DNA from: Arthrobacter sp.
GTDB lineage: Bacteria; Actinomycetota; Actinomycetes; Actinomycetales; Micrococcaceae
Reading direction: 5' to 3'
DNA: 31,269 bases
NCBI GenBank assembly: GCA_025464925.1
Contig: JAODMS010000059.1
Span: 1 to 31,269 of the forward strand
Each line of letters begins with the position of its first letter. The stretch's first letter is position 1. Position numbers and translations under genes: made by a program. Shown here piece by piece: positions 1-31,269 of the stretch. The notes beneath the pieces were generated by a model. It worked only from the letters and a program-made list of their open reading frames with translations, was not told the origin of the DNA and did not search any database.

Positions 1-71
1 CCAAACATTCCGGGGCCTCACCGATCGCCAAGGTGACCACCTCCGGTCCAAGTACAAAAGGGGGTCACGCC

Positions 72-305
72 ATGGGGCGCGGCCGTCAAAAGGCAAAAGC
101 TACCAAGCAGGCTCGGGATATCAAGTATTATTCCCCGAACACTGACTATTCGGCCCTTCAGCGCGAGCTCACGGGCCCGGGAAGTCGTGCCACGAGCCAC
201 TTCGCGGATGACCCGGTTGAGCCGGATTATTCGGCCTATGTGGATAAGTACGCGGACGATTTGGAAGAAGACGACGACGAGGTAAACTCCCGTCGCATAG
301 TTTAG
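72..305 (+). CDS. DUF3073 family small protein
   Basis: This 77-residue hydrophilic protein opens with MGRGRQKAKATKQARDIKY, a basic N-terminus typical of the actinobacterial DUF3073 family. It ends in an acidic tail (DDLEEDDDEVN). An in-frame ATG 39 bases upstream exists, but the start at 72 is preferred: it has an AAAGGGGG ribosome binding site just upstream and matches the family N-terminus. The molecular function of DUF3073 is unknown. In mycobacteria its homologue (Rv0810c) sits beside purM and purF; the same neighbourhood is seen here with one VOC gene between. A strong hairpin terminator follows. Family assignment is confident; function is not known. Confidence 0.9.
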   Translation: MGRGRQKAKATKQARDIKYYSPNTDYSALQRELTGPGSRATSHFADDPVEPDYSAYVDKYADDLEEDDDEVNSRRIV

Positions 306-362
306 TCGACCTTCTTTCCGGCACTCCTTTCCGTAACGGATCGCCGGCCATGAATTAGCAGG

Positions 363-403
363 CCCGCCGGCCACTTCCTTTCTGGGGTGGCCGGCGGGTT
401 TTT
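363..403 (+). terminator. Intrinsic terminator after the DUF3073 gene
   Basis: A perfect 12-bp inverted repeat (CCCGCCGGCCAC at 363-374, complement at 387-398) with a 12-base loop is followed directly by five T (399-403). This is a textbook rho-independent terminator for the plus-strand gene ending at 305. Confidence 0.93.
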
Positions 404-536
404 CTGTCGCCGGCGGGCGGGGCTTCGCACAGCGCTTCGCGCCGGGCGGTTCCCGCTTGTTACCGTCGGCGCCTCATACTAGGTTGATCGTGCCGGGCGC
501 ACCCGGATCCACGCTGTTCCCCTCGGAAGGATTGTC

Positions 537-1319
537 ATGACCAGGCGCACGGGATTCGTCGAGGGCGAAGTCTGCTGGACGGATCTGCAGACCCGGGACG
601 TGGAAGCCGCAAAGATTTTCTATGCTGCGGTCTTCGGCTGGCGCTACGAGGACCTGCCCACTCCGGACGGCCGGAGCTACTCCCAGGCGTTCCTGGACGA
701 TGGACTAATCACCGTCATCGCCCCGCAGAACCCGCAACAGGAAGCCGCCGGGCTGGACGGGCAGTGGAATGTGTATCTTGCCGTCGATGACGCGCGGGAA
801 CTTGCCGCGGAGGTTGTTCGCGCGGGCGGAACACTTGAATTTGGTCCGGAGGCTATCAACGACACCGGCGTCATGGTCTTCTTTGCCCCTCCCGGGGGCG
901 GCACCACGGGCGCCTGGCAGGCGGGAAGCCATTTCGGCACTGCCCGGATCCAGGAGCCTGGCGCCCTTACGTGGGCCGAGCTGCTTACACCCGAGCCGCA
1001 AGCCGCCGTCGGATTCTTCCAGCAGCTGTTGGGACACGAGGTGACCGAGTACCCGCAGGACGACGGGGGCACGTACACCACGCTCCTGGTGAACGGCGCG
1101 GAGGCCGCCGGGATCACACCGCTTCCGGCTGGGGCCGACCTTGCCCTCAAGGCCGGATGGCAGGTGTATTTCGGTGTCTCCAACGTCGCTGACGCGGTGG
1201 ACGCTGCCGTGGCCGCGGGCGCCGTCGTCCTCGTGGAGCCGGAGGATCTCGAGGAGGCCGGCATTATCGCCACGCTCCAAGATCCGCAGGGCGGCGTGTT
1301 CAGCCTGCTGGAGGTCTAA
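537..1319 (+). CDS. VOC (glyoxalase/bleomycin-resistance fold) family protein, two domains
   Basis: The 260-residue protein holds two tandem vicinal-oxygen-chelate modules. The first spans about residues 10-128 (EVCWTDLQTRDVEAAKIFY, with GWRYED after it) and the second about 144-258 (TWAELLTPEPQAAVGFF). The WxDLxTxDxxxAxxFYxxxFGW pattern is typical of actinobacterial 'VOC family' proteins of 250-270 residues, which are mostly uncharacterised. Members of the fold include glyoxalases, extradiol dioxygenases and antibiotic-binding proteins. The ATG at 537 has GGAAGG six bases upstream. It is convergent with purM, with a shared hairpin between. The substrate cannot be told from sequence. Confidence 0.88.
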   Translation: MTRRTGFVEGEVCWTDLQTRDVEAAKIFYAAVFGWRYEDLPTPDGRSYSQAFLDDGLITVIAPQNPQQEAAGLDGQWNVYLAVDDARELAAEVVRAGGTLEFGPEAINDTGVMVFFAPPGGGTTGAWQAGSHFGTARIQEPGALTWAELLTPEPQAAVGFFQQLLGHEVTEYPQDDGGTYTTLLVNGAEAAGITPLPAGADLALKAGWQVYFGVSNVADAVDAAVAAGAVVLVEPEDLEEAGIIATLQDPQGGVFSLLEV

Positions 1320-1323
1320 AACG

Positions 1324-1374
1324 CATCGAGTGCCCCGCTACTGCCGTTTTCAGGCGGATGCGGAGCACTCGATG
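1324..1374. terminator. Candidate bidirectional hairpin between the VOC gene and purM
   Basis: CATCGAGTGC (1324-1333) is exactly complementary to 1365-1374. After one mismatch the stem continues for four more base pairs (1335-1338 with 1360-1363). It lies in the 67-base gap between two convergent stop codons and has no strong T run, so a U-poor actinobacterial terminator is the likely reading. Confidence 0.65.
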
Positions 1375-1386
1375 GTTGGGGCAGGG

Positions 1387-2565
1387 TCAGGCGTAGGCGT
1401 TGACCAGACGGACGGCGCCGCCGTCGACGCCCTTGGCGCCCTGCACGTAATCCGGGCCGGTTTTGAGAATCGAATCCGAGTTTTCCTCCACCGTGCCCAT
1501 GACCCAGGACGGCAGGCCCCGCTCGTTGAGGCGGTCCACAGCGGCATCGGCGGCCTCGGCGGAGACGATCGCCACCATGCCCCCGCCCAGGGTCAGGGTG
1601 CGTTCCAGATCGGCCAGCGGTACGGTGCCCAGCTCACCGACGAGCTTGAAGATGGCCGGCAGCTCCCAGGTGGAGCGGTCCACGGTGGCCAGCAGGCCCT
1701 GCGGGAGGACACGGGCCAGGTTCGCGGCGAGGCCGCCGCCGGTGACGTGGCTGAAGCCGTGCACGGCCTTGCCGCCCGGAGCCGAGGATGCGTTGACCGG
1801 GAAGGTTCGAGCCAGGTCCAGGCAGTCGGCGGCATACACGCGGGTGGGTTCGAGCAGTTCCTCACCGAGGGTGCGTCCCAGCTCGGAGACCTGGCGGTCC
1901 AGGGCCCAGCCGGCGTGGTGGATCACGCGGCGGACCAGGGAGTAACCGTTGGAGTGCAGGCCCGAGGAGGCCATGCCGATCAGCACGTCTCCGGCGCGGA
2001 CACGGCCCGGACCCAGCAGGGAGTCGGCCTCGACAACCCCGGTGGCGGCACCGGCGACGTCGTACTCGTGCTCACCGAGCAGGCCCGGGTGCTCCGCGGT
2101 TTCTCCGCCGACCAGGGCGGTGCCGGCAACGGAGCAGGCGGCGGCGATGCCGCGGACGATGTCCGCGATGCGCTCCGGGACGACCTTGCCGCAGGCGATG
2201 TAGTCGGTCATAAAGAGCGGCTCAGCGCCCACCACGACGATGTCATCGACCACCATGCCAACGAGGTCGAAACCGATGGTGTCGTGGATGTCCATGGCCT
2301 GCGCGATGGCCACCTTGGTGCCGACGCCGTCGGTGGAGGTGGCCAGCAGCGGGCGCTTGTAGGTGAGGAGCCTGGAGACATCGTAGAGGCCGGCGAAGCC
2401 GCCGACGCCGCCGAGCACCGAGGAGTTGTGCGTCGCCTTGACGGCGTCCTTCATGAGTTCGACGGCGCGGTCGCCCGCTTCGACGTCGACGCCGGCAGAA
2501 GCGTAGGTGATGCCTGCGGCGTTCTGGGCGGCGTTCATGTCAGCGGCCGGGGAGGCGGAAGTCAT
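1387..2565 (-). CDS. purM: Phosphoribosylformylglycinamidine cyclo-ligase (AIR synthetase)
   Basis: PurM catalyses ATP-dependent ring closure of FGAM to AIR, step 5 of de novo purine synthesis, in the cytosol. The 392-residue protein shows family hallmarks: GITYASAGVDVEAGDRAV near the N-terminus, STDGVGTKVAIA, VDDIVVVGAEPLFMTDYIA, GGETAEHPG and the HVTGGGLAANLARVLP segment. It is somewhat longer than the E. coli enzyme (about 345 residues), mainly through both ends. Its ATG overlaps the purF stop in an ATGA arrangement (2562-2565), so translation is probably coupled and purF-purM form one operon on the minus strand. The identification is firm. Confidence 0.97.
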   Translation of the reverse strand: MTSASPAADMNAAQNAAGITYASAGVDVEAGDRAVELMKDAVKATHNSSVLGGVGGFAGLYDVSRLLTYKRPLLATSTDGVGTKVAIAQAMDIHDTIGFDLVGMVVDDIVVVGAEPLFMTDYIACGKVVPERIADIVRGIAAACSVAGTALVGGETAEHPGLLGEHEYDVAGAATGVVEADSLLGPGRVRAGDVLIGMASSGLHSNGYSLVRRVIHHAGWALDRQVSELGRTLGEELLEPTRVYAADCLDLARTFPVNASSAPGGKAVHGFSHVTGGGLAANLARVLPQGLLATVDRSTWELPAIFKLVGELGTVPLADLERTLTLGGGMVAIVSAEAADAAVDRLNERGLPSWVMGTVEENSDSILKTGPDYVQGAKGVDGGAVRLVNAYA

Positions 2566-4295
2566 ACGGGATCTTTCTTGTTGGCGGGAAGGAGGTCGGC
2601 GTCAGTCAGCAGGCTCTCAAACTCGGCATCCGGTCCCGGGTCGCAGCCCGTGGCACCTGGCCTGTCGGCGGGATCCTCAGTCACGGGAATGGTGACGGGG
2701 TTGCCGGGTGTTCCCTGGGCGGGCTCGACCACTGGGGCGGAGCCGCCAACCGTTCCTCTGGGCGTTGCCGCAGAGGCGGACGCGCCTGTGGCCCCGAGGG
2801 CCGCATCTCCGGCAGCGGGCAGACCGCCCAGATCCGTGCGCTCCAGCAGGTTCCTGCCGGACTTGTCCGAGCCGGGCAGCTCAATGGGGTACTTGCCGGT
2901 GAAGCAGGCGGTACAAAGGCGTTCACGCGGCTGCTGGGTGGCATCGATCATGCCGTCTTCGGAGATGTAGGCCAGCGAGTCGGCGCCGATGGCCTGGGTG
3001 ATCTCTTGTACGGTGGCGCCGTTGGCGATCAGCTCCGCCCGGGAAGCGAAGTCGATGCCGTAGAAGCAGGGCCACTTGACGGGCGGGGAGGAAATCTTGA
3101 TGTGGACGCTCGCGGCGCCTGCTTCACGGAGCATCCGTACGATGGCGCGCTGGGTGTTGCCGCGGACGATCGAGTCATCCACCACCACAACCCGCTTGCC
3201 GCGGATCACTGATTCCAGGGCGTTGAGCTTGAGCCGGATGCCCAGCTGGCGCAGCGTCTGCGAGGGCTGGATGAATGTGCGGCCCACGTAGGAGTTCTTG
3301 ACGAAGCCATGCGCGAACGGGATGCCGGATTCCTCGGCATAGCCTACCGCTGCGGGCGTGCCCGATTCCGGGACCGGAATGACGATGTCCGCTTCCTGGG
3401 TGTTTTCGCGGGCCAGCTGGCGGCCCATCTCCACCCGGGATTCGTATACCGAGCGGCCCGCAATGGAGGCGTCCGGGCGGGCAAGGTACACGTACTCGAA
3501 AACGCAGCCGGCCGGCGTCGCCTCGGCGAAGTGCTGGGAACGGACGCCCTCCTCGTCGATCGCGATGAATTCGCCCGGCTCGATCTCACGGATGAAGCTT
3601 GCACCGACGGTGGCCAGGGCGGACTGTTCGGAGGCGACCACCCAGCCGCGTTCGAGCCGGCCCAGGCACAGCGGACGGACGCCATAGGCGTCGCGGGCGG
3701 CGTAAAGGGTGCCTTCGTCCATGAAGACAAAGCAGAAGCCGCCCTTGATCTTGGGCAGCAGTTCCATGGCGGTCTCCTCGAGGGATTTGCCCTCTTCACC
3801 CGCCAGGAGCGCGGTGACCAGTGCGGTGTCGGAGGTGTTGCCCTGCTTCATCTCGCCGCTGAGGTGATCGCCGTGACGGTCCATGATCATGGCCTTGAGC
3901 TCGGCCGTGTTGGTCAGGTTGCCATTGTGGGCGAGGGCCACCGTGCCTGTGGCTGTTGCGCCCAGGGTCGGCTGGGCGTTGGCCCAGTGGCTGGCGCCGG
4001 TGGTGGAGTAGCGGCAGTGGCCGACGGCCAGGTGCCCGGTCAGGGTGTTCAGCGTGGTCTCGTCGAAGACCTGGGAGACGAGCCCCATGTCCTTATAGAC
4101 GTTGATCCGCTTGCCGTCGCTGGTAGCAATACCAGCAGACTCCTGACCGCGGTGCTGCAGTGCGTACAGCCCGTAATAGGTGAGTTTTGCTACCTCTTCG
4201 CCGGGAGCCCAGACCCCAAAGACACCGCATGCGTCCTGGGGGCCTTTTTCGCCAGAGAGAAGGTCATGAGAGAGTTTTCCATCGCCGCGTGCCAC
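2562..4295 (-). CDS. purF: Amidophosphoribosyltransferase, Fe-S type with propeptide
   Basis: PurF commits PRPP to purine synthesis by transferring ammonia from glutamine to give phosphoribosylamine. The predicted nucleophile Cys23 (DACGVFGVW) follows a 22-residue propeptide, as in class B enzymes such as that of B. subtilis. The PRPP loop VVVVDDSIVRGNT lies at 369-381. Cys264, Cys410, Cys461 and Cys464 fit the four ligands of the structural [4Fe-4S] cluster. An Ala/Pro/Gly-rich tail of roughly 85 residues after about 490 is extra relative to the catalytic core. The start is GTG, with no Shine-Dalgarno but with a GATAAT -10-like box six bases upstream, suggesting a leaderless message. purM follows with a 4-base overlap. 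Confidence 0.96.
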   Translation of the reverse strand: MARGDGKLSHDLLSGEKGPQDACGVFGVWAPGEEVAKLTYYGLYALQHRGQESAGIATSDGKRINVYKDMGLVSQVFDETTLNTLTGHLAVGHCRYSTTGASHWANAQPTLGATATGTVALAHNGNLTNTAELKAMIMDRHGDHLSGEMKQGNTSDTALVTALLAGEEGKSLEETAMELLPKIKGGFCFVFMDEGTLYAARDAYGVRPLCLGRLERGWVVASEQSALATVGASFIREIEPGEFIAIDEEGVRSQHFAEATPAGCVFEYVYLARPDASIAGRSVYESRVEMGRQLARENTQEADIVIPVPESGTPAAVGYAEESGIPFAHGFVKNSYVGRTFIQPSQTLRQLGIRLKLNALESVIRGKRVVVVDDSIVRGNTQRAIVRMLREAGAASVHIKISSPPVKWPCFYGIDFASRAELIANGATVQEITQAIGADSLAYISEDGMIDATQQPRERLCTACFTGKYPIELPGSDKSGRNLLERTDLGGLPAAGDAALGATGASASAATPRGTVGGSAPVVEPAQGTPGNPVTIPVTEDPADRPGATGCDPGPDAEFESLLTDADLLPANKKDPV

Positions 4296-4301
4296 TAGTC
4301 G

Positions 4302-4307
4302 ATTATC
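4302..4307 (-). promoter_or_regulatory. Candidate -10 box for a leaderless purF transcript
   Basis: On the minus strand GATAAT (five of six matches to TATAAT) ends six bases before the purF GTG. There is no ribosome binding site in the interval. That spacing would put the transcription start at or next to the first base of the start codon. No clear -35 box is visible. Confidence 0.5.
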
Positions 4308-4359
4308 TCACGTCGTGCGGCGGGACTTTTCCAGCGGCCCTTTATGACCTGATCCCGGA

Positions 4360-4818
4360 TCAGCCGCGGTCCTGGGTGCCGGTCCGGCCGTTGTGTTCGG
4401 GTCCCTGCTCGGGCGCACCGTCCGGGCCTGTTCCTGTCCCGGTGTCCGTCTCCGTGTCTGGGACGGATTCGACGACGGCGCGCTCGGCGCGGCGGACGCT
4501 CAGCCGGTCCAGTACGAGCGCCACGACGGCGCCCAGCAGAACGCCGCCGCCGCCGCAGAGGACCATGAAAAAGCCGAAGACCGTGCTCGCGTCGTAGCTT
4601 TCAGACCCCGGGAGGCCATAGGCAATGACGGCGGCTGCGGCGACGCCCAGCAACCCGCCGAGGACCAAGAACGGCACGTACTTTGGTGCCCGGCGCACGG
4701 TGACCCGGCGCCGCTCGGGCGCCGCTGCCTGCGGCGCGGTGCTCGCGGGGGTGGCGCGCGCAGCGCTGTCCCGTTGCGGGGTATTGCCTGCGGTGCCGGG
4801 GGATTCTTGGGAAGACAT
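4360..4818 (-). CDS. Uncharacterised membrane protein with two transmembrane helices
   Basis: The 152-residue product is read from the ATG at 4818. A longer reading frame exists upstream, but its added residues look non-coding and this start gives a normal Ser/Ala/Pro-rich N-terminus. A basic stretch (RRRVTVRRAPK, about 37-46) precedes hydrophobic segments at about 47-69 (FLVLGGLLGVAAAAVIAYGL) and 79-103. An acidic, Thr/Gly-rich C-terminal tail follows. It lies upstream of purF in the same direction, with 64 bases between, but purF appears to have its own promoter. I do not recognise a characterised family. It is probably an actinobacterial conserved membrane protein; the function is unknown. 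Confidence 0.8.
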   Translation of the reverse strand: MSSQESPGTAGNTPQRDSAARATPASTAPQAAAPERRRVTVRRAPKYVPFLVLGGLLGVAAAAVIAYGLPGSESYDASTVFGFFMVLCGGGGVLLGAVVALVLDRLSVRRAERAVVESVPDTETDTGTGTGPDGAPEQGPEHNGRTGTQDRG

Positions 4819-4964
4819 GCAGTTAAGCCTACTGCCACCTGCGCCTTCCGGAGCCGGGCGGTCGAGCGGATTCCAGGCAGCGCGGAACGCATTGCTCCGC
4901 CCGACCCAAGGGAGCACACTAAGGAATGGGGGAACGCCCGGTACGGACAAGTTAAGGAATCGCC

Positions 4965-5813
4965 ATGTCAGCCGCGGCCGACGATATCCGGGACCAGCAA
5001 CGAATTATCTGGGACCAGTTCTCGGTCGGCTGGAAAAAATGGGATGCAGAGGTTCTGGGCTGGTACGGACCGTTCGGGGACGCCATGATCCGGGCAGCCC
5101 GGCTCCGCCCGGACTCCTCGGTACTCGACGTCGCCGCCGGAACGGGGGAGCCGGGCCTTACAGCGGCCGCGCTGGTTCCCGAGGGCAACGTGGTACTGAC
5201 GGATATTTCGGAGGGCATGCTCCGGGTGGCGGCCGAGAAGGCGGCCGTCATGGGCCTGGAGAATGTGCGTACGGCGGTCAGCGACGCCGGTGCCCTGCCG
5301 TTTGCGGACGACACTTTCGATGCTGTCTTCTGCCGCTTCGGCTTCATGTACTTTCCGGAGCTGTCCGCCGCCATGCGGGAGATGGTCCGCGTGGCCAAGC
5401 CGGGTGCCCGGATCAGCGCCGCCGTCTGGAGCCGGGCCCAGGAAAACCCGTGGGCGGGCCTCATCGTGGGGACCATTGCCCGGCACACGGAATTGCCGGT
5501 GCCGCTTGCGGGCACGTCGGGGCTGTTCCGCTGCGCCGCCGTGGGCTACATGAGCCAGCTCTTCACCGAGGCAGGATTGCGCGACGTGTCCGAGCGGAAA
5601 GTCAGCACGGACATGGTCCAGGAATCGCCGGAGAACTACTGGGAGTTCATCACCGAAATCGCTGCCACCGTGGTGACGGCCCTGGCCCAGGCCGACGAGG
5701 CGGGCCGGGAACTGATCCGCTCGGATGTCTTCGCGCTGCTGGGCCGCTATGAACACGAGGGCGCCATCCGGCTGCGTTCCACGGCCACCATCGTGGCAGG
5801 GACGAAGTCCTAG
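4965..5813 (+). CDS. SAM-dependent class I methyltransferase (UbiE/Methyltransf_11 type)
   Basis: The 282-residue protein has a Rossmann-type methyltransferase core. Motif I is VLDVAAGTGEPG at 53-64, an acidic residue ends the next strand (NVVLTDIS, about 75-82), and the DTFDAVFCRFGFMYFPE segment is the usual motif IV/post-IV region. The C-terminal part carries the ArsM/UbiE-like pattern of a helix cap. The ATG at 4965 is preceded by AAGGAA. It is transcribed divergently from the membrane-protein gene, and its stop is immediately adjacent to the stop of the next, convergent gene. The acceptor substrate is unknown; small-molecule or quinone methylation is an inference only. Confidence 0.85.
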   Translation: MSAAADDIRDQQRIIWDQFSVGWKKWDAEVLGWYGPFGDAMIRAARLRPDSSVLDVAAGTGEPGLTAAALVPEGNVVLTDISEGMLRVAAEKAAVMGLENVRTAVSDAGALPFADDTFDAVFCRFGFMYFPELSAAMREMVRVAKPGARISAAVWSRAQENPWAGLIVGTIARHTELPVPLAGTSGLFRCAAVGYMSQLFTEAGLRDVSERKVSTDMVQESPENYWEFITEIAATVVTALAQADEAGRELIRSDVFALLGRYEHEGAIRLRSTATIVAGTKS

Positions 5814-6248
5814 TCAGGCCGCCGCCGCCGGGCCCGACGCGTCCGCGATGATCGCCCGGACACTGTTGTTGCGTTGGCCGTGGGTAAGTTCGACCAGTCC
5901 GAGCGCCTCCAGCAGGGGCGGCAGGTACATTCCGAACCGGCCCCGGTAGCCTTTGCGCAGGCCGTACCAGCCGCCCACGGGGTTTTCCGGATCCCGGCCC
6001 CACGCTTCGACCGTTCCCCGGACGGCCGGTTTCTTCTCGTCGGCAGCACCCAGGGGTACCCAGTCGCCCTGCTCCAGAAGCCACAAGTGCAGATCATCCA
6101 GGGCCCGGAGATGGTACTTGAGGGTGGTGGACCCCACCTGGCAGACGAGGGCGGGGGGATCCGATTCCTCGTCCCGGTACATCGAATATTCTGATGTGCC
6201 CGGAGCCGTCCTCAGCATCCAGGGATCTTGTTGGGTGCCGTTTGCCAC
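5814..6248 (-). CDS. Conserved protein of unknown function
   Basis: The 144-residue product is read from GTG at 6248, which has AAGGCGGG upstream. The reading frame runs further upstream, but the protein-like sequence starts at NGTQQDPWMLRTAPG. It contains a Trp/Gly/Tyr-rich middle (GGWYGLRKGYRGRFGMYLPP) preceded by a region reading VCQVGSTTLKYHLRALDDLH. I recall similar uncharacterised actinobacterial proteins of this length, but no function. There is no signal peptide or membrane segment. It lies 80 bases downstream of bcp on the same strand and could be cotranscribed. Confidence 0.72.
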   Translation of the reverse strand: MANGTQQDPWMLRTAPGTSEYSMYRDEESDPPALVCQVGSTTLKYHLRALDDLHLWLLEQGDWVPLGAADEKKPAVRGTVEAWGRDPENPVGGWYGLRKGYRGRFGMYLPPLLEALGLVELTHGQRNNSVRAIIADASGPAAAA

Positions 6249-6269
6249 GGTGTGCCCGCCTTCGCTTCG

Positions 6270-6283
6270 GCCGGAATTCCGGC
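6270..6283. repeat. 14-bp perfect palindrome between bcp and the next gene
   Basis: GCCGGAATTCCGGC is fully self-complementary. It sits 22-35 bases upstream of the GTG at 6248 on the minus strand. It could be an operator, a short hairpin, or chance in GC-rich DNA. Confidence 0.4.
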
Positions 6284-6328
6284 GCTGTCGCACCGAGCCT
6301 ACCGAGTCCTTGGGTGCCAAGGCGAGCG

Positions 6329-6808
6329 TCAGACGCCCAGCTCTTCCTTCAGCGCCGCCACGTGGCCCCGGGGCTTCACCCGGTACTGCGCCAACTTCAC
6401 GTTGCCCTCGGGATCGAGCACCACGGTGGAGCGGACAATGCCCTCGACGACCTCGCCGTCGACCAGCTTTTCGCCCCAGGCGCCGTAGGCGAGGGCTACA
6501 GCGTGGTCTTCGTCCGCAAGGAGCGGGAAGGTGAGGGCGAAGTCGCCGGTGAAGTGTGCCAGGGCATCCGGGGCGTCGGGCGAGATGCCCAGGACCTCAT
6601 AGCCGGAGCCCTGCAGGGAGGAAAGGTTGTCGCGGAAATCGCAGGCCTCAGTGGTGCAGCCCGGCGTCGCGGCCTGGGGGTAAAAGTAGACGATGACGTT
6701 CTTGCCGCGGTAATCGGCAAGGGAAACCGGCTTTCCTTCGGGATCCGGCAGGGTGAATTCCGGTGCCGGAGTGCCGGGCTGGAGCTTGACGGTCATATTG
6801 TGGCTCAT
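6329..6808 (-). CDS. bcp: Thioredoxin-dependent thiol peroxidase (Bcp/PrxQ type)
   Basis: This 159-residue peroxiredoxin reduces hydrogen peroxide and organic hydroperoxides using thioredoxin. The signature TPGCTTEACDFRD gives a peroxidatic Cys51 and a resolving Cys56 five residues on, the atypical two-cysteine PrxQ arrangement. FTLPDPEGKPVSLADYRGK and the downstream GISPD and FPLLADEDHAVA segments are typical. Three ATGs are close together. The one at 6808 is chosen because GAAGG lies six bases upstream, whereas the ATG at 6814 abuts that same element. Length matches the family. Confidence 0.93.
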   Translation of the reverse strand: MSHNMTVKLQPGTPAPEFTLPDPEGKPVSLADYRGKNVIVYFYPQAATPGCTTEACDFRDNLSSLQGSGYEVLGISPDAPDALAHFTGDFALTFPLLADEDHAVALAYGAWGEKLVDGEVVEGIVRSTVVLDPEGNVKLAQYRVKPRGHVAALKEELGV

Positions 6809-7030
6809 GGTCATCCTTCGGGGGCGGGAATTCGCGGACTGTGGTGCACAACTCCCAGGCGCGTTGCCGTATTCCGCACTCAGGTCTCGCTGGGCTCAGC
6901 CTTCGCCCTGGCCCGCGCCCGCGGACCTGCCGTCCGGGGCGCCTTTGGGGGAGTCGAAGCCGAAAAGCACGACGGCGGACCGGCGTTTCGTGTCAAAGTG
7001 CCCCCGTTCGGGAACGCTATTCCCATGCCG

Positions 7031-8176
7031 CTAGGAGTTGGCGCTGGGAATCAGGCTCCACACCCCGGCCGATTCGTTCCGCTGCGCCTCCTCGGGACCG
7101 CCTTGAGGGCCTTGGCTCAGGTAGCGGGCCGCTTCGGATCCCCAGAGTGGGCGGAAGGAGTAAACGCAGACCAAGCGGAGGCGCGTGGACGCCGCGTAGG
7201 CTGCGAACCGCTCCGGGCTGACACACAGCTTTTCCGCCGTGGCCAAAATCTGGCGGTGTGCTATTAGATAACGCCGCCGGGTCAGGCGGTTTTGCAGCCG
7301 GCGCAGTTCCAGATGGACGTCGAGGTTCGCGAGGTCCAGGGCAGGCTCCGCCCGGGAGCTTTCATCGAAGTCCAACAGCCCTGGCACGCTATTCCCGTCG
7401 GTTCCCAGCACTTGTTTGTCATGCAGGTCCCCGTGGGCCCATCCCGCCGGATCCGGCCGGGAGGAGAGGAGCTTGCTGATGGCCGCTTCTGATTGCGCCC
7501 GCAATCCTGCCCGGGCACCGGCGGCTTCTGGGATGTCTTCGCTGTGATTCAACCACTGGTTGGTCCAGTACCGAAGAGTTTCGGCTTCTACCTCCGGCGG
7601 GTGCGGGGGGAGGCGGTCCAGCACGCCGTAATACGCGGCGCTCCTGGAAGCCGCGAGCGCCGCCACCCAGGCTTGCGACCATTCCAGCCATTTGGCGGCG
7701 AAGTAGGCATCGGTGACCGCGGTATGGTCCTGTCCCAGCTCGTAGTACGAACGGCCGGAAAGACTGCTGAACACTACGACGCTTGGGCCGGTCCTGAGAA
7801 TGCGGGGGGTGTCGAAAAAGCCCTCTGCCAGCGGGGCAGTGGCATTGGTGTGCCGTTCCGCTACCCGCGCGGCCCAGTCTTTCCGGAGCACCTTGATGTA
7901 CTGGTCGCTGGTGCGGACAACGGCGCGGTTGTGGGCGTGTACGACGACTTCGCCTTTGGGCGCTTCCACGGCGAGCGAGGGAAGCTTCGGATCGTGCCGC
8001 GGGACCGTGTCGAAGACTCCTTGCCGCAGGTGCCCCGCGCGGACGCCCGGCGCTGACGGCGTACACACCTCCAGGATGTAATTTCCGGGCGCAGCCTCCG
8101 GCCACGCCCGCCGGACCTGCCAGACGGCCCCGGCCGCGTCGGTGACGTGCAGCGGAATGTCCGGATACCAGCTCAT
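7031..8176 (-). CDS. APH/maltokinase-like phosphotransferase, second of a pair
   Basis: This 381-residue protein belongs to the aminoglycoside/choline kinase (APH) fold. The catalytic loop HGDLHDKQVL lies at 248-257 and the metal-binding LLDFDES at 267-273. The residue that is Asn in classical APH enzymes is Gln255 here; HGDxHxxQVL is the form I know from actinobacterial maltokinases and related sugar kinases, so a sugar substrate is favoured by inference. Its ATG overlaps the upstream kinase stop by four bases (8173-8176). It is the last gene of the glycosyltransferase/ABC operon. A role in drug resistance is possible but not supported by context. Confidence 0.82.
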   Translation of the reverse strand: MSWYPDIPLHVTDAAGAVWQVRRAWPEAAPGNYILEVCTPSAPGVRAGHLRQGVFDTVPRHDPKLPSLAVEAPKGEVVVHAHNRAVVRTSDQYIKVLRKDWAARVAERHTNATAPLAEGFFDTPRILRTGPSVVVFSSLSGRSYYELGQDHTAVTDAYFAAKWLEWSQAWVAALAASRSAAYYGVLDRLPPHPPEVEAETLRYWTNQWLNHSEDIPEAAGARAGLRAQSEAAISKLLSSRPDPAGWAHGDLHDKQVLGTDGNSVPGLLDFDESSRAEPALDLANLDVHLELRRLQNRLTRRRYLIAHRQILATAEKLCVSPERFAAYAASTRLRLVCVYSFRPLWGSEAARYLSQGPQGGPEEAQRNESAGVWSLIPSANS

Positions 8177-9438
8177 GGAACAAGTTCCGAGGCCCGGTCG
8201 AGGTGCCGGGAGATGTCAGCGGCCCATTCCGGCGTCCGGTCCCGGAACGGGTCGACGCTGCTGGAGAACATTCGGAACGCCGCCCACGCGTCCATAGCCG
8301 CCGGACTAAACTGGCCCCCGGACCGGACGTAGCCGTCGATCAGGTGGTCGGTGTGTGGTGCTCGCACCGGGCCGGCGTGCCCCCTCCACCGGCTCATCTC
8401 TTCCACTGCGGCGAAGGAGCCGAGATCAACTTCCGTGGCCCCGTTGTGGGCGCGGTCGAAGTCGATCAGGCGCACCTCCGAGCCGCCAATCAGCACCTGG
8501 TCCGCGGAGAAGTCCCCATGGACCAGGACTTCGGCCCCGGAGTCCTGTCGGTCTTCCAGCTGCCGGCGGATCCGGTCTGCGACCAGTGCGGCAGGCCCGT
8601 CGAGCGCGGGCAAAAGTGTCCCGACCATCTTGTAGGTGGCCGTTATCTGCCACTGGAGATCTTCGAACCGGGCGGGCCAGGACTTCGCCTGGGCCGGAAT
8701 GCCATGGAGCCGGGCGAGGGCTTCCCCGGCCCGGCGGGCACCCTCTTGATCGTCGCTGGCAACCAGGTCCCTGTCGCCCCAGGCGGGGCTGGCGCTGATT
8801 CCGTGCCGCGAGCAGCCGGCGTCGCCGAGTCGGGGAAGCACCGGTACCCCGTGCTGTTCCAGCCGTTGCTGAAACAGCCGGTCCAGGTCGTCGTGGGCGG
8901 ACTGCGCCGCGATCTTGATCACGATGGACGCAGTTGGAGTTTGCTCCATCAGGACCAACCGCCGCTCGGGCTTGTACCGCAGCACCCGGGCATCACCGCT
9001 GAGCAGCTCGTAGCCTGGCCGTTGCACGACCCCGAGCCGTTCCAGGCCATGGTTGCCGAGCCAGCGCAGGTTCTTGCGCAATGCCCAGTCGTCCGTGATC
9101 CCGCCGATGGCGACTACGTCGTCCCCGTGGCGCGGGTCCGGACGGACGAGGCGGATGCCCCCGCCGCGGCTCGCAGAGGATTGGGCTCGCCCATGCAGCT
9201 TGCAGTTGTCGGCCGTGGTGAGGGCCCAACCATGGTCCTCCTTGCCGCTGCCCGGGTGGCGAAAGGCAACGAGCGCGGACGTGCGTGGCTTGTACCGGAC
9301 CCGGGTGATGTGGATCTGCTCGCCCACAAGCTCGGACAGGCGGTCGTCGTCGAGCACGGCTGCCAGGCATGGAAGGGCGCCGTCGTGGTGAGCCAGCGCA
9401 AGATCGGCGTTCCGCGAGCTCGTGGGGGGCGCGTTCAC
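8173..9438 (-). CDS. APH/maltokinase-like phosphotransferase, first of a pair
   Basis: Read from GTG at 9438, the product has 421 residues. The start is set by a GTGA overlap with the ABC-transporter stop (9435-9438); the frame upstream looks like shadow sequence. The catalytic loop HGDFSADQVL is at 307-316 and the metal motif LIDFDRA at 324-330, again with Gln in the usual Asn position. In the N-lobe a similar strand occurs twice (RVRYKPRTSALV near 46-57 and VLRYKPERRLVL near 152-163), which may be a small internal duplication. It is distinct from its downstream partner, so the two probably act on different substrates or steps. Confidence 0.82.
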   Translation of the reverse strand: MNAPPTSSRNADLALAHHDGALPCLAAVLDDDRLSELVGEQIHITRVRYKPRTSALVAFRHPGSGKEDHGWALTTADNCKLHGRAQSSASRGGGIRLVRPDPRHGDDVVAIGGITDDWALRKNLRWLGNHGLERLGVVQRPGYELLSGDARVLRYKPERRLVLMEQTPTASIVIKIAAQSAHDDLDRLFQQRLEQHGVPVLPRLGDAGCSRHGISASPAWGDRDLVASDDQEGARRAGEALARLHGIPAQAKSWPARFEDLQWQITATYKMVGTLLPALDGPAALVADRIRRQLEDRQDSGAEVLVHGDFSADQVLIGGSEVRLIDFDRAHNGATEVDLGSFAAVEEMSRWRGHAGPVRAPHTDHLIDGYVRSGGQFSPAAMDAWAAFRMFSSSVDPFRDRTPEWAADISRHLDRASELVP

Positions 9439-11312
9439 GTCGGCACCTCCAGCTCCGGCTCGGAGTGCGGGTTCGGTGAGTCGCCCATCCACTTGGCGAA
9501 GCGGCTCTCGTTGTCCTGCAGCAGTTCGGAGGGAGTGCCGTCTTCGATGATGCGGCCGTCCTCGAGCCAGATGACCCGGTCGCACAAGCGCGCGGCGAAC
9601 GCGTCGTGGGTGATCATGATCGAGGTCCGCCCCTGCGCCAGAACGTCCAGCGAATCCAGAATGGATTCACGCGTAGCAGGGTCCAGTCCTGCGGTTGCTT
9701 CGTCAAGAATGACGATCGGCGCCTGCCGGAGGATGGCGCGCGCTATGGCGAGCCGTTGGCGCTGGCCACCGGAAAGGTCCTTCGCAGCTTCCCCCAGGAC
9801 CGTGTCATAGCCGTTGGGGAGGGCCCGGATGAAGTCGTCGGCCTGCGCCAGCGAGGCCGCGTTTTCGATGTCCTCATCCGAGGCGTCGAGGCGGCCGAAT
9901 CGGATGTTCTCCCGCACAGTGGTGCCGAAGAGGACGGAGTCCTGAAGCAGGATCGAGACGTGCGAGCGTACTGACGCGATTTTGAGCTCCTTCAGATCCT
10001 CGCCTCCCATCCGGACCGTGCCGGAAGTAGGGTCGATCATGCGAAGAATGAGGCTGGCCAGCGTTGATTTTCCGGCACCGGACGGACCGAGGATCGCTAC
10101 GTGTTCCCCGGCCCGAATGCTGAGGCTTATCTCGTGCAGCACGGTGGTCCCTTCCCCATGACCAGCAGAGACGTTTTCGAAGGCGATGTCGGGGTTCGGG
10201 CTTTTCAGGGCGCGGGCGTTGGGGGCCTCGGGCAGATCAGTCTGCGCCTCGAGGAGGTCCGCCACACGCTCCCCGGAGGCTGTGGCCCGGGCGATCCGGC
10301 TGGTGTACCTGGCAACATCCTTCAGCGGCCTCATCCCGGTTTTCAAGTACATCAGGAAGATGATGAGGTCCCCTGGGGTAATCGAGCGGTCCAGGACGCG
10401 CATTCCTCCTCCGGCTAGGACGACCGCCGTGGCGACGCCGATCAGCACGTCGGTACGGCGTTGGAGACTGGCGGACAGCCGCAGCGCGACGACGCCCGTT
10501 CCCATGGTCGCTGCATTGCTGCTGTGAAAGTTGGAGCTGATGGTGTCTTCAAGTCCGTAGGCCTGGACTTCCCGCATGGCACCAAGGGTCTCCGCAGCAG
10601 TTGTGGCCAAGGCTCCTTCGCCTTTGCGGGACCTACCGGCCGCCTTGCTGATGGAGACCGAAGTCTTGCGGGACAGGAGGGCGAAAACCCCACCTGCCAG
10701 GACGACGACGAGGGCTAGCAACGGGTCCAACCACAGCATGACGAGTGACATGGCTACGAGCGTGACCAAATTACCCACCAGCGGGAGGCCTGCCGTGACG
10801 GCGACTTCCTGCAGGCGGCCGACGTCGGCCACCAGGCGCTGGACCGTGTCCCCGGAGGAGGCCCGCGTGTGGTGCCGCATGGACAGGCCCTGCACATGGC
10901 GGAAGGTGCGGGCCCGCAGGTCGGCGGCGACCTTGGACCCGACCAGGGCGAAGCAGATAGCGGTCCAGTAGTTGGCAATGGCACGCAGGATGCTGATGGC
11001 AACGATGGCGCCGGCGCACAGCAGCAGCGTCTCGGTGGTCGCGGGCATGGCGAGGCCCGGCTTCATCGATGCACCAAGCGAGCGTGAAACCGCATCGATG
11101 ACCACCTTCACGGGCCACGGCTCCAGCAACCGGAACAGAACGCCCAGCGCGAGTGCCACGAATCCGCAAGTCATCAAAAACCGGTGCCCGCGAAGATGTG
11201 GGCGGACGCACCGCAGCGTCCGGCGGAGTCCGGACTCAGGCTCCTCTTCGCGCGTCCGCCGCCACCTTCTCCGCTTGGCCGCCGGAGGCTTGTGGCTGGA
11301 AGCACCGGTCAT
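9435..11312 (-). CDS. Fused ABC exporter (permease plus ATPase)
   Basis: The 625-residue half-transporter has a type I exporter membrane domain (about residues 40-340, with hydrophobic helices such as FLMTCGFVALALGVLF) and a C-terminal ATPase. Walker A is GPSGAGKST at 409-417, the Q-loop is near 457, the signature LSGGQ is at 513-517 and Walker B is IVILDEAT at 533-540. It should function as a homodimer in the cytoplasmic membrane, exporting a lipid-linked, peptide or glycoside cargo. A strongly basic N-terminus (AAKRRRWRR) precedes the first helix. It overlaps its neighbours by four bases on both sides and sits between glycosyltransferases and kinases, so it likely exports their product. Confidence 0.9.
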   Translation of the reverse strand: MTGASSHKPPAAKRRRWRRTREEEPESGLRRTLRCVRPHLRGHRFLMTCGFVALALGVLFRLLEPWPVKVVIDAVSRSLGASMKPGLAMPATTETLLLCAGAIVAISILRAIANYWTAICFALVGSKVAADLRARTFRHVQGLSMRHHTRASSGDTVQRLVADVGRLQEVAVTAGLPLVGNLVTLVAMSLVMLWLDPLLALVVVLAGGVFALLSRKTSVSISKAAGRSRKGEGALATTAAETLGAMREVQAYGLEDTISSNFHSSNAATMGTGVVALRLSASLQRRTDVLIGVATAVVLAGGGMRVLDRSITPGDLIIFLMYLKTGMRPLKDVARYTSRIARATASGERVADLLEAQTDLPEAPNARALKSPNPDIAFENVSAGHGEGTTVLHEISLSIRAGEHVAILGPSGAGKSTLASLILRMIDPTSGTVRMGGEDLKELKIASVRSHVSILLQDSVLFGTTVRENIRFGRLDASDEDIENAASLAQADDFIRALPNGYDTVLGEAAKDLSGGQRQRLAIARAILRQAPIVILDEATAGLDPATRESILDSLDVLAQGRTSIMITHDAFAARLCDRVIWLEDGRIIEDGTPSELLQDNESRFAKWMGDSPNPHSEPELEVPT

Positions 11313-12484
11313 GGCACGGCCACCCTCCGTGAGGCGGCCAATGCGGCAGTGATGCGCGACAGCACACCGTCCCAGCTGAAGCGTTCTACCGCAACAGCGC
11401 GGGCTTGCTCCCCGAGGTGTTCTCTGAGGTCAGGATCCTCCGCGAGGCGGAGGAGGGCGGCGGCTAGGGGCGCCGGTTCCCCGGGCTCCACCAGTATCCC
11501 GGTGCGCCCATCGTCCACGATCGAGGGGATCTGGCCGACGGCGCTGGCAATGATGGGCATCGCCGCCGCCATGTACTCATAGACCTTCAGCGGGGAAAAA
11601 TAGTCGGCCTGGCCGGCTGTTTCCGGGGGATAGGGAGCGGCGGCGGCATCGCACTCGTCGAGAAGGCAGGGTACCGCCGCGGGCGGCACCGCGCCGGTGA
11701 AGTCGGTGTCCACACCCAGCGAAGCGGCGAGGCGTTCGAGGTCTTCGCGGCCCGGACCGTCCCCGATGACCTTTACCCGCCACCGGCGATCCGGTTCAGC
11801 GGTCTGCTGATTGGCCAGGGCAACGGCGTGCAGCAGGCACGGGACCCCGTGCCAGGGCTTCAACGTTCCGACGAAGGCCACGGTGAGGTGGTCCGGATTC
11901 CGTCGTCCGGGGCGGCGCGCGGTGATGCGTTCGACGTTGACGCCGTTCGGTGCCAGCAGTGTCCTAGCCGTGGGCACCCGGTCCCGCACCCACCGGACGA
12001 CAGGCTCCGAGACGCAGGCGACGACGTCGGCCGTCCCGGCGTTGCGGCGCAACACTGTTTCGGCTTTCTTGACGTCGAGCAGCCGCCGGTACCGCTGTTG
12101 CTCTTCGATCAGCGGGGCGTTGACTTCGAGCACCGAAGGGACCTCGAGGACACGGGCCACCACCGAGAGCGCCGGGCTGAAAAGCGAATAACGCTCGTAG
12201 AAAAGACCGCAACCCTGGTGCAGCACCTCGTCAACGAGAGCCAGCGCTGCGTCCTCGACTGCCCGTTCACGGGCCGGGCCCGGGGCAGAGCCCGGTTGGA
12301 CTTCGACGACGTCCAGATCGGCCAGGTCGGCGGGGCGCTCGGTTCCCCGCTGGGCGCAATAGACCGTGACGGCAGCACCGGCACCCCGCCAGGCCCGAAC
12401 GATTTCCTGAACGTGCACCGAAGAACCCTTGGTGCCGAAGACTGGCACCCCGGGGTCGGCGCAGAGGTAGGCCACGCGGATCAT
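11309..12484 (-). CDS. GT-B glycosyltransferase (GT4-like), third of three
   Basis: This 391-residue retaining-type glycosyltransferase has a GT-B layout. The N-terminal acceptor domain contains GTKGSSVHVQEIVRAW. The C-terminal nucleotide-sugar domain starts near VAFVGTLKPWHGV and has SPLKVYEYMAAAMPIIAS followed by DGRTGILVEPG, the conserved Glu-rich region that contacts the sugar nucleotide. Length matches GT4 enzymes. No membrane segment is evident, so it acts at the cytoplasmic face. Its ATG at 12484 overlaps the preceding gene by four bases and its stop overlaps the exporter start by four. The donor sugar and acceptor are unknown. Confidence 0.9.
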   Translation of the reverse strand: MIRVAYLCADPGVPVFGTKGSSVHVQEIVRAWRGAGAAVTVYCAQRGTERPADLADLDVVEVQPGSAPGPARERAVEDAALALVDEVLHQGCGLFYERYSLFSPALSVVARVLEVPSVLEVNAPLIEEQQRYRRLLDVKKAETVLRRNAGTADVVACVSEPVVRWVRDRVPTARTLLAPNGVNVERITARRPGRRNPDHLTVAFVGTLKPWHGVPCLLHAVALANQQTAEPDRRWRVKVIGDGPGREDLERLAASLGVDTDFTGAVPPAAVPCLLDECDAAAAPYPPETAGQADYFSPLKVYEYMAAAMPIIASAVGQIPSIVDDGRTGILVEPGEPAPLAAALLRLAEDPDLREHLGEQARAVAVERFSWDGVLSRITAALAASRRVAVP

Positions 12485-13710
12485 GCGACCTTCCTTTCCG
12501 TGAGGGAGAGGGACCGCAGTACCTCGGCCTGGCGGCGGACGTCGAAGTCATCCTCGATCAGCGCGCGGGCGTTGCGGGCCAATGCAACCCGGTCCGTGCT
12601 GGGGGAGGTCATCTTGTAAATGGCCCGGGCCAGGGCGCGAGGACTGCCCGGCCTGGTCAGGATCCCCGTGGAACCGTTCCGGACCACTTCCGGGATGCCC
12701 GTGACCGCGGTGCTGATGCAGGGGACCCCGGCGGCCATTGCCTCCAGCAGGACAGTGGGCATGCCGTCCGCATTTCCGTCGGCGCCGACGACACACGGTG
12801 CGATGAAGATGTCGGACGAATCGAGCAGTTCATGGATCTGGTACTGGGTCTGCGGCCCGATCAGCCGGACGTGATCGCTCAGCCCGAGCTGTGCGATGCC
12901 GGCCCCGAGCTCCTCGGCCATGATGCCGGTTCCAGCGATGCGCAGGTCCAGGCTCATGCCCTGTCCCAGCAGTTCGGCAGCAGCGGGCAGCAGATGCTGG
13001 AATCCTTTCTTTTCCACCAGCCGCCCCACGGCGGTCACGCGCACCGTGGCTCCGATCGGGCGCGGGTCCCGGTAGGGAAAACGCTCAAGTTCCAGACCGT
13101 TGTGCACCAGATATAGACGGGACGTGGAAACCGGAAAGAGGCGACGCAGGTAGCGCAGATTGAAGCGGCTGATCGTGATGGCGTGATGGGCCTGTTCCAG
13201 CTTGACCCGGAGGTCATCGGTTCGGACCGAGTCATGGAAGATATCGACGGCGTGGGCGGTGAAGGAATACGGAATGCCCGTGATGGCTGAGGCCAACCGC
13301 GCGACAGTGGTTGGGGTCGTCGCGAAATGGACGTGCATGTGCCGGATATTCCGCTTCTGCAGGGCGGCGGCAAGGTTGATGGCCTGGATTGCGTCGTCCG
13401 ACCTTGCGGCGATCAGTTCGGCGAGGTTCCGGGCGACGGCGTCTGTGAGTCCGGCCTCGTCGGCCGTCTTGAGGCACTCCCAGAGTTCCATGGTCTTGTA
13501 AGGCCGGTCAATGTAGGTCACCGGCGCCTGGACCCGTGCGAGCTCGGGGTGGAACCTGGAATCGTTGCACGGCCGGAGGGAAAAAATCTCGATCCGGTCT
13601 CCCGCTGCTTCCCGGGCCAGGATCTCCGAAACGATGAAGGTTTCGGAGAAACGCGGATACATCTTGAGGACGTAGGCAGTCCCCGGCTTAGACGGCAACA
13701 CGGCCGGCAC
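12481..13710 (-). CDS. GT-B glycosyltransferase (GT4, WcaL/AmsK-like), second of three
   Basis: The 409-residue protein starts with a segment (LKMYPRFSETFIVSEI) that I associate with exopolysaccharide GT4 enzymes of the WcaL/AmsK type. The GT-B C-domain shows AVGRLVEKKGFQHLLPAA and DGMPTVLLEAMAAGVPCIST. The start shown is GTG at 13710. A second GTG at 13701 is almost as good, because GAAGGA lies 2 bases before the first and 11 before the second. Either choice overlaps the upstream gene (23 or 14 bases), so translation is coupled. Function in surface or secreted glycan assembly is an inference from family and operon. Confidence 0.9.
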   Translation of the reverse strand: MPAVLPSKPGTAYVLKMYPRFSETFIVSEILAREAAGDRIEIFSLRPCNDSRFHPELARVQAPVTYIDRPYKTMELWECLKTADEAGLTDAVARNLAELIAARSDDAIQAINLAAALQKRNIRHMHVHFATTPTTVARLASAITGIPYSFTAHAVDIFHDSVRTDDLRVKLEQAHHAITISRFNLRYLRRLFPVSTSRLYLVHNGLELERFPYRDPRPIGATVRVTAVGRLVEKKGFQHLLPAAAELLGQGMSLDLRIAGTGIMAEELGAGIAQLGLSDHVRLIGPQTQYQIHELLDSSDIFIAPCVVGADGNADGMPTVLLEAMAAGVPCISTAVTGIPEVVRNGSTGILTRPGSPRALARAIYKMTSPSTDRVALARNARALIEDDFDVRRQAEVLRSLSLTERKVA

Positions 13711-14902
13711 TTTCCTTCGAAGCGGCTTTCAGTTCACTCTTGTTGGCCTGCAGGGCTGGCTGCAGCAGTTCGGCCGCCAGCTGCGGGACGCGGATCAGCC
13801 CGTCCAGGACCGCACGACGGCGGTCAACCGTGGTGCCGACCCTGGAGGACAGCCAGTCGGCCAGGATGGCCGGTGTCAAGGTGCCGATTTCATGCTGTTC
13901 CAGATAGCCTGCCTTGGCCAGGGACGCGGCGCGGATGCGCTGCTCGGCGCGGGACTGGCTGCGGGGCACTATCAGCGCAGGGACATTGGTGCTCATGATC
14001 TCGCACACCGTGTTGTAGCCCCCCATCGAGATGACGGCGGCCGCGTGACGGATGTGGAAGACGATGTCATCCACCGCGGCGACGACCTTGACTCGGGGTC
14101 CAGCCTGGCGCCGGAGGTCATCGAGCTGGGCGGCGGGCATCTGCGGCCCGGCCACGATCAGGTGTCCCAGCCCGACCGGCACCGGGGCAGCGACCGCCAC
14201 GCTGGCCAGGGCGTGGCCGTCTGAGCCGCCGCCGACCGTGGTCATGCAGTACGGGCCGGGCATGCAACTCGTCCCGGACACCGAAGGCCGCCCGGCGGCA
14301 AGATAGCCGGTGTAGCGGATGAGCTTGCGCAGGGAGAACGGAATTTCGCCGGCCGCCACAGGGTCGTGGACCGCGGGGTCGCCGTAGACCCAGATGGCAT
14401 CGAACAGGGCCTTGACCAGCCGCGGCCCGCCAATCCCGGCCCATTCGGTGAAGGCAGCGGCGGGGGAGTCCAGGACCTCGCGGAGCCCGAGCACCACCCG
14501 CACGGGGCCGGCGGAGCGGGCACGCCGCAGAGCCAGTTCCAGTTCGCCGTGGACACCGGTGGCGTGGCGGTCCACAATCACCAGGTGGGGATGAAAGCCG
14601 CCCAGGACGGCCTGCAGCAGCCTGGCGCGCAAGAACACCAGATCGTCCATGGGCAGCGCCAGATCGCGGGGCCGGTAGCCTTCGGCGCTTTTCGCTATGC
14701 CCGGGAGCAGCACCCAGTCCCAACCCTCAGGAGCCGGGAACGCGGGCGCCAGCGCGGTGCCGGTGATGAGGAGCCCGGTGACGGACCGGCCGGTGAGCCC
14801 GGGAAGTTGGTTGCTTAGCGCGTGGGCCAGAGCCAGATTGCGGCGTACGTGCCCCAAGCCCACTGAATCGTGTGAGTAAAGCACTATGCGCATAGGCTCC
14901 AC
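13688..14902 (-). CDS. Predicted glycosyltransferase (COG4671/MurG-like GT-B), first of three
   Basis: The 404-residue product opens with MRIVLYSHDSVGLGHVRRNL after three residues. That segment is typical of the uncharacterised COG4671 glycosyltransferases, distant relatives of MurG. The C-domain has VISMGGYNTVCEIMS and ALIVPRSQSRAEQRIRA, a UDP-sugar-binding layout. GTG at 14902 is chosen over ATG at 14893 because GAGGAGG lies six bases before the GTG. It is the first gene of the six-gene run, 160 bases downstream of the sensor kinase, and the gap carries tandem repeats and a possible promoter. Substrates are unknown. Confidence 0.85.
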   Translation of the reverse strand: MEPMRIVLYSHDSVGLGHVRRNLALAHALSNQLPGLTGRSVTGLLITGTALAPAFPAPEGWDWVLLPGIAKSAEGYRPRDLALPMDDLVFLRARLLQAVLGGFHPHLVIVDRHATGVHGELELALRRARSAGPVRVVLGLREVLDSPAAAFTEWAGIGGPRLVKALFDAIWVYGDPAVHDPVAAGEIPFSLRKLIRYTGYLAAGRPSVSGTSCMPGPYCMTTVGGGSDGHALASVAVAAPVPVGLGHLIVAGPQMPAAQLDDLRRQAGPRVKVVAAVDDIVFHIRHAAAVISMGGYNTVCEIMSTNVPALIVPRSQSRAEQRIRAASLAKAGYLEQHEIGTLTPAILADWLSSRVGTTVDRRRAVLDGLIRVPQLAAELLQPALQANKSELKAASKESAGRVAV

Positions 14903-14969
14903 AGCAATCCTCCTCGGGATTCGCGGCCTTCCCGCCGCTCTGCACTATCTCCTGGCGGCGGTGCTTGAT

Positions 14970-14975
14970 CTTATG
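14970..14975 (-). promoter_or_regulatory. Possible -10 box of the glycosyltransferase operon
   Basis: CATAAG on the minus strand (four of six matches to TATAAT) lies about 70 bases upstream of the first glycosyltransferase gene. The expected -35 position is poor. Tandem 7-base repeats lie just upstream of that position, the layout expected of an activator-dependent promoter. This is weak evidence on its own. Confidence 0.3.
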
Positions 14976-15005
14976 AACCAGCGTGCAGCGGAAGAGTGAG
15001 GAACG

Positions 15006-15037
15006 GATGAGGAGAAGATGAAGGATTTCTCATGAAG
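15006..15037. promoter_or_regulatory. Tandem GATGARG repeats, candidate response-regulator site
   Basis: GATGAGG (15006-15012) and GATGAAG (15017-15023) are spaced 11 bases apart start to start, one helical turn. A third copy, CATGAAG, is at 15031-15037. OmpR-family regulators bind such direct half-sites at about 11-bp spacing. The repeats lie between the histidine-kinase stop and the first glycosyltransferase gene, so the adjacent response regulator is the natural candidate. Binding is inference. Confidence 0.45.
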
Positions 15038-15061
15038 GGGCCCGCGCCGGCGGCCGCCGCT

Positions 15062-16597
15062 TCAGAGCCGGACGCCAACAGCCTGCAGGGGAATCCGGAT
15101 CATGAAGGTGGCACCTTCACCGTATTCAGATTCGACGGTGGCCATCCCGCCATGCGCTTCGGCGATGGCGGAGACGATCGCCAGACCGAGGCCCGACCCC
15201 GCCTCTCCGCGGCCGGGGTGGGCGCGACCGAAACGCTCGAAGATCCGTTTCTGGTCCTCTACGGCGATCCCGGTGCCGGTGTCCCGCACCCAGAGCAGCA
15301 ACGTATCTGCTTCCGGCACCGGGGCGCCGTCCGCCGCCGTCGGGCCTTCGATCCTGCTGCCCAAGGCGATCGTGGCGGAGCTCCCGGTGTATTTGACGGC
15401 ATTGGCGGCCAGTTGGACGAGGGCCTGCGTGAGCCGCTGGGAGTCGGCTTCCATCACATAATCGGCGGTCTCGTCTATTTGCCAACGGCGGTCCCCGAGG
15501 ACATGGATTTTCTCCATCACCTGTTGGATGAATTCAGCGATCTGGATGGGTTCCTTCCTGATGAAGTCCGGGTGGCTGGCGTTGGCCAGCAGGAGCAGGT
15601 CATCCACGAGGCGCTGCATCCGGTCCACCTCTTCGAGCAGCACGGTCCTGGTGGCGGCAACGTCGTCGGGGTCATCGACGGCCACAAGCTCCAGGTGCCC
15701 CCGAAGGATGGTCAAGGGGGTCCGCAGTTCATGGCCGGCGTCGTCCAGGAACTGCTGCTGGTGCTGGGCGCCCTCATCCAATCTTTCAAGCATGGTATTG
15801 AAGGTTTTCGCGAGCAGCGTCACGTCATCGGCGCCGTCGCGCACTTCCACCCGCCGGGTGAGGTCCTCCTGGCTGACCACCTCGCTGGCTTCGCGCAGGC
15901 GCCGGAGGGGATCCAGCAGGCGGCCGGCGACAAGGCCTCCGATCAGCGCAGCGGCGACCAGGGTGCCGGCGGCCACCAGTGAGTAGGTGCGGACCGAGGC
16001 CAGCATGTGCTCCTGCTGATCACCGAGGTCCCGGCCAACCAAGAGGTACGTTCCGGTCGTTCCCGTTCCTTTCACCGGGAGGACGGCTGCTCTGAGCGGG
16101 CGGCCGGCCACGATGAGGTCGCCGAAGGCGGCGCCGGCCGGGTTGCCCAGCGCAGCGGCGGCCGGGTAGGTGCCTGGGTCCAGGAGGGTTCCTTCCGGGT
16201 TCCCGTCTACTTTCCAGTCCACCCGCCCATCAACAATTCCGGCCATGACCTCGTTTGCCCGTGGTTCGATATCTTCGGCGGCTGCATGAAGGCGCTCGCT
16301 GTAGGACGTCCCGCTCAGATTGTTATCGGTCCGCACCAGCTTGATTACCGCATGGCCTTTGTCCAGGAGCGCCTGATCAACCCTCGCGTCGGACTCCTGG
16401 AACTCCACCGTGAAGGCGATCAGGCCAGCCGTCACCAGTCCCGCGAGCATCATGACCAGCATGGCGGCCACCACCCGAAAGCGCACCGTATGGATCTTGG
16501 CGCTCCAGCTGAGCCGGTCCGGATCTCCCGGAGCGCCTGACGGCATCGCGGGCACCGCGTGGCCGTTGCCGCGTGGATGGTCCTGCGTGATAGCCAC
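15062..16597 (-). CDS. Sensor histidine kinase with HAMP domain
   Basis: The 511-residue product is read from GTG at 16597, which has AAAGGG upstream; an earlier GTG at 16654 has poor spacing. Transmembrane helices lie at about 41-63 and 206-226 and flank an extracytoplasmic sensor of roughly 140 residues. A HAMP linker follows (about 227-280). The phosphoacceptor is His289 in DAGHELRTPLT. Further on are the N-box (QLAANAVKYT), G1 (VRDTGTGI) and G2 (GSGLGLAI) of the ATP-binding domain. It follows its response regulator by 65 bases on the same strand. The signal sensed is unknown; the operon downstream suggests envelope-related regulation. Confidence 0.93.
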   Translation of the reverse strand: MAITQDHPRGNGHAVPAMPSGAPGDPDRLSWSAKIHTVRFRVVAAMLVMMLAGLVTAGLIAFTVEFQESDARVDQALLDKGHAVIKLVRTDNNLSGTSYSERLHAAAEDIEPRANEVMAGIVDGRVDWKVDGNPEGTLLDPGTYPAAAALGNPAGAAFGDLIVAGRPLRAAVLPVKGTGTTGTYLLVGRDLGDQQEHMLASVRTYSLVAAGTLVAAALIGGLVAGRLLDPLRRLREASEVVSQEDLTRRVEVRDGADDVTLLAKTFNTMLERLDEGAQHQQQFLDDAGHELRTPLTILRGHLELVAVDDPDDVAATRTVLLEEVDRMQRLVDDLLLLANASHPDFIRKEPIQIAEFIQQVMEKIHVLGDRRWQIDETADYVMEADSQRLTQALVQLAANAVKYTGSSATIALGSRIEGPTAADGAPVPEADTLLLWVRDTGTGIAVEDQKRIFERFGRAHPGRGEAGSGLGLAIVSAIAEAHGGMATVESEYGEGATFMIRIPLQAVGVRL

Positions 16598-16662
16598 GGT
16601 TTTCCCTTTCCGATGGCGGCGACCGAACCCCGGCACTCGGCGTCGGTCACGCACCCTCTTAA

Positions 16663-17328
16663 CTAGCCGAGGCGGTATCCCGCGCCCCGGGTCGTGAGGA
16701 TCCGGTCCGCCCCGATCTTCTGCCGTAACTGGCTCACATAGACATCTACGACGTTGGAGGTGCCGTCAAAGTCGTAGCCCCACACGTGGCTGAGGAGTTG
16801 TTGCCGGCTCAGGACCTGTCCCGGATGGTGCAGGAACGTTTCGACCAGCGCGAACTCGCGGGCCGAGAGGTCAATGACCTTGTCGCCGATGCTGACCGTG
16901 CGGGTGCGCAAATTCAGTTCCAGGGCCCCGTGCCGGATGATGTTGCCCTCGGGCGGATCGTTGTTGTCGGCCGTGCGGAGGCGAAGCCTGATGCGGGCCA
17001 CGAGCTCCTCGAAGCGGAACGGCTTGACCATGTAATCGTCCGCGCCGCCCTCGAGACCGGCCACGGTGTCCGCGGCCGAGCCGCGGGCGGTGAGGAAGAT
17101 GACAGGGATACCCACCTGGCTTTGGCGAAGGACAGTCAGGACGGTGAAGCCGTCCAGACGGGGGAGCCCGACGTCGAGAAGCAGGAGATCGAAGTCGCCG
17201 CTGGAGGCGTAGTCCACTGCTGTGACACCGTCCGCGACGACGGTGGGGGCGAATCCGGCCGCTCGCAGACCCTTCTCGATGAACCGCGAGATGCGCTCTT
17301 CGTCTTCGGCAATGAGTATCCGGATCAC
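16663..17328 (-). CDS. OmpR-family response regulator
   Basis: The 221-residue protein has a receiver domain (residues 1-115) with acidic pocket Asp9, phosphoacceptor Asp52 (LLLLDVGLP), and Lys102 in VKPF. A winged-helix DNA-binding domain follows (about 125-221; LSAREFALVETFLHHPGQVLS, then VVDVYVSQLRQKIG and TTRGAGYRLG). GTG at 17328 is used because AGGATCAAC precedes it; the frame upstream is not protein-like. It is cotranscribed with the histidine kinase and probably regulates itself and possibly the downstream glycosyltransferase operon. A terminator-like hairpin lies in its leader. Confidence 0.94.
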   Translation of the reverse strand: MIRILIAEDEERISRFIEKGLRAAGFAPTVVADGVTAVDYASSGDFDLLLLDVGLPRLDGFTVLTVLRQSQVGIPVIFLTARGSAADTVAGLEGGADDYMVKPFRFEELVARIRLRLRTADNNDPPEGNIIRHGALELNLRTRTVSIGDKVIDLSAREFALVETFLHHPGQVLSRQQLLSHVWGYDFDGTSNVVDVYVSQLRQKIGADRILTTRGAGYRLG

Positions 17329-17737
17329 GTTGATCCTAAGGAAAAGCCCAGATCGGGACCGGTTCTGTGGCATTTCCTGCAGGTGCGCTGGGACAAAAAT
17401 CCGAGGCCCCAGCGGCCTCGATCCGCCCGGGTGCGGGCGGGGTGCAGGCCCAACGACGGTGACGTGGGCTCGAACAGTGCGTGTGGTTGTTATGTCTTGC
17501 TTGGCGAGTGAGTAATGAACATTTGTGCTCCTACACGAGAATGCCCCGCCGTATTTTGCGGCGCTTGATCCCGCCCTCTGGTGGTGGGCGCAACCTGATC
17601 CTCCTATCCTGCTCCTGCATCGGTGACCGCGCCACCCCCGCGGCAAGCTTTTCGGCGATTTTTCGCCGTGGATGGCGGACTAAGCCCGCCGGGCGGCGAG
17701 ATGCCTGCACCGCGACTCCCATCGATCTATACGCACA
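17329..17737. other. Intergenic region upstream of the two-component genes
   Basis: About 400 bases without a supportable gene. Plus-strand open frames here have the composition of shadow frames and no convincing starts. Besides the leader hairpin at 17394-17420, a short hairpin (CGGCGA / TCGCCG, loop of four T) occurs at 17653-17668. The two-component promoter presumably lies here but I could not fix it. Confidence 0.6.
17394..17420 (-). terminator. Terminator-like hairpin in the leader of the two-component operon
   Basis: On the minus strand CGAGGCC (17420-17414) pairs with GGCCTCG (17408-17402) across a 5-base loop. GATTTTTG follows directly. It lies about 75 bases upstream of the response-regulator GTG, so it could attenuate that operon if the promoter lies further upstream. 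A promoter between hairpin and gene would make it irrelevant. Confidence 0.5.
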
Positions 17738-17787
17738 CGAGCCACCTCCCAAAGGAGGTAACGACGGTTCCTTTGGGAGGTGGCTCG
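17738..17787. terminator. Long hairpin terminator downstream of the ABC importer operon
   Basis: Bases 17738-17756 and 17769-17787 form a perfect 19-bp inverted repeat with a 12-base loop. It begins about 78 bases after the stop of the importer ATPase on the minus strand. No T run follows on either strand, so it fits the U-less hairpin terminators known in actinobacteria. It could also protect an mRNA end. Confidence 0.75.
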
Positions 17788-17864
17788 GTCAGACGGCAGC
17801 ATTCCACCGGGGCTGCTTGATCAGCGGTTCGTGTGTAGTTCCGGGCGTCTGCGCTCCGTCCTGC

Positions 17865-18674
17865 TCAGTCCGCGGCGTGCGTGGCGCCCAGAAGGTCACG
17901 AACCCGCGCGGCGATTCTCACGAATTCCGGATTTTCCATGCTTTCCCCGTAGTCGCGGTTGTTACCCAGCGGCACGTCGAGCGTCTCCAGGATCCGGCCG
18001 GGGCGGGGGCTCATGACGACAACCCGATTGGCAAGGAAAACGGCTTCGGCTACCGAGTGGGTCACCAACATCACCGTGGTGCCAGTTTCACGCCAGATCC
18101 GATGGAGCTCGACGTTCATCCGTTCGCGTGTCAAAGCGTCCAAGGCGCCGAACGGTTCGTCCATGAGCAGCACGTCGGGCTCATGGAGCAGGGCACGGCA
18201 TAGTGAGACACGTTGCTGCATACCGCCCGACAGTTCGTGCGGCATCGAGTTTTCAAATCCGGCCAGGCCGGTCATATCGATCAATTCCTCCGCCCGTCGG
18301 GCAGCCTTCATCCTGTCCATGCCCCGCATCTCGGCCTGGAGCAGAATGTTCCCCCGCACGTTTCGCCATTCCAGCAGTGCGGCACGCTGGAACACGTAGC
18401 CGATGTCCCGCCGCGGCCCCTTTACCTGCTGACCGCGCAGTTGCACCGCGCCCTCGCTGGCCCGGGTCAGGCCAGCGACGACTTTCAGCAGCGTTGATTT
18501 GCCGCAGCCAGAGGGGCCGGCGATCGACACAAATTCCCCAGGCGCCACTGACAGGTTGATTCCTTCGAGGGCGGTAACGGCTCCCCGTTTCGAGGAAAAG
18601 GTGACATTCATATTCTCGATCCCGACCACTGGCGATGTGCCCGTGGCAGGGACGTCCGGAAGGGTCGCGGCCAT
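17865..18674 (-). CDS. ABC importer ATPase, NitT/TauT (SsuB/TauB) family
   Basis: The 269-residue ATPase is read from ATG at 18674, with AGGAAAG upstream; a longer frame upstream is not protein-like and would overlap the lipoprotein gene. Walker A is GPSGCGKST (53-61), the Q-loop is near 96, the signature LSGGM is at 148-152 and Walker B is VLLMDEPF at 168-175. The sequence LLEWRNVRGNILL is characteristic of the nitrate/sulfonate/taurine/hydroxymethylpyrimidine importer ATPases. It powers the permease encoded two genes upstream. It starts 10 bases after the binding-protein stop, so the three genes form one operon. Confidence 0.93.
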   Translation of the reverse strand: MAATLPDVPATGTSPVVGIENMNVTFSSKRGAVTALEGINLSVAPGEFVSIAGPSGCGKSTLLKVVAGLTRASEGAVQLRGQQVKGPRRDIGYVFQRAALLEWRNVRGNILLQAEMRGMDRMKAARRAEELIDMTGLAGFENSMPHELSGGMQQRVSLCRALLHEPDVLLMDEPFGALDALTRERMNVELHRIWRETGTTVMLVTHSVAEAVFLANRVVVMSPRPGRILETLDVPLGNNRDYGESMENPEFVRIAARVRDLLGATHAAD

Positions 18675-18684
18675 GTCGTCTTTC

Positions 18685-19740
18685 CTACTTCGGCTGGTAC
18701 TGCGCGTCGTAATACTTGGCGGCGTCGTCGGCGGCACCGAGCAGTCCGGCGCCATGGAGCGTCTTGATAGTCGCGGCCCAGTCTGCCGGATCGTTCACGC
18801 CCGGCTTCTTACCTGACGTCGCGGAGGTGTGGAGCAATTTGATGGTTTCCGTCCACTGGGCCAGGACAACGGAAGCCGGCGGAATTTGGGGGTCCTTTCC
18901 TTCCATCGCTTTCGCAGCGGCCTCCGGATTCTTCACTGCGGCTTCGAAGGATTCCGAAACCGCCGCCATCATCTGGGCCGCCAGGTCCTTGTTCTTGGAC
19001 AGGTAGGACTCGGATGAGATCAACCCGTTTGAGTAGAAGTTCACTCCTGCATCGGCATAGCGCAGGTAGGTCATCTCCTTGCCGCTCTTATTTGAAATCG
19101 TGGGACCCTGGTCGTGGGCGAAGCCGATCAGTCCGTCTACTTTGCCCGAAAGCACGGAGGCGACCTTACCTGCGGCATCCAGGTTCTGCTGCTTCACGTC
19201 ATCCTGAGCCAGGCCAGCCGCTTTGAGGAAGGCCGGAAAAGTGACAGTCGGAGCGTCGCCGGCCGAGACGGCGATCGTCTTGCCCTTGAGGTCCGCCGGC
19301 GTCTTGATCCCTGATTCGGTGAAAACCTGAACCGCCGACGGGGTCGTCTGCAGATAAACGCCGAGGCTCTTGACCTTTACGCCCTTGTCGATGTTCGCCA
19401 GCACGGCAGGTGTGTCCGCCCACCCGAAGTCCACCTGCCCCTGTCCGGTTGCCTGCACCGTCTTGGTGGAGCCCTGGCCTGCCTTGATGGCCAGGTCAAT
19501 GCCGTGCTTCTTGAAGATGCCCTGTTCGACGCCGTAGTAGAAGGGGGCATGTTCGCCGTAAGGGTACCAATTCAGCATCAGTGTAACCGGCTTGGTTACT
19601 CCGGCTGCGGCGGTGGAGGCTCCTCCTGCAGCGGTGGCGGAGGCGCCTGCTCCAGCCGGGGTTCCGCCCCCACAGGCGGAGAGGGCTACTGCTGCGGCTG
19701 CGAGGCCGGCAGTCAGAATTGATCTGCGAACGATCTTCAT
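18685..19740 (-). CDS. ABC importer substrate-binding lipoprotein (NMT1/SsuA-like)
   Basis: The 351-residue precursor has a Sec signal with lipobox LSAC, giving lipidated Cys23, then an Ala/Gly/Thr-rich linker. The mature part starts with TLMLNWYPYGEHAPFYYG and EQGIFKKHGIDL, the hallmark of the NMT1/THI5-like periplasmic binding fold used for pyrimidine thiamin precursors, alkanesulfonates, taurine or nitrate. ATG at 19740 has AAGGA six bases upstream. I cannot fix the ligand. Co-regulation with a sugar-type catabolic operon, suggested by a shared operator, argues for keeping non-classical ligands open. Confidence 0.9.
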   Translation of the reverse strand: MKIVRRSILTAGLAAAAVALSACGGGTPAGAGASATAAGGASTAAAGVTKPVTLMLNWYPYGEHAPFYYGVEQGIFKKHGIDLAIKAGQGSTKTVQATGQGQVDFGWADTPAVLANIDKGVKVKSLGVYLQTTPSAVQVFTESGIKTPADLKGKTIAVSAGDAPTVTFPAFLKAAGLAQDDVKQQNLDAAGKVASVLSGKVDGLIGFAHDQGPTISNKSGKEMTYLRYADAGVNFYSNGLISSESYLSKNKDLAAQMMAAVSESFEAAVKNPEAAAKAMEGKDPQIPPASVVLAQWTETIKLLHTSATSGKKPGVNDPADWAATIKTLHGAGLLGAADDAAKYYDAQYQPK

Positions 19741-19781
19741 TTCAGTTCCTTAATACTAGGAGCAAGCAATGGCTGGGGAGG

Positions 19782-20660
19782 CTAGGAGGTGGCGGTGGAG
19801 GAGCCGAGCGAGCGCCGCGAAGCATGCCAGGGGATGAGGAACCACTCCGCGATCTGAATCACTGCGAAGAGGAGAACTCCCAGCAGCGACATGATGATGA
19901 GAGCAGCAAAAAGCATGGCCGTGTCGATGTTCCCGTTAGCCTGGAGAATCACGTAACCCAGTCCCTCGTTGGCGCCCACGAACTCGCCGACGACGGCGCC
20001 GGTGACCGCCAGGGTGGCAGCCACTTTCAGCCCGGACAGGAGTTGGGGGAGGGAAGCCGGGAGCCGAATCTTCCAAAAGGTTTTCAGCGGGTTCGCGCCC
20101 ATGGTTGAGGTCAGCTCGAGGATTTCCGGATCAACGGACTTCAGTCCGGCCATGCCGGAGATCACGATGGGGAAGAATGCCATCAGCACCGCGACGACGA
20201 CCTTCGGTTCCAGCCCGAAGCCGAGCCAGACGACGAACAGCGGAGCGATTGCGATCTTGGGGATGACCTGTGCGAAGAGGATCAGCGGGTACATGGTCTT
20301 TTCCAAAGACTTGGAATAGATCATCAACACCGCCACCAGTTCACCGACGATGAATGCGATGGCAAAGCCGAGAACAGTCTCCAATGTCGTCACACCGGTG
20401 TGGTGCACGAGGTACGCCGAGTGCTCCAGGGCGGTATTCACCGTATCCCCGGGGCTCGGCAGGATGAAGGGCGGCACCCAACCTTGCGCCGTGACAAACC
20501 ACCAGGCGGACAAGAGGACGAGGACGAACACAGCAGGCCGCCAAAGCTCGGCCAGCCACTTGGCCGCGGTGGTCGATGCGCCGCGACGCGGACGGACCTG
20601 CGGCGTCGGCCGGCCGGATGACCCAGTACTCGTCTGACTCTCGTTTACCACGACTGGCAT
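19782..20660 (-). CDS. ABC importer permease, NitT/TauT (SsuC) family
   Basis: The 292-residue product is read from ATG at 20660, with GGAG about seven bases upstream; ATGs further up lack a binding site. About six hydrophobic helices are visible, the first near FVLVLLSAWWFVTA. The ATPase-contacting EAA loop reads GANPLKTFWKIRLPASLPQ. LPSPGDTVNTAL after the first helix is typical of SsuC/TauC permeases. It is the first gene of the importer operon, 41 bases before the binding-protein gene. A LacI-type operator copy lies 58-73 bases upstream of the start. Confidence 0.9.
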   Translation of the reverse strand: MPVVVNESQTSTGSSGRPTPQVRPRRGASTTAAKWLAELWRPAVFVLVLLSAWWFVTAQGWVPPFILPSPGDTVNTALEHSAYLVHHTGVTTLETVLGFAIAFIVGELVAVLMIYSKSLEKTMYPLILFAQVIPKIAIAPLFVVWLGFGLEPKVVVAVLMAFFPIVISGMAGLKSVDPEILELTSTMGANPLKTFWKIRLPASLPQLLSGLKVAATLAVTGAVVGEFVGANEGLGYVILQANGNIDTAMLFAALIIMSLLGVLLFAVIQIAEWFLIPWHASRRSLGSSTATS

Positions 20661-20717
20661 GCTGGCTCTCCGCATCATTGCTGGATGTGTTTCGACGGGG
20701 GAAGCGGATAACCATTT

Positions 20718-20733
20718 GGGAATGCGCTTTCCG
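20718..20733. promoter_or_regulatory. LacI-type operator copy upstream of the importer operon
   Basis: The 15-mer GGGAATGCGCTTTCC at 20718-20732 is identical to that in the operator at 22120-22134, in front of the Gfo/Idh operon. It has the central CG and near-dyad symmetry of LacI/GalR-family sites. It lies within about 75 bases of the permease start. Confidence 0.7.
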
Positions 20734-20859
20734 CTCTCGATACAAATTAGGGTGTCATGCATCACATGTCAACCCGGGGATCGGGAGCGGATTCAGGGCT
20801 TCGGTGGGCCGGCGAGATGGACGAAGCCAGGCTGGTGGGTGGCCAGGGTTTGCCGTGCC

Positions 20860-20884
20860 AGCCGGCGCGAACCCGCTGCCGGCT
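20860..20884 (-). terminator. Candidate hairpin terminator after the LacI-type gene
   Basis: AGCCGGC (20860-20866) pairs with GCCGGCT (20878-20884) across an 11-base loop, starting 12 bases after the regulator stop on the minus strand. There is no T run. It would separate the regulator from the importer operon. Confidence 0.45.
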
Positions 20885-20896
20885 CCCCCGCTCCCG

Positions 20897-21997
20897 TTAA
20901 GCTTGAACCGAGGGCGCCGTTTCGGTGCTGCGTCGCAGCGCCACCGTGCCGGCGACGGAGGAACGGCCGTCGGCGTCGTCACCTGCCACCCATCCCTTGG
21001 TGCTTCCCAGCGCGGCCCGCCTGCCGATCTCCATGAGGGGAAGGCGGACCGTGGACAGGGCGGGGCGGAAGTCCCGCAACGTTTCGATGTCGTCGAATCC
21101 TGCGATCAGGGCGTCACGGGGAATCCGCAGTCCCTCTGAGCGAAGCGCCGCTACGGCGCCGATCGCCATGACGTCGTTCGCCGCAAGGATGCACGGCCGC
21201 TGACCTGCGCCCGCTGCCACTCCGCCGGTCTTCCGGGCGTCCAGGATCCGTTTGGCGAGGGTGATCCCGGCCTCGTAGCCGCCGGTGCGATCAAATCCGG
21301 TGCGCACCACCTCGGCCTGCGCCACTCCTGCAGCCGCCAGGCCATCCTGGTAGCCATGAATGCGGTCGTCGGACGTAAGGAGCCCTTCCGGGCCGCCAAC
21401 GATCACGAAGTCTCCCGGGTGGACCGCCGCCAGCTTTCGGGCAAGCTCCGCGGCCAGCTCCTGGTTGGGAACGGCCACAACGTGGTACCCCTCCGGCGCG
21501 GACGCCCCGACAATGGGGTGTCCCACGACGCCTACCCGGCCGCCGTTGCGGCAGTACCGGTCAAGCTCAGCAGCGAGTTCGGCATTGCTGTCTCGGTCAT
21601 CCGACCGGATGGACCGCGACCCGGCTATAACGATCGAATCGGCCCGGCGCGCGGCAAAAGCAGCCACCGCGGCGTGTTCGTCAGCCGGTGTTCCGCCGGT
21701 TGTGGCCAGCAGGACCATCTTGCCCTGCTCCCGGGCCGCGGCCTGGACCCCGCGGGCAATGGCGGCGAAGTAGGGATCGGCGATGTCGTGCACAATTAAG
21801 CCGATGAGGCCGGAGTTGGATTTCGCCAACCCCTGCGCCTGGGCGTTCGGAACGTAGCCAAGGGAGGCCGCCGCCTGCCTCACGCGTTCCGCAATGTCCC
21901 GGCCGGGTCTCCTATCAGAGCCATTGAGCACCCGGGATGCGGTGGCCGGCGAGACTCCTGCCAGCCGCGCTACCTCGGCGAGGGTGCTTGCGGCCAC
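20897..21997 (-). CDS. LacI/GalR-family transcriptional regulator
   Basis: The 366-residue protein has an N-terminal helix-turn-helix (TLAEVARLAGVSPATASRVL, residues 5-24) with a hinge helix near the NAQAQGLAKS segment. A periplasmic-binding-like effector domain follows (IGLIVHDIADPYFAAIARGVQ and later GFDDIETLRDFRPALSTV). GTG at 21997 has AGGAG seven bases upstream. It is divergent from the dehydrogenase operon, with two matching near-palindromes between the genes, so it most likely represses that operon and itself. The inducer is presumably the pathway sugar or an intermediate. Confidence 0.94.
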   Translation of the reverse strand: MAASTLAEVARLAGVSPATASRVLNGSDRRPGRDIAERVRQAAASLGYVPNAQAQGLAKSNSGLIGLIVHDIADPYFAAIARGVQAAAREQGKMVLLATTGGTPADEHAAVAAFAARRADSIVIAGSRSIRSDDRDSNAELAAELDRYCRNGGRVGVVGHPIVGASAPEGYHVVAVPNQELAAELARKLAAVHPGDFVIVGGPEGLLTSDDRIHGYQDGLAAAGVAQAEVVRTGFDRTGGYEAGITLAKRILDARKTGGVAAGAGQRPCILAANDVMAIGAVAALRSEGLRIPRDALIAGFDDIETLRDFRPALSTVRLPLMEIGRRAALGSTKGWVAGDDADGRSSVAGTVALRRSTETAPSVQA

Positions 21998-22072
21998 GGA
22001 AGGCTCCTGTTCTGATGGCTTCAGCTGCCGGAAGTGCAGCCCTATCCCAGTATGTCAGCTTAAGCATGTCCC

Positions 22073-22086
22073 GGAAAGCGCTTGCC
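22073..22086. promoter_or_regulatory. LacI-type operator O1 in the divergent promoter region
   Basis: GGAAAGCGCTTGCC is a near-perfect palindrome centred on CG. Twelve of 14 bases match the reverse complement of the operators at 20718 and 22120. It overlaps the proposed -35 box of the Gfo/Idh operon. Confidence 0.65.
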
Positions 22087-22110
22087 ACAGTTCGTCTGAA
22101 CGTGCATCAT
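22082..22110 (+). promoter_or_regulatory. Candidate promoter of the Gfo/Idh-DUF993-isomerase operon
   Basis: TTGCCA (22082-22087, five of six to TTGACA) is separated by 17 bases from CATCAT (22105-22110, four of six to TATAAT). Transcription would start near 22117, leaving about 55 bases of leader. One operator overlaps the -35 and another begins just after the predicted start, as expected for repression. Confidence 0.5.
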
Positions 22111-22119
22111 GAGTGCGGT

Positions 22120-22135
22120 GGGAATGCGCTTTCCC
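22120..22135. promoter_or_regulatory. LacI-type operator O2 in front of the Gfo/Idh operon
   Basis: GGGAATGCGCTTTCCC is palindromic except for one mismatched pair. It lies about 37 bases upstream of the dehydrogenase start and just downstream of the predicted transcription start. Confidence 0.72.
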
Positions 22136-22171
22136 AAGGTACGGCACCGAGATAGCAACCGTGGAGGACAC

Positions 22172-23341
22172 ATGGGCTTCGAAACAAAGACAATCCGCAT
22201 CGCCATGAACGGCATTACCGGCCGGATGGGTTACCGCCAGCATCTGCTGCGTTCCATTCTTCCCATCCGTGATGCCGGGGGATTCACGCTTGAGGACGGC
22301 AGCAAGGTCCAGGTCGAGCCCATTCTGGTTGGCCGCAACGAGGCGAAGATCCGGGAACTGGCGGAGCTGCACAAGATCTCCGAGTGGACCACGGACCTGG
22401 AATCCGTCATTGACGACCCCACGGTTGACGTTGTGTTCGATGCCTCCATGACCAGCCTGCGCGCCGCGACCCTGAAGCGGGCCATGGCCGCCGGCAAGCA
22501 CATCTACACCGAGAAGCCGACGGCGGAGACCCTGGAGGATGCCATCGAACTGGCCCGCATCGGCAAGGAAGCCGGAATCACGGCGGGCGTGGTGCACGAC
22601 AAGCTGTACCTCCCGGGTCTGGTCAAGCTTCGCCGGCTGGTCGAGGAGGGCTTCTTCGGCCGCATCCTCTCCCTCCGCGGCGAATTCGGCTACTGGGTTT
22701 TCGAAGGCGACATCCAGGCCGCGCAGCGTCCGTCCTGGAACTACCGCAAGGAAGACGGCGGCGGAATGACCACGGACATGTTCTGCCACTGGAACTATGT
22801 CCTGGAGGGCATCATCGGCACGGTGAAGAGCGTCAACGCCAAGACTGCCACCCACATCCCGGCCCGCTGGGACGAGGCCGGCAACGAATACCAGGCCACC
22901 GCTGACGACGCCGCGTACGGCATCTTCGAACTCCAGACCCCGGGCGGCGAGGACGTCATCGGCCAGATCAACTCGTCCTGGGCCGTGCGCGTCTACCGCG
23001 ACGAACTCGTGGAGTTCCAGGTCGACGGCACGCACGGCTCCGCCGTCGCCGGCCTGAACAAGTGCGTCGCGCAGCAGCGCGCCCACACCCCCAAGCCGGT
23101 CTGGAACCCTGACCTGCCGGTCACCGAATCCTTCCGCAGCCAGTGGCAGGAAGTACCGGCAAACACCGAGCTGGACAACGGCTTCAAGCTGCAGTGGGAA
23201 GAATTCCTCCGCGACGTCGTCGCGGGCCGCGAACACCGCTTCGGACTGCTCTCCGCCGCCCGCGGTGTCCAGCTGGCGCAGCTCGGGCTGCAGTCCTCGG
23301 CCGAACGCCGCACCATCGATATCCCGGAGATCACGCTCTGA
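22172..23341 (+). CDS. Gfo/Idh/MocA-family NAD(P)-dependent oxidoreductase
   Basis: The 389-residue protein has an N-terminal Rossmann fold with an NGITGRMG nucleotide-binding turn (13-20), the family EKP motif at 114-116 (YTEKPTAET) and a C-terminal beta-sheet substrate domain. Such enzymes typically oxidise or reduce a sugar, inositol or sugar-acid hydroxyl. ATG at 22172 is chosen over an in-frame ATG at 22109 because GGAGG lies just upstream and the operator would otherwise be inside the gene. It is the first gene of a three-gene operon: its TGA shares one base with the next ATG. The substrate is unknown. Confidence 0.92.
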   Translation: MGFETKTIRIAMNGITGRMGYRQHLLRSILPIRDAGGFTLEDGSKVQVEPILVGRNEAKIRELAELHKISEWTTDLESVIDDPTVDVVFDASMTSLRAATLKRAMAAGKHIYTEKPTAETLEDAIELARIGKEAGITAGVVHDKLYLPGLVKLRRLVEEGFFGRILSLRGEFGYWVFEGDIQAAQRPSWNYRKEDGGGMTTDMFCHWNYVLEGIIGTVKSVNAKTATHIPARWDEAGNEYQATADDAAYGIFELQTPGGEDVIGQINSSWAVRVYRDELVEFQVDGTHGSAVAGLNKCVAQQRAHTPKPVWNPDLPVTESFRSQWQEVPANTELDNGFKLQWEEFLRDVVAGREHRFGLLSAARGVQLAQLGLQSSAERRTIDIPEITL

Positions 23342-24555
23342 TGACTTCACTGATACTTCCCGGCACCGACGGCGGGACCCGGGAGTACCGCCTCAGCTCC
23401 GCCCCGCACTGGGCCAGGCCTGCCGCCCCCCTCACCTCCCGCCGCGCCTACGCCGCGGCGCACGTCATCCCGGAGGTCAGCGCCGACAACACACCCGGCG
23501 CGCCCGCCCGCCTCGACTGGGACGCCACCATGGCCTACCGGCATGAGCTCTGGTCCTACGGCCTGGGCGTCGCCGACGCCATGGACACCGCCCAGCGCGG
23601 CATGGGCCTGGACTGGGCCGCCACCGAGCAGCTCATCAAACGCACCGGTGTCGAGGCGGCCTCGGTCGCTGCCGGCGGGACCCCCGCCACCGCCGGAAAG
23701 ACCGTCCGTGACCTCGTGTCCTGCGGGGCAGGCACCGACCAGCTGGAGCTGGAGGCCCTGCCCGCCGGCGCGGCCGGAGTGCAGGCCGTCCTGGAGGCCT
23801 ACCGGGAGCAGATCGCCGTCGTCAGCGAAGCCGGACCCAAGGTGATCCTGATGTCTTCGCGCGCCCTGGCGGAAGTGGCCGAAGGCCCCGACGACTACCT
23901 GCACGTCTACTCCACCCTGCTCCGGGAAGTGGACCAGCCCGTCATCCTGCACTGGCTGGGCACCATGTTCGATCCAGCCCTGGCCGGCTACTGGGGCTCC
24001 CATGATGTCGCCCAGGCCACCGCAACGTTCCTGGGCCTGGTCCGGGAGAACGCGGACAAGGTGGACGGTGTCAAGGTTTCGCTGCTGGACGCCGCGCATG
24101 AAGTCTCGCTGCGGGCCGCGCTGCCCGAGGGCGTGCGGCTCTACACCGGCGACGATTTCAACTACCCGGAGCTGATCGATGGGGACGGCACACGCCACTC
24201 CGACGCGCTGCTGGGCATTTTCGCCGCGATCTACCCGGCCGCCTCCGCCGCGCTGCAGGCCTACGACGCCGGCGAAGCCGCCAAGGCACGCGCCTTCCTT
24301 GACTCCACCCGCGAGCTGGGAAAGCACATCTTCAGTGCGCCCACGTTCTACTACAAGACCGGAATCGCCTTTATGTCCTGGCTCAACGGCAAACAGCCGG
24401 GGTTCCAGATGGTCGGCGGGCTGCATTCCGGCCGCTCCGTGGTGCACCTGGCCAAGACCTTCGAACTGGCTGACCAGGCAGGACTGCTCACGGACCCTGC
24501 CCTGGCCGCGTTCCGGATGTCCAACTTCCTGCGCATCAACGGGGTGACAGCATGA
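23341..24555 (+). CDS. DUF993 (dihydrodipicolinate-synthase-like) family protein
   Basis: The 404-residue product reads through MTSLILPGTDGGTREY and has the DUF993 pattern (WDATMAYRHELWSYGLGVADAMDTAQRGMGLDW). Members are annotated as DHDPS-family aldolase/lyase-like TIM barrels. Lys245 in DGVKVSLLD lies where a Schiff-base lysine would be expected, but that is inference. The ATG overlaps the dehydrogenase stop by one base (TGATG), and its stop overlaps the next ATG (ATGA). Position between a dehydrogenase and an isomerase suggests C-C bond cleavage or dehydration of an oxidised sugar. No DUF993 protein with an established reaction is known to me. Confidence 0.9.
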   Translation: MTSLILPGTDGGTREYRLSSAPHWARPAAPLTSRRAYAAAHVIPEVSADNTPGAPARLDWDATMAYRHELWSYGLGVADAMDTAQRGMGLDWAATEQLIKRTGVEAASVAAGGTPATAGKTVRDLVSCGAGTDQLELEALPAGAAGVQAVLEAYREQIAVVSEAGPKVILMSSRALAEVAEGPDDYLHVYSTLLREVDQPVILHWLGTMFDPALAGYWGSHDVAQATATFLGLVRENADKVDGVKVSLLDAAHEVSLRAALPEGVRLYTGDDFNYPELIDGDGTRHSDALLGIFAAIYPAASAALQAYDAGEAAKARAFLDSTRELGKHIFSAPTFYYKTGIAFMSWLNGKQPGFQMVGGLHSGRSVVHLAKTFELADQAGLLTDPALAAFRMSNFLRINGVTA

Positions 24556-25391
24556 GCGACTTTTCACGGCTGTCCCTGAACAGCGCCACCACCAAGAAGT
24601 GGACCCTCGCCGAGGCAGTCGACGGGTGCGTCCGGGCCGGCATCCCCGCGATCGGCCCCTGGCGGGACATCGTCGCCGACACCGGGCTGGACAAAGCCGC
24701 CAAGCTTATCCGGGACGCTGGCCTGCGCGTGTCCTCGCTGTGCCGGGGCGGATTCCTCACCGCAGCGGACCCGGCAGGACAGGCAGCGGCCCTCGCGGAC
24801 AACCGGGCCGCCATCTTGGAGGCCGTGGCTCTCGACACCCGGGAGCTGTTCCTGGTGGTCGGCGGCCTTGCACCGGGGGAGAAGGACGTCGTGGCGGCCC
24901 GCCGGCGGGTGGCCGACCGCCTCGAAGACCTCGTTCCGTTCGCCCTTGAGCACGGAGTCCGGCTGGTGCTCGAACCGCTGCACCCGATGTACGCGGCGGA
25001 CCGCGCCCTGATCTCCACCCTGGGCCAGGCCCTCGACCTCGCCGCACCGTACGATGCGAAGGCCGTCGGCGTCGCCGTCGACACCTTCCACGTCTGGTGG
25101 GACCCGGAACTGAAGACACAGATCGAACGTGCCGGCCAGGAAAACAGGATCGCCTCCTACCAGGTGTGCGATTTCAACCTCCCCATCGCCGCGGATGCCC
25201 TCCTCTCCCGCGGCATGATGGGCGACGGCGTCATCGATTTCGCCACCATCGGCAGCTGGGTCCGCGACGCCGGCTACACCGGCGACATCGAAGTGGAAAT
25301 TTTCAACCAGGACATCTGGAACGCGGACGGGGACACCACCCTGGCGACCTTGAAGGGACGCTACGCGGAACTGGTGCTGCCCTACGCCTGA
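24552..25391 (+). CDS. Sugar phosphate isomerase/epimerase-like TIM-barrel protein
   Basis: The 279-residue protein belongs to the AP-endonuclease-2/xylose-isomerase-like barrel superfamily. Candidate metal-binding residues are visible in LVLEPLHPMY (Glu and His), VAVDTFHVWWD (Asp and His) and IEVEIFNQD (Glu), the usual divalent-cation site. Despite the common annotation, members include isomerases, epimerases, lyases and hydrolases of keto-sugars. It starts in an ATGA overlap with the DUF993 gene, ends the operon, and its stop lies 14 bases from the convergent hydrolase gene. The reaction is unknown. Confidence 0.9.
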   Translation: MSDFSRLSLNSATTKKWTLAEAVDGCVRAGIPAIGPWRDIVADTGLDKAAKLIRDAGLRVSSLCRGGFLTAADPAGQAAALADNRAAILEAVALDTRELFLVVGGLAPGEKDVVAARRRVADRLEDLVPFALEHGVRLVLEPLHPMYAADRALISTLGQALDLAAPYDAKAVGVAVDTFHVWWDPELKTQIERAGQENRIASYQVCDFNLPIAADALLSRGMMGDGVIDFATIGSWVRDAGYTGDIEVEIFNQDIWNADGDTTLATLKGRYAELVLPYA

Positions 25392-25405
25392 CCAGCTGCG
25401 GGACG

Positions 25406-26302
25406 TTACTTCTGGAAGAGCGACTCCGTGACCTTGCGCGTCAGTTCGTGAATGACGCCAAGGCGCGCCTCGCTTTCGGCGTCCTCGCCCCAGGTGTAGA
25501 TCGTCAGCGCGTAGGAGCGGCCGTCGGCACTCAGGATGGCCGCGTCATGGACGTAACCGTTCAGCTCGCCGTACTTGTGGTGAACGGTGATCTCCGCGTC
25601 AACGGCGGCCGGGATGAGCCGCTCGTTGTTGGTCTGCTGCATGTAGCCCAGCAGTTCGTCCGTGTGTTCGGCGTTGAGCAGCTTCCCCGAGGAAAGCTGT
25701 TTCAGCAGCAGTGCCATCTCGGCCGGCGTCAGGAGGTTCTGTTCCGGGTCGTAGCTGATGCCGATGGAGGCCGCGTACTCGGCCAGCTTGGGGTAGCCGA
25801 TGTCCTGCATCAGCAGCAGCCATGAATCATTGCTGCTGTTGTTGACCATGGCCTTGAGCTGGAACGCGGCATCGAAGGCACCGAGGGACCCGTCCAGCGT
25901 CTTCTCGCCGGTTTCCACGAGGTGATAGTAGGCCGCGGCCGTGATGATCTTGGCGGTGCTGGCGGCCACGTACGGGGTAGTGTCACCGTAAACCGCCGGC
26001 TCGCCACCGCTGTTGTCTACCAGTGCGACGCCGATCCGGTAACCGCCGTTTTCGCTCAGGATCCGTGTGATCTCGGTGTCCAGATCGACGGCGCTCCGGG
26101 GAGCCTCCGGCGCCGGGGCCGCTACGGGCTCCTGCGCCTGCCAATCCAGGGCCAGGAAACCAGTCGCGGGCATCGGCCCGGTGCGGACGACGGCGACGGT
26201 GGCGGCGGTGAAAAGGACCAGGACGGCGGCGGCCCACACCAGGAGCAGGCGCCTGCCGCTTCTAAACCCCGATGCCGGCCGCTTCGGTCCCGTTTTCCTC
26301 AT
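25406..26302 (-). CDS. Membrane-anchored class A beta-lactamase-like serine hydrolase
   Basis: The 298-residue protein has a basic N-terminus and one transmembrane anchor or uncleaved signal (about 19-39), then an Ala/Pro linker. The catalytic domain shows Ser115-x-x-Lys118 (ASTAKI), Ser157-Asn-Asp in place of SDN, and Lys243-Tyr-Gly in place of KTG. The distance from Ser157 to the LLTPAEMALLL segment is about 35 residues, so the omega loop carrying the deacylating Glu166 of true class A enzymes seems to be missing. It may be a peptidoglycan-modifying enzyme or penicillin-binding-like protein rather than a resistance lactamase. ATG at 26302 has GGAAGG upstream. Confidence 0.85.
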   Translation of the reverse strand: MRKTGPKRPASGFRSGRRLLLVWAAAVLVLFTAATVAVVRTGPMPATGFLALDWQAQEPVAAPAPEAPRSAVDLDTEITRILSENGGYRIGVALVDNSGGEPAVYGDTTPYVAASTAKIITAAAYYHLVETGEKTLDGSLGAFDAAFQLKAMVNNSSNDSWLLLMQDIGYPKLAEYAASIGISYDPEQNLLTPAEMALLLKQLSSGKLLNAEHTDELLGYMQQTNNERLIPAAVDAEITVHHKYGELNGYVHDAAILSADGRSYALTIYTWGEDAESEARLGVIHELTRKVTESLFQK

Positions 26303-26573
26303 ATGCCAGAACCTTCCAGATCAGACGGGCGGGTCTACCGGGACCCGGGAATGTCCACGGTACAGCGAATCTTCGCAGAACCAATTTCACGGAACGGAGT
26401 GTGTTCGGTGCAACCTATGGACCTATCGGGCCCTACGTGCTGGCCGTCACCCGGGGATCCCCCCTCCACCCGCCCATTCACCTCCGGGCAAGCGGACGTA
26501 CACTGGCCTTCGACTCTCTCCGGAAGGGGGAGACCGGATGCCTTCGATGTCCATCTGCAAGAAAGGTAGTGAC

Positions 26574-26816
26574 ATGACCGACCCCAACAATGACACGTCC
26601 GATTCCGGCGATCTTCGTGGTCCTGGTGAACCGGACGCACTCGATCCCGAGCAGCCTCACCCCGGCGCGGGTACGGCGAAGAACATCCGTGAGGAACAGC
26701 AGACCCAAGCGGCCGGGACGGTGCCGGCCGCCTACGTGGGCAGCGGCGATCCCGACGCTGAGCACAAGCCGGAAGAGGCCGCCCAGGACCCAGGGACCTG
26801 GGATGACCAGGTCTAG
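26574..26816 (+). CDS. Small acidic hydrophilic protein, unknown function
   Basis: The 80-residue product begins MTDPNNDTSDSGDLRG and ends EEAAQDPGTWDDQV. It is rich in Asp, Glu, Pro, Gly and Gln, with no hydrophobic segment, and is probably disordered. ATG at 26574 has AAAGG upstream. It is followed after 52 bases by a second small acidic gene with a similar ending (AAQDPG here, ATAQD there). I recognise no characterised family. The pair may be a local duplication or a stress-related pair; that is speculation. Confidence 0.7.
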   Translation: MTDPNNDTSDSGDLRGPGEPDALDPEQPHPGAGTAKNIREEQQTQAAGTVPAAYVGSGDPDAEHKPEEAAQDPGTWDDQV

Positions 26817-26868
26817 TTTCCGGCGCATCGGCGTGCCTATATTAAGTGACTGACATTCAGGAGGAGCC

Positions 26869-27027
26869 ATGACCATCAACTCACCAGACGGGCCGCTCGA
26901 CGACGAGCAGAAGCCAGCCACCGGCGGCAAGGTCCCCAACAAAGAAGACGGGGTGGGGGTCGGGGCAGGCAATGAGCCCAACACCTTCGAACCCGAAGAA
27001 GACCCTGAGGCGACCGCACAGGACTAG
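26869..27027 (+). CDS. Very small acidic protein, unknown function
   Basis: The 52-residue product (MTINSPDGPLDDEQKPATGG, later NTFEPEEDPEATAQD) has a very strong ribosome binding site, CAGGAGGAG, six bases from the ATG. A TATATT box (26838-26843) lies upstream at a distance that would give a short leader. It is acidic, Gly/Pro-rich and probably unstructured. Its TAG stop is part of the CTAG that borders the left inverted repeat of the IS5-like unit, so the mobile DNA begins at the next base. I do not know a function. Confidence 0.72.
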   Translation: MTINSPDGPLDDEQKPATGGKVPNKEDGVGVGAGNEPNTFEPEEDPEATAQD

Positions 27028-27043
27028 GGCGCGTCTCCTAAAT
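27028..27043 (+). repeat. Left terminal inverted repeat of the IS5-like unit
   Basis: GGCGCGTCTCCTAAAT, preceded by CTAG. It matches the inverted right end with three mismatches and lies 31 bases before the remains of the transposase gene. Confidence 0.65.
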
Positions 27044-27074
27044 AGCCTCGTTGGGTGCTGGCAGGCTGGGAAGC

Positions 27075-27741
27075 GTGTCGCGTTTCCAGGTTTCACCGAC
27101 AGCCAGTGGGCCCGTATTGAGCGGCTGCTTCCGTCCTCGGACGGGCAGCGGGGCCGGCCGTTCCGCAACCACCGGCAGGTGGTCGAGGGCATTGTCTACC
27201 GGTACAGGTGCGGCATTGCCTGGCGGGACCTGCCGGCGGTGTTCGGTCCGTGGCAGACGGTGTGGAAACGCCACCGCCGCTTGAGGCGGGACGGGGCCTG
27301 GGACCGGATCCACCGGGTGCTGCTGGCCGAGGCCGACGCCGCCGGGCAGACCGACTAGACGGTCTCGGTGGACTCGACCATCAACCGTGCCCACCAGCAC
27401 GCGACCAACCTTCCCCGCGGCAGGGGCGGCCCCTGGCCTTCCTCCTCGGCCCGGGCCAGGGCTCGGACTCGCGCATGTTCACCCACGTGATGGCCTCCAT
27501 CGAGGTTCCGCGCACCGGCGGCGGCCGGCCCGTAAGCTTCGATGCCGAAGCCAACAAGGGCCGGGCCGCCGTGGAGCAGTCCTTCAGCCTGTTCAAGCAA
27601 TGGCGCGGAATCGCCACCCGCTTCGACAAGCTCGCCCTGACCTACCGGGCAGGCATCGCGCTCTACGCGGTCCTGATCTGGCTACGCGGTGTGTGGATCT
27701 CGTTTATGGAGGTTGACCGAATGCGCATGACCGACGCGTAA
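27075..27741 (+). pseudogene. Decayed IS5-family transposase
   Basis: An IS5-type start (VSRFQV from GTG at 27075) shifts frame near 27092. It continues as FTDSQWARIERLLPSSDG and VEGIVYRYRCGIAWRDLPAV, then DAAGQTD, with TAG at 27356-27358 where this family usually has Trp. VSVDSTINRAHQHATNLP follows and holds the first catalytic Asp. After another shift the frame gives RPLAFLLGPGQGSDSRMF and then jumps to SFDAEANKGRAAVEQSF and LFKQWRGIATRFDKLAL. By comparison with remembered relatives, the middle segment with the second Asp (usually near DKAYSSRAIR) is deleted. The last Glu (VEQ) remains. The enzyme cannot be active. Confidence 0.85.
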
Positions 27742-28499
27742 GAGGTGCCAGCTCGAGGGCCGGCGCGCATGCTCGGGCAGCTCGTCGCACAGGTGGGAGT
27801 CGAGGGGACCCGTACAGTAGACGGCACGCCAGGACTGTGCGTCGGTGCAACCGGGGGCATTGATCGGGGCACTGGAAACCCGACGAAAACCCCATAAACA
27901 CTGACCGTCAGCGCTCGACGCCACAAGCCGGCGCACAGTTGCGGCACAGAGACGTTACGCATGAAATCGGCGCTCTCCGCCGGCACGGCCCCGGTGGGGC
28001 TGGACTCCTAAAGGTTCACGAAGCCATGCGGGATTGGTCCTCGGATAGCACCCCCATGTTGACGGACCGCTCCTCGGCCCGGATCACGCCGTTGCCGTCC
28101 ACGACCTCGAAGGGCTGGCAGGTCGGGATGGTGAAGCAGAGACTCGTTCCCGCGATGCGGTCGTCGAAGCAGGCGTCGATGAAGGATGAGTGCCGCCGGT
28201 TGTGTGGCGCATGATTCGGACCGGACAAAACGCGAGGCCGGATTGTGGCCGCCATTGTGCGCGACTGTAAGACGCAAATAACGCTCCAGTAACGCTTTCC
28301 GTGGAGGATCTTCAACAGGGGAGCGAGTTAACCCCCGCCAAGGTGAGGCGGTGATTAGTTTGTCGACTAGCGACGGCACGGGAACGCCGGGGCGTCGAGG
28401 GACGGGGCGGTTGTCGGGCCGCCGAAAGCACGGCACTGATCGAGGCGTCTCCATGAGTTGCGACGCCAGTCGTCAATGGCGTCGTGGGGCAGGTGCATG
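27742..28499. other. Region inside the IS-bounded unit without a confident gene
   Basis: About 750 bases between the transposase remnant and the unknown passenger gene. Open frames in 27663-27986 on the minus strand overlap the transposase remnant and look like shadows. The only stretch with coding-like codon use is the minus-strand fragment near 28016-28198. Composition is more mixed than in the chromosome on either side, consistent with imported, decaying DNA. Confidence 0.6.
28016..28198 (-). pseudogene. Possible 3' fragment of an unknown gene
   Basis: On the minus strand a stretch reads SSFIDACFDDRIAGTSLCF, then PFEVVDGNGVIRAEERSV and ends with a TGA at 28016. Its third codon positions are strongly G/C and the composition is protein-like, whereas the frame further upstream is not. 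It has no convincing start. I cannot assign a family. It may be a truncated remnant carried by the mobile unit. Confidence 0.3.
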
Positions 28500-29060
28500 A
28501 TGCGGCTGCGCAAACGTCGCCCCAGAGCGCGATCCACCCGAACTATCAGCCGTCAGGCCGACCGCATACTCGAAGAGGCAAGAGCCAGAGAGCGTGACTA
28601 CGAAAGTGAGGGGCTCCGGTCGGTCACGATCAGCCGCAACGATTTGATTCGCGAACTGACCCACGCCACCGGACATTCGCCTTTCCTCACGCAGATCGGC
28701 TGGGGCAATGCCGTCCGGGGATCGACCTTTACTCTGAATTTTGGGATCATGAACCCCGATCCATGGCCCTACTCCGAGGCTAATCTGGGCCTTTGCGTTT
28801 ACTGGGGTGTGGGCACCGGTATCGGGAGCGCCGGCGAATCACTTCAGATCGCCGACGAGGCCATCGGCGTCTTTGCCGTGGAGCTGGGCACCCTCAATTG
28901 GTCGGCGTCGCCGTACTACATCGACGCCTCGCACTTCCTGCCGACCACCCTTGCACCTGGAGCCTCCCGTATCGAGATGAGTTATCTGCTGTACGAGGTG
29001 AATGCTTTCGACGCCTGCGTGGTGCTCAAACGCGGCACCTTGTCGATTGGCATCACATAG
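28500..29060 (+). CDS. Hypothetical passenger protein of the IS-bounded unit
   Basis: From ATG at 28500 (AGG six bases upstream; other in-frame starts at 28458, 28476 and 28497 are possible) the product has 186 residues. The first 55 or so are basic and helical (RLRKRRPRARSTRTISRQ, then RILEEARARERDYES). After this comes a domain rich in aromatic and small residues (TFTLNFGIMNPDPWPYSE, LCVYWGVGTGIGSAGESL, LTTLAPGASR-like) suggesting a beta-rich fold. No known motif is recognised. Codons use more A/T than neighbouring chromosomal genes, a sign of transfer. A stable hairpin lies about 88 bases downstream. Confidence 0.6.
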   Translation: MRLRKRRPRARSTRTISRQADRILEEARARERDYESEGLRSVTISRNDLIRELTHATGHSPFLTQIGWGNAVRGSTFTLNFGIMNPDPWPYSEANLGLCVYWGVGTGIGSAGESLQIADEAIGVFAVELGTLNWSASPYYIDASHFLPTTLAPGASRIEMSYLLYEVNAFDACVVLKRGTLSIGIT

Positions 29061-29411
29061 TCATTCTGCGGCCGATAGGGGAGTCTCGATGAGGACATCT
29101 CGCCCAACCGGCGATAACAGCGCTAACGGACAGCGGGAGTTCCCTGGGGGCGGACTTCGGTCCGCCCACAGAGGGCAGTTCCGCCACTCCCGCAGCGCCC
29201 GGGCCGCCTTCGCATCCAGCTCGTCCAGGATCCCGGTCAGCTCCTCCATCGACCGGCGCTGGTAGTCCTCGCGGACCTCCCCCTCCCGCCGGGTCTCGAT
29301 TTCGATGACAGGCTGCCGGGAGGCGTCCTGCCGGTAGGACAGGATCGCAGAGACGGTGCGGGCCGAGACCGGCTCCCAGCCCTCCGGTTCCTCGGTGCGG
29401 GTCAGGGGCAC
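29061..29411 (-). pseudogene. Unknown minus-strand gene, probably frameshifted
   Basis: From GTG at 29411 the frame gives 116 residues with good codon bias to about residue 80 (EGWEPVSARTVSAILSYRQ, IEIETRREGEVREDYQRRS, ELDAKAARALREWRN), then a poorer tail. Just upstream in another frame, ATG at about 29497 gives MCEGVSVSAASVRVREIRQ and runs to a stop inside the start of this one. Together they look like one gene with a one-base frameshift, whose ATG lies close to the right terminal repeat. The charged, helical sequence is not recognised. The tail overlaps a hairpin, so the 3' end may also be replaced. Confidence 0.4.
29148..29167. terminator. Hairpin with UUCG tetraloop
   Basis: GGGCGGAC-TTCG-GTCCGCCC is a perfect 8-bp stem closed by C(UUCG)G, an exceptionally stable RNA loop. 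It lies 88 bases after the passenger gene stop on the plus strand. No T run follows, so a U-less terminator is the simplest reading. Confidence 0.6.
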
Positions 29412-29507
29412 CCCCGGATGTCCCAGTTCGCTTCCCGGTCCTGCCGGATCTCGCGCACGCGCACGGATGCCGCGCTGACTGACACTCCCTCACACATGAT
29501 TCCCCGG

Positions 29508-29523
29508 ATTTACGAGACACGAC
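29508..29523 (-). repeat. Right terminal inverted repeat of the IS5-like unit
   Basis: Read on the minus strand it is GTCGTGTCTCGTAAAT, 13 of 16 bases identical to the left end. CTAG borders it on the outside (29524-29527). Confidence 0.6.
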
Positions 29524-29616
29524 CTAGCCGCATGCCGGGTTGACCGCGGGGTCCTGCTCTCGCTGACGCTGGCCGTGGTAGCGGCGCAGTTCGCGGCTCC
29601 GGTGGCGGAGGTTTAG
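29524..29616 (+). pseudogene. Truncated 3' end of a membrane-protein gene at the mobile-element border
   Basis: Starting exactly at the right CTAG, an open frame gives about 30 residues ending GVLLSLTLAVVAAQFAAP and AEV before TAG at 29614-29616. The hydrophobic run looks like a last transmembrane helix. No matching 5' part is found left of the mobile unit, so insertion was probably accompanied by deletion, or the fragment is fortuitous. Confidence 0.4.
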
Positions 29617-29633
29617 GGGTTTCGCTCCGCAGT

Positions 29634-29663
29634 GACGGCGGGAGGCAGGTGCCTCCCGCCGTC
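29634..29663. terminator. Hairpin terminator between the mobile border and the DeoR-type gene
   Basis: A perfect 13-bp stem (29634-29646 with 29651-29663, GACGGCGGGAGGC and complement) closes a 4-base loop. It lies 56 bases after the DeoR-family stop on the minus strand and 18 bases after the truncated plus-strand frame. It probably serves as a terminator for one or both. Confidence 0.75.
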
Positions 29664-29718
29664 GTCCTGACGGGACTGAGAGGCCAGTTCTCTCCTGGTC
29701 GGGACGGACCGCTGCGCT

Positions 29719-30516
29719 TCAGCCGGCGTCGTCGGCCACAGGCGCCCCGCCGCGCGCCAGCCGAACCCGCCCCACACGCTCACCCAGGATCCGCCGGGCT
29801 TCGCCTGGCAGCCCTTCGTCGCTGATGAGTTCGTCCGCCTCCTCCAGGCCCGCAATGGTGCTGATGCCGAAGGTGCCCCACTTCGTGTGGTCGGCCAGCA
29901 CCACCACGCGGCGGGCAGCCGCCACGAAGGCCCGGTCCGTTTCGGCTTCCAGCACGTTCGGCGTGGTGAAGCCGGCATCGGCATCCACCCCATGGACACC
30001 GAGGAAGAGCACATCGAGGTGCAGCTGCTTCAGGGCGGAAGTTGCCAGCGGCCCCACCAAGGCGTCGGAGGGCGTGCGTTCGCCGCCGGTCAAGATCACC
30101 GTGGACGAGGAGGAGCCCTGGTGAAAGACGTCGGCAATGCGCACCGAGTTGGTGACCACGGTGATCCGGGGCCCGGCGGAGAGCAGTTGCGCCAGAGCCC
30201 ATGTGGTGGTGCCTGCGCTGAGTCCCACGGCCATTCCCTCGCGCACCTGGGCTGCCGCCTCGTGGGCGATCGCCATCTTCTCCTCCTGCAGCTGCGTCAC
30301 CTTCAGCTCGAAGCCGGGCTCGTGGGTGCTCACCCCGCCGGGCAGCTTGGCCCCGCCATGGATCTTCTCCACGGCGCCGGCAGCATCCAGCGCTTCGATG
30401 TCCCGCCGGACGGTCATGAGGGACACGCCCAGCAGCCGGGCGAGGTCGGCAACGCGGACAATCCGTTCGCGCTGGACCTCCGCGATGATGGCGGAGTGGC
30501 GTGCTGCGGCTAGCAT
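29719..30516 (-). CDS. DeoR/GlpR-family transcriptional repressor
   Basis: The 265-residue product has an N-terminal DeoR helix-turn-helix (ADLARLLGVSLMTVRRDIEAL, residues about 23-43) followed by the family GAVEKIHGGA segment. The C-terminal sugar-phosphate-sensing domain contains GLSAGTTTWALAQLL, VVTNSVRIADVF, LTGGERTPSDALVGPLA, DVLFLGVHGVDADAGFTT and VLADHTKWG. ATG at 30516 has AAGGA seven bases upstream; the longer frame upstream is not protein-like. It is divergent from galT with about 170 bases between, so it probably represses the galactose operon. The effector is presumably a phosphorylated galactose-pathway sugar. Confidence 0.93.
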   Translation of the reverse strand: MLAAARHSAIIAEVQRERIVRVADLARLLGVSLMTVRRDIEALDAAGAVEKIHGGAKLPGGVSTHEPGFELKVTQLQEEKMAIAHEAAAQVREGMAVGLSAGTTTWALAQLLSAGPRITVVTNSVRIADVFHQGSSSSTVILTGGERTPSDALVGPLATSALKQLHLDVLFLGVHGVDADAGFTTPNVLEAETDRAFVAAARRVVVLADHTKWGTFGISTIAGLEEADELISDEGLPGEARRILGERVGRVRLARGGAPVADDAG

Positions 30517-30650
30517 TTGGCGTCCTTCGTAGCTTGCTGAAAGGGAGTTGGGGAGCGGGCAGCGGCGACTGCGCAGGCTTCCCCCAGCACATCCTAATCT
30601 TCCCCGCCTGCACCAGGAGGCACCCGGCTCATGATTCATTATGTGCTCTA

Positions 30651-30680
30651 TTGTTTGAAAATGTTATTTGGTGTAAAAAT
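30651..30680 (+). promoter_or_regulatory. AT-rich promoter of galT, apparently leaderless
   Basis: TTGTTT (30651-30656) is followed by an extended -10, TGTAAAAAT (hexamer 30675-30680, four of six to TATAAT). Seven bases further is the A of the galT ATG at 30687, so transcription should start at the start codon. The AT-rich patch stands out in GC-rich surroundings, and its TTGTTTGAAAATGTTATTTG sequence may also be the DeoR operator. Confidence 0.55.
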
Positions 30681-30686
30681 TGGAGC

Positions 30687-31269
30687 ATGACACGAACAAC
30701 GACGACGCGGCTGGCCGACGGCAGGGAGCTCATCTACTTCGACGATGCCGGGTCAGCCGGGCGCCCCCCGGAATCCTTGGTGGACCGCCGGGAACTGCCC
30801 GGGCGGTCCGATCCGGGCCAGCTGCGCTTTGACGCGCTCAGCCGGGAATGGGTTGCCGTCGCCGCGCACCGGCAGTCGCGCACGCACCTGCCGCCGGCGG
30901 ACCAGTGCCCGATCTGCCCGACGACGCCGGCCAACCAGACCGAGATCCCGGCGCCGGACTACGACGTGGCGGTCTTTGAAAACCGCTTCCCCTCACTCGG
31001 TCCGGCCACGCACGACGTCCCCGCGGCGCCGGGCTGGGGGACCGCCGCGCCCGCCGTCGGCCGCTGCGAGGTGGTGGCCTTCACCCCGCAGCACGCCGGA
31101 TCCTTCGCCGAACTGGGCTGGAAACGCACCCGCACGGTGATCGACGCCTGGGCGCACCGGACGGAAGCGCTGAGCGCGCTTTCCGGCATCCGGCAGGTGT
31201 TCCCGTTCGAAAACCGCGGAGCCGACATCGGCGTCACCCTGCACCACCCGCACGGGCAGATCTACGCCT
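30687..31269 (+). CDS. galT: Galactose-1-phosphate uridylyltransferase, 5' part
   Basis: GalT exchanges UMP between UDP-glucose and galactose-1-phosphate in the Leloir pathway. The visible 194 residues include zinc ligands Cys74 and Cys77 (QCPIC), YDVAVFENRFPSL, FPFENRGADIGVTL and the active-site HPH motif at 187-189 (HHPHGQIYA), cut by the window edge. The ATG at 30687 has GGAG only one base away, too close for a normal ribosome binding site, which supports a leaderless start. It is divergent from the DeoR-family repressor. galK would be expected beyond the window, but that is not seen. Confidence 0.95.
   Translation, partial: MTRTTTTRLADGRELIYFDDAGSAGRPPESLVDRRELPGRSDPGQLRFDALSREWVAVAAHRQSRTHLPPADQCPICPTTPANQTEIPAPDYDVAVFENRFPSLGPATHDVPAAPGWGTAAPAVGRCEVVAFTPQHAGSFAELGWKRTRTVIDAWAHRTEALSALSGIRQVFPFENRGADIGVTLHHPHGQIYA

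Follow-up and report, generated by a model that had tools for sequence, protein, structure and literature searches.

A conserved six-gene operon of glycosyltransferases, an ABC exporter and paired kinases with its own candidate operator and a proposed role in acidic glycan export

What would a compact operon of three glycosyltransferases, one exporter and two kinases make, and how is it switched on? The operon lies in a stretch of 31,269 nucleotides of Arthrobacter sp. (contig JAODMS010000059.1; hereafter the window), which we analysed as a whole. An initial annotation had read the six genes as three glycosyltransferases, a fused ABC exporter and two APH-fold kinases, joined by overlaps of 4 bases and one of 23 or 14, with no polymerase, and had proposed that they glycosylate, phosphorylate and export a carrier or small molecule. 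Existing annotation does not show the unit as such, only dispersed genes called 'glycosyltransferase' or 'aminoglycoside phosphotransferase'. We found no product described for the gene block in the open-access literature, and no homologous cluster there with an assigned product, in keeping with the earlier statement that no described pathway has this gene set.

Gene block and adjoining regulators

Six open reading frames on the minus strand, running from 14902 down to 7031 and all verified as real in a window ORF check, make up the block. Together with the operator and the two-component pair (15062 to approximately 17328), they are counted here as one unit:

7031..8176, minus strand, APH-fold kinase K2 (381 aa; Pfam APH; HGDLHDKQ ... 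DFD motif)
8173..9438, minus strand, APH-fold kinase K1 (421 aa; Pfam APH; HGDFSADQ ... DFD motif)
9435..11312, minus strand, fused ABC exporter of MsbA/ABCB type (625 aa; ABC_membrane and ABC_tran, PF00664 and PF00005)
11309..12484, minus strand, GT4 glycosyltransferase b (391 aa; Pfam GT4)
12481..13710, minus strand, GT4 glycosyltransferase a (409 aa; Pfam; EpsE, the top curated model among those listed, falls under its cut-off)
13688..14902, minus strand, GT28/MurG-like glycosyltransferase, the first gene (404 aa; PF04101, 35.6 bits)
14968..14973, minus strand, putative -10-like hexamer TAAGAT (TANNAT in 10 of 12 aligned promoters)
15007..15032, minus strand, candidate response-regulator operator TGAGAAATCCTTCATCTTCTCCTCAT (26 bases)
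15062..16654, minus strand, sensor histidine kinase (HAMP, HisKA and HATPase_c domains)
16663..17328, minus strand, OmpR-family response regulator (start approximate; the mechanical ORF extends to 17646)

Pfam (GT28, GT4, GT4, ABC, APH and APH, in gene order) agrees with the gene set first proposed, and the successive overlaps measure 23, 4, 4, 4 and 4 bases. The first gene has AGGAGG 6 bases 5' of a GTG start; K1 starts at a GTG at 9438, and its mechanical ORF opens earlier, at 9585. Of the NCBIfam models listed for each protein (at most the best 25), none reached its curated cut-off. EpsE scored 189.7 against 400 bits, CydC 289.6 against 329.05 and, for the exporter, the MsbA model TIGR02203 scored 357.7 against 602 bits. 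The MurG likeness of the first gene product is confined to its C-terminal half, and the MurG model TIGR01133 scored 24.7 bits against a cut-off of 250. As had been claimed, there is no polymerase among the six genes, nor is there an initiating phosphoglycosyltransferase. No RNA family reached gathering score within the window.

Domain searches identified the adjoining pair as an OmpR/PhoB two-component system, with a receiver and winged-helix regulator and a HAMP-HisKA-HATPase kinase. Neither this pair nor the operator beside the block had been mentioned in the initial annotation.

The gene order is conserved but patchy

A search for the gene order, suggested earlier for actinobacteria, found it conserved over actinobacterial orders and into Proteobacteria, well beyond close strains. 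From 350 relatives the genome scan retained the best 80, which its counts describe; 70 of these loci had at least 8.2 kb downstream and could be judged for order, the other ten being too short. The order GT28-GT4a-GT4b-ABC-K1-K2 was intact in 65 of the 70 actinobacterial loci, with carriers in Micrococcaceae, Microbacteriaceae, Brevibacterium, Kocuria, Rothia, Actinomyces, Propionibacteriaceae, Janibacter and others. K1 or both kinases were missing from the remaining five, so they cannot be strictly essential. All 80 kept loci are actinobacterial by title save one titled Vibrio cholerae (L037), which is apparently mislabelled; its phylum sample turned out to consist of actinobacterial genomes again.

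The same order occurs on plasmids of E. coli (18 of 5,426 genomes), where genes for an alginate-export-family barrel (PF13372) and a UDP-glucose dehydrogenase come after the six, and in Paracoccus, where the kinases are fused. A plasmid search with K2 of the window gave no match. Presence is patchy: 22 of the 149 genomes in the family carry the block, as do 18 of the 396 in the phylum. Across 31–33 chosen loci, pairwise distances between proteins correlate at 0.75–0.92 among the six components, uncorrected for phylogeny. With the six genes and shadow frames set aside, the only ORF families found in at least five genus groups were the dehydrogenase, the two-component genes and a rhizobial-type importer ATPase. 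The locus is probably self-contained and spread in part by horizontal transfer.

A conserved candidate operator near the operon and near two-component genes

A conserved operator lies near the operon and near two-component genes. Its consensus is TGAGARnnCTCTCATC-N5-CTCAY, and it holds repeats about 11 bases apart that can be read as tandem direct repeats of a putative regulator site. In a leave-one-genus-out test, with a matrix seeded by 12 sites from pattern matches and genus labels taken from record titles, the upstream site outscored every other position of its locus in 71 of the 79 loci (L058, with 134 bases upstream, was omitted); of the eight that did not rank first, four ranked 10 to 104. 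The pattern, allowing at most three mismatches, had a single genome match, 5' of the first gene, in four of four Arthrobacter/Pseudarthrobacter genomes, and the reversed-pattern control had 0. In one Actinomyces genome (G003) its sole match sits elsewhere.

Scans of the window, Gram-negative loci, dehydrogenases and two-component genes used a matrix whose 29 training sites came from these loci themselves. Related but unlinked two-component genes had a site of 24–32 bits nearby in all three genomes read. Among linked two-component genes, only those of seven Brevibacterium loci had their own site (7.4–18.2 bits); six other kinase-first loci and nine Arthrobacter loci scored no higher than 3.4 bits there, and the same held for twelve loci in which the histidine kinase follows the dehydrogenase or K2. 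The dehydrogenase had its own or a shared strong site in three loci (L026, L020 and L080); of nine separately placed dehydrogenases, four had only 7–11 bits and two had no site. In the four Gram-negative loci tested, the matrix gave no convincing site 5' of the first gene (best 5.5 bits). A second score in the window, 17.3 bits at 4255, lies within an ORF (2562–4295) and has identical letters in L008; we set it aside as likely chance.

We infer that the response regulator would bind the operator, and that it would activate rather than repress. The operator allows the regulon and the inducing signal to be tested directly.

Neighbouring genes suggest an acidic glycan

A nucleotide-sugar dehydrogenase recurs beside the block: of 61 loci with complete flanks, 27 have one within the flanking sequence retrieved, against a chance expectation of about 0.017 per 21 kb (37 genes in 12 cluster-carrying genomes, about 46.6 Mb, the clusters' own copies included). 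The tested Actinomyces and E. coli copies are of the UDP-glucose type. The window has no dehydrogenase and 34 of the 61 loci have none nearby, so uronate content is unproved here. The AlgE-like barrel of the E. coli plasmid is assigned by Pfam family only, with no meaningful solved-structure match by sequence.

Relatives occur in S. meliloti, Rhizobium, Azospirillum and Sulfitobacter, where other glycosyltransferases follow the same GT28 gene and a long ABC protein lies close by; a nucleotide-sugar dehydrogenase is also present in S. meliloti, Rhizobium and Sulfitobacter. These loci differ from the operon in that the ABC protein is a different and longer one and the kinase pair was not recognised. 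In its place are a histidine phosphatase and a polysaccharide deacetylase (Azospirillum and Sulfitobacter) or a polysaccharide lyase (S. meliloti), plus importer genes. No product for the S. meliloti, Rhizobium and Azospirillum GT28 loci was found in the open-access literature; the Clr regulon paper (PMC5498481) concerns other pSymB genes. Glucuronan was considered as the S. meliloti product. The lyase there (PF14099) has no solved-structure match and its companion dehydrogenase most resembles the ManNAcA type, so we make no such claim.

The recurring dehydrogenase, the alginate-export-family barrel in E. coli and the lyase and deacetylase genes beside the rhizobial and Azospirillum relatives all speak for an acidic glycan rather than a small molecule. 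They narrow the product first proposed, a carrier or small molecule.

The paired kinases resemble sugar kinases

The nearest solved fold is maltokinase for K1 and glucosamine kinase for K2. Both proteins have the invariant H..D, with the catalytic Asp, and the metal-binding D of the APH fold in alignments. They share with maltokinase and actinobacterial glucosamine kinase an extra N-terminal region and the HGD...Q motif in which glutamine replaces the usual asparagine. They differ from these enzymes in being only 13–16% identical in fold alignments, paired and exporter-adjacent, and none of the six genes belongs to maltose or glycogen metabolism. Many relatives of K2 have the variant HRDLHDKQ, and the named Rhodobacterales relatives of K1 are about 645–741 aa long. 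K1 and K2 share one open frame in five Kocuria loci, as in Paracoccus. An apparent ABC-K1-K2 fusion in Kocuria L062 (a 1588-aa open frame) was rejected: its first half is a shadow frame without Walker A or LSGGQ, and only K1-K2 is in frame. K1 and K2 are at risk of being mistaken for resistance genes; the pair also offers a way to test whether phosphorylation controls polysaccharide export.

Proposed mechanism and alternatives

We lean towards a reading in which a self-contained locus, switched on by a two-component system, makes, phosphorylates and exports a surface or secreted glycan that contains uronate. The adjoining OmpR-type system would bind the 26-base operator and turn on one operon. 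On a probably lipid-linked carrier, the GT28/MurG-like enzyme would begin or extend a glycan, to which both GT4 enzymes would add further units drawn from sugar nucleotides; where the operon comes with a UDP-glucose dehydrogenase, these would include UDP-glucuronate. K1 and K2, which resemble sugar kinases, may work as a coupled pair to phosphorylate the glycan or one of its sugars, and the MsbA/ABCB-type transporter would carry the product across the membrane. A bolder version, which we regard as speculative and rather doubtful, is that the locus represents a separate acidic-polysaccharide export route spanning Gram-positive and Gram-negative phyla, in which phosphate added by the kinase pair marks the glycan for termination or export and is recognised by an MsbA-type exporter made as one polypeptide; in actinobacteria the route would have its own two-component system and an operator often single-copy in the genome.

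The scarcity of transferases (just three, with no polymerase), the C-terminal MurG likeness of the first enzyme and the inclusion of lipid flippases in the MsbA/ABCB type would all suit a short phosphorylated chain on a polyprenyl or glycerolipid carrier, flipped as by PglK and then kept as a glycolipid or passed to protein or peptidoglycan. We consider this possible but on the unlikely side: the six genes include no oligosaccharyltransferase, ligase or priming enzyme, none is among the recurring ORF families, and the barrel and lyase genes near relatives suit a polymer better. Phosphate and uronate are also typical of teichuronic- or teichoic-like wall polymers, and the almost exclusively actinobacterial titles of the kept loci would fit a wall-bound product of Gram-positive cells instead of a secreted exopolysaccharide. 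The same gene order in E. coli and Paracoccus, bacteria without such walls, and a presence in the family too patchy for a core wall polymer make this improbable.

About equally improbable, in our judgement, is the initial idea of a small molecule, taken here as a metabolite or antibiotic that the cell would modify with sugar and phosphate and then export to protect itself or to signal. Macrolide-type self-protection can combine a transferase and an exporter, and in profile and fold searches the kinases resemble antibiotic kinases too. Their best folds are nevertheless those of sugar kinases, scaffold biosynthesis genes are absent among the six, a sugar-nucleotide dehydrogenase recurs, and the identical gene order is found in distant bacteria.

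Comparison with known systems

The unit that can now be named comprises six genes, an operator, a two-component system and often a dehydrogenase, and is found in several actinobacterial orders and on plasmids. The Wzx/Wzy pathway is not encoded in the locus: its priming phosphoglycosyltransferase, Wzx and Wzy were absent from the six genes and 14 other window ORFs (three of the 14 without a Pfam match; smaller ORFs lay outside the scan). The synthase-dependent alginate system uses a GT2 synthase and an AlgE-type barrel; there is no GT2 among the six genes, and an AlgE-family barrel is seen in the E. coli version only. Capsules and O-antigens that depend on ABC transporters are exported by KpsMT or Wzm/Wzt, and the kinase WbdD acts as a chain terminator. 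The likeness here would lie in cytoplasmic assembly by glycosyltransferases, ABC export and a glycan-acting kinase. Those systems, however, have a separate ABC-2 permease and ATPase, whereas the operon encodes one fused protein and two APH-fold kinases; KpsC/KpsS-type linker transferases were absent from the six genes and four scanned neighbours. The exporter scores under the cut-off of every curated model listed (the best 25 of 189), and is of the same transporter class as MsbA, PglK and ChvA/NdvA, which export lipid A-core, lipid-linked oligosaccharide or cyclic glucan.

A conserved six-gene operon with patchy distribution

The initial annotation described a six-gene glycosyltransferase, exporter and twin-kinase operon at 7031–14902. 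The open reading frames, their span and their successive overlaps (23, 4, 4, 4 and 4 bases) are all present on the minus strand. Pfam domains identified a GT28 C-terminal domain, two GT4 glycosyltransferases (GT4a and GT4b), a single fused ABC exporter and a pair of APH-fold kinases (K1 and K2).

7031–14902, minus strand: six-gene operon
13688–14902, minus strand: first gene, GT28 (MurG-like)
8173–9438, minus strand: kinase K1
7031–8176, minus strand: kinase K2
15007–15032: 26-base putative operator
15062–16654: histidine kinase
16663 to about 17328: OmpR-family response regulator
17865–21997: taurine/nitrate-type ABC importer genes (ATPase, NMT1-like binding protein, permease) and a LacI-family regulator
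22055–24567, minus strand: two overlapping putative open reading frames (431 and 406 amino acids) without a Pfam match
25406–26302: 298-amino-acid protein with a beta-lactamase-family domain (PF13354)

The operon G+C content (0.66–0.68) lies inside the range of the window (0.62–0.70). A protein named in an Arthrobacter metagenome-assembled genome is identical to the first protein, and none of the six proteins reached the cut-off of the curated NCBIfam models listed for it (at most 25 per protein).

We scanned GTDB genomes, using 25 aligned first-gene relatives as the query, and kept the best 80 of 350 encoded relatives. Among the 70 of these loci with at least 8.2 kb downstream, the order and orientation GT28–GT4a–GT4b–ABC–K1–K2 was intact in 65; K1 was absent in four (L002, L008, L017 and L064) and both kinases in one (L012). 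The loci belong to Micrococcaceae, Microbacteriaceae, Brevibacterium, Actinomyces, Propionibacteriaceae, Rothia, Kocuria, Janibacter, Ornithinimicrobium, Millisia and one metagenome-assembled genome titled Corynebacterium. Their distribution is patchy: the first gene was found at E 1e-30 or better in 22 of 149 family genomes and in 18 of 396 phylum genomes, both counts including the centre genome, which was picked for having it. One contig with the actinobacterial cluster (L037, WNZI01000053.1) is titled Vibrio cholerae strain 35D, a title that looks wrong; the phylum sample around its genome was the same set as that around the Arthrobacter genome. Eight close relatives (L001, L003–L008 and L014) carry a second, tandem K2 copy downstream of K2, 44–49% identical to the K2 of the window, which has no such copy; none of the eight has a nucleotide-sugar dehydrogenase gene in the stretch fetched.

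The same gene order also occurs on E. coli plasmids and, with a double kinase, in Paracoccus. The initial annotation knew of no described pathway with this gene set, and our full-text searches, which covered open-access papers, likewise listed none on the cluster or its product; a description published elsewhere may exist.

Relatives in Gram-negative bacteria

A Paracoccus plasmid encodes GT28, two GT4 enzymes, the exporter and a single 740-amino-acid double kinase, with adjoining two-component genes. On an E. coli plasmid, the six genes are followed by genes for an alginate-export-family barrel and for a UDP-glucose dehydrogenase. A Pfam scan of five of the eight proteins of this block matched APH (both kinases), PF13372 (the barrel) and the dehydrogenase. 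No Pfam family was matched by the GT28 protein, which aligned at 34% with the first protein of the window, and the two GT4 enzymes and the exporter aligned with window proteins at 36–40%. Of 5,426 complete E. coli genomes, 18 have plasmids bearing this block at 99% identity or more. At E 1e-15 or better, the E. coli K1 has relatives, known by name rather than by gene context, in Rhodobacterales, Thiocapsa, Gloeocapsopsis, Caldilineaceae and actinobacteria.

On plasmids of rhizobia, Azospirillum and Sulfitobacter, the GT28 gene is accompanied by other glycosyltransferases, a longer ABC protein and a varying set of lyase, phosphatase, deacetylase or dehydrogenase genes; no recognized kinase pair was found on them. 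A polysaccharide lyase gene (PF14099) lies near the S. meliloti relative (L086, 6669–7637), and an annotated alginate-lyase-family gene lies near the Manganitrophus one (L089, 14655–16664).

A conserved putative operator precedes the first gene

When the 160 bases that precede the first gene were aligned for the window and 11 Arthrobacter-group relatives, a conserved block emerged directly past the histidine kinase gene, with the consensus TGAGARnnCTCTCATC-N5-CTCAY. Its TCTCAT and CTCAY repeats are spaced by about 11 bases, and OmpR-type regulators use repeats about 11 bases apart. A TANNAT hexamer is kept in 10 of the 12 promoters. The operator stops 34 bases short of this hexamer, a placement that makes the regulator most likely an activator of the operon.

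When the matrix was built without the genus being tested, the best upstream site took first rank across its whole locus in 71 of 79 loci and a top-three rank in 75; by our own estimate, chance would give rank 1 in about one full-length locus in 200. It ranked second in L011, L040 and L067, and 10th to 104th in L024, L013, L021 and L016. In L026 the upstream site (29.4 bits) was outranked by one other, presumably that at the dehydrogenase gene of the locus. With an all-group matrix, 77 sites above 15 bits lay upstream of the first gene versus 30 elsewhere in 1.5 Mb, and 19 of those 30 were opposite-strand matches in the same upstream region because the operator is partly palindromic. Four Gram-negative loci scanned with the matrix had no convincing site (best 5.5 bits).

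Across whole Arthrobacter and Pseudarthrobacter genomes, the pattern matched once, at this upstream place, in four of four, and the reversed pattern had no match in the same four. Among five further genomes, four had the site at the operon, in two cases as a tandem pair; in the fifth (G003), the sole match lay at another place. In L009 and L010 the region ahead of the first gene carries two operator copies in tandem (starts 40 and 49 bases apart), and the extra copy in L009 has four mismatches.

A putative operator site also lies near unlinked two-component genes

We searched 11 genomes for the histidine kinase. All nine of those lacking two-component genes beside the operon had a relative elsewhere, 38–42% identical (in G556 the alignment covers residues 177–503 only), and these unlinked kinases are probably orthologues of the operon-linked one. 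At the three unlinked loci that we read (L150–L152), the regulator was 59–60% identical, and an operator site of 24–32 bits lay within about 0.8 kb, preceding a small protein without a Pfam family that appears by eye to be exported. One genome (G554) had two pattern matches in all, at the operon and at the unlinked two-component locus. Two of the three loci contain a further APH-family kinase gene (L150, 5978–7198; L152, 1348–2628), which with the small protein gene flanks the operator.

Random 420-base stretches, real sites included, gave a 95th percentile of 5.4 bits. Linked two-component genes had their own site in seven of seven Brevibacterium loci (7.4–18.2 bits, about 440–550 bases ahead of the first aligned residue), and no such site was found in six further loci with the kinase first, in nine from Arthrobacter or in 12 whose histidine kinase lies behind the dehydrogenase or K2. 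Of the nine dehydrogenase genes that are placed separately, one had its own strong site, two shared a divergent operon site, four had weak sites (7–11 bits) and two had none.

A putative pathway for glycan assembly and export

When open reading frames were clustered across 90 loci, the most widespread neighbour other than the six operon genes and the two-component genes was a nucleotide-sugar dehydrogenase (36 loci). None was found within the window. Of 61 fully flanked loci, 27 had the dehydrogenase, 32 the two-component pair and 49 either. Twelve cluster-carrying genomes (about 46.6 Mb) contain 37 such dehydrogenase genes, a density at which a 21-kb locus is expected to hold about 0.017. The Actinomyces naeslundii and E. 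coli enzymes are nearest to UDP-glucose 6-dehydrogenases, and that of S. meliloti to a ManNAcA-type enzyme.

Family membership and gene context suggest a model in which the regulator would switch on the operon, the MurG-like enzyme and the two GT4 enzymes would assemble a glycan, and the dehydrogenase, where present, would supply a uronate donor. K1 and K2 may then phosphorylate the glycan, and the MsbA/ABCB-type protein may export it. In Kocuria and Paracoccus a single frame encodes both K1 and K2, and Rhodobacterales have long K1 relatives, which suggests that the two kinases act together.

Catalytic residues are conserved in both kinases, and their predicted models are confident (mean pLDDT 91.6 for K1 and 93.6 for K2). 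The best Foldseek match of K1 was mycobacterial maltokinase, and its profile search placed an aminoglycoside kinase first and maltokinase second. K2 matched the fold of glucosamine kinase best, followed by capreomycin phosphotransferase, and its weak profile matches were mostly to antibiotic-type APH entries. These fold matches had TM-scores of about 0.4–0.5 on the query, and we therefore regard maltokinase and glucosamine kinase as fold neighbours of K1 and K2 rather than as assignments.
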